Shown: piece after piece, positions 1 to 64,000 of the stretch | How positions within the stretch are numbered: the stretch's first letter is position 1 | Layout: the number at the start of each line of letters is the position of its first letter | NCBI GenBank assembly: GCA_038087015.1 | Contig: JASBNA010000038.1 | Span: 124,001 to 188,000 of the forward strand | Reading direction: 5' to 3' | DNA: 64,000 nt | DNA from: Cerrena zonata | Taxonomy: Eukaryota > Basidiomycota > Agaricomycetes > Polyporales > Cerrenaceae | Made by a program: the position numbers and the translations under genes | Notes under the pieces: generated by a model | The model's database searches: none | The model's input: the letters and a program-made list of their open reading frames with translations, nothing else | Told to the model about the DNA's origin: nothing

Positions 1-1145
1 AGCAATCTCATCTTGCTGCTTCTGGTACGCCTTCATCTGGTTAATCTCGTTCTCCTGCCTAGTTTTGACGTAGGTCGAGTAGTTACCACCATAGTATGTG
101 AGTTGCTTCTTGGGTGTAAGATCCATGATGTTTGTGCAAACGGTATCCATGAAATCCTGAGAGTGCGAAGTGATGACCAAGATATGGTTGTACATCGACA
201 GATAGGCTTCTAACCACACGACGGCCTCCAAATCCAAATGATTAGTAGGCTCATCGAGCAGAAGTAGATGCGGCTTGATGAACAGCGCCCGGGCAAGGGC
301 AACACGCATACGCCAACCACCAGACATATCTTTAGTCGGACGTGCCATCATTTGCGCACTGAAACCAAGACCGTGAAGGATAGATCCAGCCTTGGCTTCA
401 AAGGTCGAGGGGTCGAGTTCTTCGAGCTCATCAGAAGCAGCATCAAGGGCAGCTTCATCTACTTCGTCCGCGACGGAGAGCTCTTCGATTCTGGCCTCGA
501 GGCGAGCGACCTTCTCTTTGGCAGATGCAACGATGTATTCGACAGCGTTTACGTCTGAGGGCTCCGCTTCACCACGGACAAGGTAGATATCGATGTGTTC
601 AGGGATGGCGATGTCGCGTTCGGCAATGGATTGCAGCAAGGTAGACTAAATTAAAAAACAGACCCGATTTAGCTCCACCGTTCTGAAAATTTAATAGCAT
701 ATAGTCACCTTTCCAGAACCATTTTCACCCAAAAGACCGTATCTTTGGCCGTAGTTGAGAGACACCTCGGCACCTTCGATGAGTAGTCGTCCGTGGAATG
801 AGAGAGTATACGAGTCAATCTTGATATCACGACCCTTTGGATCGGATACAAGAACACCAGCTGCACTCCTGCAAGCAACAAATGGTTAGAGACATCAAGA
901 CGTAAGACACAGAGTACATACCTATCGGTAGCAAGCTGCAGCTTAGCCATAGACGTCAGGTCATCCGTGCTAGTTGCGGCACTCAGGCTGGTCAATGGTG
1001 TGTTGGTCGAGCTTCCACCATAGGTCGATCCTGATGGGGTACTAGTATTGGTGGTCGATGTATCGCTTACGCCCTTGTTTTTTGCTGCTTGCTTTGCAGC
1101 TTTTTCGGCCAATCGCTTTTGCTTGGATGCTGAGACGGGGGCCAT
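1..1145 (-). CDS. ARB1: ARB1-type ABC-F ATPase (3' part outside window)
   Basis: Cytosolic tandem ABC ATPase of the ABCF2/Arb1 type, known from yeast as a shuttling ribosome-biogenesis factor; it has no membrane domain. Exons read 922-1145, 709-868 and 1-645, and the gene runs off the window start. The N-terminus (MAPVSASKQKRLAEKAAKQA) is a lysine/alanine-rich tail like that of Arb1. The first ATPase domain shows Walker A GENGSGK, whose codons end exactly at the second intron, then signature MSGGWRMRVALARALF, Walker B LLLLDEP and the TNHLDLEAV D-loop. Sequence then enters the inter-domain linker (AYQKQQDEIA) where the window stops, so the second ATPase domain is not seen. Codon phases close at both introns. 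It is transcribed divergently from the first DUF6533 gene. Identification is strong; the exact orthologue name rests on the N-terminus and linker. Confidence 0.92.
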
Positions 1146-2063
1146 ATTGACTGAGATGTAGGTCGTAAATTTCTAGTGTCGTTAAATGCTCAAAAAAGGA
1201 GAAAATATGGTAGACGATGGGGAAAGCGAGGAAAGAAATCGAAATGAGGCTCTGTCCCCTACAGCCTTGTATCGATCGCGGCAGGCGCTTCCCATTTTTT
1301 GGCTTACATCACCTCCTGCATATGGCAATCTCTCCTCTGACATCCAACTCTGACAATCGTCAATGGTATCATTTATGACCCTCGTCACTGTAGAAAGTAC
1401 TCACGATTATCATTGCTCGCACTTTTTCCGCGCTGTTAGAGACGTATCGCTGTATCTGCTCAGGAAAACACGCCGACGTTGAAAGCTGTACTGACAGAAC
1501 CTCATGGATCCCTTCTTCTTTCATCCTGGATGGTATCTGACAAACTGGAATGGAATTTAACGACTCTGGGGAACGGACCCACAAGACCAAATGCGATGCA
1601 GGTTCCAAAACATTGATGACGATCATATCACTGATCTTCGTACCGCATACAAGCACTGACTTCCCTTGAACCTTCCTCTGAAAGCGTCAACATGCCTCAG
1701 TATAGTTCCACCTCTCCCAAGGACCCTTCACGTCGCCGCAACGTCTATCCAATGCGGTGTCTTTGAGCAGGGACACTAACTTCGGGCAAACAGCTCCGCT
1801 GGCATCATTGTTGCAGCTGTCTCTGCTGTGACAATTTCGCTGTCCCATACTAACATTTCATGGATAGATTACTTCACGTTACGGAAACTTCAATACCAAA
1901 CACAAGAACAGTGCATCAACATCATGATCTTAGAGGAGAGGGGCTTCCTTCTAACTTCAATAGATGTTGATTATCAAAGTCATGAACGCAAATCAGGCTC
2001 TATAAAGCAAGGAGAGTGCCTCACAGAGGGATATGCAACAACCTAACCGTTCATATCATCCTC
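1146..2063. other. Intergenic region, shared divergent promoter
   Basis: This 0.9 kb gap separates the divergent ARB1 and DUF6533-A start codons. Short minus-strand open frames at about 1182-1656 and a plus-strand frame at 1828-2046 have no recognisable domain and no plausible splicing partners. I see no RNA gene. Confidence 0.5.
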
Positions 2064-3263
2064 ATGTCTTCCAACCTCCTAGATCCTACCCTGCTTCAGG
2101 CTCTACGTGACCTCCAAAGCAGCAAGTATATGAACTTTGCTGCCAGTACCGTAAGTTAAGAATATTTCGAAAACGCTACTATGATCTCATCTGTTGTATT
2201 CTAGATGTGGATATATGACTTTCTGCTCGGAATATCAGACGAAGTTCGGATATTCTCCTCCCGATCTCTCAAATTGCCAGACGTAATATATATTTGCTCT
2301 CGGTAAGTACGACTATCTGACTTTAGAGTTAATCTCAAATTTGACCCTCGTACTTCGTTAGCATCTTGGTTTTCTGCCATGTATTTGTCGGAGCTGCTTC
2401 AGAAAGTAAATGGCGTTTACTTGAACTTCTCGAGATACCAGCTAATCGAAAACCACAGTCATTCCAGAGGATTCGTGTCTTTTTGGACGTCTAACGAGCG
2501 CCGTCAAATGGCTAGTCGCATTCTCCATACCTTGCAGCTCCTGGATCTTCTTCGTCAGAGTACGTGCGGCTTATAACGAGTCACGTATCATCATAGGATT
2601 ATTCGCCACTCTCTGGGCATGCACTCTACTTTCCTTCGGCACACCTTTTACATATTCTGTCACAGTGACACCAATCGGCGACGGAGTATGCGCCATCTCC
2701 GCCGTATTCAATCGCCCCTTAGAAGCTGTTTGTCTTCTTTCTCTGGCGATTTTCGATACAGCTGTGATGATAGGAATCTCAATTCGCATCATGTCATACA
2801 GCATATCGCAAACCTGGAAATCGAAACTGTTCTCGCTAATCTTCGGCGACGAAATGGGCCATACTTCAAAGTTATTCCTCCGCTCCAGCCAAATATATTA
2901 TTTGTACGACCCCTCACAACCCATTCATGTACAACGACTCTCTAACCTATCCCATATAGTTCGACGTTCAGCGTTCAATTCGCGCTTGTCATCATGGTTC
3001 TTTCAAATTCAATCCCAACTCCAATCCTTGGCATGGTAGCATTACTTCAAACTGCCTTCCAAAACATCATGGTCTGTCGCGTATACCGCATGATGAAATT
3101 AGACTCGGACCCCAACTCGACCGATATCCCCTCGTATATAACCCCAGTATTCTTCAATAATAGCATCTCGGCTCCACAAGTGGCATCCTCACTCGAATCT
3201 TCCAGCTCCTCTGGGTTATCTAACACACAACAAAACCCCCCGCGTGGAGACGAAACGAGATAA
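2064..3263 (+). CDS. DUF6533 family membrane protein, array member A
   Basis: First of five tandem paralogues. Exons 2064-2150, 2205-2302, 2362-2405, 2459-2903 and 2960-3263 give 325 residues in frame. The N-terminal DUF6533 block spans exons 1-3 (KYMNFAAST joined to MWIYDFLLGISDEVRIF, then a helix ending in GAAS). Exon 4 encodes several hydrophobic helices with PCSSWIFFVR, a FDTAVMIGISI helix and the conserved LRSSQIYYF end. Exon 5 adds the last helices, FQNIMVCRVYRMMKL and a polar serine-rich tail. About seven membrane spans are expected, with a cytosolic or extracellular tail of roughly 50 residues. The family is abundant in Agaricomycetes and has no established function. The start was chosen because the same short N-terminus precedes the first intron in all five copies. 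Confidence 0.88.
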
Positions 3264-3876
3264 TCTTCATAAACATGTAAGCCTATGTAATATTGTTACT
3301 CTACATCAAATCTGATGTGCAAATAGGGATAAAATGGGGAAGCGGAAAGGAGGGGATGTCTATGTATGGATGAGACATGATCGTATGATGTAGGGACCGA
3401 ATGCTGTGACGCATACTGAACGCAAATGTTGTTGGCTTCTTACGAACTACAGAACCTTCCCATTAGGGCTATTTCGGATATTCCCGAAACCAGCGCACCT
3501 TACGCAGTGACTGACAGTGACACGTCCACCGCCTTGAACTTGAACGATCGACATTTCCCCCTCTCTAGATCTTGCAGACCCCTACCGCACTTATGCGACA
3601 AACGTTTCGTACTTTCAATCTTTCTTTGCCGCGAGGCTGCACCAATACTTCTCACAGTATCTCCTTTGGGAACCCTTGATCTTCCCATGATTTGAGCGGT
3701 CCCGAATGCTAACTACGCGTCAATCCGTCTTAACGTCAATTTGTTCCTTGTTTTTTATTAAACCAGTACCATCACAAATCAAAGTCTAGCTCCAGCCCTA
3801 TGTTTCCAAACGCCTTACCAAGATATAAGGCTGCTTCCCTCAAAGTCATGCAATAGATCTCATCATCATTCTCATC
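3264..3876 (+). promoter_or_regulatory. Spacer between DUF6533-A and DUF6533-B
   Basis: This 0.6 kb region should hold the terminator of copy A and the promoter of copy B. The sequence agatataaggctgc at about 3821-3833 is TATA-like and lies some 50 nt before the copy B start. Open frames here (3426-3695, both strands) look like chance. Confidence 0.4.
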
Positions 3877-5083
3877 ATGTCTGCAGATCCTTCCGATGTC
3901 GAATTCTTGCTTCAGGCTCTCCGTGAAGTCCGCACCATGCGATATTTGGGCTTCGCAACATGTACCGTGAGTAGAAGATCTTTGGAAAATATTCTTTCTG
4001 TTGGAACTCGCCCATCTTTCCCTTTTGTAGATATTCGCATACGACTTGATGCTTGGGATCGCAGAAGATGTTCATCTATTCTTCGGGCGTTCGTTAAGAA
4101 TACCAGATATTGTCTATATTCTCTCTCGGTATGTACATCCTACCCTTTTTTGATCTGAAAACCAACATCAACCATAGAACGCTTATTGCAGCAGTTAGCT
4201 TCCTCGGATTGGCATCAGCCGGTGTGTATGCTCTTGTTCGATCCTCTTACAAACACTGAACGAAATATTATTCAAGCCGTACCTCTTGACTCTTGCGCTC
4301 AAGCGACAATGATCGTAGTTGTCAAATGGTGCATGGCAATCGCCGCTCCCTGTAACTGCTGGCTTTTCTTCCTCCGCGTGCGAGCGATCTACGTTCGTTC
4401 ACCGATAGTTGTCGGTATCTTCCTAGTACTATGGGCTTCGACTCTCACCTCATTTGCTTCTCCGTTCGGATACAAAGTAACATCCACCGACGAGGGGAAC
4501 GGAAGATGTACCATGGAATTCCACTACGATCGGCTTTTAGGAGCTGTCTTCTTCATAGCCTTAGTGGTCTTTGATACTGCCGTTATTGTTGCAGTATCAT
4601 TATGGATGCTTCACTATAGCCTGACTCCAACATGGAGAGCACGAATCAGAACTCTGATATCTGGTGATGATACCGGACATACCGGCAGAATTTTCCTTCA
4701 ATCTGGTCAGATCTATTATATGTACGCACCATCCTAGCTGTGTCGTCCCGTGGATGAAACACTCAACTGCCTATTATAGCACAACGGTCTGCGTCCACGT
4801 ATCACTTGCTGCCATGATCCTATCGTCCTCTGTTTCCACAGGTATTTTAGGAACACTTGTCTTGTTCAGCACTGTTTTCCAAAACCTGATGGCGTGTCAT
4901 GTCTTTCGCCTACTCAAATTGGAGCCGGCGGCAGAAGACTCTATGTTTTCGATCCCTGTCGTATTTTGGCACGATATTTCATCTTCAAAGCAATCTTCAG
5001 GTGATCAAGCTCTTTCTATTAAGACCCTTCTGATATATCAGAAGCTGACTATCACTATAGGTAGTGATGTAATGTCGAAATGA
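3877..5083 (+). CDS. DUF6533 family membrane protein, array member B
   Basis: Exons 3877-3966, 4031-4128, 4178-4221, 4277-4721 and 4780-5083 give 326 residues. Exon 1 encodes 30 residues (through RYLGFATCT). Exon 2 carries the DUF6533 core IFAYDLMLGIAEDVHLFF. Exon 4 opens with VPLDSCAQATM and PCNCWLFFLRVRAIY, and ends SGQIYY across the last intron. The C-terminal half has VFQNLMACHVFRLLKLEP. Exons 2-4 have exactly the same lengths as in copy A (98, 44, 445 nt) with the same intron phases, so the copies arose by gene duplication and not retroposition. The last 30 codons could instead be split by a small extra intron (a gtgatc donor near 5000 and an acceptor near 5060), so the tail is less certain. 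Function unknown. Confidence 0.87.
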
Positions 5084-6010
5084 CGAGAACCTGTATATAC
5101 CAAACCGACGCCGCTATTAACATTCCTCCTACGAAGTTTATAAACCGGACGTCTAAAGCCAACCCCAATCTACGAGTATCCAAAATAAAGCAAACTCGAC
5201 TATCCATTGTCAAACCTATCAGCTAGACCATTGCTCGGCACATGACTCTCACGTTGTTGTCTCCCTGTCGGCAATTAAAAAGTTTACCATGGTTTTCGCG
5301 TGTCTACTGTTGCTCCCAAACAGGTAAGTGCACATAGTTCCTCCTCGGAAACGTGTATCATAATCTTGATTCAAGATCTCAGACATCGCAGACGAAAGAA
5401 GATAAATTTCGGAAAATCTGAGCGAAGCCCATGGTAGAATGATAAGACTACTCCTGAAACATTGACCAACTACCTGACATAGGTCCCAACAAAAGCATGA
5501 CCTCGCCCAGAATTGGGTAAATTTTACAAACAATATAACTCCCGGCGTGTTTCTATTTTCTTCATCAGTACCATCTAATCGGATTCAGGGATTATCAGAC
5601 AACCCCAAGATTGGCATGCTCCTCAAGTTGTTAGAATGTGAGTCACACCCCAAATCAGAGAAAACGCAAACCAGTTACTAGGTTCCTTTGACATCGCCGC
5701 GCGGTATATGCTCAGCTCCCCATTCAATTCACAGGAGTAATGACACTTTCATCATTTGTGAGCTGCGACCCGGTGCTGCGATCGTCCCGTCCTTTTGGCT
5801 TGTCACACTAACTGCGACCTCCGAGGAGCACCAGTACTTTATATGTGGGATGAGAAGTCACGTTGGCCCTTTGTCGGCGAACTGAAAAGAACTCCATGAT
5901 CGTCCTCAGTGCTGAGATTGTGTGTCTGATGGTCAAACCAGCGTACTACGTCTTTGGGTATAAAGGTATTGAGTTTGACGCAATCATTTAGGCTTACCTT
6001 TCCTCTCATC
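5084..6010. other. Intergenic spacer between DUF6533-B and -C
   Basis: About 0.9 kb. I found no convincing gene, no tRNA-like element and no decayed DUF6533 copy. The minus-strand frame at 5249-5533 and the plus-strand frame at 5688-5885 lack recognisable motifs. Confidence 0.4.
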
Positions 6011-7158
6011 ATGTACGATGCCTCACAACTGGAAGCCCTTCGCGAAGTTCTTTTGCAGAGATACCTGACTCATGGAATAGCTACCGTGAGTCAAACATTT
6101 CCCACGACATTCCGCAGGCGATTTAACTTACTGACCCTCTAGATATTCGTCTATGACCTTCTACATGGAATACCCGATGATGTCCATATTCTCTCCTCTC
6201 AATTCATCAAGTCACCGTATATCATTTACGTTTCTTCTCGGTACGTGTTGTTTGCTATGAATTCACTTCTGATTATTGACCTCGCCTCAGAATTATCGTT
6301 ACAGCGCTCGCTATTCTTGCGTTGACATCCTCAGGCCAGTAGACACCCTTTCATACGGCCGACTGTGCTCTCTTACCGTAAATATAGCTATACCTCTCGA
6401 CTCATGTTTCCAGGCTACGATGAACTTGATCGCCTCTTGGCTGGTTGCGATCGTTCTACCATGCAACTCTTGGGTATTCTTTTTGCGAGTTCACGCAATA
6501 CACCGCAATTCCAGAACAGCTGTGATCACATTCACAGCTCTGTGGGCTGCAATCTTCACCTCCTTTACCGGTCCGTTCAGCTACGTATATACCGTTACTC
6601 GACAGAATGACGGGTCATGTATAACCGTCTTCCATTTCAACCGTTTGTTGGGCGGTATCCCTGTCGTTGCCTTGATTGTGTTCGATACCGCGACTATAAT
6701 CGGGATATCACTTCGAATAACATCGTACAACCCGGTACAGTCTTGGAGGGAGAGGCTTAAAGTCCTGGTTCATGGGAACGAGATGGGACGGATACAGAGA
6801 CTATTCCTTCGTTCTGGGCAAATTTACTACTTGTGAGTGGTAACTCTATTCAAAACCTTTGTCAGCTAGACCCGACTTCGTTATCTCATACAGAGCAACC
6901 AATGGAGTGCATATATTACTCTTCTCGATGCTTCTATCGTCCACTGTGTCCACTGCCCTCCTTGGAGCGCTGTTCCTGTTCAGCGTCGTCTTCCAGAACA
7001 TAATGGCGTGTCGGGTATTTCGATTATTAAAGCTGGAGTTGACACAGGACGATCCGTCATTCTTTACACCGGTCATATTCCACAACGATGAACAGTCATC
7101 ATTGTCTGTAGCCTCTCCACCATCTAGCTACGCAACGGAAGTAGAAAGTTTAACTTAA
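6011..7158 (+). CDS. DUF6533 family membrane protein, array member C
   Basis: Exons 6011-6085, 6143-6240, 6291-6334, 6388-6832 and 6894-7158 give 308 residues, the shortest copy. The core is IFVYDLLHGIPDDVHILS; exon 4 has IPLDSCFQATM, PCNSWVFFLRVHAIH and IVFDTATIIGISL, and ends SGQIYY. Exon 5 has VFQNIMACRVFRLLKLEL and a short tail. The third intron must begin with GC (gccagt at 6335) to keep the 44-nt exon and the reading frame found in the other four copies; the nearest GT donor (6339) breaks the frame. This is either a GC-AG intron or a damaged donor. The large open frame across that intron (6276-6836) would allow intron retention without a stop. Confidence 0.84.
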
Positions 7159-7918
7159 ATTATCATGTGGAAAATGAGTCATTTCATTGCTATTGTTATT
7201 CTGGTGGCAACGAGATATAATAATCTGGATTGACCACGTATGGTGTCTGTGTCAAAGAAATAGTTGGTCCAAGAATTGGTACTAGTAGACTCATCTGAGT
7301 CTGTTGTATTCATATTATATTGTATAAAGCTCTTAGGACATTGTTTGAATTACGTAAGAACTGGCTGATATAACAGAAGAGGAACATAGCCGCTGGCGTA
7401 AGCACTCTTCCATAACGCTTCCGTGCCCTTTTCCGAAGTGTCTCACAAAACTACTACAAGTGTTTCGATAATTTACCTTGGGTCAAAACGCTCGTGATTC
7501 TATTTTTGTCGCTCCCTCAAGCCATGCCGAATAAACTACAGATCACCCTCCTAAGTTACTAATATCATTAGTATACGAAACGCTCGCTCTCGTCAATGTT
7601 TTACCTCTACTAGTACTACTAGTAGCTGTGTGTGGTGACTCTGAGACGGTTTTCAAACCGTCATCGCTCGGCGGGGATGGGAGCTGCGCTTATGAATGAC
7701 AGGTCCTCGACGTATTAACTGCTCGTAATGGTGCGTCGTGAGATTCTTCTGTATGCTTACATGGGGCTCAAACATAGCCATATTGTCATCAACTGATAGG
7801 AATTTAAAAGCTAGGATCGGTACCAATGGTCAACTATCGTCTGAGTGTAATTGGTTAAGGGTACCAGTATAAAATGGATCTATCCAGACTCCATCTTCAC
7901 ACTAGTATCGCCTGTGTC
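7159..7918. other. Intergenic spacer between DUF6533-C and -D with small inverted repeats
   Basis: This 0.76 kb gap has no gene I can support. It contains a near-palindromic CTACTAGTACTACTAGTAG at 7607-7625 and a perfect 8-bp inverted repeat with a 2-nt loop at 7645-7662. A TATA-like agtataaaa lies at about 7867, close to the copy D start. Confidence 0.45.
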
Positions 7919-9066
7919 ATGTCCACTAGCTCGCAAGGTGCTGCAGTACAACTGCAAGTATTTCAGGATGGTCAAACGATACGGTATATTGGGCTTGCAA
8001 CGACTACAGTGGGTGTAACTACGATAGTCTTCATTTTTATCCTAAACAAACTCTCATTCCAGATTTTCCTCTATGATTTTATTCTTGGACTCGCGGAAGA
8101 CGTTCGCATGGTTTCATCACACTCGCTTTGTATTCCAACCTTTGTCTATTTTACCTCCAGGTACGCTCCCAAATCAGAGAACAAACCCCACAATTTACAT
8201 CGTTATTTAGAGTTCTTGTTGTTGCACTTATCCCCTTTGAAGTAGCTAGGATAGGTAAGTAAACCATACTTCATGACAATAATAATAAGTCTCTTATCAT
8301 CAGTCAAGCCCTACCTCTTGATTCGTGCTTGCAAGAAACCATTATAACAGTAGCTAAATGGTTGGCAGCAATCGTCATACCATGCAACTGTTGGCTATTT
8401 CTTCTCAGAATTCAAGCAATCCATAAGCACTCGCGCATCATTATCACAAGCTTCATCGTTCTTTGGGCGTCGACTCTCACATTCCCCCTCATCAATGCGT
8501 TCAGCTATACCGTGGTGATCGTACGCAAAGAAGACGGCACATGTGCAGCGACGGCCCGAATTACCCGCTTGTTGGTAGCCATACCATTCATAGCATTGGT
8601 TTCATTTGATACCGCTGTAATGGTGGCCGTTTCGATGTATATCGTAAAATATAACCCAGCCCAATCGTGGAAAGAGAAGGTCAAGATATTGATGCAAGCA
8701 GATCACATAAGCCAGATAGAGAGGGTACTGCTACGTTCTGGTCAAATATATTACACGTGGGTATCTGTTTTCACGAACTCTCTTGAGTAAATTTAACGAT
8801 TTGTACATAGGGCGACTATCGGCGTTCACGCCTCACTCACTGTCATGGTCTTGTTGGATTCTTTTTCTGCAGTCATCCTTGCAGTTCTCGCAATATTCGG
8901 TGCCGTCTTTCAGAACATCATAGTGTGTCGTGTATTCCGACTGCTCAAATTGGCTATGGTTCAGGATCATGATGATGTGTCTTCGTTCACACCCGTTGTA
9001 TTCGCCAGCAATATCTCATCGTTGAACCATCCAACGCTAACATTACCTGATAGTACTCTCGAATGA
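7919..9066 (+). CDS. DUF6533 family membrane protein, array member D
   Basis: Exons 7919-8008, 8063-8160, 8211-8254, 8309-8756 and 8811-9066 give 311 residues. The start at 7919 is preferred over an upstream in-frame ATG at 7874 because it yields a 30-codon first exon identical in length to copy B. The core is IFLYDFILGLAEDVRMVS. Exon 4, one codon longer than in A-C, has LPLDSCLQETI, PCNCWLFLLRIQAIH and VSFDTAVMVAVSM, ending RSGQIYY. The C-terminal motif is VFQNIIVCRVFRLLKLAM with a short serine-rich tail. All junctions are GT-AG and in frame. Function unknown; several hydrophobic segments indicate an integral membrane protein. Confidence 0.87.
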
Positions 9067-10005
9067 GCTATCGGCTGATGCTGTCGAAGTAGCATAGGAT
9101 CCTCATGAGACTGTAGCGGAAATAGAAAGCATATACAGATGATTGAGTATTGCGTTATCTTGTCTTTGCTGATTTATGACTTGGTCTCCGAACCTAATTA
9201 AGGACGTGAATGTTATGGACTGCGATATATTGGCAACAGGCGAGAAACCCTACGTTCGTAACTCACCTGAAGATCATACTGACCTTTCTGTATATAGTAA
9301 CATGGATCTCTCCGTCCTGATCCATCCTTCAGACTTTCATCGAATTCCCTTTCTCAGACCAAATACGCTGGCCTACATTCCTCGTCAACCGAGTATCGGA
9401 ATACTATGACAAGCAATCTTGTACTTCCTACCTGCATTACTCTCAAATACACTTGTCATCGTAACCTTCGCTCATCCGAATCTCTCTGTTAGGATGGTGT
9501 TATCCCAAAATGGTCGGTGTCTATCATACTGATACTGCGGTCCCTTACAATTTGTCGTTTTCTATGTATAACGTTGTAGGGATCTTCTTACCGCATGTCC
9601 TTCTTCCATGACCCTTATGGATACGCTGGAGACTGTGTAAGTCAGACGTACTCAGATCTTCAACCTGACAGATCGCTGATCGGCCATCTTTCCCAAGAGT
9701 CCCGAAGTTCGGAGTACCTGAGAACCCTTGTTTAAGCAAGGTATCCCGCCCTTGTTACAGATGATGCGCCTTCTTACGCTGTGTAGCCCTCAACTCCCCT
9801 CTCGGGCTTACTACCGTCATGATAGGTCAAGCAACCATATGAAACAGAAATGCGCGAGCCTTGTATTAGGTGACTATAGCATCCGTACAAGATGGTAAAC
9901 TCGGTTCTCTCCATTAAAACGGCATAACAAGGTCGATGGGGTTACTCGTTTATACCTAAGCAGGTCTACATTTGTCTCCTAGGATCTCCGGTTTAGCTTC
10001 CCTCC
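9067..10005. other. Intergenic spacer between DUF6533-D and -E
   Basis: About 0.94 kb without a supportable gene. Short frames at 9176-9409 (+) and 9545-9739 (-) have no recognisable content. Confidence 0.4.
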
Positions 10006-11271
10006 ATGGACACCGAAGCCATGCAACAGAGTCTGCAAGCTCTTGCAGATGTCAAGTACATAACATTCTCAGCAGTCACCGTTAGTACTCAGTCTTACAT
10101 GAACCCTTGATTATTGATCATAATGATATCCTCTAGTTCTGGTTGTACGATTTTCTACTAGGCTTTGCAGACGAAATCCGTATGGTCCTTCGGTGCTCAT
10201 TTTCACTACCAGATATTGTTTACTTGCTCTCCAGGTGAGTTGGCATCTCTATAACATACGACACCAACTAATACATCCAAATAGATTGCTGACGTTTGGG
10301 CATTTGGCAGCAGCAATAAACCTATCGGGTTCGTTGATCACATTCCATTCGCAAAATAGACTCTAATAGATATCAACCCTAAAGTGGCCTCACCCGACTC
10401 ATGCTCCAAAGGAATAGCAACTGATGTAGTGAAATGGTTTATATCCCTCGCACTTCCTTGCAACTCCTTCATCTTCTTCCTTCGTGCTCGGGCTCTCTAC
10501 AAGGACTCTCGTATAGCTGTGGCAGTCTTTGCACTCCTATGGACTCTTACACTTTCCTCCTTCGCTCTCATTTTTGGCTACAAACTTGAAATCGTCCCAA
10601 ACCGGGGAGGGTCCTGCTTAGTGACTGTCCAAAGTCTCTCAAGCTATTACATAACATCACCTTTCGCCGCGTTGGTCGTCTTCGATTCTGCCGTAGCCAT
10701 CGCAATATCAGTTCATCTCTTATCATATATCCCAGCACGATCATGGTCTGCGAGGATGAAGGCGATCATGTTTGCGAAGGACTTGGGACGCATACCGCGG
10801 TTGATTCTTCGATCAGGGCAGGTTTACTACATGTACGTCCTTTCTATTTCTCCTGCTGTTTTTCAGCTTGCTCATTTGACTAGCGTAACTATTGGCATCC
10901 ATATGACTGTTGCTATCTTTGCGGTGACGTCTATCTCCACGATTATAGTCAGTGAGATAGCGTTGCTCACCTGTGCTCTACAAAATGTGATGGCTTGTCG
11001 TGCGCATCGCCTTCTGAGATCTGGTAAAATTAGTAACGAACCAGTGTTCCTATTCCCTGGCCGTCTCTCAGGGAGCACCCAGATAACAGAATTCCCTTCT
11101 TCGTACTCCGGAACGGCCATGGCTTCAGAAGGGTCTACTGTAGAACATCAGACGAACGATAATCATGTAAACAGGGTCCACGTTAACTCATATGACGCAG
11201 ATCCCGAAGCACAATCATTTCCGATGATTGCAATAACGGTCACGGCGGAGAGACAAGTATATCATATATAG
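10006..11271 (+). CDS. DUF6533 family membrane protein, array member E (long tail)
   Basis: Exons 10006-10080, 10137-10234, 10285-10328, 10385-10832 and 10884-11271 give 350 residues, the longest copy. The core is FWLYDFLLGFADEIRMVL. Exon 4 has SPDSCSKGIATDVVKWF, PCNSFIFFLRARALY and VVFDSAVAIAISVHL, and ends RSGQVYYI. The last exon has LQNVMACRAHRLLRSG, a diverged form of the VFQN..MACRVFRLLKL motif of the other copies, followed by an extended polar tail of about 75 residues. I place the last acceptor at gactag (10882-10883), not at the earlier ttttcag, because only that choice keeps the frame into TIGIHMTVA. It is the most diverged member and sits at the array's downstream edge. Confidence 0.87.
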
Positions 11272-13642
11272 GCAACGTATATTTTATAGCATATAATTAT
11301 AGTATTATTCGAGTATATATATGGATCGGACTAGTTGACCGTTAAACGTCAAACGACGAAGCCGTTGTAGAACCACGCTCTGGTGACTACATTTCACGAT
11401 CTCATGAAGCGTTTATGTCCGAGCTCGGAGAATACACGATTATATATAGTGTCACTCTACTTGACAGTACCTGCTATATGGTGATAAAATCTGCTATGTC
11501 AGCAACGGAGATTGGGCCATAGACTTGAAACATGCTGATATGCCGAAGTGTGTTTAACATGAGCATTACTCAATAGAAGATGATGTATGCACATCAGACA
11601 CGCTAAAGTAAGTCGATTTTTAGTATCACCCTAATCGGTGGCAGCACGCCACGAGATAACAAGAGAACGGAGCAGAGGTTAGCCTTCTCTTGGATAGGAA
11701 GGAACTGTGTTAAACAACTGATCAAGATGGTTACACAGTTCCCGATTCTTGGCGGTTTGTTTGTATTTCATGACCGTCCCCGGTGAAGATACCTCACCGG
11801 AGAGGGGTAACGTCAATAAGTTTGCTACCTCCCGACAGCATGGTAGAGAGAAAAAACATCACGCTGCCAAGAAAACATTACGTCTTTAGCCCAATCATGC
11901 GTCCACCTCTGCTTTCACATAGGAAGGAGTAACTCGGGTAACGCTCCGAGAACATGAGCCATAAACACGAGATCAACGGGCTATGGTACGCAGACTTTTG
12001 ATAATATAATTTGAGAACACGGCACATCGTCGGCAATGAATGAAACGGAGGTCACTTTCAGCTAAAACCACAAGGTTTGGTGAGAGTTGTATGAAATAAT
12101 GACATATAGTGAGATTATACCACAGCACTTTAGGCTCATAAGTAGCCGTTCACCCGAAACGGGTTTCGAGGGTGGCGCTTATTTGCATAGAAAACATTCG
12201 GATCGTCGTTTCCTTCAGGTACTTGGAGAAAAGACACATTTGCCCACAGAAATAATGGACTGACAGCAGGACAATATCAAACATAAGCACTACGGGAGCG
12301 TTGACGTTGGTCGCCGTCTTGATGGAATCACAGAAACATCCAATGTTCGGAGGTATTCAGTACGTAGATACCACGGAACATGAGGGTATTAGAAAATGTG
12401 CTGCTTGTGACCGGGACCTGGCAAGCACGTCCGTGAGTCTAGGCAAGATAATGTTGTTATTTGAGGATTTGTGACAGAGTGCCACAGTGCCTCGTGGCAA
12501 GTGCTGATCACGGTAAAGATGGAATTCATAGGTAAGGCTTTGAAGCTCCTATATCCGTCAAATCGTGATTCATCGGGAGGGAGAGGATATGCAGCCGCCG
12601 ATCAGCGCAACGGGACTTTTGATTACTCATAGAGGTCAAGGGTTGCAAATCTAATCTCAGGATCAGTAAAGGTGGCTAATATTGAATGAGGTACATGTCC
12701 ACGAGACAGCTTATCGACATGGCCATTCCGTAGGAGCAACGAAAATGAAGCCATATGCCAGGTTCCATATATTCAGACCATCAAAGAGTCCTCTAAACGA
12801 AAGGACTAGCTTTGTCTTACGGCAGATCTCAACGTCATTATATCTAAGCGACCTCGAGATCCATGACCTGTGGATCTGGGTGCGAAGAGGCAATGGAACG
12901 AGGCTTCCTTGAGGATCATCGATAAGTAGGAAGATTACATACATGCTAGCTGGACACGTTCCGTGCGTGGGGAGATCGGACCAATTGGAAGAACGAACTC
13001 CCGACGGTATACTGGGAGATGCTGGATGCCCTATGGATTGCAGCAGATTGTAGGAGCGATTTAGTGAAAGATAGCAGAAAGTATTCTGCAAAGTTACTCA
13101 GCCCTGCATGGGAGGAAAGGCGGTGTTGTGTTTCAACTTCAGCGGCGCTACACCTGTCCATATTTGGCAAGTGATGAAGCCTTGGTTACATGCTTGCGTC
13201 AACTCGTGGTCCCATTTTTCACGTCAATGTTCCTGTTGTCAATTTTTACCCAGCGTTTCGCGATTTTGTCTAACTGGCGCAGTTGAACCTGTCTGCACTC
13301 ACGAGGCGTGGTTATAGAATACGGTGAACGGGAGACGGCACGAATGTTTTCACACCTGCTCCATTTCATCCCAAACTAGCGGCTTCACCATCACAGCGTG
13401 GATAGACAACCTTTCCCAAAATACTCCAAACGTCTTCGATCTAAGTAGCACGGAAGAGATTTTAACTCAGGCTTTCGTCATTCTGATGGTCATGGGTCTA
13501 TCATTTGTCCCGAATATTTTGTCATATACTCCGAGTTACTACTCAAGGATGTCGGGCATTCGAACCTATAAGATGCTGCTGCTCAAATGTTATCTCCATA
13601 TCGTGGTCGTTGAAAATCTTGGACGCCATCTCCTCCTCCTCT
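11272..13642. other. 2.4 kb gene-free stretch
   Basis: AT-rich just after copy E (runs of tatata near 11280-11320), then ordinary composition. Frames at 12682-12912 (+), 12711-13091 (-) and 12946-13170 (-) overlap one another, lack motifs and look like chance. No tRNA or transposon ends were recognised. Confidence 0.45.
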
Positions 13643-15844
13643 ATGGATTTCCTCACCAACTCTTCTACTCTTCGCCCCATCTTTCTCTTCGTCCTCTGTA
13701 CCGCTGCGTATTCCATAGCTAGGTTGTACAAGGCATCTACGAAAGGTCAACTTCCTCCAGGTCCTCGTGGCTTCCCCATCGTTGGAAACACATTCCAACT
13801 CGGACGACTTCCCTGGTTTCAACTGACTAGATGGGCGAGACAATACGGTTCGTCCCTGTTTGGTAAACCTTATCACTAATGTATGCTAATACTCTATCAA
13901 GGACCGATATATTCCCTAAACCTTGGAGGCCAGACCCTGATTGTGCTTAATAGCCATAAAGTGGCATCTGACCTCCTCGATAAACGATCGGCCATCTACG
14001 CAGATCGACCTCGGATGATCATGACAGGGGAGCTTCTTTGTCGTGGTTTCTTCTTCGCTTTCAACAGCTGCAACGAACTGTACGTGCCCATGTATAACCT
14101 TATCTTTCGAGTTCCTTACGCCCTGACGTCATATACAACAGATGGCGCAGACTTCGTAGAGCCGCATTCGAAGGTCTCAACTTTAAATCGTCAGAGGTAT
14201 TCCAGCCTGTCCAAGAGCGTGAAGCTATTCGACTATCGGAGGCCCTGATCAAAGATCCTGACTCATGGATGGATCATATCAATAGGTACCTTTCTATTAC
14301 GATACCGAGTTAAATCATCACGTCTAATGTCTAACACTGTCCTGTAGGGTAACTGCGTCAGCAGTCCTGTCAACATGCTATTCTCTCCCTCCCGTTGCAT
14401 CCGCCGATGACCCTGTCCTCACGCGTATCAACAACTTCATGCATCGTATCGAGTCCGCTGCTCGTCCAGGAGAGTATCTCGTCGAATTATTCCCCTGGAT
14501 GCTCCGGTTACCAAAATGGATGGCTAAATGGCACCGAGACGCAGAGGAAGCTCATGAACGCGACACAAAAATGTTCATGGAATTTCATATGGATGCTAAG
14601 CAGAGAGTCGTGAGTGAATCTGATTGGTTACTTGTTCTCTTAACGCTCACATCGGATATAGTCCGCTGGCGAAACTAGCCCTTGTATAAGCAGCATTCTG
14701 ATGGATATGAATGAAGTCACCGACAAGGAGGCAGCTTGGCTTGCAGGAACTCTCTTTGGTGCAGGATCGACGACAGTAAATAAAGTTTTCCATTCTAAAT
14801 TTTTTTTCTGACATTTGTACAGACGGCAGCCGCTCAGCACGTTTTCATTCTTGCGATGGTCCTTTATCCTGAGGCTATGCGGAAAGCTCAAGCCGAAATC
14901 GACGCCGTTGTTGGACGCTCTCGCCTCCCCAATTTCAGTGATCGCAAAGACCTTCCATATGTACAAGCTATCATTCGGGAAATCTTCCGATGGAGAAACA
15001 TTGGTGAGCCAGGCTTAATGTTATTTTTGGACTATTTGTACTAACGCGACTATAGGCCCACTTGGTAAGCTTCCCGAGCATACGTATCTATGTATTACAA
15101 CTAACAGCTACAATAGGCCTTCCACACTACAGCACCTGAAGTACTACAGCTGACTGTTCTGCATCATATAACCTGCTAATATCACCCCCCTAGGACGATT
15201 GGTATGAAGGGTACTATATCCCTAAAGGCACAATGGTCTACTTCAACCAATGGTAATAAGCTCTCTCTTAACGCCGTTCCATATAACTCATTTCCTCTGA
15301 TCTAGGGCGATGAATACAGACGCTGAGGTATACGGTGATGACTACGATACCTTCCGTCCTGAACGCTTCCTCGATGAATCCGGTATGAAAGAGAACGTTC
15401 CTCCCAACACCCACGGCGAGGTCAGAATTTACCACACTTCCGCGTGTATCACAACGTGTTGACTTACCCGACTGCTTAATAGGGTCACACAGGCTTTGGC
15501 TACGGCCGACGCAAATGTGTCGGTGTGAACTTGGCCAAAAGCACCATGTTCATCAACATCGCCACCACACTCTGGGCATTTGATATTGGAAAGGGTAAAG
15601 ATGCGAACGGGAATATTGTTACTCCTGACGCGAACGCGTTCGAGGACCGTGGCCTCGTTGTGTAAGTTCCGTGCCACAATTGTTTTCGAAGCCTAGAGTT
15701 GACGTTGATATCAGCGGACCTGATCCTTTCCCTGTCTCGTTCACGCCACGCTCCTCCGAGGTTGTCCCAGAAATTTTGGCACAAGCACAACAGGTCGTAA
15801 AGCCCGTCCCCGTCCAACACACTCCCATCGCTCGCAAACTCTGA
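13643..15844 (+). CDS. Cytochrome P450 monooxygenase with a +1 frame break
   Basis: Membrane-anchored fungal class II P450. The 12 exons are 13643-13847, 13902-14079, 14142-14285, 14348-14609, 14662-14775, 14823-15003, 15056-15064, 15117-15140, 15194-15252, 15306-15420, 15483-15661 and 15715-15844. Visible features in order: N-terminal hydrophobic anchor ([17 protein letters not shown]), proline hinge [13 protein letters not shown], helix C WRRLRR, I-helix FGAGSTT, K-helix REIFR, the PLGLPHYST and YYIPKGTMV block, PERF region, and heme loop [10 protein letters not shown] with the axial Cys. Exon 7 is only 9 nt. Exon 8 contains one base too many: a TGA at 15137-15139 interrupts the conserved block, and removing one base would give about 532 residues, the usual length. 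Substrate unknown. It is a pseudogene, an assembly indel, or a very unusual splice. Confidence 0.85.
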
Positions 15845-16774
15845 TCAGGCTACGGTAAATTGCTTTGAATTAACGCACGATCTCTCCTTGCTTTCTGCTT
15901 TTATTCGCTCTCGCCTATGAACCCTCTCTATTGTAATACGACAATCACGTTCCTCCTCATTCGTCCCGCTGTATTCCCCAGTCTGTAGCTCACCTGTACA
16001 CTACGCTGTACAGTAGTGATGTAGCACATCCTGCCCATTCAATTAAATCGAAATTAGCCCTTCTGGCTTACCTGATAACTCATCTGTGAACTCGCCGGAC
16101 GAGGGAAATATTATTACAACGGAAACTAGACGTAATATTTCCGTTGTCATATTAGCGTAGTAACGTTTTATGACAAATGTTCTAATCACGTTATGTTGTG
16201 TGCCTAATGTAACATTAAGGTATTTTGCCCGTAATATGGGATGGGAGCTTTTCGACCTTCACTTGACGCGGCTACGACCATGAGAAGGGGTTCAATGAAA
16301 TGAATGTTTCATGCCACCGCTCAAACCCTGCTGAAACCACCACTTATTCCCATTACTCATTCACAAGACGCCAGCATCCCATTCGGTACTACCAGTACTT
16401 TGGTAAGTGAAGTATCCATACATCGATTCAAGAAATTGTCAACTGGCGACATATACTACTCCAACTGTCCAAATTGGGACAGGAACCTGGAACATCCAGT
16501 TCGCTTCGTAGAGGCTTCGGGGCCCGGAAAGAAGCTCGTCAGGAGATCTAGAAACCGAATGTCGGTTGTCATGGAATCATTGAATTTGAAAGTCGGACGG
16601 TTATTGTTAAACATGTAATTTGCTTGAATGATCCGTGTTTACTCTGAGACATTGCGCCGCACCGAATGAGCCGCATTGTGAACGTGTTTATCGAATTGAC
16701 CGTAACTTGAGACTTGTTTATAGGACGACACTTAGTACTCGACACTACTGATAAGTAGATTACTACGTATTCAT
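15845..16774. other. Intergenic region between P450 and hydrophobin 1
   Basis: About 0.9 kb between convergent gene ends. It contains a perfect 10-bp inverted repeat at 16116-16147. The frame at 16304-16618 (+) has no recognisable domain. Confidence 0.45.
16116..16147. repeat. Perfect 10-bp inverted repeat
   Basis: Arms ACAACGGAAA (16116-16125) and TTTCCGTTGT (16138-16147) flank a 12-nt spacer. It lies 270 bp past the P450 stop. Confidence 0.7.
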
Positions 16775-17211
16775 TTAGAGGCTGACAGGAACACAACCGA
16801 TGGAGACGGCGCTACCCTATGTGAAAGGTCAAAAACATTGCCGTTTAGAAACGTCGAGTGAGACATACATGACTGTTGTCAGAGCAGCAGACCGGATTGG
16901 CCTTGCAGGAGTTGCTTCCGACCCCAATGACGGAGATCGGGCTGCAAGTAAGACCAACAAGAACGTTGAGGTCTTGGACTACAATCTCCAGCAAACCAAG
17001 TACCTTGGCTGCAGCTGCATTATTCGCCTGACCGGGTTGATTATAAATAATCTATCGCGTGTATCAGGAGTTGGCAACTTACCGTCGTGACTGTGTCGCA
17101 GCATTGAACAGGCCCGGTTGTACAAGAGCTGGCGGGCTCGCCTCCCCAACGAGTGGTGAGGGGGGTGGCGACCGCAAGAAGAGGGAGAGCGAGAAGGGTG
17201 AGGGAAAGCAT
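16775..17211 (-). CDS. Class I hydrophobin 1
   Basis: Small secreted amphipathic protein that self-assembles at air-water and cell-wall interfaces. Minus-strand exons 17083-17211, 16869-17027 and 16775-16816 give 109 residues. A signal peptide (MLSLTLLALPLLAVATP) is followed by all eight hydrophobin cysteines in the usual C..CC..C..C..CC..C order: SSCTTGPVQCCD, LTCSP, NSCKANPVCCSD and IGCVPVSL. Spacing of the last loop and the GC(V/I)P end fit class I. The intron positions equal those of the plus-strand hydrophobin at 19562, including a middle exon of exactly 53 codons. A TATA box sits about 95 nt upstream of the ATG. The gene is hidden under unrelated longer antisense frames, so automated callers could miss it. 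Confidence 0.92.
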
Positions 17212-17305
17212 CTTGAATGAAGAGAGAGCTAGATTCGCTGCGGTTCACTGGTGTAGAAGTATGAGAGGAACTTGTGTGTTGATAATGAGAGTCGTGAGGC
17301 ACTTC

Positions 17306-17311
17306 TTTATA
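17306..17311 (-). promoter_or_regulatory. TATA box of hydrophobin 1
   Basis: The minus strand reads TATATAAAG here, about 95 nt before the hydrophobin 1 start codon, matching the TATA-to-ATG spacing at hydrophobin 2. Confidence 0.6.
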
Positions 17312-17344
17312 TACCAAATAAAATGCTTCTGTCGATTATTATGA

Positions 17345-19440
17345 CAGGCCAGCCTAGACATGAGAGAGTGGTGTGGTCATGTCAATGTTTGTGTCACCGA
17401 CGAATGCCAACTCCACCAAGGGACTAGATAAGAGGAAATTTGGGAATCCTGGTGAGAAGTAGGATCAGATGGATAAGGTACATTGAGTCAGTTTACGGAA
17501 CCAACTATTGCACCATGACGAATAGAGCGCGATGATCACAACCGAAGTCGTTGTGGAGACATGACATGCGTACTACTCGTCGGAAAGTTGTAGAACTAGA
17601 GTGAGAAGTATCTCCATTTATCGAGGGAGGTAGTATAATGACCTGGATCACTGGTAAACAGTGTTATGTGTATTATGTTTTGAAAGGATAGAACGATGCC
17701 TTGAACTGCTAGTGAAGGTCGGCATTTTCCGGGCTCATCTAGTGGACTTCAAGTTCATGGTTCAAGTTGCACAGTCACTCCACTGTTCCCTCCGATTTGA
17801 TTCGAGGACTGAGGATTTGGACTCGTTTTGCTTCTCGTGCACTTCTGGAGAGCTCTAGATTATCACAATATTTGGGAATGTCTGTTGTATGTGGATCTAT
17901 TGAATACATACGTGACGTAGTATCCGTCATCGCAGTCATTGTACAGTACCTGGCGAGTCAACAAGGTGAGTGCGGATATGAAATTCTGATGACAAGTGAT
18001 CTAATTCAGTCTCAGAATCCTTCATTTGTGCTCTCAGGGTTCCGGAACATCACTCGTGGGTGATACTAGGTTGCTCCAAGGTGCCTGAAAGTATACGTCC
18101 TCGGAAAAGTATCGTGCAGTATTCCAGCAACTACGTAGAAGAAACAAACTACACGATCTCGTTCGAATTGAGCCTTGTCTACTAAGCCTTTGGTGTTTAT
18201 ACTAACGATTCCGTCAAAGAGGCTTAAATCCGCCTGTCAGTTGGACTTTTCAAGGCGCCGTACTGCTCGTGAGTTTACACCTTCTGTATACATGTGGCAT
18301 GTTACATGCCTCTTTGGACAGCATTCTATCGGCTCCACTGGCACCAAACATGCTCTCAGACCTCAGGTATGATATACCTATGACAGCTCGGGTCCACCCT
18401 GTCAAAGGATTCTGTTGGGGCTCCACCGTCTGGAATCCAATAATATCGCAAATCGTTGAGTTGATGTAAACATACGGTAACCACTTCACGGTGGAACCCG
18501 TCGGTGGAAAGTAATTGACCCGAAGGCCCCTCTTCCTCCGACCGCGGCTTCTTACTCTCACTGGAATCGTGACGGTACACATGTCGACTCTCTTACCTCT
18601 ATTCAGCCAAATGAACTCAAACTTTGAAGTTAGATTGTCCTTGCACTCGCGCAATGCGTCTTCCCTTCCCGTGCTTCTCCGTACTTCCCTGTAGGGAACA
18701 ACGTGCAAGGTGATTCCAAAATGGGGTACTTGCCAGTTAGCGACCCTCAGTATCACCGACTCGCTAAGCCCTAGTTTATTCTTTGCTCTTGCTGTGGGAA
18801 CTCCCAGTCTGTGTGGCCCTGCATCTTTGAAAAAGTGTCTCTTCCAACGATAGGGTCTTACGAGAACTTGTTTCAATATTCTTCGGAATGGTCCTCAAAC
18901 ATTCGATGCCGGGCTTTAAGATGGTTGACCTTCAGCTGTTCAATTTTCACACCTTCTCCCGGTCCCGACTGGTGTTCAAACTTCGAAGAAGACGGAATCG
19001 ACGAATTGCATATACTTAATATATCATTGGAGTCTGTCAGGTGCCGTCCAATATTCAAGAATAAGCGAGGACGTGTGTATTCACTACGAATACAACGATT
19101 TTTTGACGGTAAAGATTTTGTCCAGCTTCTCCCCTTACATCAACCAACGGCGTTGTTCGTTTTCTCCACTTCTGACAGTTCATCTCGGGTTGCGAAATAT
19201 TCGCATCATAGAATCATCCTTCTTTGGTCTCGGTGTCCCTGACCTAGTGGTTGAGGAGCTCGCTACTCGTACCACCACTTCGCACATTGTGGAGTTCTAC
19301 TCACGGAAATTATCTTCTCGTGCTTCTAGATGCGCGCAAACCACTCAACTATGTCAAACTGACGACACATCGCTCAGGATGAAACCGCATCCCAAGTTCG
19401 AATTGACGTTCTTCCCTTATTCTGCTGCCACATAATTCCA
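17345..19440. other. Spacer between divergent hydrophobins, possible decayed ORFs
   Basis: About 2.1 kb. A minus-strand frame at 18250-18876 (208 codons, methionine start) is the longest open stretch in the spacer. I do not recognise a domain in it, and neither flank gives an obvious splice partner. A second minus-strand frame at 18873-19058 and plus-strand frames at 18811-19435 overlap it. Some plus-strand segments have the leucine-rich look of degraded F-box-type proteins, but I cannot build a continuous model. Confidence 0.3.
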
Positions 19441-19460
19441 AAAATTCCCATCGAAAATCC

Positions 19461-19468
19461 TATATAAA
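19461..19468 (+). promoter_or_regulatory. TATA box of hydrophobin 2
   Basis: TATATAAA lies 94-101 nt before the ATG at 19562; the intervening leader is CA-rich, as is common for strongly expressed fungal genes. Confidence 0.65.
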
Positions 19469-19561
19469 CCTCTTGAATATGACCTTCAATCCTCAGCAAC
19501 TGCCAACAACAGTTCTTCAGTGTCTAACACGTTCACCACTTCTCACAACTCTCAACTCAAA

Positions 19562-20027
19562 ATGTTCTCTCGCGTCGTTGCTTTGACCGCCTTGGCCCTC
19601 CCTCTTCTTGCGGCTGCCACCCCGCTCGACGCTCGTGGAGGCGAACCTGCTAGCCAATGCAACACTGGACCCGTTCAATGCTGCAACAGCGTTCAAAAAG
19701 TAACATTTCTTGTTGATCTATATTTTAATCCAGTTAATCATACAATAACTTCTTAGGCTAACTCTCCCGCCGCTGCCGGCATCCTCGCCCTTTTGGGGGT
19801 TGTTCTCCAAGATCTGACAGTCCCCATTGGTATTACTTGCTCCCCCATCAGCGTCATCGGTCTCGGTGGCAACTCCTGCAGTGCCAACCCTGTTTGCTGC
19901 GAGAACAACAGCTTTGTAAGCTCCATAACATTTTCCCTTCCACATGGTAGTCAGTTTATTAATGTTTGCATACTAACAGGGTGGTCTCATCTCCATTGGT
20001 TGTGTCCCTGTTGACTTGAGCCTCTAA
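19562..20027 (+). CDS. Class I hydrophobin 2
   Basis: Exons 19562-19699, 19757-19915 and 19980-20027 give 114 residues. The signal peptide [19 protein letters not shown] ends at an Ala-rich cleavage region. The eight cysteines are at [30 protein letters not shown] and [10 protein letters not shown]. The protein is clearly paralogous to hydrophobin 1 on the other strand: both share [22 protein letters not shown] and GCVPV, both have phase-0 introns at the same codons, and both have a 53-codon middle exon. Hydrophobins are typically induced in aerial hyphae or fruiting bodies; a consensus TATA box fits strong regulated expression. It lies convergent to the phosphatase gene, with only 315 bp between stop codons. 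Confidence 0.93.
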
Positions 20028-20342
20028 GCAAACACTTGTTTTGCATTGTATCGGGTAGCAAGTGTCAGTGATTGGTTTTGCACATGTATACCTTGTATGG
20101 AGAGTGGCGTTAATTGATATCCCTGGGTGTTGACTTTTCCATTATTTGAGTGTATTCTGAATGTTGAAGATGGCCCTAAATTGAGTAGAGAAGTTTAAAG
20201 TGTGTTACACTGATTACCAGAGTCCATGAATAGCAAAATGTTGAATCTGAGATGTCTCATGGGGAGATATAATGATACATGCAACTCTTGGTACACATAT
20301 TGTGCATGATGAGTACACAAAAGAATACATTTTGGACTAAAG
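20028..20342. other. Short convergent 3' region
   Basis: This 315-bp gap lies between the hydrophobin 2 and phosphatase stop codons. It should hold both 3' UTRs; nothing else is visible. Confidence 0.5.
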
Positions 20343-21601
20343 CTACAGGAAGTAGTCTGCTGGAGGTCGCTTTGCAGGTATCGATCGAACGTCCTACGAA
20401 CGGGATCAGTATAACAGACCGTCTATACACAAAAAGTGTACTTACCGAAGGTGCATGCGAGAACACCTTATACTCCTGTCCGAGATACTCATCCAACTCC
20501 AAGATCGAAGCAACGTTTCCACACCGATAGCAATAATTCGGCGCACTCCACACTGTCACGATCAGGTTATCGAACATCAGTTTATACCCCTCCATCGCTA
20601 ACTGATGTGCTCTTGCAATGAGGTCGATAGCGTTATGGTGCGCGAACGCTTTGGTGATATCTGCGCCGAATAGGAAGCCTGCACCTCGAGGTGAGAGACC
20701 CCACCCGTTGATGTCTGAGGAGCGAAGTGAGCGTTAGCGATACGTTCATCGAAAGGACGAGGTAGTGTTGGTATTGCGTACCGTCGGGATCCGACCACAG
20801 AAGATCACACATTGGACCATCATGCGGGACCTCTTGTTTCCTGTCGATCCCTCGTATCTATCGACAAGTTCAGTATACAACCCCATACCCATCCACGAAT
20901 TACATACCTGATCGATCCCCTGCAAGTTCGGACTCAACCCTCCATGCACACAAAAGACTCTCCCATCCACGATCGCCCCAAGCGCAAGGTAATCAAAGAC
21001 CTCACAACACCACCTCCACACATTACTACTCCCATACTTCCTCTGACACTCATCGTAGAATCCGTAAACTTGGGTGATTTGTCTTGACTCGTGGTTCCCT
21101 CGGATGAGAGTCATACGTTCGGGGTAACGGACTTTGAGGGCGAGGAGAAGGAGGAATGTTTCGACACTGTAGAAGCCTCGATCGACAAAGTCACCTGTAA
21201 AGTCAACGAATTAAAGAGAACTTGAATGTATGGGGGAAAGGAGAGGAGACGTACCCATGAAGAGGTAATTTGTTTCCGGACAGAAGCCACCAACTTTAAA
21301 GAGTTCCATCATATCCCAGAACTGTCCATGTATATCCCCACATATCTAAATCGTACCACAAGTCATCAACTATCCATATATACAGCAAACAACGAAATAC
21401 GCACCGTAACGGGTGAATCCACCACCTGCACATTCGCCTCCTCAATAAGGATTTCTCTCGCTTTGATACATAGTATCTTCACCTGCTCTTCCGAGATAGG
21501 TTCACACCTAATCAACTGTTCTATCTGTCTGACAAGATTGAACTTATAAAACAGGTAACAAGAAAAGGTAATCGGGTATACCTATCAAGGTCACTCGGCA
21601 T
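20343..21601 (-). CDS. PP2A-family Ser/Thr phosphatase catalytic subunit (PP4/PPG1-like)
   Basis: Cytoplasmic or nuclear metallophosphatase. Minus-strand exons 21582-21601, 21405-21528, 21255-21345, 20908-21194, about 20782-20857, 20446-20714 and 20343-20393 give about 305 residues, the usual length of PP4/PP6/PPG1 subunits. Metal-binding and catalytic blocks are intact: [58 protein letters not shown] and [10 protein letters not shown], then [12 protein letters not shown]. The C-terminus ends DYFL, the tail that is carboxymethylated on leucine in this family. I cannot choose between the PP4, PPG1 and PP6/Sit4 branches by eye; the [19 protein letters not shown] segment fits PP4/PPG1 best. Seven exons are joined by GT-AG introns in consistent phase. 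Confidence 0.88.
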
Positions 21602-22363
21602 CTTTGGATAGCAAAACCAGAGCTCAGAAGTCGCGTGCCGACGCGTTAATCGTAGATATATGCGAAGCTATAGATCGGGTAATTCCTTCCCTCGGAATCT
21701 TGTGATTATGTGACTAGTTGTAGTAGTGGGACGGATAGCCTGTGTGGTCGGGGAGAAGCACCTCAAAGCCTTGAAGCCACTGAGGATCCCGTTAAATCTG
21801 TTTGTTCTTGTTATGTGACACCATCTTCGTGAATACCGATTTGGGACATATCTCTGCCTAATTAGACCTAGAGCATGGTGTAAATTGTACACTGGTAGTT
21901 TCATGTGCATAGCGTGTTTACGAGTCAGAACATTGTGGGTGGAAACCGGAATGTCCAAGTCATTATCGGACTCATAAACCAAGTACATGAGCGCCACAAA
22001 GGCATGAGTAGGATGAGAAATAAAAAAAGAAATCCGGGTAAAATCATCAGTGTAGAGCGTAATGTATCTACGATGGCGGGTAAACAATATCAGTCGTCAG
22101 AGGGGGGGATATGAGTGTATGCAGAAGGATGAAACATGAATGAGGCATGAGATGCGTGAAATGGAACACAGTAGGATGAAGTTGAGGAGCTAATGCGGGG
22201 CCGAATAGGAGTGGGAATGGAATGGAGAACCGGGAACCAAGTAATGCGATGTAACGAAACAAAACAAAACATAAAGAGAAAGGAAAATAAGAATATGCAA
22301 ATAGAGCTAGGTGTATGCCCCACAGCTTCGACCAGAATCAAAAGTCAAGTAACTTGTGACCAT
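21602..22363. other. Intergenic region upstream of the phosphatase
   Basis: About 0.76 kb between the phosphatase start and the stop of the next minus-strand gene. The 139-codon minus-strand frame at 21668-22087 has no recognisable motif and lies where a promoter and 3' UTR are expected. Confidence 0.4.
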
Positions 22364-23949
22364 CTATCGTCCAGGCCACAAGAACCCTGCATCACCTACT
22401 TTGTCCGGACTATTCGGCTCAGTCTCCGTCTGAACGACCACTCCATCCGCATCTAGCTCGACTACATTCACACCATACCCATCGTCATCATCCAAATAAT
22501 CCTCCGTTATTCTATAGGTATCATTATCGTTGGAACCTATTGAATTCGCCCTTCGGACTCTTCGTAAACTGGGAGGAAGGGGAACTTCCACTCTTAACTG
22601 TGGAGATCGAAGTAAGGGCTGCGGTGAGGTCCGTTGGACGATCCGAGGAGGTGGTGGAAGACTTTGGGGGAGCTGGGATGATTGGTTATAGTTAGAAGGA
22701 GGGTAAGGCGGTAGAGGGTTAGGTGTGAACGGTCTCGGTGAAGTCGTGAGAGCACCCATGTCGACAAACGATGGTCGAGCTGGCTCTTCTGCCCATACTG
22801 TGCTATTTCTCCTAGTTATCCTCGGAGTCTCCCTCGTAGGGGGAGGTGCTCGGTCTTGAAGTATCGAGTAACCAGAAGTGGGGTGAGGATCAGAGTGTCG
22901 GTGATAGGCCGGCGCGGCAGTAACATGGTCACCGAAGAATGTGTGAACATAGAAGTTATTTGACGAAGATGAGGACGATGCTTTGGGGCGTGAGGTAGAG
23001 GCATAGTCCCAGTACCGAGGGCCCGAAGGATGAATCGGTGGAGACTGAGAATGGCAAGGAGTGGGACTATTACAGGCAAACAGACCGGCTGAGGCTGCTT
23101 GGCATGGCATGTACCTCGTGCCTAAGGTGTTACCACTAATCGATGGCATGAATAAAGTAGTAATAAATGTAGGAAGCCTGGAGGAGCTCACCAAATGGCA
23201 CAACCGATACCTTCTCGTATGCACCCACAAGCACTCTTCAGCATCTTGGCAACGACTGACCGCTCAAAGTAGGACGAATCGAGACCGACAACAGCGGAGG
23301 TTGCACTTTCCTTGCCTACCCATACACCACGAGGGCGTTGGGGGAATGCCTGCATGTGGACTACAGCCCCACAGCCATTCGTAGTTGGGCCAGCCGGAGT
23401 AGTAGGGGAATGTTTACTCGAACTCGGATAATTGGGGAAGAGTGAAGGGACGAAAGACTTTTCTTGGGGTTTAGATTTGACTTCACCGCCACAGAAGAGC
23501 ATAACAGGCTCCTCGCTATCTGTACAAGTAGTCGCACCTTCTCTTCTAATATCTTCTGCCTGCGTTTCATTCTCCTCCGTACCTATGGTTAGACTCCAGT
23601 CTCTCCATTCAGTTCCGCCATAGGTGTACTCGTCGTCGCCTTGAGGATCAGAAGCTGCCCACGGGGGTGTGGAAGGTCTAGAGGGAGCCATGATGATTGT
23701 TCTCTGTGGAGCGGAAGCGGACGGCGGAGGTGGAAGGACCTGAATGGACTGGGTAACGGTCATAGAAGAAGACGAGCGAGCAGAGTTGTGATCGATCCGC
23801 ATAGCACCTCTACGACGAAGACGAGAAGCTTCACCAGTCCTGACGAGGTCAGAGAGGACAATTGAGTCGTCGGCGTCGGTAACTGTGGGCTGCGGGTATG
23901 ATTGAGGACGGGTGCGGGGTTGGGTTTGACGTCGGTATATTTGGGGCAT
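22364..23949 (-). CDS. Low-complexity fungal protein with conserved Cys motif
   Basis: Minus-strand exons 23192-23949 and 22364-23135 give 509 residues. The N-terminal half is rich in Arg, Ser and Pro, with stretches such as VLPPPPSASAP. Near residues 240-285 the splice joins a compact cysteine-rich block, CGCIREGIGCAI then CGNTLGTRYMPC, which looks like a small zinc-binding or disulfide element; the acceptor cgattag at 23136 was chosen because it restores CGNTLGTRY. The C-terminal half is proline-rich (PPYPPSNYNQSSQLPQSLPP) and ends in an acidic stretch (EDYLDDDDGYG). The whole is probably intrinsically disordered around the Cys block. I do not know its function; a regulatory or scaffold role would be inference. 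Confidence 0.72.
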
Positions 23950-26221
23950 GATGGTGAGAAATCGTCAAAGTAGTTCGTGAACGTATGGAACGGGAGAAGA
24001 GAAAAGAAGGAGTCGTGCTTGGGGTTGTGCTAGTGCTTGCAATGCGCAAGGTAGTCTCTCCGTCCTTCACCCAGGCGTGGCCAAGGTGAGGCAATCCGCT
24101 CACGTAAGCACGGATCCTAATTGCCCTGCGTCTTTTTCATACCTCCAACACCGGTGTCCTTGGTTGCGAATGGTCTCTGCATTGGCTTCGCCAGTCTCAA
24201 AGTGTGTAATACGTTCATCGATATGGGCGTATTCAAGCAAGACAGTAGACTGACAATCACACATGATGTCTGCATACGCCATCCCGCGTGCACACTTCCG
24301 GGGACCCCTCGGGACCGTTATCGTGCCGGAAACTGAGTCCTTCGCTTATAAATATATATTCCTCCAATTCGTGCATCCTCCTGCCTACTTTGCCTGAGCT
24401 TGGATTTCAGCCATTTCCTGACTAATTGCTGTACTCTTCGAAGCTGCAGGATTCATATCCCCATGGACGCTATGTCAACGTATTAATATCCTCATTATGA
24501 CTTCCTGTCATCTCGGAAATTACCTACTTCGTTGCGGCGAGCAACGGCAAGACTAAAATTGTCAACAACTCCGACTTTACTAGTATACCGGGCTAACATT
24601 CCAAATCAGGAGTATTTAAAGAAGGCGCTGCCAAACATTCGCACACAAACTCTGACCATCGAGTGAACCTTTTTACTTATGGAGTTCTGTCCACATAGTC
24701 TTAACGTCTCTTCTATCAGTGCCTTGTTAAGACAGCCCCCAAAAACTCTTTGATAGGTCTCACTACGGCCTTCATTTTTCTCTCAACGCTCACTTATGTA
24801 CCGGTGATCCATCATCAGGTACAGCAAATGTCACTGTAGCATTCTGAAACATTCTTCTGCTCATAACTCCTCCAAGGACAACAGAAATCTCTATTGAGGT
24901 AAACTAATACTCTTCCCAACATCGCCACAGAAGCTTACTCAAGGTTTGTATACATTATGGGGTCAGAAGGTGATCACAGCGCTACGCATTCTGATAGTAC
25001 GTGTATCAAACTTTCTTTCTATAAGAGCTATTGCTAATATATTGCGTCTTCCTTTGCCTTTCAAAGTTAATAATGACTGCAGCAGCGTCAGCATATTAAC
25101 GGGCGTCAGGCTCAAACACAGTAAGTATTCGCATATGCATGCGAATCCAATTTCATTGCTGGCAGTTCCTTTCATCGGAGCGCACGAGAATATACAGGAC
25201 ACGCAGAACCCGTCTCTGAAGATCCCGTACTTCTGATTCCGAAAGGCCGAGAAACCCATTCCAGTACGTACTATCTGTGAATCCAATGCAGGAAGTATTC
25301 GAAATGCAAATATTTTCTGATATTGTCGATCATGCTGTGTCTGAAACAGACAACAGAAATCTTCCAACGATCACAGTCTCCTTTTGCCAATTCTACAGCA
25401 TTCCCAGCAGATCCCTTTCCCCACACTTCTCCGGGATTAACTGATCTGTAACGGTCTTAATGCCTGGTCCGATTTCTAAGAACACAACTTTCGTCCCAAG
25501 CCCTTCAACTACGGAGGTCCCACTCGGCCAATCTCTTCGGTAGAAACTTCATCCTAATATTCTAGAAGGCCCCCGGAGTTCATTAACGTTCATTTACAGA
25601 GCTTCGATAAGCGCAAGAACACGACAGCGAACGCTCACATACACCAAATTCTCCGTAAGGCAACCGTAGAAAATAGCCAGCGTGACGTCTGAGCCTTTGT
25701 TTCCATCTTTCCATGGTTCAATTATTCTGATTTCTGTGAGAACAGAGTTTGAGTGTGCCTTTATGTAAGCGAAACCCTCCCAAGCACAAGGAAATTCCGA
25801 TGTTAATATAAAGCCATTTACCACTTTGGATATATGTCAGTAGTTCAAGGAGTCAAGCAAGACATCAAATCGGAAAATGGTCAGTACAACAACTATTCTA
25901 AAGCGGTATGGTTAACAACCATATCAGAATACTCTGTTCTCTCTCCCGCTGATACCCGTTCGTTGACTCTAGTTACTAGTTGTTGGTGCGTGTATCATCA
26001 TTGTTGTAGTCTCTCGCTCATGTACTCTTTAGATCCACAACTATCAGGATCCTGATGGTTTGATTACCTATGGAATATACCTCGCTAACCGTATAACCGA
26101 TGGTTGAACCTCTTGGTCGCAGAAGCTCTATCCACATCCTGCATGATACTAGTCAGGTCCCAGGACTAAAGCTGGGTTGAAGAAGCAGACATCTACGGTG
26201 CTCACCTATGGAGAGAAAACT
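23950..26221. other. Gene-poor stretch with an orphan TATA and decayed coding sequence
   Basis: A TATA box (TATAAATA, 24347-24354) has no intact gene after it. Downstream pieces look like exons of a lost gene: a 24-codon frame from an ATG near 24679 ends in a stop after LRQPPKTL, and two bases later a new frame reads GLTTAFIFLSTLTYVPVIHH, a hydrophobic segment ending at a good donor. Another open segment at 24946-25236 may be a further exon. I do not recognise the family. The rest, including 25594-25824 (-), shows nothing I can support. Confidence 0.35.
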
Positions 26222-26691
26222 CTAATCTTTTCCCCCAACAAGTTCCATGCCACCGAATAGCTCAATCCAGTCGTCTAAACGGTCACGGATAAACTCGTCG
26301 AGACTCCAGGGCTCATTGAACACACGGTCTCATTCTCCATTCCACACATACATATCTTCTTCTACCACCTTCGCATCGCCCCGGTCATCGGTGATAGTTA
26401 CCTTGACTGGGGTAACAGTATAGACACCACCCTCGCAATCATCTAGCTTTTTTCGTTGTGACCGAGTTTGAGGCCGTAGCCGTGGTCCATCCACATGGGA
26501 GTTGCGTCATGCTTGATAGTTGCAGGATAATCTGCATGATGAACTGCAAAGCGTGCGTAACCTTTCACTTGGGCCAGTTGGACGAGTGAGCGGACATGCT
26601 CAGTGCGTCGGGCATCCCCAGTAAGTGCCCATGCAAAACGTAGTGTAAGTTTGTAAATATATCCCATGATATAAGATGACGAAGAAGACAT
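26222..26691 (-). pseudogene. AIG2/GGCT-like (gamma-glutamylcyclotransferase fold) pseudogene
   Basis: Reading the minus strand, the segments KGYARFAVHHADYPATI, KLDDCEGGVYTVTPVKVTI, EEDMYVWNGE and PWSLDEFIRDRLDDWIELF follow the order and spacing of AIG2-like proteins, where the LDxFEG motif holds the catalytic Glu. The frame is broken twice. One base is missing from a run of six A after HNE at about 26445-26450, and a TGA at 26330-26332 follows NGE. The N-terminal YGTL substrate-loop region is not recognisable, so the copy is also degenerate at its start. No introns are needed. The family assignment rests on motif order and is tentative; the loss of reading frame is directly visible. Confidence 0.6.
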
Positions 26692-28561
26692 TTATATAGG
26701 ATATAATATACGTATATCTTTCTAACTTAGTCTGGGAACACACCCTAACGCTAGCAACATTTGTTTTAGTGAAAGAAGCGGTCCCGAACCGTGCTCCGAC
26801 ACCGACATGATACAGTGGAATAACATGGACACCTCCGTGAAGGGACGTATCAACGGGTAGTACGTATCACAGCTACATGCTTTTTTAGACTCGATGAGTG
26901 CCCTAAAGCCGCCACTACTTGAGCTAAATAGGTCTGAACAAAGGTGATGAAGTGTTTTTGGCCTTTGGTATTGAACTAATAGCTTCGTGAAACGAAAGTC
27001 TGTGTCAATGGATTCGAACCTCTTATTGCCTAAGTCGCGACAGTTCGTAAGATCTATAATAAACCGTAACTCTCAGCCCCGAGTGTTGACAGTCCTTAAC
27101 CACTATTATATCAGCCCTTCTCCAGAGGCCATGATTACTCCTCTCGGAGCACGCACCTTCCTTGTACTTCGTTTCGTAGCTACTGCGCAGTCCGATGCAG
27201 ACTGTCCGGGTCCGTATCAGCCCCTTGTACTGCGGGATTGTTGGTCCGGTACGTTTTCCTAAGTCCTACCCACACAATTGGTCTGAATCTTCTTTTTGTA
27301 GGCTGATAAAAGCACTATTGCTGAATTCCTCGGGGTCAGCGGTATACGTTCTCCCTGACGGCAGAGTCGAAGTTTACTGCGAACCCTCCGACGGCATAGG
27401 TCAAGGAGGCCATGGCATACCAGCCTGCTGTGTTTACCTATTCGTAAGTCTACTCAGCACCTTATACACCTTGAACTTTGTGCTCGACGCATGTCGTTGT
27501 TTTCAGTATAACGGGGTTGCACTCGACCGCTTGAAGTAAGAGAAGCTAACAGAGGCAAAGAGAGCATAATCTGATAGCTTGTGTAAGGATACCCCGGAGG
27601 GCGGACGAAAGGTCATTGTCGCAACCCAAGATCAAAGTGATATCTAGTTAGTGTTTATAACCTTGAAAACCACAACTATCACTCATCTGCGTAAAGGACA
27701 TTAGTAAACCAATCAGAGCAAGCCAAAGAATACTGACACGTATTTCCATGGGTCCGATTAACGAATTTCATTTCGACAGTTCGTTCCTAACTTGGTTCCT
27801 CCGGGTTGAGGGCCGCCCTGAATGAGTCGGTGAATAAAAATTACTTCAAGTTGGGGCCCAATGGACCCCGGAATCACATCTTACACCGGTGTAGACAGTA
27901 AATACCGAGGTCTGGCTCACGTCTACGCCGACGTGCAGACTAGTGATGTAACATCGACGCGGGTCTTCATGAATAAATCTGTTACCTCCATTGATAGAGG
28001 ATATCCATAGATATACACGGCTTGCTACTTGCTCCCAGCAGTTGACTTTCTAAAGCAGTCTGTCAGTGTCAAGGGAGAAAAAAAAGTGGCGACCCAAAGG
28101 ACAATCTTTCCCAGGAGATCGGAGGTAATAAGGACGGTTGCAAACCTCCAATCAGGCACCTATCATGTTCAATGGCTCATCAATGTTGGAAGGAAGTAGT
28201 AGTTGAGAACCTCCTCCATGAGTGCCTGTTCTGTCTTTCATGATCCGCCTATCTTTAGTTAAGTTACGTGCGGCAAGGCCTGAGTAACCGTTGATGCTTG
28301 GCCAGCCGTAACCTAATCTCAAGTACGCGGAGTCGCGGACCAGTTTGAGTTTGTGCCAATAACAGAAGCGATGGGACGTTGTCGGTCTGAAAATGCCACC
28401 TCCTGTTCCCACACGACCTGAGTCTTTCTCACGAGATGCCATCGCAGTACCACCCGACCTGGTGTATCGAATAAGCAACGAGTAAGATCCAATACACAAC
28501 TTGAACCACAAACACAATCACCTACATATCACCATTATACTTCCTTCATCCTTCTGACGAG
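26692..28561. other. 1.9 kb without a supportable gene
   Basis: Open frames at 26987-27262 and 27195-27539 (+) and a 121-codon frame at 28152-28517 (-) have no recognised motifs. The last lies head-to-head with the DUF7704 gene and could be a short gene, but nothing beyond its length supports it. Confidence 0.4.
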
Positions 28562-29080
28562 ATGACTGACACAATTCCGTTCTTGCCGTACCGCCTTTTT
28601 TTTCTCGTCATCGAACCCATTTCCGCACTCGTCGGTGCATATTATGCAGCAGGTCAACCATCGGAGTATCTCGCATTCCTCTCAATTCCCTCAACGGCTA
28701 CTAAACAAACAACCACTCCGACACCCACATCGACACTCATATCACTTTATCAACTGTCCAACCTTTATCTGTTATTTGCTTTGAACGAGCATATCGTTTT
28801 ATCATCGACTAATTCCCTCAAAACGTGGCGCAGACTGTTATTCTGCCTCCTCATCGCCGACTTCGGACATCTTGCAACGATGTGGCCCTTGGCCTTGGAG
28901 AAGGGTGTCAGTGGGGTGTATCTCCGGTTCTGGGAATGGAACGCGATGGAGTGGGGAAGTGTTGGGTTTGTTTATTTGGGAGCGTTGATGAGAATGAGCT
29001 TCTTGATTGGGTTGGGGACTCAGGAAAGCCAACGAGACTCGGGGAGAGCGGGGAGGGCGAGAAGCTCAAAGGCCGAGTGA
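28562..29080 (+). CDS. DUF7704 family membrane protein
   Basis: Single-exon gene of 172 residues with four predicted hydrophobic segments. These are the N-terminal LFFLVIEPISALVGAYYA, a middle LYQLSNLYLLFALNEHIVL, then RRLLFCLLIADFGHLATMW, and a C-terminal GSVGFVYLGALMRMSFLIGL. The pattern of an early (L/I)EP in helix 1, LxNLYLLFALNE in helix 2, DxGHL in helix 3 and LGALxRxxFxxGLG in helix 4 is what I associate with the fungal DUF7704 family. The C-terminal tail is basic and serine-rich. Function is not established. It sits between a gene-poor zone and the ribosomal protein gene, and I see no link to its neighbours. Confidence 0.78.
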   Translation: MTDTIPFLPYRLFFLVIEPISALVGAYYAAGQPSEYLAFLSIPSTATKQTTTPTPTSTLISLYQLSNLYLLFALNEHIVLSSTNSLKTWRRLLFCLLIADFGHLATMWPLALEKGVSGVYLRFWEWNAMEWGSVGFVYLGALMRMSFLIGLGTQESQRDSGRAGRARSSKAE

Positions 29081-29464
29081 GACCGGTCATTGGAGATCTC
29101 CTTACTTCCTTACTTCTGAAACCAATATAACGGGCAGTTTGGTAACTCAGCGAGCGAAACGTATCGGACTGTATGTACATATGCACCGGGATGAAGATTT
29201 CATTGGCAATGAGTGTGTACATGAATCATGACCGGTAATATTTTGTGTGACGACCGATCCAGGCAAAGTGTGCATCAGTCTAGAACGATGTGTGATCAGT
29301 ATGTGACTACTAGATTGGAACAAACCAAGAAATTCAGACAAAAATAATGATTCCGGATAGACTGTGTCCTCAAAGAGCTGAGCTCTCAGTAGAGGGAGTC
29401 TGTTTTGTCATCACAACAAAACGAACCTGTGCTGAACGTAGGATAGAAACATGATCACTCACGT
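29081..29464. other. Convergent 3' region between DUF7704 gene and RPS12
   Basis: This 384-bp gap holds both 3' ends. I see no gene or RNA element. Confidence 0.5.
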
Positions 29465-29957
29465 TTAACGGTTCTTGAAGTAGTCCAAGAGAACATGCAA
29501 GCCCTCGCTGTCAGCACCGTAGTCCTTGACAACGACACAGGAGCAGCCAACGACCTTACGGGGGTTGCCTTCCTTGTCGATCTTGCAAAGACCAGCCCAG
29601 GTACCGAGGACCTTAGCGTCTCCAACCTTGATGAGGTTGATCTTGTGCTCAGCACAGAGGGCCTCGATGAGCTTGATGTACTCGGCCTCAGTGCAGGTCT
29701 CGACGAGGACACAAAGGTGAGCCTGACGCTTGTCGAGAGCCTTAGCACACTCGCGGAGACCACGAGCGAGACCGTCGTGAACAAGGGCGTTCTTCAAGAC
29801 TTGCTATTATTACATGTTAGTTGACCTATATTTCTCGTTGTGATTAGGTCTCACTCACTTGAAGAGCATCCTCCACGGACAACTTTCCCTTGGGGGCATC
29901 GGCAGTCACCTCGACCTCGGGTGCGTTAACTTCAATTTCATCTCCAGCGTCAGACAT
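29465..29957 (-). CDS. RPS12: 40S ribosomal protein eS12
   Basis: Small-subunit ribosomal protein of the L7Ae fold. Minus-strand exons 29859-29957 and 29465-29803 give 145 residues, the usual size for fungi. The N-terminus is acidic ([17 protein letters not shown]) and typical of eS12; the core has [60 protein letters not shown] and [10 protein letters not shown], ending in LLDYFKNR. The intron falls in phase 0 between DALQ and QVLKNALV. The acceptor aatag at 29804-29805 was used; a downstream start at KNALVHDG would drop the conserved N-terminus. Codon use is biased to C/G-ending codons, as expected for a highly expressed gene. Confidence 0.95.
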
Positions 29958-30266
29958 CCTGTAGGATCCAACGGTATGTTCAGCTCTACATTCTGCCAAG
30001 AAGGCAGCGAAACATACTTTTAAAACTGTTTGTTGAGTAAAATGTACAGGGATGTCTTCTTCCGCTCTCGTTGATGTGAGGAAAAAATAAGGTTAAAGCG
30101 CGCGCAAGCATATACACAGTGAGTTCAATCTCCGACCGGCAATTCCCACCAGTGCACGAGCGCTTATTCTGTAGTTCATGCTGAGGCGGCGGCTCGCGTC
30201 TGCCACCGTCGTGTTCTCGACAACGTGTAGGCGGTTGTATATGCACTGTAGTCGTGTACAGCAATA
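29958..30266. other. Divergent promoter, RPS12 / WD40 gene
   Basis: This 309-bp intergenic space separates the start codons of RPS12 (minus) and the SKI8-like gene (plus), so it must hold both promoters. No TATA box is evident. Confidence 0.5.
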
Positions 30267-31819
30267 ATGGTGAGCTGTAGACTCACACAAAAACCTTATA
30301 ATGTACTCTAATTACATCAACAACAGAGTTTAGCATTTCTCCACGCACATGATTGTTCTGAACGTACGCGATTGGTATATTATAGCTACCACCTTGAGAA
30401 CTTCTGGCTGAGTTTGATCTGTCATCCCTCTAGCACACACAGACTCTGTCTGGGGCATCGCGTGGACCGCGACAGACTCTGTTGTGTCCATCTCCGCCGA
30501 TGGTTCGCTGAAACAGTGGGACTCTACAAGCGGCCAGGCTTCACATACACAGCCGCCGCATACACTTGGTCTTGTATCTCTTGATGTCGACCCAACAGGA
30601 AAGCAGGCACTCTACAATACCCTTGAAGGGCTTACTTGCCTACTCGACACTGAAAGTGCCCGTGTTATCGGACGATACGAGAGCTATACTCGGAGCGGTA
30701 ACGACTCTGCAGAACCTGGTAAGTCATGCCGAAAGCTTGTTCGTTGTCCTGCCGCTGGTTTGCTGATACAGTATCCTTTTTTTCTATCCGTGTATCCCTT
30801 TGTGCTACTTACAGCCTGGTCGGTATCTTTGAACCCCAAAGGCGGCACCTATGCTTCAACAGGCGGCTCAGGGAACATCTCTATTCACTCTACAGAATCC
30901 GCGACGTTCGGTGAACGCCGTGCAACACTTCCGAGTGGCAGAAGCAAGTTTGGCATGTATTGCAAACATGTGGGTGCCTCTAATTCCAACATCTAGCCGT
31001 CTCGTTATTTGGTATCTTCTATTCGTGTCCTTTGCACTCTAGCCGAAGCCCTTAACAGTCACACGTCATCTATTTTTTCACGCTAACTTCAACAACCTGT
31101 CGTCCCGTTATTAGCCGGTTTACTGACGTTGATGCTTAACTTGACAATATCTGACAGAGTCCTGACGGTACCAGGGTGGCAATGTCATCCGAAGCTGGAC
31201 AAATATACATATTCGACCTCGCATCGGAAAAACTTGTCTCCACGTATACTTCCCATGCAATGGCTATCCGTTCCCTCGCTTGGTCGCCTGATGCGCAGGT
31301 TCGTCAGTCTGTTCCCTTCTTGCCTCAGTTGCACAACTAAATTTGCTCCGCTCGGTTATCCACCGGACGAACCCCTTTCTCCTGTATCGTACAGCTCTTG
31401 ATATCTGCTTCAGAGGACAAACGTTTAACGTTACATGATGTCCGACATTCACCATCTGGAAAACCAGGTTCCGGGGCCGTGGCGACATTCACTGGTCACT
31501 CCTCATGGGTGCTCAGTACAGACATATCGCCTGACGGTCGGCTCGCACTTTCCGGGTAGGTCTTCACGTACCATTATTTTAATTCATCTATCCGTCATCA
31601 CGTCCACAATCTCATATTATTTTTTGTAGTTCTTCTGACAAGACCATCAAAGTGTGGGATATCGGCGCCCGCGCCTCCGTCTCGACCATCCAAGACACTG
31701 GTGAAGTCTGGAGTGTGTCGTGGCGACCAAAACCCCCTCAACATGGATCGCCTGGAGCGTTTGTGAGCGCCGGTGAGGACGGTATAGTCAGATGGTGGCG
31801 AGGCGCTGGTGCTGGTTAG
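30267..31819 (+). CDS. WD40 repeat protein, SKI8/WDR61-like
   Basis: Seven-bladed propeller scaffold; SKI8/WDR61 proteins hold the cytoplasmic Ski complex (3'-5' mRNA decay) and in some species act in meiotic recombination. Exons 30267-30269, 30327-30363, 30434-30718, 30815-30969, 31158-31298, 31395-31555 and 31630-31819 give 323 residues. Exon 1 is just the ATG. Visible repeat elements include HTDSVWGIAW and ISADGSLKQWD, AWSVSLNPKGGTYAS, MSSEAGQIYIFD, IRSLAWSPDAQLLISASEDK, GHSSWVLSTDISPDG with SGSSDKTIKVWD, and EVWSVSWRP with SAGEDGIVRWW near the end. Length and the short N-terminus (MSLAFLHAHD) fit SKI8/WDR61 better than other WD40 families, but the orthologue name is inferred. Confidence 0.82.
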
Positions 31820-32060
31820 AACGTGCTCCAACTAACAGCCAGAAACTGTTCACCTTCTAATGCTGTACGCTAACTTCTCCGGATTTTCTTGCTCTTGTCG
31901 GTCAGTGATTGTAAAAAATGAACAAAGCGCTGTTTTGCATCTTCTCGCATAGATCCTCCTCGTCGTCCCAAGCGCACACACCAGTGTGCCTCGCGACGGT
32001 GCTTGTACTTCCCCTCTCCCCCCGCGCCCATAAATCAGAAATCCGTTTGTGAGGAGCTCA

Positions 32061-32162
32061 ATGAACGGACCCCAAGCGATCTGCTTCTGCGGAAAGATCC
32101 CCCAAGCGGAAGCCCTCTATCAATCCCGATCTATTTGCTCTGGCGACTGTCGCATGTATTGA
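32061..32162 (+). CDS. Very short ORF with paired cysteines (doubtful)
   Basis: Encodes 33 residues, starting MNGPQAICFCGKIPQ and ending SICSGDCRMY. The C-x-C-G and C-x3-C spacing recalls small zinc-ribbon starts of fungal proteins of the CxCG type. A donor-like gtattg overlaps the end, so it could be the first exon of a longer gene that I cannot trace. Low confidence. Confidence 0.25.
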   Translation: MNGPQAICFCGKIPQAEALYQSRSICSGDCRMY

Positions 32163-33580
32163 TCTTCCCGTGATTTCATATTTCAAGCTCTCGAAGCAGT
32201 GAGGCAGAGCATCTCCTCCCATACCGATAGCCTAAATAAGGGATATCTCTGATCTTGGTGTGATCGATCATGCTTCTCCACTTGTTGAATCAGGGGCTTG
32301 AAGGTTAGAAATTCGCAGTATTGAACTTTGGTGTGAAGGCGATTGGAGAATGGAACACGTCGACTCAAAATTCCTCTTCTGATAACTAGTTGTTTGCTGA
32401 ACGTCGCGCCTCGAACAGCGAAGTCTGATATAGTAAACATCCATACCGGCCATACCGGATATCCGATATGCTCGAGGCATACAGTCTTAGAGCCGTCTTG
32501 AGCTACGTCATAGTTCTTGAAAGTTGTTCACCCTCCTTCTACAGCCACTAGAAAGAGACTGGGCTTTTTATCTTGAAATGGGGACGCTCGCACCAAAACC
32601 TTGCCGTAGCAGCTATGAATGGACGTTCCTAGAATTCTAACTCGCAGAAGGCGGCTTGAACGTTTCCATTCCTACTATGACTGAGCGCACGTAACCAAGG
32701 GAAGACCACCCCTTGAACTACTAGATTCATGGCCGTATGCGACCGACTATCCTGGATAACGCAAGTAATGATTTCAAGGTAACTTTACGCCGCTCGAAAC
32801 AAAGGACAATAAGGTTATACAACTAAAGCCGAGTATTTACCGGTTCAAAACCTTAGTCTTAGTTTGATACACCGAGGGAGATATACTTGCTAGCACCAGT
32901 CAGGCTGCAAATGGTGTAATAACTGTCTCTTTAGAGTGTTGGAAATAATGCGGACACCATGATCATTTAGATGGAGAGTCGAGTCATCGCCTTGACCGTG
33001 AACGCTATCGAAATGTAAGTGGACGCTATTGGTCACTGAAGGCACCATCCCATGATACCATCGACTTTTCACCATGTGGTATTCGAATTATGCCACGGTC
33101 ACTCCCGAAGCCCCACCATGTCAATCGAGACACGGTAGCAATGAGAGCCAGATTGCGGCCAATCGAGTACTGGGGCTAGACAGTCGGTCAAGGTCCGCCT
33201 TCCACACAACCGAAGGTAATGATAGATCCTATTGTCACTATTTGTCAATGAAACGCCACTGACAAGCCAAGGTTGCGGTGGGGATCGGCCTAAATTGATT
33301 CAACGTGGAGACCGGAAGTGAAACGTGTGTGGACAGAATTTAATAACCTTCAAATTGATATAAATTACAATACAGTAGAAGTGCGGTCCTAAGGCGTTAA
33401 CAGTGTTTTATACACAATTATTTAAAGTGAAGGTAGAAATACAGAAGGGGGATGCATGGGTATTGGACAAAAGGTAATATTCAAGAACAAGATAAAGCAA
33501 GAATTCGAGAGCAACGAGGACGAGTAGACAAGAGACCAAAGAAAATAGAGCAAACATTATCGACAAGCCGTTTTTAGTGG

Positions 33581-33596
33581 TCCCCACATGTGGGGA
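33581..33596. repeat. 16-bp perfect palindrome
   Basis: TCCCCACATGTGGGGA, 37 bp past the stop of the minus-strand C2H2 gene. Each half carries a CCCCAC/GTGGGG element of the kind bound by C2H2 repressors. Confidence 0.7.
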
Positions 33597-33632
33597 TCTC
33601 AGTGAACCAGATCACCGTTGAAGGCGACCGGC

Positions 33633-35377
33633 TTAGTACAAGTTGGGAAAGGGTCCTGAGCCCGCAGAAAATGTATCATAGAAAGAGTCTTCAAATTCCT
33701 GGTTTTTTCGCGAGTATGGGGTGACCTGTGTCAAGGGGCGGCACGACGGACTACCGTACACCGCGTCTACTGTGCGAGTAGATCTGTGGTGTTCCACCAT
33801 CTGTCATCAGCGTCAGATCGCGGTAAGGATGTAACATTAGAAAGGCACTCACTGAAGATGTTGAAATCAACGCAACATCTGCTGGCCGTGATTGAGATGC
33901 GCCATACGGACCGGGTGTAGAGAAACCGTTGGCAATGGAAGATTCATTGTGGCCAGAAGTGCTTCCATCACCCGAGAAGGAAGAGGGTAGGTAGTCTACT
34001 GTGCCGCGGCGCATTACTTCACCCTCCGATAGGAGCGAAGATGTGGCCGAATGGGGAGTTGTTGGGAACTCAGGGGTAGAGAGACCAGAGTCGCTTGAGA
34101 GAGGTGGTGAGTGTAAACCCGGCTGGGGGTAACCCAAGATCTGCGAACCCTCCGAACGAGAGCATGACGAACTGAACAGCGACTGAGGGGTGTGGGAAGT
34201 ATGAGGATGGTTGTGGGCGTCTAGGGGATTTGTATGAAGACCGTAAGCACCGCTCCCGTGCAGGTGGGAATGGCCTCCAGCGGCATAGATGGATGGGATC
34301 CTCTGGGAAACTGATACATCATCTACTCCAGAGCTGTTCATGCCCAGGCTCGGAAGAGGAGACAGGGACACCTCCGAATCCGCGAACCCGTATGCGCCTC
34401 GTCGAGATGGGGCGTAAGCGCCATGATGATAGTACACTTGATCTGAGAATGGGTGGCGATCCACGACCTGTGGGTGTGGAAGGTGAAAACGATCCCGAGG
34501 TCTACCTAGCTCGAGAGGAGGAGGGGTATTGGGAGGTTCGAGTTTCGGTATAAGCTGATCATTTCCAGCCCCAGGTGAGTGCATGGCCATTTCCAGAGAG
34601 GAATTGCTTGCGGCCGATGATCCGCGTCGTCTTCTGCGCCCAGCAGCATCACGAGCAGCAGAACGTCTGGAACCCGGAGAAAGATGAATGCGGTAGCTAC
34701 AATTAAAGATCAGTATCCATTCACCTTTCGAATTTGGAGGCGGAGGCAAGGGAAACTAAAAGGCTGCCGGTGTGGCGTTTATGCTACCCGCGAGAGAGCG
34801 TCGGAGAAGCCTCCCTGTCTGACCACCAATGATACCGCAAGAGCGATCTTACACGGTATACAATGTGGTTCCCCGCTCTTAGCGGAGACTCATACAGGTA
34901 GTCCTCGTCATAAGGAAGGCCGACCGAAAGCGCCACATTCACTTCGGCGCTAATGCCGCCGAGAGGCGTAAATTGGTGGAAGGGAATGGGGAGCAACGAC
35001 GGCGGCGACAAGACGAGACTCACTGTTGTTGCAGGTTGTCCTGGCGCGAGCATCTGGTCTCGCAACCTGGGAAAGGGCACTTGTGGTTCCTTTCGCCAGT
35101 GTGGATACGAATGTGGCGTGCAAGATGACCACTGGTGGAAAATGCACGACCACATTGTTGACAAGCAAACTTCTTTGGTTTACCACTCCCTGTGAGTTGG
35201 AGAGCGTTCATGGATGGTGAAGATACCTGGGTGAGTGCAGTATTAGAATGTGGCGTATACTACGGAAAACCATGATGAGGCGTATGAGGCGTAACTTACC
35301 ACAGAGGGCAATCCTACGCTATTTCTGTCGTCATTGGGCGAAGACATAGGCGATATAGGGCTACGAGGAGAAGACAT
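33633..35377 (-). CDS. C2H2 zinc-finger regulator, NRG1/MIG1-like
   Basis: Nuclear DNA-binding protein, probably a repressor. Minus-strand exons 35300-35377, 35024-35226, 33853-34696 and 33633-33800 give 430 residues. Two fingers lie at about residues 45-97. The first is [21 protein letters not shown]; the second, beginning [18 protein letters not shown], is completed across an intron by [13 protein letters not shown] with a TGE(R/K)NH linker and SRQDN is the signature of NRG1/MIG1-type fungal repressors, where it sets recognition of GC-rich CCCCT/CCCCAC-like sites. The rest is Pro/Ser/His-rich, likely disordered, with an N-terminal [11 protein letters not shown] cluster that could be phosphorylated. 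The last intron avoids an early stop and adds a C-terminal block ending in PFPNLY. Targets cannot be inferred. Confidence 0.87.
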
Positions 35378-36935
35378 GGTGGCTATGTGGCCCAAATGTT
35401 GAGGGTGGTTGGGAGAGCTCAGGGTGAGGAAGAAGCGATATAGTCGAGGGGTTTAAGTACGCAGATCTTGGCGCAAGCCGGCAGTCCCAGAAGCTCTTCT
35501 AAAAGAAGTAGCAGGTTTGATAATGAACGCCGGTGGGACCAGAAACCAGAATACTGAGTATGTAGCGAAGGAGAAAGCCGAGGCCAACGCCCACGGAAGG
35601 AAGAGAAGAAAGTAGGTCTGATAGCGAAGCCGGGGGTCTATATGATGTAGTAGGAGACACAAACAGGGTTCCTGGCCCGTCTGCTCTGAGGACTGGCAGT
35701 TGTTGGTGGATTGACAGGATCTCAGTCCTTGGTCTATAAAGCGAGACGGACCCCGGCGGCCTTTACGCGACAGACATATCCCCCTTCAGCTGGGTCTTCG
35801 TTGCTATATTAGGGTGCATTCACCTAAGCGCGCTTGAATACGTTTCAACGTATTCGATGCGATGACTTGATGATCCAGATCTGAATGTCAAAGTCGGGCG
35901 ACCTCGGTAACTCGGCAGACCTCCCTATGCGGCTATGTTTGTGTTCGAACCTGAGAACTTGCCTCAGTCTGCTTCGCGACAACATAACATTCTACTTCTA
36001 CTAACTGGTCATGGGGGTCGACTTACTCAGTCCACTCAAAGCCCCCTTTCGATGGCAATACGCCGATTATGATGTAGCAGCAAGTGCCGGAATCATCAAA
36101 GCACCGGATTGTGCATGCTTTGAGATGCAGAGTGCGTGCATTTTTGTCTTCTTCAGCGCTGTGAAACAGTATCCTGTAAACCCGGGTTATTGGGAAGATA
36201 ACGATAGCCGAGAGAACAAGAACTCACAGATATCGATACCAACAAGGGGCAACCGGAGGATCCTCGATCAACGCAGCTATGTAGGTGGAAATTGAATATA
36301 GTATCATCCGAAAACGTGGGGGTGATGGAATATTGGGTCCGACAATACTCAACCAATCAGAATTATCTTGGCGTTGAAACTACCACCCGTTTCTCGTAGT
36401 GAGTGATAGAGACCTATAACATATCGTGCAGGTGGGAAATTCCATGGGGTCATATTTCATACCTCGTAACAAATGGCCCTAAAGGTCACAATAAGAGGAT
36501 ATCGCCGAGCGTACATGCAATTAAAGCATAGAGCCGACGTCATGGTTGTCGGCGGCATACGAATGGAGGTTAGTCCCCAGCGGGACCGATTCGATCCATC
36601 AAAACCTTCAGATTAGAAACGAGAGTCCACCACGACCGCGCAGTCACGACCTGCTGGCAACGAAGTCGGTGCAAACAGAAACCCGTTGGGAGGAATCGGT
36701 TAGACGACACAGTGACATGTTGAGTAGCAGAAATAAATACCTTAGTGCAAACATGTCGTATTGTTGAATAACGCAAGGTCCTAGTTCATTGACATCGAGT
36801 AAAAGCAGAAGATGCGACTCTTTTCCGTGCTACGTAAACGCTTTGTGAGCGTCTAATACTACACTAAGGCGAAATCTTCCATCAAATTGTTGTCACTTGT
36901 TTAGCAACATATGCGAGCTACATATATTGGGTAGT
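35378..36935. other. Upstream region of the C2H2 gene
   Basis: About 1.6 kb. Frames at 35453-35662 (-), 36011-36295 (+) and 36546-36767 (+) show no motifs. It ends at the presumed left edge of the copia element. Confidence 0.4.
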
Positions 36936-37076
36936 AGGATTGTAGTCTTGTTTTCCTTGTTTTCTCTGTTAGAATACAAGCGTAGTGTACTCGACGCCTA
37001 GCGTCTAATCCTTACCGCTTCGTAGTTACCTTTTTCGTACGCACGCGATCGTTCATAGCTCGCGCGATGACTCACT

Positions 37077-37247
37077 GCACTTCAGTCGATCTACCATAAC
37101 ATCGGACTGAAGTGCTGTACGTATTCCTTTGGATTCTTTACCTTACATGTATTGACATCTACTGTAGTATCTTGTTCTCTTAGGTATCTACAATACATAG
37201 TCGATCTACCATAACATCGGACTGAAGTGCTTATCTTGTTCTCTTAG
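37077..37247. repeat. Duplicated modules and hairpin in the copia leader
   Basis: A 33-bp unit occurs twice (37084-37116 and 37199-37231), and a 16-bp unit TATCTTGTTCTCTTAG also occurs twice (37168-37183 and 37232-37247). The first copy of the 33-bp unit is part of an 11-bp inverted repeat, GCACTTCAGTC (37077-37087) with GACTGAAGTGC (37105-37115). Confidence 0.8.
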
Positions 37248-37271
37248 ATCGATCCTCTGCGTTCACAGGTT

Positions 37272-40200
37272 ATGGGCCCCGGCGATCAGTCTAGTCTCTT
37301 TGGCCAGAATGACAACTTGAAGGTTCCGAAGCTGTCTGAGGACGGCTCGAACTGGGTTCTCTACAAATCCCAGTTTACCTCGGCTGTCATCGCCAAGAAG
37401 CTAAGACGATACCTAAACGGTACCGCCAAAGAACCACCACCTACTACAGCTCCCGGTGTTGACCCTGATGCTGATGAGAGGTACCAGGATGCTCTTGATG
37501 TGTACGAGTCATGTCATGCCACCATCAAGACGCTCCTCTTCCAGACGCTACCAGAACCACTCAAGCTGAAGATCTCGTCGAAGACGAAAGCCAATGAATG
37601 CTGGAAGATCGTAACGGACACATTTGACCAACAAGGGGACTTCGTTCAAGTCGACCTTCTACGCCAGATGAACAGTCTTCACTGTGCAGAAGAAGACCCC
37701 CGTCCAACGTTACTCGAACTCCAACGTCTCAAATCGGAATATGCGACTGCTGGCGGCACACTCAACGATCAGCAATACAAAGCGATGATATTGTCATCCC
37801 TACCCGAGTCCTATCGACCTACCGTCCGTACGATCCTCACTAGTGCTCAGATTTCAAAGACCACCCTCACCGCCGAAGACCTCCTCCTGAACCTCTATGC
37901 CATTGCTCGTGACGATAGTACCATCAACTCCGGTGGTGCTACGGATTCCGCTTTGGCTGCTAATTCGTCAAAGATCAAGTGTTTCAACTGTAACAAGCTT
38001 GGTCACAAGAAGGACGATTGCTGGAGTAAGGGCGGTGGAAAGGAGGGACAAGGTCCGAGACGTCGAAACGGGAAGGGAAAGGGGAAAGGGAAAGAAGGTA
38101 CGAGTGCCAACGCTGCTGCAACCGTTGACAACACGAGCGAAGATTTCGCTTTTCATGTTGCAACCGACTTCACTCTTGTGGCCAGCCAGAAACTAGCCAA
38201 CAAGAATCGTACCCGCCTAATCGACTCAGGCGCAAGTCGTCACTTTGATCCCTGCCGCGAAAACTTTACCTCGTACCGGCTGATTCCTCCTAAACTGGTT
38301 CATTCTGCTGACGGTGGCACCTTCAATGCTACTGGAGAAGGTGACGTCAAGGTCAGCACCCTGCACAACGGAAAAGAGGTCAAGTTCACCTTGAAGAACG
38401 TTTTGCATGCACCGACGATGCCCGTCGCCCTGATTTCCGTCAGTCAGATGGTCAAGGGAGGTTTCCCTGCTCACTTCGACCAAACCGGCTGCAAAATCGT
38501 CACTCCGAGTCAGACGACTCTTACCACAGTCATGGAAAAGAACGGTCTGTACCCCCTACTGGACAGCATGCCGACCACTACGAAAAGCGAGTCAGCTCTA
38601 GCCGCGGAAACCCCGATATCGATCACACTCATGGACCTCCATCGTAGGATGGGTCATTCACACTCACCTGCCTTGAAGAAGATGGTCAATGATGGAGTCG
38701 TCGAAGGTATACACCTCACCGACACCGACATCCCGTTTTGTGAAACTTGCGTCAAAGCGAAGCAGACTCAGAAACCGTTCCCGAAGGAGCGATCGAGCCC
38801 ACCAACAACGTCCTATGGTCAGCGTGTCCATTCCGACGTATGGGGGAAAGTGTCCGTTCGATCCATAGACGGAAACGAGTACTTTGTCCTATTCCTCGAT
38901 GACTTCTCGGATGAGGCCATGGTGGTCCCACTGAAGAAGAAAAGCGAAGTCTTCACTCGCTTTAAGGAGTACGAGGCCTTGATAAAGAACCATAGAGACG
39001 TCAAGGAGATCAAAGAGCTCCAAAGCGACCGAGGAGGCGAGTTCACTAGTGCCGAATTCACTGCCCACTTGAAGAAACATGGGACCACCCGTCGACTGAC
39101 AACACACGATTCACCGCAGCAGAATGGGAAAGCCGAACGGCTCAACCGAACGCTTGCAGAGCATGGTCGAGCAATGCTGCTTGATGCTAAGCTCCCGAAG
39201 TTCTTATGGGTCGAAGCGATCAAGCATGCTGCCTACTTGAGGAACCGAACAACAACGAAGAACACTATTGGTTCAACGCCGCACGAACGCGCGACCGGAG
39301 TGAAGCCCAATCTCGGGAAAATACCTCGTTTTGGATGCGAGGTATGGGTGCATGTGAAAGCACCCTCGAAACTTGATGCAAAGTCGAAATCGGCTCGTTG
39401 GGTCGGTTTTGATGAGCATAGCAAAGCCCATAGGGTATATTGGCCTGAAAAGCGGTCGATTTCCGTCGAAAGGAACCTAGTTTTTGTTCCAGAGGCCCCT
39501 GTAGAGGCAGTAGTAGTGCCTGAGGGGGAGAGCTCACCAGATTCAGCCCAAAAATCGCCTTCAGCACCTCCTCCTGCCCCATCTACACCTCCCACAACAT
39601 CTCAAGTCGTTCCTCCTGCTTCAGTGAACCCTCCTATCCCTCCAGATGTCAACCAGATCCCCAAAGCGAAGCCTGAGGAGCCTTCTGCTCCCATACAACC
39701 TCCCACTGACCAGGGGGAGCTGCCACAGCAAACAGAAGGACTCCCAGAGCCCAGAAAGCGAAAGCCTTCGCCTTGGATCAGGGCTATACAAGAGGGGAAG
39801 GGTACAGCAGGTGGTAGGGGTGCTCAGAGAATCCCCAAGACCCTCTTCAGCCCGGAAAAGGCCAGTTTTGCTTCAGAAGAGCTTGAGGAAGACTCAGAGG
39901 AGCCTATCTTCGCTTTGGCTGCAATGCCAGGAGATGAACCAAGGTTTGAGGAAGCCATGAAGGGTCCAGAGAGGGAGGAATGGAGAAAAGCGGCCAGAGG
40001 AGAGATCAAGACGATCGAGGAGATGGGAACCTTCACGCTGGTGAAGCGGCCACCCAGTGTCAACGTGATTGGCTGTGTTTGGGCGCTAAAGAAGAAACGA
40101 GACGCGAACAACGAAGTCGTTAAGCTCAAAGCTCGACTTTGTGCACAGGGCTTTTCACAGGTCCTTGGTATTGACTACACGGAAACTGCAGCTCCCACGG

Positions 40201-41495
40201 CTCGTATCTCATCAATCCGCTACATCCTTGCCCTCGCCGCTTCAAACGATTGGGAAATCCATCAAATCGATTTCAAGAATGCTTACCTTAACGGAAATCT
40301 CGACGAGGAGATTTACATGAAGCAGCCACCCGGGTTTCAGGAATCTGGGAAGGAGGATTGGGTATGGAAGCTTCATAAAGCTCTGTATGGCCTCAAGCAA
40401 GCCGGTCGCCAGTGGTATAAGAAAGTATGTGAACTCTTCACCGATCTTGGACTTACTCGCTGTGAAAACGATCAGGCCGTTTGGTACATTTTCCGTCCCG
40501 ACCTCGCTGTCATTGTTGGTATACATGTTGACGATTGTCTCATCGTTGCCAATGGTGTTACCATTGCACTTTCTTTCATTGACGAAATCGCTTCTCGTCA
40601 TGAAATCGTCCATCTCGGTCCTGTCAACTGGCTTCTTGGTTTCAAGGTGGAACGTGACCGTCCTAATCGAATCCTCACTATCTCACAAGCCGCCTACATC
40701 GATACAGTTCTAGAACGTTTCGGTATGACCGATGCAAATCCCGTCTCTACCCCTCTCGATCCCAATACCAATCTCTTCGCCTATGAACTTTCTGACGATA
40801 TACGTGCAGAGATGCGTTCTCGCTCATATTCTCAAATCATCGGTTCCCTCATGTATGCTTCCACTGGTACCCGACCTGACATTTCCTACACCGTCTCGAC
40901 TCTTGCTCGCTTTATGTCGGATCCCCATCCTATCCACTGGGATGCCGCCAAACGTGTCCTCCGGTATCTTAAAGGTACTAAGGACCTTCGCCTTACCTTC
41001 GGTCTTAACGACAATGGTCTCATTGGGTATACCGATGCTGACTGGGCATCCCAAGCTCACCGTCATTCCATTTCAGGCTCTATCTTCCTAGTTTCAGGGG
41101 GAGCCGTTAGCTGGAGTTCTCGCAAGCAACCCATTGTTGCTCTTTCCACAACCGAAGCTGAGTACATTGCCGCTTCTGACGCTTCACGCGAACTTCTTTG
41201 GCTTCGTGCTTTTGCTTCCGAACTTTGTGTCCCTTTCAATTCTTCTACTATTCTTTATTGCGATAACCAAAGTGCTATTAAAGTAGCTAAAAATGGTCTC
41301 CTTCATGCTCGTACTAAACACATTGACATTCGCTATCACTTCATTCGTGAGACCATGGATAATGGTCATTTAGATTTAGTTTATTGTTCTACTTTTCTCA
41401 TCCGGCGTTGTACCCAATTCGACTGGTTGCTTCGTATCAAAACGGACAAGGGTCTCGTCCCTCTTCAATTACCTGCTGCTTCAAGGTTACATTGA
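37272..41495 (+). CDS. Copia gag-pol polyprotein
   Basis: 1407 residues in one frame. Domains in order: gag-like region (about 1-230), CCHC knuckle CFNCNKLGHKKDDC (237-250), aspartic protease LIDSGAS (316-322), GAG-pre-integrase HHCC zinc region (about 456-493, ending FCETC), integrase core with the DDE pattern seen as HSDVWG, SDRGGEF and NGKAERLN (about 519-627), a Pro-rich linker, reverse transcriptase of the RVT_2 type with IDFKNAYLNG and IHVDDCLIV (about 920-1095), and RNase H with YTDADW, STTEAEY and YCDNQSA (about 1250-1340). The gene order protease-integrase-RT-RNase H is diagnostic for copia. The final 35 or so residues after GHLDLVYCST do not resemble the usual copia C-terminus, consistent with a 3' truncation. 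Confidence 0.93.
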   Translation: MGPGDQSSLFGQNDNLKVPKLSEDGSNWVLYKSQFTSAVIAKKLRRYLNGTAKEPPPTTAPGVDPDADERYQDALDVYESCHATIKTLLFQTLPEPLKLKISSKTKANECWKIVTDTFDQQGDFVQVDLLRQMNSLHCAEEDPRPTLLELQRLKSEYATAGGTLNDQQYKAMILSSLPESYRPTVRTILTSAQISKTTLTAEDLLLNLYAIARDDSTINSGGATDSALAANSSKIKCFNCNKLGHKKDDCWSKGGGKEGQGPRRRNGKGKGKGKEGTSANAAATVDNTSEDFAFHVATDFTLVASQKLANKNRTRLIDSGASRHFDPCRENFTSYRLIPPKLVHSADGGTFNATGEGDVKVSTLHNGKEVKFTLKNVLHAPTMPVALISVSQMVKGGFPAHFDQTGCKIVTPSQTTLTTVMEKNGLYPLLDSMPTTTKSESALAAETPISITLMDLHRRMGHSHSPALKKMVNDGVVEGIHLTDTDIPFCETCVKAKQTQKPFPKERSSPPTTSYGQRVHSDVWGKVSVRSIDGNEYFVLFLDDFSDEAMVVPLKKKSEVFTRFKEYEALIKNHRDVKEIKELQSDRGGEFTSAEFTAHLKKHGTTRRLTTHDSPQQNGKAERLNRTLAEHGRAMLLDAKLPKFLWVEAIKHAAYLRNRTTTKNTIGSTPHERATGVKPNLGKIPRFGCEVWVHVKAPSKLDAKSKSARWVGFDEHSKAHRVYWPEKRSISVERNLVFVPEAPVEAVVVPEGESSPDSAQKSPSAPPPAPSTPPTTSQVVPPASVNPPIPPDVNQIPKAKPEEPSAPIQPPTDQGELPQQTEGLPEPRKRKPSPWIRAIQEGKGTAGGRGAQRIPKTLFSPEKASFASEELEEDSEEPIFALAAMPGDEPRFEEAMKGPEREEWRKAARGEIKTIEEMGTFTLVKRPPSVNVIGCVWALKKKRDANNEVVKLKARLCAQGFSQVLGIDYTETAAPTARISSIRYILALAASNDWEIHQIDFKNAYLNGNLDEEIYMKQPPGFQESGKEDWVWKLHKALYGLKQAGRQWYKKVCELFTDLGLTRCENDQAVWYIFRPDLAVIVGIHVDDCLIVANGVTIALSFIDEIASRHEIVHLGPVNWLLGFKVERDRPNRILTISQAAYIDTVLERFGMTDANPVSTPLDPNTNLFAYELSDDIRAEMRSRSYSQIIGSLMYASTGTRPDISYTVSTLARFMSDPHPIHWDAAKRVLRYLKGTKDLRLTFGLNDNGLIGYTDADWASQAHRHSISGSIFLVSGGAVSWSSRKQPIVALSTTEAEYIAASDASRELLWLRAFASELCVPFNSSTILYCDNQSAIKVAKNGLLHARTKHIDIRYHFIRETMDNGHLDLVYCSTFLIRRCTQFDWLLRIKTDKGLVPLQLPAASRLH

Positions 41496-44400
41496 GATTT
41501 CCATCTCCGCGACATTTACACCTTTCAAGTTTGACGGTTTGTTGTGATCTCTGATAATCTCCTCTGCTCATGATCTTTAGATGAACAAACTACTTCGCCG
41601 GTGATGAACAGATTGTGGATCGCCTAAGCACTGGACACGGCCGCACCCCGAGATTGCCACCTTCCAGATTTCAGAACTTCACAACACGTTACCGCATCTT
41701 CAATTTCGCCTCACGCAAAAACAATTCAACTCTATGCGCGAATCATGCATGTGTTCCTCCGATTAACCCGTATTCAACAGGGCCTCACCTTCTAGATGGC
41801 GTCTCGCGGCGTTCAGGAAGACCATTTGGCGTCTTTCTACTCCATATGGGTCAGCCAGTCCCTGGCTGTACCACTTGTGATTTCAGAACAGATGCCTTGG
41901 TAATTGCCAGATGGCTGTGCCTTGGCTTCTCATGGGATTGCATGAACTTATATGGGCTTTGGACCCATCCAGAACGTCGTTGCCGTACTCTCCTTTGGGT
42001 GGGTACAATCGCTATCTTGTCCCTGTGACCAATACGCATGCTATTCTGCATTCATTTGGACGTATTTGCTTGATGCCAATACCCCTCGTTCAATCGTGTC
42101 TTCCATGCTTATCGTGGGACATTGGCTACTTGATAATTGACCGCTTTCTGGGGCAGGCTCTCTGAGCGCTGTGCCTTTCCGCGAGACGAGGCGTATAACA
42201 CAAAACGAAAGACCGTGGATGCAGGAAACCCCAAAATTCGGCCGTTCCGGTGGCGGAAATGTATTGCGTCACTTCACATCACAGTTATCGGCGGGACACC
42301 TTGCTCACCACCTGCGTGAGTCAGTTCAACCGGGCAGACATCGAGAGCAAAATATTTTCGCTGACTTGGGGTACAAGGGCTGAACTGCTTGTGTTAGTGA
42401 AGTCATCAGCACGCATTATGGAAACTCTCGACCAGAGGTGTGGCGAGGGTGAGGCTGCGGTCCCTCGGAATGTATAGCTCGCGATGAGGCGTATCATGAT
42501 AGCTTCCCCCGGTATAATCGGCGCTTCTCAGCTGAAACTGGAGGATTCACAAGGTGCATTGGAGAGCTGATCTTGCATGCCCACCTCTAGGCCCGAGCAT
42601 GTCAATACAAGTTCTTGGAGAAGCAGAGAGCGGTGTTCAGTTGATGGAACGGTGGGGATGAACGGGCCCTATGATAATGTCCGAGAGCTTAGTTAATTTT
42701 GGGGTGTACCGAAGTAACGGTAAGCATACTCCTTCAATTTCATTATATACTTACTGCAGCGGTTGATAATACTGAGTATATGACTAAACTCTTATTACCA
42801 CAAGGACGTCACTGCTCATAGAATGCCAATGATAGCCTCGTGTTGTTGGTATGATGACATGTCATATCCAAAGATACTTGATTACCAGAACCCGACTGCT
42901 TAGACATCAGGTCTACAGATCTTCCTGATTATCATCAGGGTCTTTGTAAATTGGATCTGCTTCATGAAACGATACAGGTCTTGGAGAGCTATATCGAGCA
43001 CTTCAGTGTAATACTGACGGTTAGATGTTGCCGGGAACTTGCCGCCGACGCGCATCGAGGACAACTCAATCTCTGATGTAGGGATGTCAATGTCAAAACG
43101 CCCTGGATGAGTATGAGAATGACTTTCCAAAATCGCGTGCGATGATACCCCACTTATACCGCGACATATGTCATATTACTCCGCCTGAAGCCCTACGCTC
43201 CTCTTAAAAACGTGATTACAGAATCATAAGGCAAGTCGCTATCCCAATAATACCAGATGATTCTCCGCTCACGGACCGAACCATAGCGTTTGGTTACCAT
43301 TTGAAATTCAACTAACGTTCAAGGCAAGGAGAGCTCTCATTCCGAAATCTATAGCTCGACCACTCAGCAACACGCCCGACCCCGCCGAGATCATCGCCAC
43401 AAGTGAATTACGGAAATCCGAAGTCGGAGAGTCAATAACTCTATTACTCTCAATCTTATACATTGACAAGGGATTATCACGATGCTAAGAAGTTGATAAG
43501 ATGGACCTGGGTTCGATGATCGATGATGTATGAACTCAAGCGCAAACCGGTGCAGGTGCCATTAGTGAGAACATGAGAAACGCTATAGCAGTGGGGTCTA
43601 ATGTGCATGGATTGGTCAGAAGTATTTCATTGGTAGACCTATAGAGTCTCAGGGATCCCCCTGGAAGATCAATCAATCTTGAACCTTTCTTCTGTATCAC
43701 GATGGGTACGATGCCGCAAGCGTTCGAACGTGGTTCGGTGTCAGTCATGGATATTGTAGAATGGAAGAATTTCAAACTGCTCGTCGACTCTCTATATCTT
43801 GCGGTAGGGTGTGAAGCCGAAGACTCGGTAGAAGAAAATAGCGGCTTGTTGATCGCGAGAGAGTAACGAGTCTTTGGTAAAAGTATATGTACCGATGCTC
43901 GAATTCTTCAACATCCGGTCTGCACATACAAGCAAAGACAAATATCTCAGTTCCGCGAAATGCGTGGCATATGCACAAACTCAATGCCGGATACATTGAC
44001 GCGAGAATGGAAGTGGCAAGTGATCAAGGCCGAGCTTACTATGCAGATTTGTATTATCATGATGAATCTGAACGCGCCGAAAAGTAAGTATTATGCCGAT
44101 ACATACGACGGGGGTGGGAGTGTATATTTACTTATAGGTTTGACGGATATGAGAGGTGGCCTGAAGTTGAAGGTCTTGCACATGGGGCAATGACATCCGT
44201 GTGAGTACGTTCAAGCTTCATACCCGAAGACAGTGACAGGTTTCGGGCCGTAAAAAATAGGTTTATCTGGCTGCATAGAACTGAGAGACACAAAGAATAA
44301 GAATGAAGGTATCATACATTGTCAATGCGACATCCGCGCAAGGGCGACGATATTTCGCTACCGAGGAGAACATCAACCAAGACGTATGTCATAGCATAGT

Positions 44401-45143
44401 CCGATAGTGAAATGATAGAAGTAGAGATACACTGCATCACGTGTAAAATTTATCCGTTACTTTCGCCGATAGTGTTCGCGATTAGAGATCGAGTTGACTT
44501 CTAACTGTATACACGACATTGGGAACCCCATGACATGCAGTGTATGGTGCTATGCGAGAAGTTCGGCGTCGGCGGTTTCGGCTAGCAGCAGTGTACCTAG
44601 CTAGAGAAACATGTCCGAGTCCAGTGAAAAAACCAGACCCTGTCTGGAGCTAGGAACTAAACCAAACATAACTTACCGCGTGGTTGTCGCGAGGTCGTCT
44701 TTACTTATATTTTCACAGGAGGAGCGGTTGAACGATTCTCCCATCGCTAAGCAGAACATATTGTATTCAATACTGTCTCGGCCAAATTTTCAACGCACTT
44801 TTGAATCCTTTACGCTGGAATAGAATAGTAGAAGTACTCTACATGAAGGAACTGTGTTGATGGTTGAGCCGAAAGGTGGCCTCCTAAAGCGGCAATAGAG
44901 TGGAAGGTGTTAACAAACAAGAACAAACATCGCTTGTGCTTCCGAAAATTCCGGGGAACTGGCGCTTGTCACGTTCCAACTTAGCCTTACGCCTGTGATC
45001 TCATTCAAAATCATACCCAAGCCTAGTACTCTCGAGGCTCTTGCTTGCTGGCTACAACACCATCCTGGGTAACTCTAGTACACTTGCGCAAACCATAACA
45101 ACTATAGCATCCAACGGTCACTACACACTGATCTCGAACCACT
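41496..45143. other. 3.6 kb gene-poor region downstream of the copia element
   Basis: No gene I can support. Frames at 41615-42028, 41911-42165 and 42250-42477 (+) are short and overlapping. A minus-strand frame at 42900-43130 (with QYYTEVLDIALQDLYRFMKQ) and a plus-strand stretch at 43887-44200 (with YYADLYYHDESERAEK then, over a possible intron, FDGYERWPEVEGLAHGAM) read like fragments of real proteins I do not recognise. Nothing tRNA-like was convincing. Confidence 0.4.
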
Positions 45144-47358
45144 ATGTCCAAGAGACGGGTAGCATACTACTATGATCGTATGTGATTCAGAGTATTCTAT
45201 TGTGCTTGAGGCTTCTTAATTTGACCCGAATGATATCTACAGCCGATGTTGGATGCTACTCATATGGTCCTGCTCATCCAATGAAGCCCCATAGGATGAA
45301 AATGACGCATGAGCTCGTATCAGCGTACAACATGTTGGACAAGATGACAATTACTGTGAGTACATTTGGTTTAACCTTACCTCTTATCCCAGTAGACTAT
45401 ATTTAAGATTCTTTACAATAGAGGGCCAAACGTGCAACAGCAGAACAGATGACGCGGTTTCACACTGATGAATACGTCGATTTTCTGGCAAGGATTGCAC
45501 CAGAGTTATCAAACGAGGTCCAGTATCACGGTACGTGTCATTTAAACAGCATACATTTCTCGTACTCATTGGTACAGGCTCTTACCCCATGATCCTCCAT
45601 GACGACAACCCTGCTTGGGAGGGACTATTCGAATTCTGTTCATTGAGTGCTGGCGGTTCAATAGGTGGGTTTTATGACCCTTCAAACGACCCTTCGTAGT
45701 TCGATAACACAACTGTTTAACAGAGGCGGCCCAGCGGATAGCAAGTGGTTCGACTGATATTGCCATAAATTGGGCAGGTGGCTTACATCACGCAAAGAAG
45801 CGCGAAGCCTCTGGGTTCTGCTACGTCAATGACATTGTCTTAGGAATCCTCGAACTACTGCGCGTTTTCCCTCGGGTCTTATATATCGATATTGACTGCC
45901 ATCACGGAGATGGTGTTGAAGAAGCGTTTTATACAACCAATCGTGTCATGACATGTTCGTTCCATAAATTCGGCGAATACTTCCCCGGGACAGGTACTCA
46001 AGAGGATAGAGGTAGAGGTGAAGGGAAGGGATACGCCTTGAATGTACCATTCAAAGATGGTCTCGGAGACGAAGCCTTCAAAAGTGTATTTGAGCCAGTA
46101 AGCTGTGCAACAATATGACCATTGTGATGTGTTAACGTACCGATGTGTCTAGGTTATCCGACGCGTCATAGAAGTCTTCCAGCCCTCCGCCATCGTCCTT
46201 CAATGTGGTGCCGATTCGGTTGCCGGGGATAAACTGGGATGTTTCAACGTTACAATGCAGGGACACGCCAACTGTGTTCAATTCGTTCGCGCGTTCAACA
46301 TACCTATGATGATGCTTGGAGGTGGAGGCTATACAGTGAAGAACGTGGCTAGAACATGGACTTACGAAACTGCGTGTGCCTTGGGCATCGAAAAGGAAAT
46401 TGACCCTGTTCTTCCGTGGAATGAGTACTTTGAATGGTTCGGGCCGAGATACAGGTTGGAAGTCTTGCCAAGCAACTCGGACGATTTGAATGTGAAGGAT
46501 GGAAGTCTGGCCAGGGTCAGGTAATTATCTTGCTTTTCAGGGATTGGTAATTGATTGACCATGGTATTAGGGAAATTGCACTAAGGCACTTACAAGAACT
46601 CAGTGATTTTGCGCCTTCTGTAGCAATGCAAGACGTCCCCAATGAAGCCTTAGGAAAGCATCTTGGGTACTCCAGCCATGAGATGAAGGGCCATGATCGG
46701 CTTGACGAACAAGTCGCTCGTATGTCGAACAGAACTTAGTGCTCTGTAGAATTCGAACTTACTGTCATTTTTAGAACATACTCGGTTTGTCTACGGCCTC
46801 AACGACTCAGCAACCTCTTCCGAGGATGACGAGTCCGAATATGACACTGACGCATCCGAATATTCTCAATCTCGTTCTCGTTCTCGGCACATCAACAAGT
46901 CGACGCGATCGAAACGTGCTTCTCGGAAACCTCCACACTCATCCTCATTCTCGAACCAAAACTCGCATTCGGCAATGACCCGAGGGAAGAAACGAATGAG
47001 TATTATCACTAACCAATGGGTCGATGCTTTGGCGTATGAGTTCGGTTTGGGGTTGGGTCTGGCTATGCCATCCAATACGCTTCCGAATGGTGGTCCAGCC
47101 TCGGGCTCCGCCGAAAAGAAAACGAAGAGGAAGTTCTTTGAGAGCGCAGCTCGATGGGACGAAGGATCTGGCCAAGTATTTGTGGAAAGTGCCAATGTTA
47201 GGTTAGTACGACGAAAGCTAGAGGTCAACAGTCTGAGGAAATATAGACACAGCGTTGAAATGTTGGTGAATGGGAAGACACATGAAGGGGAAGTAGATGA
47301 TGGGAGTATATTGGGAGACGATGAAGGTGATATGGATCTTGAGGAAGATGACAGGTAA
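45144..47358 (+). CDS. Class I histone deacetylase (RPD3/HOS2 family)
   Basis: Zn-dependent lysine deacetylase acting in nuclear co-repressor complexes. Exons 45144-45177, 45243-45355, 45422-45530, 45578-45664, 45724-46097, 46153-46520, 46571-46719 and 46775-47358 give 605 residues in frame. The catalytic pocket is intact: [19 protein letters not shown] (tandem His), [12 protein letters not shown] (zinc Asp and His), [30 protein letters not shown] (second zinc Asp) and [14 protein letters not shown] with the transition-state Tyr. The catalytic domain is about 400 residues; beyond it are a Ser/Arg/acidic stretch and a tail ending in an acidic cluster (DMDLEEDDR). The [18 protein letters not shown] segment is unlike textbook RPD3 or HOS2, so the sub-branch is unclear. 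A terminal exon beyond 47358 cannot be excluded. Confidence 0.93.
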
Positions 47359-48024
47359 CTCGTCGGAGGGTTTCATACCTATTCTTTTTCTGCTTTGTCG
47401 ATTGCTGCTCTCTTGGTTGTTGTATCTATAGTGTATTGTACTGTATCTCTATTAAACTACCCTCTGGCTCATGAGGTTGACTGTGAGAAGTATGCTTCAC
47501 GATATTTGACGATATTGAAAGCTAAATCAAAGTCAAGCCTTTTTTGTCAAATTGGGTCAGCGATCTCGCGTCTTCTCGGTTTCTGCGCTTGACCAACCAC
47601 TTCTCCAGATGTCATGCTCTCGTGTCCGTTGTATCTCGGCTTCAGCTTGCTTACGGACTAGGAGTCGAGTAACAAGCTAGACGAGCCCCTGATAGCCGAA
47701 GACTCCTATTTCAGTTTATCTTATTCCCCACTCATCAGGGTCTTCATAATCGTGCCATGGACAGGCCCCGTTCTTCTCTAGCCTTGATAACAAGACAATT
47801 ACCTTTATCTTACTGCGGAGAATATGGCATTCCGCCGGCCATGCGATAACGTCCTCGATAACAGTTCGTAAGGGTCCGACGGAGGTGCTATCTTATAAGC
47901 GCTACAGATATGGACCCGCTTCTCTCACCTTTTCCCTAAGGTCCTCTTCCCTTTGTCCCTCGTGCTATTCTGGTCATCAAGAAGCACTTGTATCAAGTCA
48001 CCAGAACGTGTATCTACTGAAGAC
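47359..48024. other. Intergenic region, HDAC to NCS2 permease
   Basis: About 0.67 kb, presumably the HDAC 3' end and the permease promoter. No gene recognised; an in-frame upstream ATG of the permease at 47953 exists but gives an atypical N-terminus. Confidence 0.45.
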
Positions 48025-50343
48025 ATGTCTTCAAACGGGTCAATTACCAAAGAACAGCCGGAGCCTATATCTGCCCCTTCTACTCATCTTGAGTCACGGC
48101 ATGACGCCCACGGTTCTCCCCTGCGTACACGAGTATCGAAACTTCGCCGGAAGGTGACGACACGACACGGCTGGTTTGGGGACTACAATTATGCATGGTT
48201 ATGCACTCCAACACTTCCGTTCCACTTTGGGAAATCGAAACCAAGACGTCGCATGCCACCGTTCTATGCTTTGGACTCGGAGTTGCCATTATTACTGGCC
48301 ATGACATGTGGCTTGCAGCATGCTCTGGCGATGTTGGCTGGTCTTATTACCCCACCTATAATTTTTGCAAGTGCATTGAGCTTAGATGCGGAGACTAGCT
48401 CGTATATGATTTCAGCATCTCTAATTGGATGTGGTATGTGCCTTTCCGCCGTGTCTAAGGTTGTAAATTAACGTGGCCATTTGTAGGCATTCTGAGTTTG
48501 GTACAGATGTCGAGAATAAGAATATGGAGAGACTATTATCTCGGTACCGGACTCATTACTGTTGTCGGAACGAGTTTTGCTACACTAAGCACTGCAAACG
48601 CGGTATGTCAGTTTGACTTTCAGCTCTCAGCTTATTGAACATACGATTAGATCTTTAATGCCATGTACGCTGATGGAACATGTCCTATGATCACTACTGC
48701 AGACGGTACGGTTACTCGGGGTGCTTGTCCAGATGCCTATGGAAAAGTCCTGGGTGAGTACGCCATTCCCTAATGGTGTTATATTGCTTCGGTGCACTAA
48801 AGCAAACTCCACTTAGGCACATCTCTGATCTGTTCATTCCTTGAAATATTCATGTCGTTCATTCCTTCTCGCAAGTTGCAGAAGATCTTCCCCCACTCGT
48901 GACCGGAACCGTAATCCTCATGATTGGAGCTTCTCTTATTGGAGCATCTGGAATCCCAAACTGGGGCGGCGGATCGAATAGTTGTTCAAGTCGACCGGAG
49001 ACTGGCTTGTTTGCACTATGCCCGACTATTAATGCACCACGGCCATTACCGTTAGTCTATCTCAATATCTACATGGCGAAGTCTGGTACTGATCCGAATT
49101 GAACAGATGGGGGTCCCCGGAATTTATTGGCCTTGGCTTCCTTTCATTCATCTCTATCCTCCTCACTGAGCTCTTTGGTTCTCCGTTCTTAAAGAATGTA
49201 TCTATCATCGTTGGTCTTGCCGTGGGCTGCATAGTCGCCGGAGCTACAGGTTATATCGATGGTAGTTCTATCAAGAGTGCACCAGCCATTACCTTCTTGT
49301 GGGTGAAAACATTCAAGATCGGTGTTTACCCACAAGCAATCTTGCCTATGCTTGCTGTATACAGTGAGTGTGACATGTCCTTGATAACTTCACCGAATTC
49401 CGAATTTATCGCCTTTCTGCCTAGTTTCATTGGCCATGGAAGCCATCGGGGATATCACCGCCTCCGCTGAAGTGTCTCGTGTGGCCGTGGATGGTGAAGA
49501 ATTTGACACAAGAATCCAAGGTGGCGTTCTGGTACGTCATACTTTGCCCTAGTATAAGCGTTTGTTTACCAAAAACCATAGAGTGACGGTATTGGCGGAT
49601 TCTTCTCTGCTCTTTTTACCGTAACACCTCTGTCGATTTTCGCTCAGGTATGTGTTTCAACGGCTTAATTCATCACAATGTGTTGATTGAATTGCTGTCT
49701 AGAATAACGGTGTCATCGCTATAACTCGTTGTGCAAATCGAACAGCTGGAAGATTCTGCTGTGTGTTCCTCATCCTCTTTGGCGTCCTAGGAAAAATTTC
49801 CGGAGTCTTCCTTGCCAGTATGTTATATAATTTTCATCGTGTGCTCCTATTTTTATGCTTATTCCGTCTACGCAGTTCCTAACCCCGTTCTTGGTGGCGT
49901 AACAACTTTCCTGTTCGCGACGGTTGCCGTGTCAGGTCTTCGAGTGTTATCCTATACTTCATTCACGCGTCGGGATCGATTTATCCTGGCCTCCGCATTT
50001 TCATTCGGATTCGCAGATCTTCTTGTCCCAGGTATATTCACCCATCTTTTCGAGAGTTCGAAAGTGGCCTAGAGCAGTGGCTGCTCATGCGGGCTTGCAA
50101 GGATTACTGGACAGTGTCGGAATCGTTCTACAAACACCTTGTAAGTCTCTCTCCTCTCACACATCTGGTGTCTGGAACTAATGTGTATTTATGTTGCCAG
50201 TTTTGATCGCAGGAATCGTCGCTGTAGTACTTAATCTGACGCTGCCTCAGGAGGATGCCAAAGCAGAGGATGATGAGCCTATCACTGATGTTGAGGTTGT
50301 CGATGTCGAAGGGCGTGATCTCACGGAAAGCAAAAAGCAATAG
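48025..50343 (+). CDS. NCS2 xanthine/urate permease (UapA-like) with frame breaks
   Basis: Plasma-membrane purine:H+ symporter family. Exons as read: 48025-48433, 48487-48602, 48651-48753, 48817-49050, 49107-49363, 49425-49531, 49582-49647, 49703-49817, 49876-50031, 50075-50140 and 50201-50343. Family features are clear: an N-terminal RHGWFGDYNYAWLCTPTLP block, ALDSELPLLLAMTCGLQHALAML (QH in TM1), VGTSFATLS, SFIPSRKLQKIFP then VTGTVILMIGASL, the MEAIGDITAS signature in TM8, FAQNNGVIAITRCANR (the NCS2 QNxGxxxxT motif) and a TM12 hydrophobic block. In exon 4 the frame breaks at a run of five C (48890-48894) where six are expected. Near 50032-50074 the model needs a 43-nt intron or a second frameshift to reach GLQGLLDSVGIVLQTP. 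Otherwise about 590 residues, normal for the family. Confidence 0.85.
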
Positions 50344-50789
50344 CTTTGTTGTTGAATGCCCTTGTACCATCACGGCATCTTCTTGTGTATCTTGTGGAGC
50401 TAGAATTACACTAATACTAAATGATTTAACTATTGTATAAATGTACGCTGTGGTGTTCATACTAACGAAAGAATATACTTCAATACGGGGAAATATAGGT
50501 CCTACGCCTTGATTTCTGTCAACCTTAGCTTAGACAGGACTGCAACTAGATTGGGGTCTATTGGGATATGGACTGATATCCCTCTGAGATACATAGTAAA
50601 CGTTGCAAAATACAGTTGTGACAGATCTAGAAGGCACGATTTCACTTGGAAACCGAGTAAATGTTGGCCATCTCGTATTTGGTCTTATTTGGCTACAGCT
50701 TCAATATACTTTCTCTTTTAGTCCCTATGTAGCAATGACACAGTCGTGGTTCTCTTCCTGCACTGAACATCAACCTGAAGGGCTCCGCC
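50344..50789. other. Intergenic region, permease to F-box 1
   Basis: This 446-bp gap holds the permease 3' end and the F-box 1 promoter. No other gene is visible. Confidence 0.45.
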
Positions 50790-52092
50790 ATGCTTTCTCT
50801 TCTTCCAGCAGAACTTTGTGATCGAATAATTGACTTCGTACATGACAAACGTAGTCTTTCGAACTGCTCCCTTGTTGCCAAGTCCTGGGTCGCCGCAGCC
50901 AGATATCATCTATTCTCCTCTCCCCGGATCTTTTGTGGCAGGGACTTCGATCAAACACATGCACGATATTTAAATTCAGCTCCCGAAGGTGCCCTTCTTT
51001 GTGCCAAACATCTGTCTATCATTGGGGTCCGCCATCAGACACACCGGTATTCTCGCGAGACCACAATTCTCTGCTCAACAATCATGGATATCATACAAAC
51101 ATTCCCAAACGTGGAATCCATTGTTTTAACCGATCTTCAGATCGTTTCTACTTCGATGGGAGACCATGATATACCTATCCGTCAACCTCTAAGGTCTCTT
51201 CGCTCGTTGGTATTGGATCGAATCAGCTATGCATATGCTCCCTCTACGATCACAAAGGAAAAGCGCCTTTTTGCGACTCTTTTCCAATCATTCCACAGCA
51301 TTGAAGTGTTTCATATCGTTGAAAACACCTTCCGTCCATTTGGAGGGGACTATGGTACACCAGTCTCTATTCCAATAAATTCACTGCGCCTGCGAGGATT
51401 GAGCAGTGGCGGCTCGACTGCACTCGTACGATTTCGAGCGTCACGACCTCTGCTCGCTTTCTCCTTTGATCCTCCCACTCAATCCGAGTTTTCCACCCTA
51501 AGCCATCCACATGCGGTAGACATATTCGAACATTTGCGGACGCTTGAGCTTTGCATAGATCGATGCATCGGCAAATATCTCATGCTCAATGCGACAGCGT
51601 CTCATGGTATGTTATCGAATACATCTTATGCTCATCTCACTCAGGAAACTGAAATCATTCTTGACCTTTACAGTACCAGCTGCTGAGTGGTCCTTATCCT
51701 TCGCTGCTTTTCCTGCAGTCAACCATCTTATCATCAATGCGTTTCCAAAGTTCGGATCGTATGGAGACGCGTTTATCGTGGCCATCATTGACATCTTATC
51801 CGTCATTGTAAGATCGGCACATGAGCCGGGGAATTTGGGCATTCTACGCGCCCTTACTTTAAAACTCCCTACCTTCCGTCCCCCGGTCTCAGAAGAACGA
51901 TGGTCAGAGCTAGGCAAGACACTATGTCTCCTGAAAGAGACCAGGCATCTTTGTGACATGCGAATCCAAATCAAATCAGACGTACTCAAGAGGTCATTTG
52001 AAGCACCACAGCGCGAACTCATGGAAGTGCGGTTGCGGCCTTTGTTTCTCGATGGAACACTCAAATACGAAACTCATCGTGAATTCTTTTAA
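50790..52092 (+). CDS. F-box-type protein 1
   Basis: Two exons, 50790-51606 and 51674-52092, give 411 residues. The N-terminus LLPAELCDRIIDFVHDKRSLSNCSLVAKSWVA is a compact F-box (about residues 4-40), which in SCF ubiquitin ligases docks on SKP1 and presents substrates. The remainder is a diverged leucine-rich-like region with HLSIIGV, VESIVLTDLQI, LRSLVLDRI and LRTLELCID, as in the large, fast-evolving agaricomycete F-box families. It is the only plus-strand member of a group of three in 5 kb. Substrate unknown. Confidence 0.82.
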
Positions 52093-52322
52093 AGTTGCTG
52101 GGTCATTTCCAATACCTTTATTACTAGAAGCCTGCTTATGAAGGTTCATTGTATTTTCAATAGTTCAATCTATATATCATGTTTGGGTACTTGATTGCAT
52201 TCATGTGGAATGGCATGAAGATATATCATGCCAACCCGTTCCCCACGTTCACGCATCCTCCTCTTCTAAAATTTCTGTTGACTAGATCATGTCTGTCAGC
52301 AGAACGACTTCTCGAAGTGGAT

Positions 52323-53659
52323 TCAACATACCAGGCGTAGGAAATCCTTTCCCATACATAAGCCCTCGAAACCCCTCTTTAGGATTATCGATGCTTCGTC
52401 AAAGATCTCCTCGACTTGTTGAGCATCGTACTGTGTACGCTGTTCGAACCGTTTGAAAACTATTGTGATGTGCTTCAATTGGATCTTTTTATGCTGGCGA
52501 AGGTGACGCAAGGCCGTCCCGAGCCGCTCCCAAGGGGTGTTCTCGAAGTATGATGTTAATGTACTCAGGTGAGCGGAAACTACGAGCTCAAGAGTAAGGT
52601 CGAGTCCTTGCGTGCTGTGCTTGCAGGCATTAGAATGTGCGAGGTCCGTAAGGAGGAGCATTACTGTATGCATGAAAACCTTTGGGAGGCTGGCTTCGAT
52701 CGTATCTGTGCAAATATCACACTGGACGATGAGCGTATCCATCGCAGCACAGTAGTCCCAAATCATAATGGAAAGCCAAAAGTCCGCTGGAACTAATGAA
52801 TATGATTAGAATAAACAAGAGGTGGAAGGAAAAGCGTATTCTACGTACTAATTGCATCGAGCTCCTCGTCATTGTCCATTAGTGAAACACCGTCCAGGTA
52901 GTCAAAGAGGGCATCGTATAGTCGAACCTTGATTTTAGAGATCCATTTTCCCGTATGAGAAAAGAAGGTATCCCAGCCGACCTGTCCCTCGTCACTCGAT
53001 AATGGAAAGGATACAGATAGCAGAGAAGTGAGCCTAGTTGTCTTGTGGTCACACAACACGGTACTTATGAAATGCTCCGTAACATCTGCCTGGATGACTA
53101 GGTTGTATATCTTGGGAAAACGAAGCACATCGACTTGGTTGTGGAACGACGGAATGCACTCGTCAATTTCCGTGGTTGTGATATCCCCGAATAGCGATAG
53201 GATATCGAAAATACCGGTTCCACAGTAGATATATTTCAGAGAGAGATATTCCAATCTATGAAGATATTCCGTTCGAGGAGGATGTGATGTACTTGGCTCC
53301 GCATTCTCGATTTGAACACGATTGAGCGTAAGATGGGTTATCTTGGGGAAAAGACGAAGGAGGATCCGAACAATATCCGTGTTAATATAGTTGATTCTCT
53401 CATCGTAAGCATGGCCAACCATAACCAATCGGTTGACGCAGACGCGAGCGGTCTGTGACATTTGAGTTTGTAGCGCACGAAGCGTGTTGGAGAATGATCG
53501 TGAACCGTCTAACTCGAACGGAGTTAGAGTTATAGAGGAGAATAGGTGAAGTCGAGATCGTGGTCCCCATGCGCTGCGGACTAGTGTACAGGTCCTCAGC
53601 GTTGCCCTGTCTTTGCCTACTTCGTCAATAATGAGATCGAAGATCTCGTTGGGAAACAT
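52323..53659 (-). CDS. F-box-type protein 2
   Basis: Minus-strand exons 52849-53659 and 52323-52792 give 426 residues. MFPNEIFDLIIDEVGKDRAT through LRTCTLVRSAWGPRSRLHLF is the F-box. An earlier in-frame ATG (53710) lies within what looks like a 5' UTR intron (gtatgtg to gattcag), so the start at 53659 is preferred. The body has leucine-rich stretches (ITHLTLNRVQI, LEYLSLKYIY) and resembles F-box 3 in organisation: an F-box exon of 810-875 nt, a single phase-1 intron at a similar place, then a C-terminal exon ending in a long helix (ARG/KRGFEGLCMGKDF type). Convergent with F-box 1. Confidence 0.8.
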
Positions 53660-54048
53660 GGCTTCGAAAATGATCTGAATCATAAACAACAGAGTTTCCA
53701 GACGTCCCAAGGGTCACATACCTGTCAAACTTTGACTACCCCGGCTTGTAGATGTGTTAGCTAGGGGGAAAGGGTGTTAAAGTAGTTCATGTAAGCCGCC
53801 CAAGCACCCAAAGGAACAATGGTCAGTAAGCAACGCCGGGTCAGAATCACCCTTTTTAGCGGACAATGGTCCAAGTATCATCGATGATCACGCAGTAATG
53901 TTGAATGCAAAAAATCACAAGATCTCTTTGGGGACTAATATTACAAGACCTAAATCAGGGCGTCAGGGTCTAACTCCAATAATCGTTGAACTACAATGAC
54001 TCACGAGACGGACCGAAATTATTTCATCAATATACACAAACAATCTCA
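53660..54048. other. Short intergenic region between F-box 2 and 3
   Basis: 389 bp including a likely 5' UTR intron of F-box 2 (about 53670-53721). No gene seen. Confidence 0.4.
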
Positions 54049-55478
54049 TCAACACAACGGGCCCCACATACGGATCTTGGTGGGAGCAACGATAAGGTCA
54101 TCCACAAAATCAAGACCCATTCCCTTGATACCCTTTGCGAGCAAAGCGGACGCCGTCTCCACATCCTTTTCCTCGAATAAATGAAGATGGCCACATAACT
54201 TGATTGTAACATGTCCAAGTTGGATGTCAGGATGCGTGTGTAGCTTACGAAGGTGGGCCTCGAGGTCTTTGAACGGAGCGTACTTGCAATATTCCACCAA
54301 GTTATAGCTACAATCTTCACTCACAGCTCTGAGCTCCAATGTGAGTCGAAGAGGGGTTTTGGTGGATACGCAAGCATTCGTAGATTCAGGAAAGTGTTCG
54401 AGAATGGCTACCAGCATGGGTAGTGCGACCACTGGCATTCGTGATTCGACATGAGAGCCGCAACAAATGTCTGCATAGATGGTCAAGTCCTCAAGAGCTG
54501 GACAAAGATCCCAATCAACCTGATTTCTCCAGAAATCGTCTCCGAATCCCTCTAAGCCTCGCATTGAATACCTCCTTGAGCATAAATATAGAAGGTTCAC
54601 TCACGGAGAAGTCCATCGTCCTCCACGCCGTGCGAATCCAAATGATGAAGGAAGGCGGAGAGAGGGTCGTATATTCCTAGTTCGAGCTTGGGGAGCCACT
54701 CTCCGACCTCGTCCAGAAGTGTTGAAAGATCCAATGTTGTAGGCTCTATGAAAAGACGAAATTGAAGAGATTGTAGAGAAGCGAGTCTGCTGGGCTGGCG
54801 ATCACGGAAAAGGTCGTAGATGAAATCGTCCGAAACTAGATCCTCGGTGACCAGATTGTGAATCTTTGGAAAGTGCGGTATGTCCCCTTTCTTCTCATCC
54901 TTGCTAGGGTATCCCTTGAACGATGCGCTAACGTCATCGATATGGAGATATTTGATCTCGCTGAACAAAGATAAGAACTCGTAGATGTAGGCGTTTTCAT
55001 CGAACCGGTGCAATGAGTGTAACTCTACACAATCCATTACACGTCGCTGACTGAGTTCGGGATTCAAGCGGGCGTAAGTGTTTCCGGGTCCGAGTTCGTA
55101 GACATGCACCTCCAACTGAGCTGCATTAGGAAATGCCCAGAATATTGACCACATGATATTGGCATTGAGCTGAATCGTGTTCGGGGAGTGTCTGCTTAGA
55201 CAGTCGACCTTGATATATTTCACCAAATCTCGCGTAGTGGAAGACAAGTCGTTCTTCATTTTCATTGGTACGTGCGCGATTTGCCAGACGCCATGGCGTT
55301 TGCGCGGTCGGATAACAAGGCGGGTGAATAGATGTGAACGGGCCCTCGGCAACCAACTGGAGTGAACAAGGCTGCAAGTCTTCAATGATTCCACATCGCC
55401 GCTCATACAGTCGATGAACATATCGACGAGTTCGTTTGGGAAGATGCTACTGTCAGAGGGACCTGCTATCTGCGCCAT
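54049..55478 (-). CDS. F-box-type protein 3
   Basis: Minus-strand exons 54605-55478 and 54049-54557 give 460 residues. After a short lead (MAQIAGPSDSS) the F-box IFPNELVDMFIDCMSGDVES and LKTCSLVHSSWLPRARSHLF is clear at about residues 12-50. The body contains leucine-rich elements such as IKYLHIDDVSAS, HNLVTEDLVSDD and LQSLQFRLF. The single intron is phase 1 and joins GLL to RLEGFGDDFWRNQ. The C-terminal exon has LEDLTIYADICC and a helix KDVETASALLAKGIKGMGLD parallel to that in F-box 2, so the two minus-strand genes look like local duplicates that have diverged widely. Function beyond SCF adaptor is unknown. Confidence 0.8.
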
Positions 55479-57900
55479 TGGGATCGGTTCAACGGATTGG
55501 CACGATCTGAAGGTACGTCAGCGCATGAATATATGCCTGTGTGAAGGGACAAACTTATCAGAGAACCGGGGTCGGACGCAGGAATGTTGGGAATGATGTC
55601 GACTTTTAAACAAGTCGAAATAAGGATATACAAGTATAAGCAGGTAGTTCAGAAAACAAGAAGTGAAAGGACAATGAACGGTGTTATATCCGACATCCGT
55701 TTGGTTCGTATCCCAGTGGCACGCAAGGAGGACACGAATTGATGCGAGAGCTGGCAGTGGGATGATACGGCTCAATCGATCAGGTCACGTTCAGTGTTTT
55801 CCTTGCCAACACTGCTGGATACCTTCAAGTCAATACAAAAGTCAAAAAACAAGATAGGATCTCCTAAAGACTCGTACCAAAAAGGCAATACGGGTTCGTT
55901 GGAACGGTGTCGAAATCCCACCATCAGACCCTCGTTCTATAGTCAGAATCTGGGAAATCGGTAAGACAGCCTTGCTGCAGGAGACAACCAAGGATTTCGA
56001 CATCTTCGGAAGTAAGTCCATGATCAAGTTGGAATGCGACACCGGCAACTGTGTCGTGCATCACTGCAGTATAAGTCTCTGAGCCATTCAGAAATAACTG
56101 ACAAGCATTTTATGCCAGGCCGAGTGTACTTGATTAGGTCGCTACGTAGCAAGGTTCAGTCTGACACACCAAAGAGAAACGAATTACAACATGCCTGTAT
56201 TCGGCCAGCTAGGAAGAGGCCGAGTGGCTCATCGATGATCGGACCAGGGGGGCACACACGAGTTGCATTATCTTCCCAGCACCGATAGGTATATGAGTGT
56301 TGTGAAGATATTCAGCACAACGAAGAAACCGAGGACTATAGACAACAATGAACATGCCAGATGAAGCGGCTTGTACTATCCAGTGCCAGTGCGCATGCGA
56401 TTTGAACACAAATATAATAAGCGCTCATGAGGTTCTGACCAACTTCTTCTGACTTCTTACTACTTTTACTATGTATTTTGCTGGTCGTCACGGCTCTTGA
56501 TAGCGTTTACTGTGGCGTTCTAAGTGGAAGAATACTAGACGAGGAGTCTTCGTGACCGCCTCGCATGTGAGTACCCTGCCGTGATGTTTTCCATTGGTAG
56601 TGACGGATCCGCTTCAAGTTGTTGTCACAATATCGTTCAGGTTGTTACGTTGTAATTCTGCACTAATACAGAATGTTATCTACCACCCTCCTACTTATGT
56701 GATCAAGCGACGCTTCTCTGTGGATCATTCTTGGTTTCTCTGCCGATATCTATGTTTTTTTCCTGATTTGTATCAAACAGGTGGTGTAATTTCCTCAAGG
56801 TCAGGTTTGTCCTTCCTGGATTCCCTGACCACGTTTAATTGTTGTTAAACCTCGACGGAAAATCCGCTGCCAATGAAACATCATCAATGGATTATTATGT
56901 TTCGTCTGGTGGGGTCAATCCTCCACTCCTAACCTAAAGCGACGACGTCTATTGCGAGAAAGATTCGTGCTAGATGGTATGCGCTGTCGTCGTTTACAGT
57001 AACGTTACGCCGGCAATATATTTAGCCCATATCACTTCCCCCCCCCCCCTCGTGATAGAGCACGACCAAATGCTCTATCATCTGTTAGCGAAACTGACAT
57101 AATGCCAACATGGCACTAACCCTTGTCATCCTTATAGGTCCTCATCATTCCTATCACCTCGTGTAAAGCCGCTTCGATGATCTGACACACGAATCTATCC
57201 AAAGAATGTTTGTCGACGTCGATGTCATCCTTGCGTTACGATTCACGAATGGGACAGTTGAACTAAGTATCTCAGACGATCTTACAGCTGGAATTTACTG
57301 TCAGAATTCCGACATATCCCCTGATCCGGATATCCTCCGCCAACTTGACCCAGAAACAAGGTTGCATTACCCCGTTGTGGAGAGTGTCTCTTCTTTTTGG
57401 TGGAGTGGATACTACTACCACCGTCTTTACGAGGATACGGTCAAATGAATATGAAAGAGTATCCACGCTACCAATAACACCTTGTTCCAAAGTTATGGGC
57501 ATCCACGCAACACGGAACCGAATTTCTACTCGATCTGGATGTCCTTGATGAATACCTGATCGAAATACAAGGTGGCGTTCGTTCGATACCTTGTGTTAAA
57601 AATGGCCATAGCTGCCCACGATGAAACAAATCAGAAAATATGACCACCCTTGACCAACTCGCTTAGAAAACAAAGCAAACACCAGAATTCGGAACAAAGC
57701 AATGGAACGCGACATCAAACGCTCCACGGACGTGCACAACTAGACCATCTTCTGATGCGGGTCTCGGATAGTTCTTCCGTCGGTTACTCACCAGTGAAGG
57801 CGAACAATAATGAAATGCACATGGCGAGACGTCGTGATGTCATTCAATAACATTTTGTGCTTCGTGCTTTGAGATAGGGAATATAGTATATAACAACATG
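55479..57900. other. 2.4 kb gene-poor region with poly-C and a hairpin
   Basis: Holds a 12-nt C run (57038-57049) directly followed by a perfect 10-bp inverted repeat (57053-57080). The 80-codon frame at 57206-57448 and others (56034-56288, 56594-56848, 57650-57850) show no recognised motifs. A ggccgagtggctc string near 56217 recalls a tRNA A-box, but no B-box or stems follow. Confidence 0.4.
57038..57080. repeat. Poly-C tract plus 10-bp perfect hairpin
   Basis: Twelve C at 57038-57049, then TGATAGAGCA (57053-57062), an 8-nt loop and TGCTCTATCA (57071-57080). Confidence 0.75.
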
Positions 57901-58527
57901 TTACGTGAACATGTTAGAAATGAGAGCAGCGCCTTGAGGGACCTGATGTATACCATCTGGCTCTAGTTCCTCCTCGATATTGGGCTCGGGACAGACAATC
58001 CAGTCGATAACATGTGCGCCGACCCAGACAAGGAGCCTGACGATAGCTACACCAACCAGCACCGATCCAATAAACACAATGAGCCCAATAACGAGAGTCC
58101 TGCAATGTTTAGAAGGGTTGGCGATCATTGCTTGTGTGTCGGACTCGTGTCGTACAGCCATAGCAAGGGCGAAGAAAGTAGCCACAATGATGAACATTGG
58201 ATAGATAGAGTTGAAGATACGCTTTTGAGTGTAATATGGGCTTGCTTGGAGGTGTTTGAGCGTGACTTGTATGTCCGTCAGAGGTGAACGTAGGTAGGTT
58301 CGACCCCATCCGGCGAGATATTCCTCGACGCAGTCGTGGAAGCCATGCTGTCGAGATTGCAATAGGACGTCGGGATATAGGACGACGTTCGAAACTCTAT
58401 TATTCGTATTGATCAGGGGGGTGGAGGGTAAGTCTAGCTCATGGTCGAAGACCAGATCGTTGTCTTTGGGGTTGGTGGCCATGAGTTGGGTGTATTCATG
58501 TTTGGTGTGGTAACGTGAGACAGGCAT
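57901..58527 (-). CDS. Small two-span membrane protein
   Basis: Single-exon gene of 208 residues. The first 110 residues are soluble and polar (MPVSRYHTKHEYTQLMATNP); two hydrophobic segments follow at about 112-133 (FIIVATFFALAMAV) and 150-178 (LVIGLIVFIGSVLVGVAIVRLLVWVGAHVI), then an acidic tail (EPNIEEELEPDG). There is no signal peptide and no motif I recognise. The unbroken frame and coherent hydrophobic pattern make it likely real, but the family is unknown to me. An upstream extension through an intron cannot be excluded. Confidence 0.6.
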   Translation of the reverse strand: MPVSRYHTKHEYTQLMATNPKDNDLVFDHELDLPSTPLINTNNRVSNVVLYPDVLLQSRQHGFHDCVEEYLAGWGRTYLRSPLTDIQVTLKHLQASPYYTQKRIFNSIYPMFIIVATFFALAMAVRHESDTQAMIANPSKHCRTLVIGLIVFIGSVLVGVAIVRLLVWVGAHVIDWIVCPEPNIEEELEPDGIHQVPQGAALISNMFT

Positions 58528-59725
58528 GATAGACGAGCAGGCGAGTAACTGGTCAACAGTTGGGTGGATGGGGGTGGTTGTGCTTTGGGCGAGATAGCTT
58601 TCGGCTGACAGTGACCTCCTCTTATCCCTGAGTGAAACGGATACGGAACGGGTTTGAGAACGGAACGGAGTTCGGTATACGCCATGTGGTTGTTTCCGTC
58701 TTTCCTCTCTGAAATGACGGGCCGGGAGTGGTCCGGAGACCGAATATCAATATTATTACTATTCTACAGCTTACAGTATTCTACAGGACTCTATATATAA
58801 CATATAAATAAGCTAGATAGCGGGCTTGATAGCATACGATTCTATATATTTAGCATTACAAGGGACGGCCGCCCAGCCCGAGATTCAATTTGAAGGTAAA
58901 TCTAGATCGATCAGCTCGCGTGGCCTGAATCGCAAGGAGAGTTTCACGGGTTGGTCACTGCCAGGGCTGAGTGCTTTATGAAGTGTGCATTCCAGCCACT
59001 GTCAATTAACGCTATTTCGCTACAGATATCTGCCAGTAATCCGCTCATACGATCTTTTGCCCCCACCCGACAACAGGGTATGACAAGGCACGCACCCAGA
59101 TGCAGCCGCATCATATGGGATGCGCGAGCACATGAACAAGAAGCGACTCTCCCCCGGTTGATAGCAACGGTGTACCTTATCGTACGTGCTACGCTGTGAC
59201 CATTCCTCATCGCAGTACCATACGCCGCTTTCTCCACATTGGCGTCACTTTGCGCAAAAGAAGTGCTTGGATGCCCAAAAATATCTCGCTTAGAACCCCT
59301 TGGATAGATCTTCGTCTCTCACGTACACCTATCTACATTGACTATTCTACTGACATATGACCGTATTGGCCACCTCTGAACCGCCTCGCGTATGGACTCA
59401 TTATTGTCAAGAAAGCTCGACAAGAGTCGTCGGACGACCTATTGATCTGCCATCAACATACAACATGGGTCAATCGGATACCCGCCGGCTGAGGACTTAG
59501 GAAGAAGCCAAGTCTGCTGATTCGCCCGAGATCATAACGGGGAATAGCCCTGAAGTAATCTGACGTTTGTCGCTGAAGAAGATCCATTTTCGGCTGTTGC
59601 TACATGTGCTACGGTGTTCGTATCTCGGTATATAACATCGACCACCATGCTACGGTTCCCCAGAGTGTCCTCTTTGAAGACCTCACATCCGGTCCAGTCG
59701 ACTCGTCGTAGTCTAGGTACTAGCT
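58528..59725. other. Divergent intergenic region with AT-rich tract
   Basis: 1.2 kb between the membrane-protein gene and the S28 peptidase. It contains an AT-rich segment (about 58740-58860) and a TATA-like ggtatataac at about 59624, roughly 95 nt before the peptidase ATG. The overlapping frames at 58944-59237 (-) and 58951-59199 (+) show no motif. Confidence 0.4.
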
Positions 59726-61827
59726 ATGGTTGCCTCTCTTGGAAAGTTCGTGTCGCTCCTCCTACCTCTTGCCGCTCTCGCACTGGGGAAGCGGACTCTT
59801 CCACCTCGCCCTTCAGTGCCTTCGGCGATGGCACCAGAGGAGGTTGCTGTGGTTGACAGGAACGGATCTACTATCCCTCCTTACACCACTACTTACTACT
59901 TCGACCAACTGATTGACCACACCAAGCCCCAGCTTGGTACGTTCAAGCAACGGTTCTGGCACACATGGGAATTCTACGTTGCGGGTATGTTCGTTGCCGT
60001 CACATTTGCAAACTGATAGTCTAATTCCTTTCCATTACATAGATGGCCCGATCATTCTTATGACACCAGGAGAAGCGAACGCTCAGGGTAAGCCAATTCA
60101 AATAGGCAATAATCAATCGCAATTTATTGACGCATCTACCATCCCTGCATTTCAGGTTATTCTGGTTACCTCACTAACCGGACTATCAACGGTCAACTCG
60201 CTCAACAGGAGAACGGTGCCACTATCGTCCTCGAACATCGTTTCTACGGTCTCTCTAACCCCTACCCCAGCTTGGACGACGAAAGTCTCAAGTTGAACAC
60301 TATTCAACAAGCTGTTGATGATTTGGACTACTTTGCCAGGAACGTCAAGTTGGCTATGCCCGGCGGTGACAACGTCAAACCTGGTCAGGCTAAGTGGGTT
60401 CTTATGGGTGGTAGTTACTCCGGTGCTCTTACCAGCTGGACCATGGTCAAGTCAGTTTTTTTCTTGGAATTTCGTGGCTATACAGGGATTGACATATTGA
60501 CTACAGCAAGCCTGGCCTTTTCCACGCTGGTTATTCGTCCTCTGGTGTCGTCGAAGCTATCGTGTAAGCATTTCACTCCTAGCTCGGCATTCTAAATCTT
60601 ACCGGAATTTGTTTACCCATGTGTAGTGACTACTGGGGATACTTCGAACCCATCCGTCAGAACATGCCCGTGAATTGCTCTGCAGATGTCGAGGCCGTTA
60701 TCACTTACATTGACAAGACTTTCACTGGCCGCAACACGACTGCTATTAACGAGATCAAGTCTCTTTTCGGTTTGTCAGCCTTGACTCACCTCGACGATGT
60801 TGCCGGTGCTCGTAAGTAGCTTCGCTTGTAATATTCGTCTTAACAGCTCAAATCTGTCACAGTGCGAAACAACTTGTGGGACTGGCAAAGCCTTCAACCT
60901 AACTCAGGCGCCGGTACCACCTTCACTCAATTCTGTGATGCTTTGGAAGTCAAGGATGGTGTGAGTGCCAGTGCTAAAGGCCAAGGTTTACAGCACGCTC
61001 TCCAAGCATGGGGCAACTTCTGGACCAAGGGCGGATACTTGGCTGACCTCTGCGGTGATGCCGATATTGTGTATGTTCATTGCATTCGTTGCCGTCTATT
61101 TAGATGGGAGACTAATCTTTCATTGGTGATAGTGACTGCCTTGGATCCTATGACGCTACATCTGACTATTACACTAACACCACTATTGACAATGCTGGTC
61201 GCTCATGGTACTGGATGGTGTAAGTGATGTAGCGATCTCACGCCAAGGCTCGATAACTAACGATTGTTATTTTAGTTGCAACGAAGTCGGCTTCTTGCAA
61301 GATGGCGCTCCCGCTAACCACCCAACCCTCGTCTCTCGCCTCATTCAACCCGCCTACGACCAGGTTCGTTTCCTTCCTACTTCCTATCTTGAACCTTGTT
61401 TAACATCCCCATTTTATAGCGCCAGTGCAGCCTCATGTTCCCCAAAGCTTTCTCCGCGACTTCTGTCCCCAAAGCAAACGCTGTCAACGCCAAGTTCCGC
61501 GGCTGGAACGTCAAGATCGACCGTCTCTTCTTCGCCAACGGCCAACGTGACCCATGGAGAGAAGCCACCATGTCTGCTGACGGACTCAACGTCCAAAGCA
61601 CCGACCGCCAACCTATCGCTGTTAGCGATGGTTTCCATTGTTCCGATCTCAGTACCGCTACCGGAAACGTCGATGCTACTGTCAAGGCTGTTCAACAGAA
61701 GGCCTTGGCTTCGTTCCATGTTTGGTTGGCGGAGGACACTAAGCACAAGAGATCGATTATGGATGTTGCCCTTGAGACTCTCAAGGGCGTTAAGGTTTCC
61801 AGGAGCGAGGGCTCTTTGGGTGCTTAA
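59726..61827 (+). CDS. Secreted serine carboxypeptidase, family S28 (PRCP-like)
   Basis: Extracellular or vacuolar prolyl-type serine peptidase. Nine exons, 59726-59984, 60043-60087, 60156-60450, 60507-60563, 60627-60811, 60863-61070, 61133-61219, 61276-61363 and 61420-61827, give 543 residues exactly in frame. A signal peptide (MVASLGKFVSLLLPLAALAL) precedes the S28 fold: FDQLIDH, TFKQRFW, GPIILMTPGEANAQ, VLEHRFYGLSNPYPS, the nucleophile GGSYSG, FHAGYSSSGVVEAI, the acid in FANGQRDPWREA and the catalytic His in GFHCSDL. Several NxT/S sites suggest N-glycosylation. Related fungal enzymes hydrolyse proline-containing peptides at acid pH. It is transcribed toward the GMC oxidoreductase, with stops only 160 bp apart. 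Confidence 0.93.
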
Positions 61828-61984
61828 AGATTTTAATTGAATTGGATATTTGTATTGGATTACTCGCTCGCTATAATGCTATAGGAATAGAACACTCGTT
61901 ACACTCTCGCAATATCTACTGAGGTGCGGTAGGGAGATTTGGGTATGCCGGTTCTATTAGATACATGTTTTCGTCTGGTTTTCG

Positions 61985-64000
<2,016 letters not shown>

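Follow-up and report, generated by a model that had tools for sequence, protein, structure and literature searches.

The window, which is the whole 64,000-nucleotide stretch of Cerrena zonata DNA that was analysed (C38:124001-188000 in an assembly of 55.5 Mb and 171 contigs), contains five related genes, A to E, all on the forward strand. We modelled each of them twice, by enumeration of splice sites and with a profile-driven spliced aligner. Gene A (2064..3263) encodes a DUF6533 seven-helix protein of 325 residues in exons 2064-2150, 2205-2302, 2362-2405, 2459-2903 and 2960-3263 (87, 98, 44, 445 and 304 nt); no NCBI protein for it was among the records returned by our protein searches. Gene B (QCA50_014891, P0001; 3877..5083) has exons 3877-3966, 4031-4128, 4178-4221, 4277-4721 and 4780-5083 (90, 98, 44, 445 and 304 nt) and yields 326 residues in our five-exon model, compared with 306 in NCBI, where one extra intron is placed near the 3' end. 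Gene C (QCA50_014892, P0032; 6011..7158) consists of exons 6011-6085, 6143-6240, 6291-6334, 6388-6832 and 6894-7158 (75, 98, 44, 445 and 265 nt), and its NCBI protein of 308 residues is identical to our model. In gene D (QCA50_014893, P0002; 7919..9066), exons 7919-8008, 8063-8160, 8211-8254, 8309-8756 and 8811-9066 (90, 98, 44, 448 and 256 nt) give 311 residues from the start codon at 7919; the NCBI protein of 326 residues begins at an in-frame ATG 45 nt upstream, at 7874, which makes exon 1 135 nt long. The last copy of the array, gene E (QCA50_014894, P0020; 10006..11271), encodes 350 residues in exons 10006-10080, 10137-10234, 10285-10328, 10385-10832 and 10884-11271 (75, 98, 44, 448 and 388 nt).

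In all five genes the intron phases are 0-2-1-2 and the exons sum to a multiple of three. The preliminary description of five head-to-tail, five-exon paralogues, with a 98-nt exon 2, a 44-nt exon 3 and an exon 4 of 445 nt in A–C and 448 nt in D and E, was thus borne out by both rebuilds, and its coordinates and phases stand. Elsewhere in the window lie an ABC-type ATPase (1-1172, reverse strand; its segment 708-1172 is assigned to the ATPase from position alone), a calcineurin-like phosphoesterase (20749-21210, reverse), a DUF7704 protein (28505-29077, forward), an open frame of 1415 residues with copia-type gag, integrase and reverse transcriptase domains (37248-41492, forward) and a serine carboxypeptidase S28 (60131-60592, forward).

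Searches of the whole assembly with genes A, B and E as queries found matches at the level of exons on C38 between ~53 kb and ~135 kb, and no further match on this contig downstream of gene E. The array therefore does not start at gene A, as first described, but continues for another 71 kb upstream of the first base of the window, which holds only its last five copies. The profile-driven aligner yielded 28 gene models, 18 on the forward and 10 on the reverse strand, within C38:52718-135271; the 5' ends of some are uncertain. Twenty-five have five exons and 24 have phases 0-2-1-2. Three contain stops or frameshifts (62463, 79546 and 107660). An array-profile search of the gaps between the models returned short remnants only, near 86.4, 92.5 and 118.5 kb. 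Two matches to another family, DUF6534, exceed the Pfam cut-off within these gaps (C38:111183-111473 and C38:121542-121784; L021 and L022), and both were missed by the array profile; two seven-helix DUF families thus occur at one locus.

The DUF6533 label held for part of the array. Genes A (28.5 bits), D and E exceed the curated cut-off of PF20151 (24.1 bits), whereas gene B scores 21.7 bits and gene C has no Pfam match up to an E-value of 1. Because A–E align with one another along their whole length, we place B and C with the other three despite these results. A genome-wide Pfam scan, in which 150 of 188 candidates were scored, found at least 115 DUF6533 matches; a single one among them, gene E, is on C38, so the PF20151 model barely detects the C38 array. 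A second concentration of the domain, with 24 of the at least 115 matches, is found at C10:643184-1083404. According to the available text of one study, DUF6533 is among the domains that are commoner in some Ganoderma genomes (PMC8955403).

We compared the exon plan of the array with that of 19 dispersed relatives. On C38, 22 of the 25 five-exon models have an exon 2 of 98 nt, and 21 of all 28 models have an exon 3 of 44 nt. Twelve of the dispersed relatives have five exons; every one of these 12 has phases 0-2-1-2 and seven have the 98-nt exon 2, while among relatives with at least four exons the 44-nt exon 3 is present in 16 of 18. Since dispersed relatives have the same plan, it is older than the array, and the frozen exon architecture that had been taken as a hallmark of this array is a trait of the subfamily. 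The sharing is beyond chance and is explained by inheritance: the fixed plan would be that of the ancestral gene, copied each time a whole gene was duplicated, and selection on exon lengths is a needless explanation for a plan that dispersed relatives share. We also modelled 20 high-scoring, canonical PF20151 loci, 19 of which aligned over TM1–TM2 only; in the remaining one the aligner continued through 11 implausible introns.

One splice site departs from the common pattern. Intron 3 of gene C (6335..6387, forward strand) is of the GC-AG type (GCCAGT...ATAG), with a GCCAGT donor where GT is usual, and a GC donor is found at the same intron in the C38 copies at 57488, 64752, 69875, 75333, 84435 and 107660. 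Among the 22 array copies that have the 44-nt border, seven thus carry it; the figure for the remaining introns of the 25 five-exon models is 1 of 75 (Fisher p 9e-5), and the tree requires at least four changes to account for its distribution. A reading of gene C as a pseudogene on the strength of this donor is not favoured, given the six other copies with a GC donor at the same border. The GC donors, together with the three broken models and the three remnants, could be taken to mean that the array consists mostly of decaying duplicates of little function, kept by local duplication. We think this very improbable: 25 of the 28 models are open, NCBI has complete proteins for B–E, and dN/dS was well below 1 in all 13 pairs of more than 60% identity (0.12–0.46; dS exceeds 1 in seven pairs, and no pair includes a member of A–E). 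These close copies are under purifying selection.

To place the genes relative to one another, we built trees of 47 sequences and of the 40 that remained after removal of seven broken or short ones, and the two agree. Genes B, C and D form one clade (98/96). Gene A is sister (100/100) to a pair of genes on two other contigs, C7:1395533-1396700 (L023) and C16:531209-532379 (L024), and gene E stands apart, grouped with the C38 copies at 88055 and 114567 (79/85). A local clade of A–E, which had been set beforehand as the refuting test of the preliminary description, was rejected in the 40-sequence tree (AU p = 1.16e-5). A clade of A–D alone (AU p 7.3e-4) and one of all core C38 sequences with A–E and without the C7/C16 pair (p 0.002) were also rejected. 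Addition of the pair to A–E gives a marginal result (p 0.044); A–D with the pair appear in the best tree at 82/69, a grouping that is not secure. The alignment of the C7 copy with the C16 copy extends over 1.8 kb at 89%, and the rest of the 6-kb stretches around them is unaligned, which fits dispersed copies and not two haplotypes of one place. Because three C38 copies (117659, 82249 and 91945) fall in other branches, the cluster is of mixed descent.

The earlier proposal that the genes were duplicated repeatedly, keeping the membrane core while other parts changed faster, agrees with the pattern of identity in the clade, where mean values are 0.37–0.49 in the seven helices and 0.22–0.25 in the N-terminus, the C-terminal tail and the second outer loop. 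Within the helices, the cytoplasmic halves are better conserved than the outer halves. Mean column identity is 0.561 and 0.348, respectively, in the 24 unbroken clade members (a difference reached in 0 of 10,000 permutations), 0.537 and 0.357 in A–E alone (p 0.0001), and 0.492 and 0.302 in 16 dispersed relatives. The bias comes from TM2, TM3, TM6 and TM7, with none in TM1 or TM4. Few parts are more variable than exon 3 (mean identity 0.26), which encodes the outer half of TM2 and yet keeps its length. The inner loops are rich in lysine and arginine, while the outer loops lack this enrichment or offset it with acidic residues. These positive-inside loops and the helices of AlphaFold models of D and E point to seven transmembrane helices with an outer N-terminus. 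Two cysteines, one before TM3 and one in outer loop 2, are present in 27 of 27 and 25 of 27 clade members and in 18 of 20 sequences each outside the clade; their position is what we take to be that of the class A receptor disulfide.

The AlphaFold models of gene D (mean pLDDT 85.6, pTM 0.80) and gene E (mean pLDDT 79.4, pTM 0.73) were compared with known structures, a check that the preliminary description had proposed for seven-helix folds. Both are predicted to have a GPCR fold by Foldseek and VIA-align, at modest TM-scores of 0.29–0.54, and because the predicted fold is that of GPCRs, the suggested sensing role is plausible; nothing that we found speaks for or against the other suggestion, self/non-self recognition. 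The top VIA-align match of both models is the yeast pheromone receptor Ste2 (fungal class D; PDB 7ad3 and 7qbc), yet identity to it is only 8–10%, with no profile match. Ste2 is not among the best 50 Foldseek matches of either model, and a pattern scan of A–E did not find LPLSSMWA, which the available text of PMC8942848 names as the motif of Ste2 helix 7. That text also gives Ste2 its own helix arrangement, without DRY, PIF or NPxxY; the available texts of PMC12842992 and PMC13308352 place Ste2-type receptors in Ascomycota only. We found no comparison of DUF6533 with Ste2 in the available parts of the literature searched, which did not extend to subscription papers.

Class A GPCRs make up the majority of the listed Foldseek and VIA-align matches and resemble the array proteins in the placement of the cysteines, but their VIA-align Z is lower than that of Ste2, and the pattern scan of A–E found neither DRY nor NPxxY. 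Known GPCR family profiles, 7tm_1 included, gave no match in a PDB profile search or a Pfam scan of 36 members. For STE3 (class D2), hhalign gave a probability of 0.1, the same as for reversed STE3, with a small STE3 alignment from this genome; the absence of STE3 from the listed structure matches counts as no evidence. The DUF6534 proteins are likewise seven-helix proteins of basidiomycetes, whose profile the array proteins in the scan of 36 members do not match; the available text of PMC12842992 proposes, by machine learning, that they form a new class of GPCRs in Agaricomycotina.

Several pheromone-receptor matches were noted in the same assembly. A run of STE3 matches lies at C46:298453-333781, with DUF6533 matches on the same contig at 239–243 kb. 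An intronless STE3 at C13:82250-83098 (L055) has a GC content of 0.32, compared with 0.44–0.48 in the other loci measured, which makes C13 a probable contaminant yeast contig; the sole STE2 match, at C23:33761-34619, may be of the same origin.

A shared fold alone shows no function, and cryorhodopsins score as high as class A GPCRs against gene D. Together with the lack of any GPCR motif or profile match among the array proteins in the scans above, this is compatible with proteins that have a GPCR-like fold but serve in transport, as channels or in lipid handling, the copy number serving dosage or substrate range. For SNB1, a DUF6533 protein of Coprinopsis cinerea, the available text of PMC10949477 leaves transporter, channel or receptor possible. 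We consider such a role unlikely for the array, while giving it some weight.

SNB1 bears on the array in other ways as well. As that text has it, SNB1 is required for fruiting-body patterning and differentiation, so the earlier statement that the family has no assigned function does not hold. Like the array proteins it has seven predicted helices and an outer N-terminus, and its deletion blocks differentiation of cap, stipe and gills (PMC10949477, available text). The array proteins might accordingly be imagined as developmental receptors of the same kind, concerned with fruiting-body patterning rather than with the environment. We judge this improbable, because the array is clustered and expanded, with 28 models next to at least 115 further Pfam-level matches in the genome, whereas the available text of PMC10949477 gives SNB1 one to three homologues in most Agaricomycetes, without major expansions.

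The reading that we favour, as somewhat the more probable one, is that A–E close the downstream side of a cluster of 28 models over 82 kb in Cerrena zonata that evolves by birth and death and, jointly with this, that the array proteins are orphan seven-helix, GPCR-like receptors, as the structural models suggest. Each copy would bind its own extracellular ligand, a small molecule or a peptide, through its variable outer half, including the part encoded by exon 3, and the cytoplasmic face that the copies share would relay the signal to a heterotrimeric G protein. According to the available text of a 2026 review, the majority of fungal GPCRs are orphans (PMC13308352).

If the proteins are receptors, a single polypore genome holds well over 100 candidates that standard GPCR profiles miss, and a Ste2-like fold offers a frame in which to interpret the SNB1 phenotype. 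To our knowledge, the ways in which basidiomycetes sense their neighbours, the chemistry of wood or their partners are poorly known. Should the likeness go no further than the fold, birth-and-death evolution is still clearly exemplified at this locus, where the exon plan was passed on by inheritance.

Animal chemoreceptor genes also encode seven-helix receptors, stand in tandem arrays and turn over by birth and death. The C38 cluster is organised likewise, but its genes have four introns, and the likeness is to be read as one of arrangement. On the structural models we would tentatively go further, to a possibility that we hold with less than even confidence: mushroom-forming fungi may have a large number of chemosensory receptors with a Ste2-like fold that have gone unrecognised, among which the DUF6533 subfamily would be either a far-diverged branch of class D or an independent arrival at the same fold. 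Polypore clusters such as this one would then be comparable to the odorant-receptor clusters of animals, with a variety of ligands at the outer half and a common G-protein face within.
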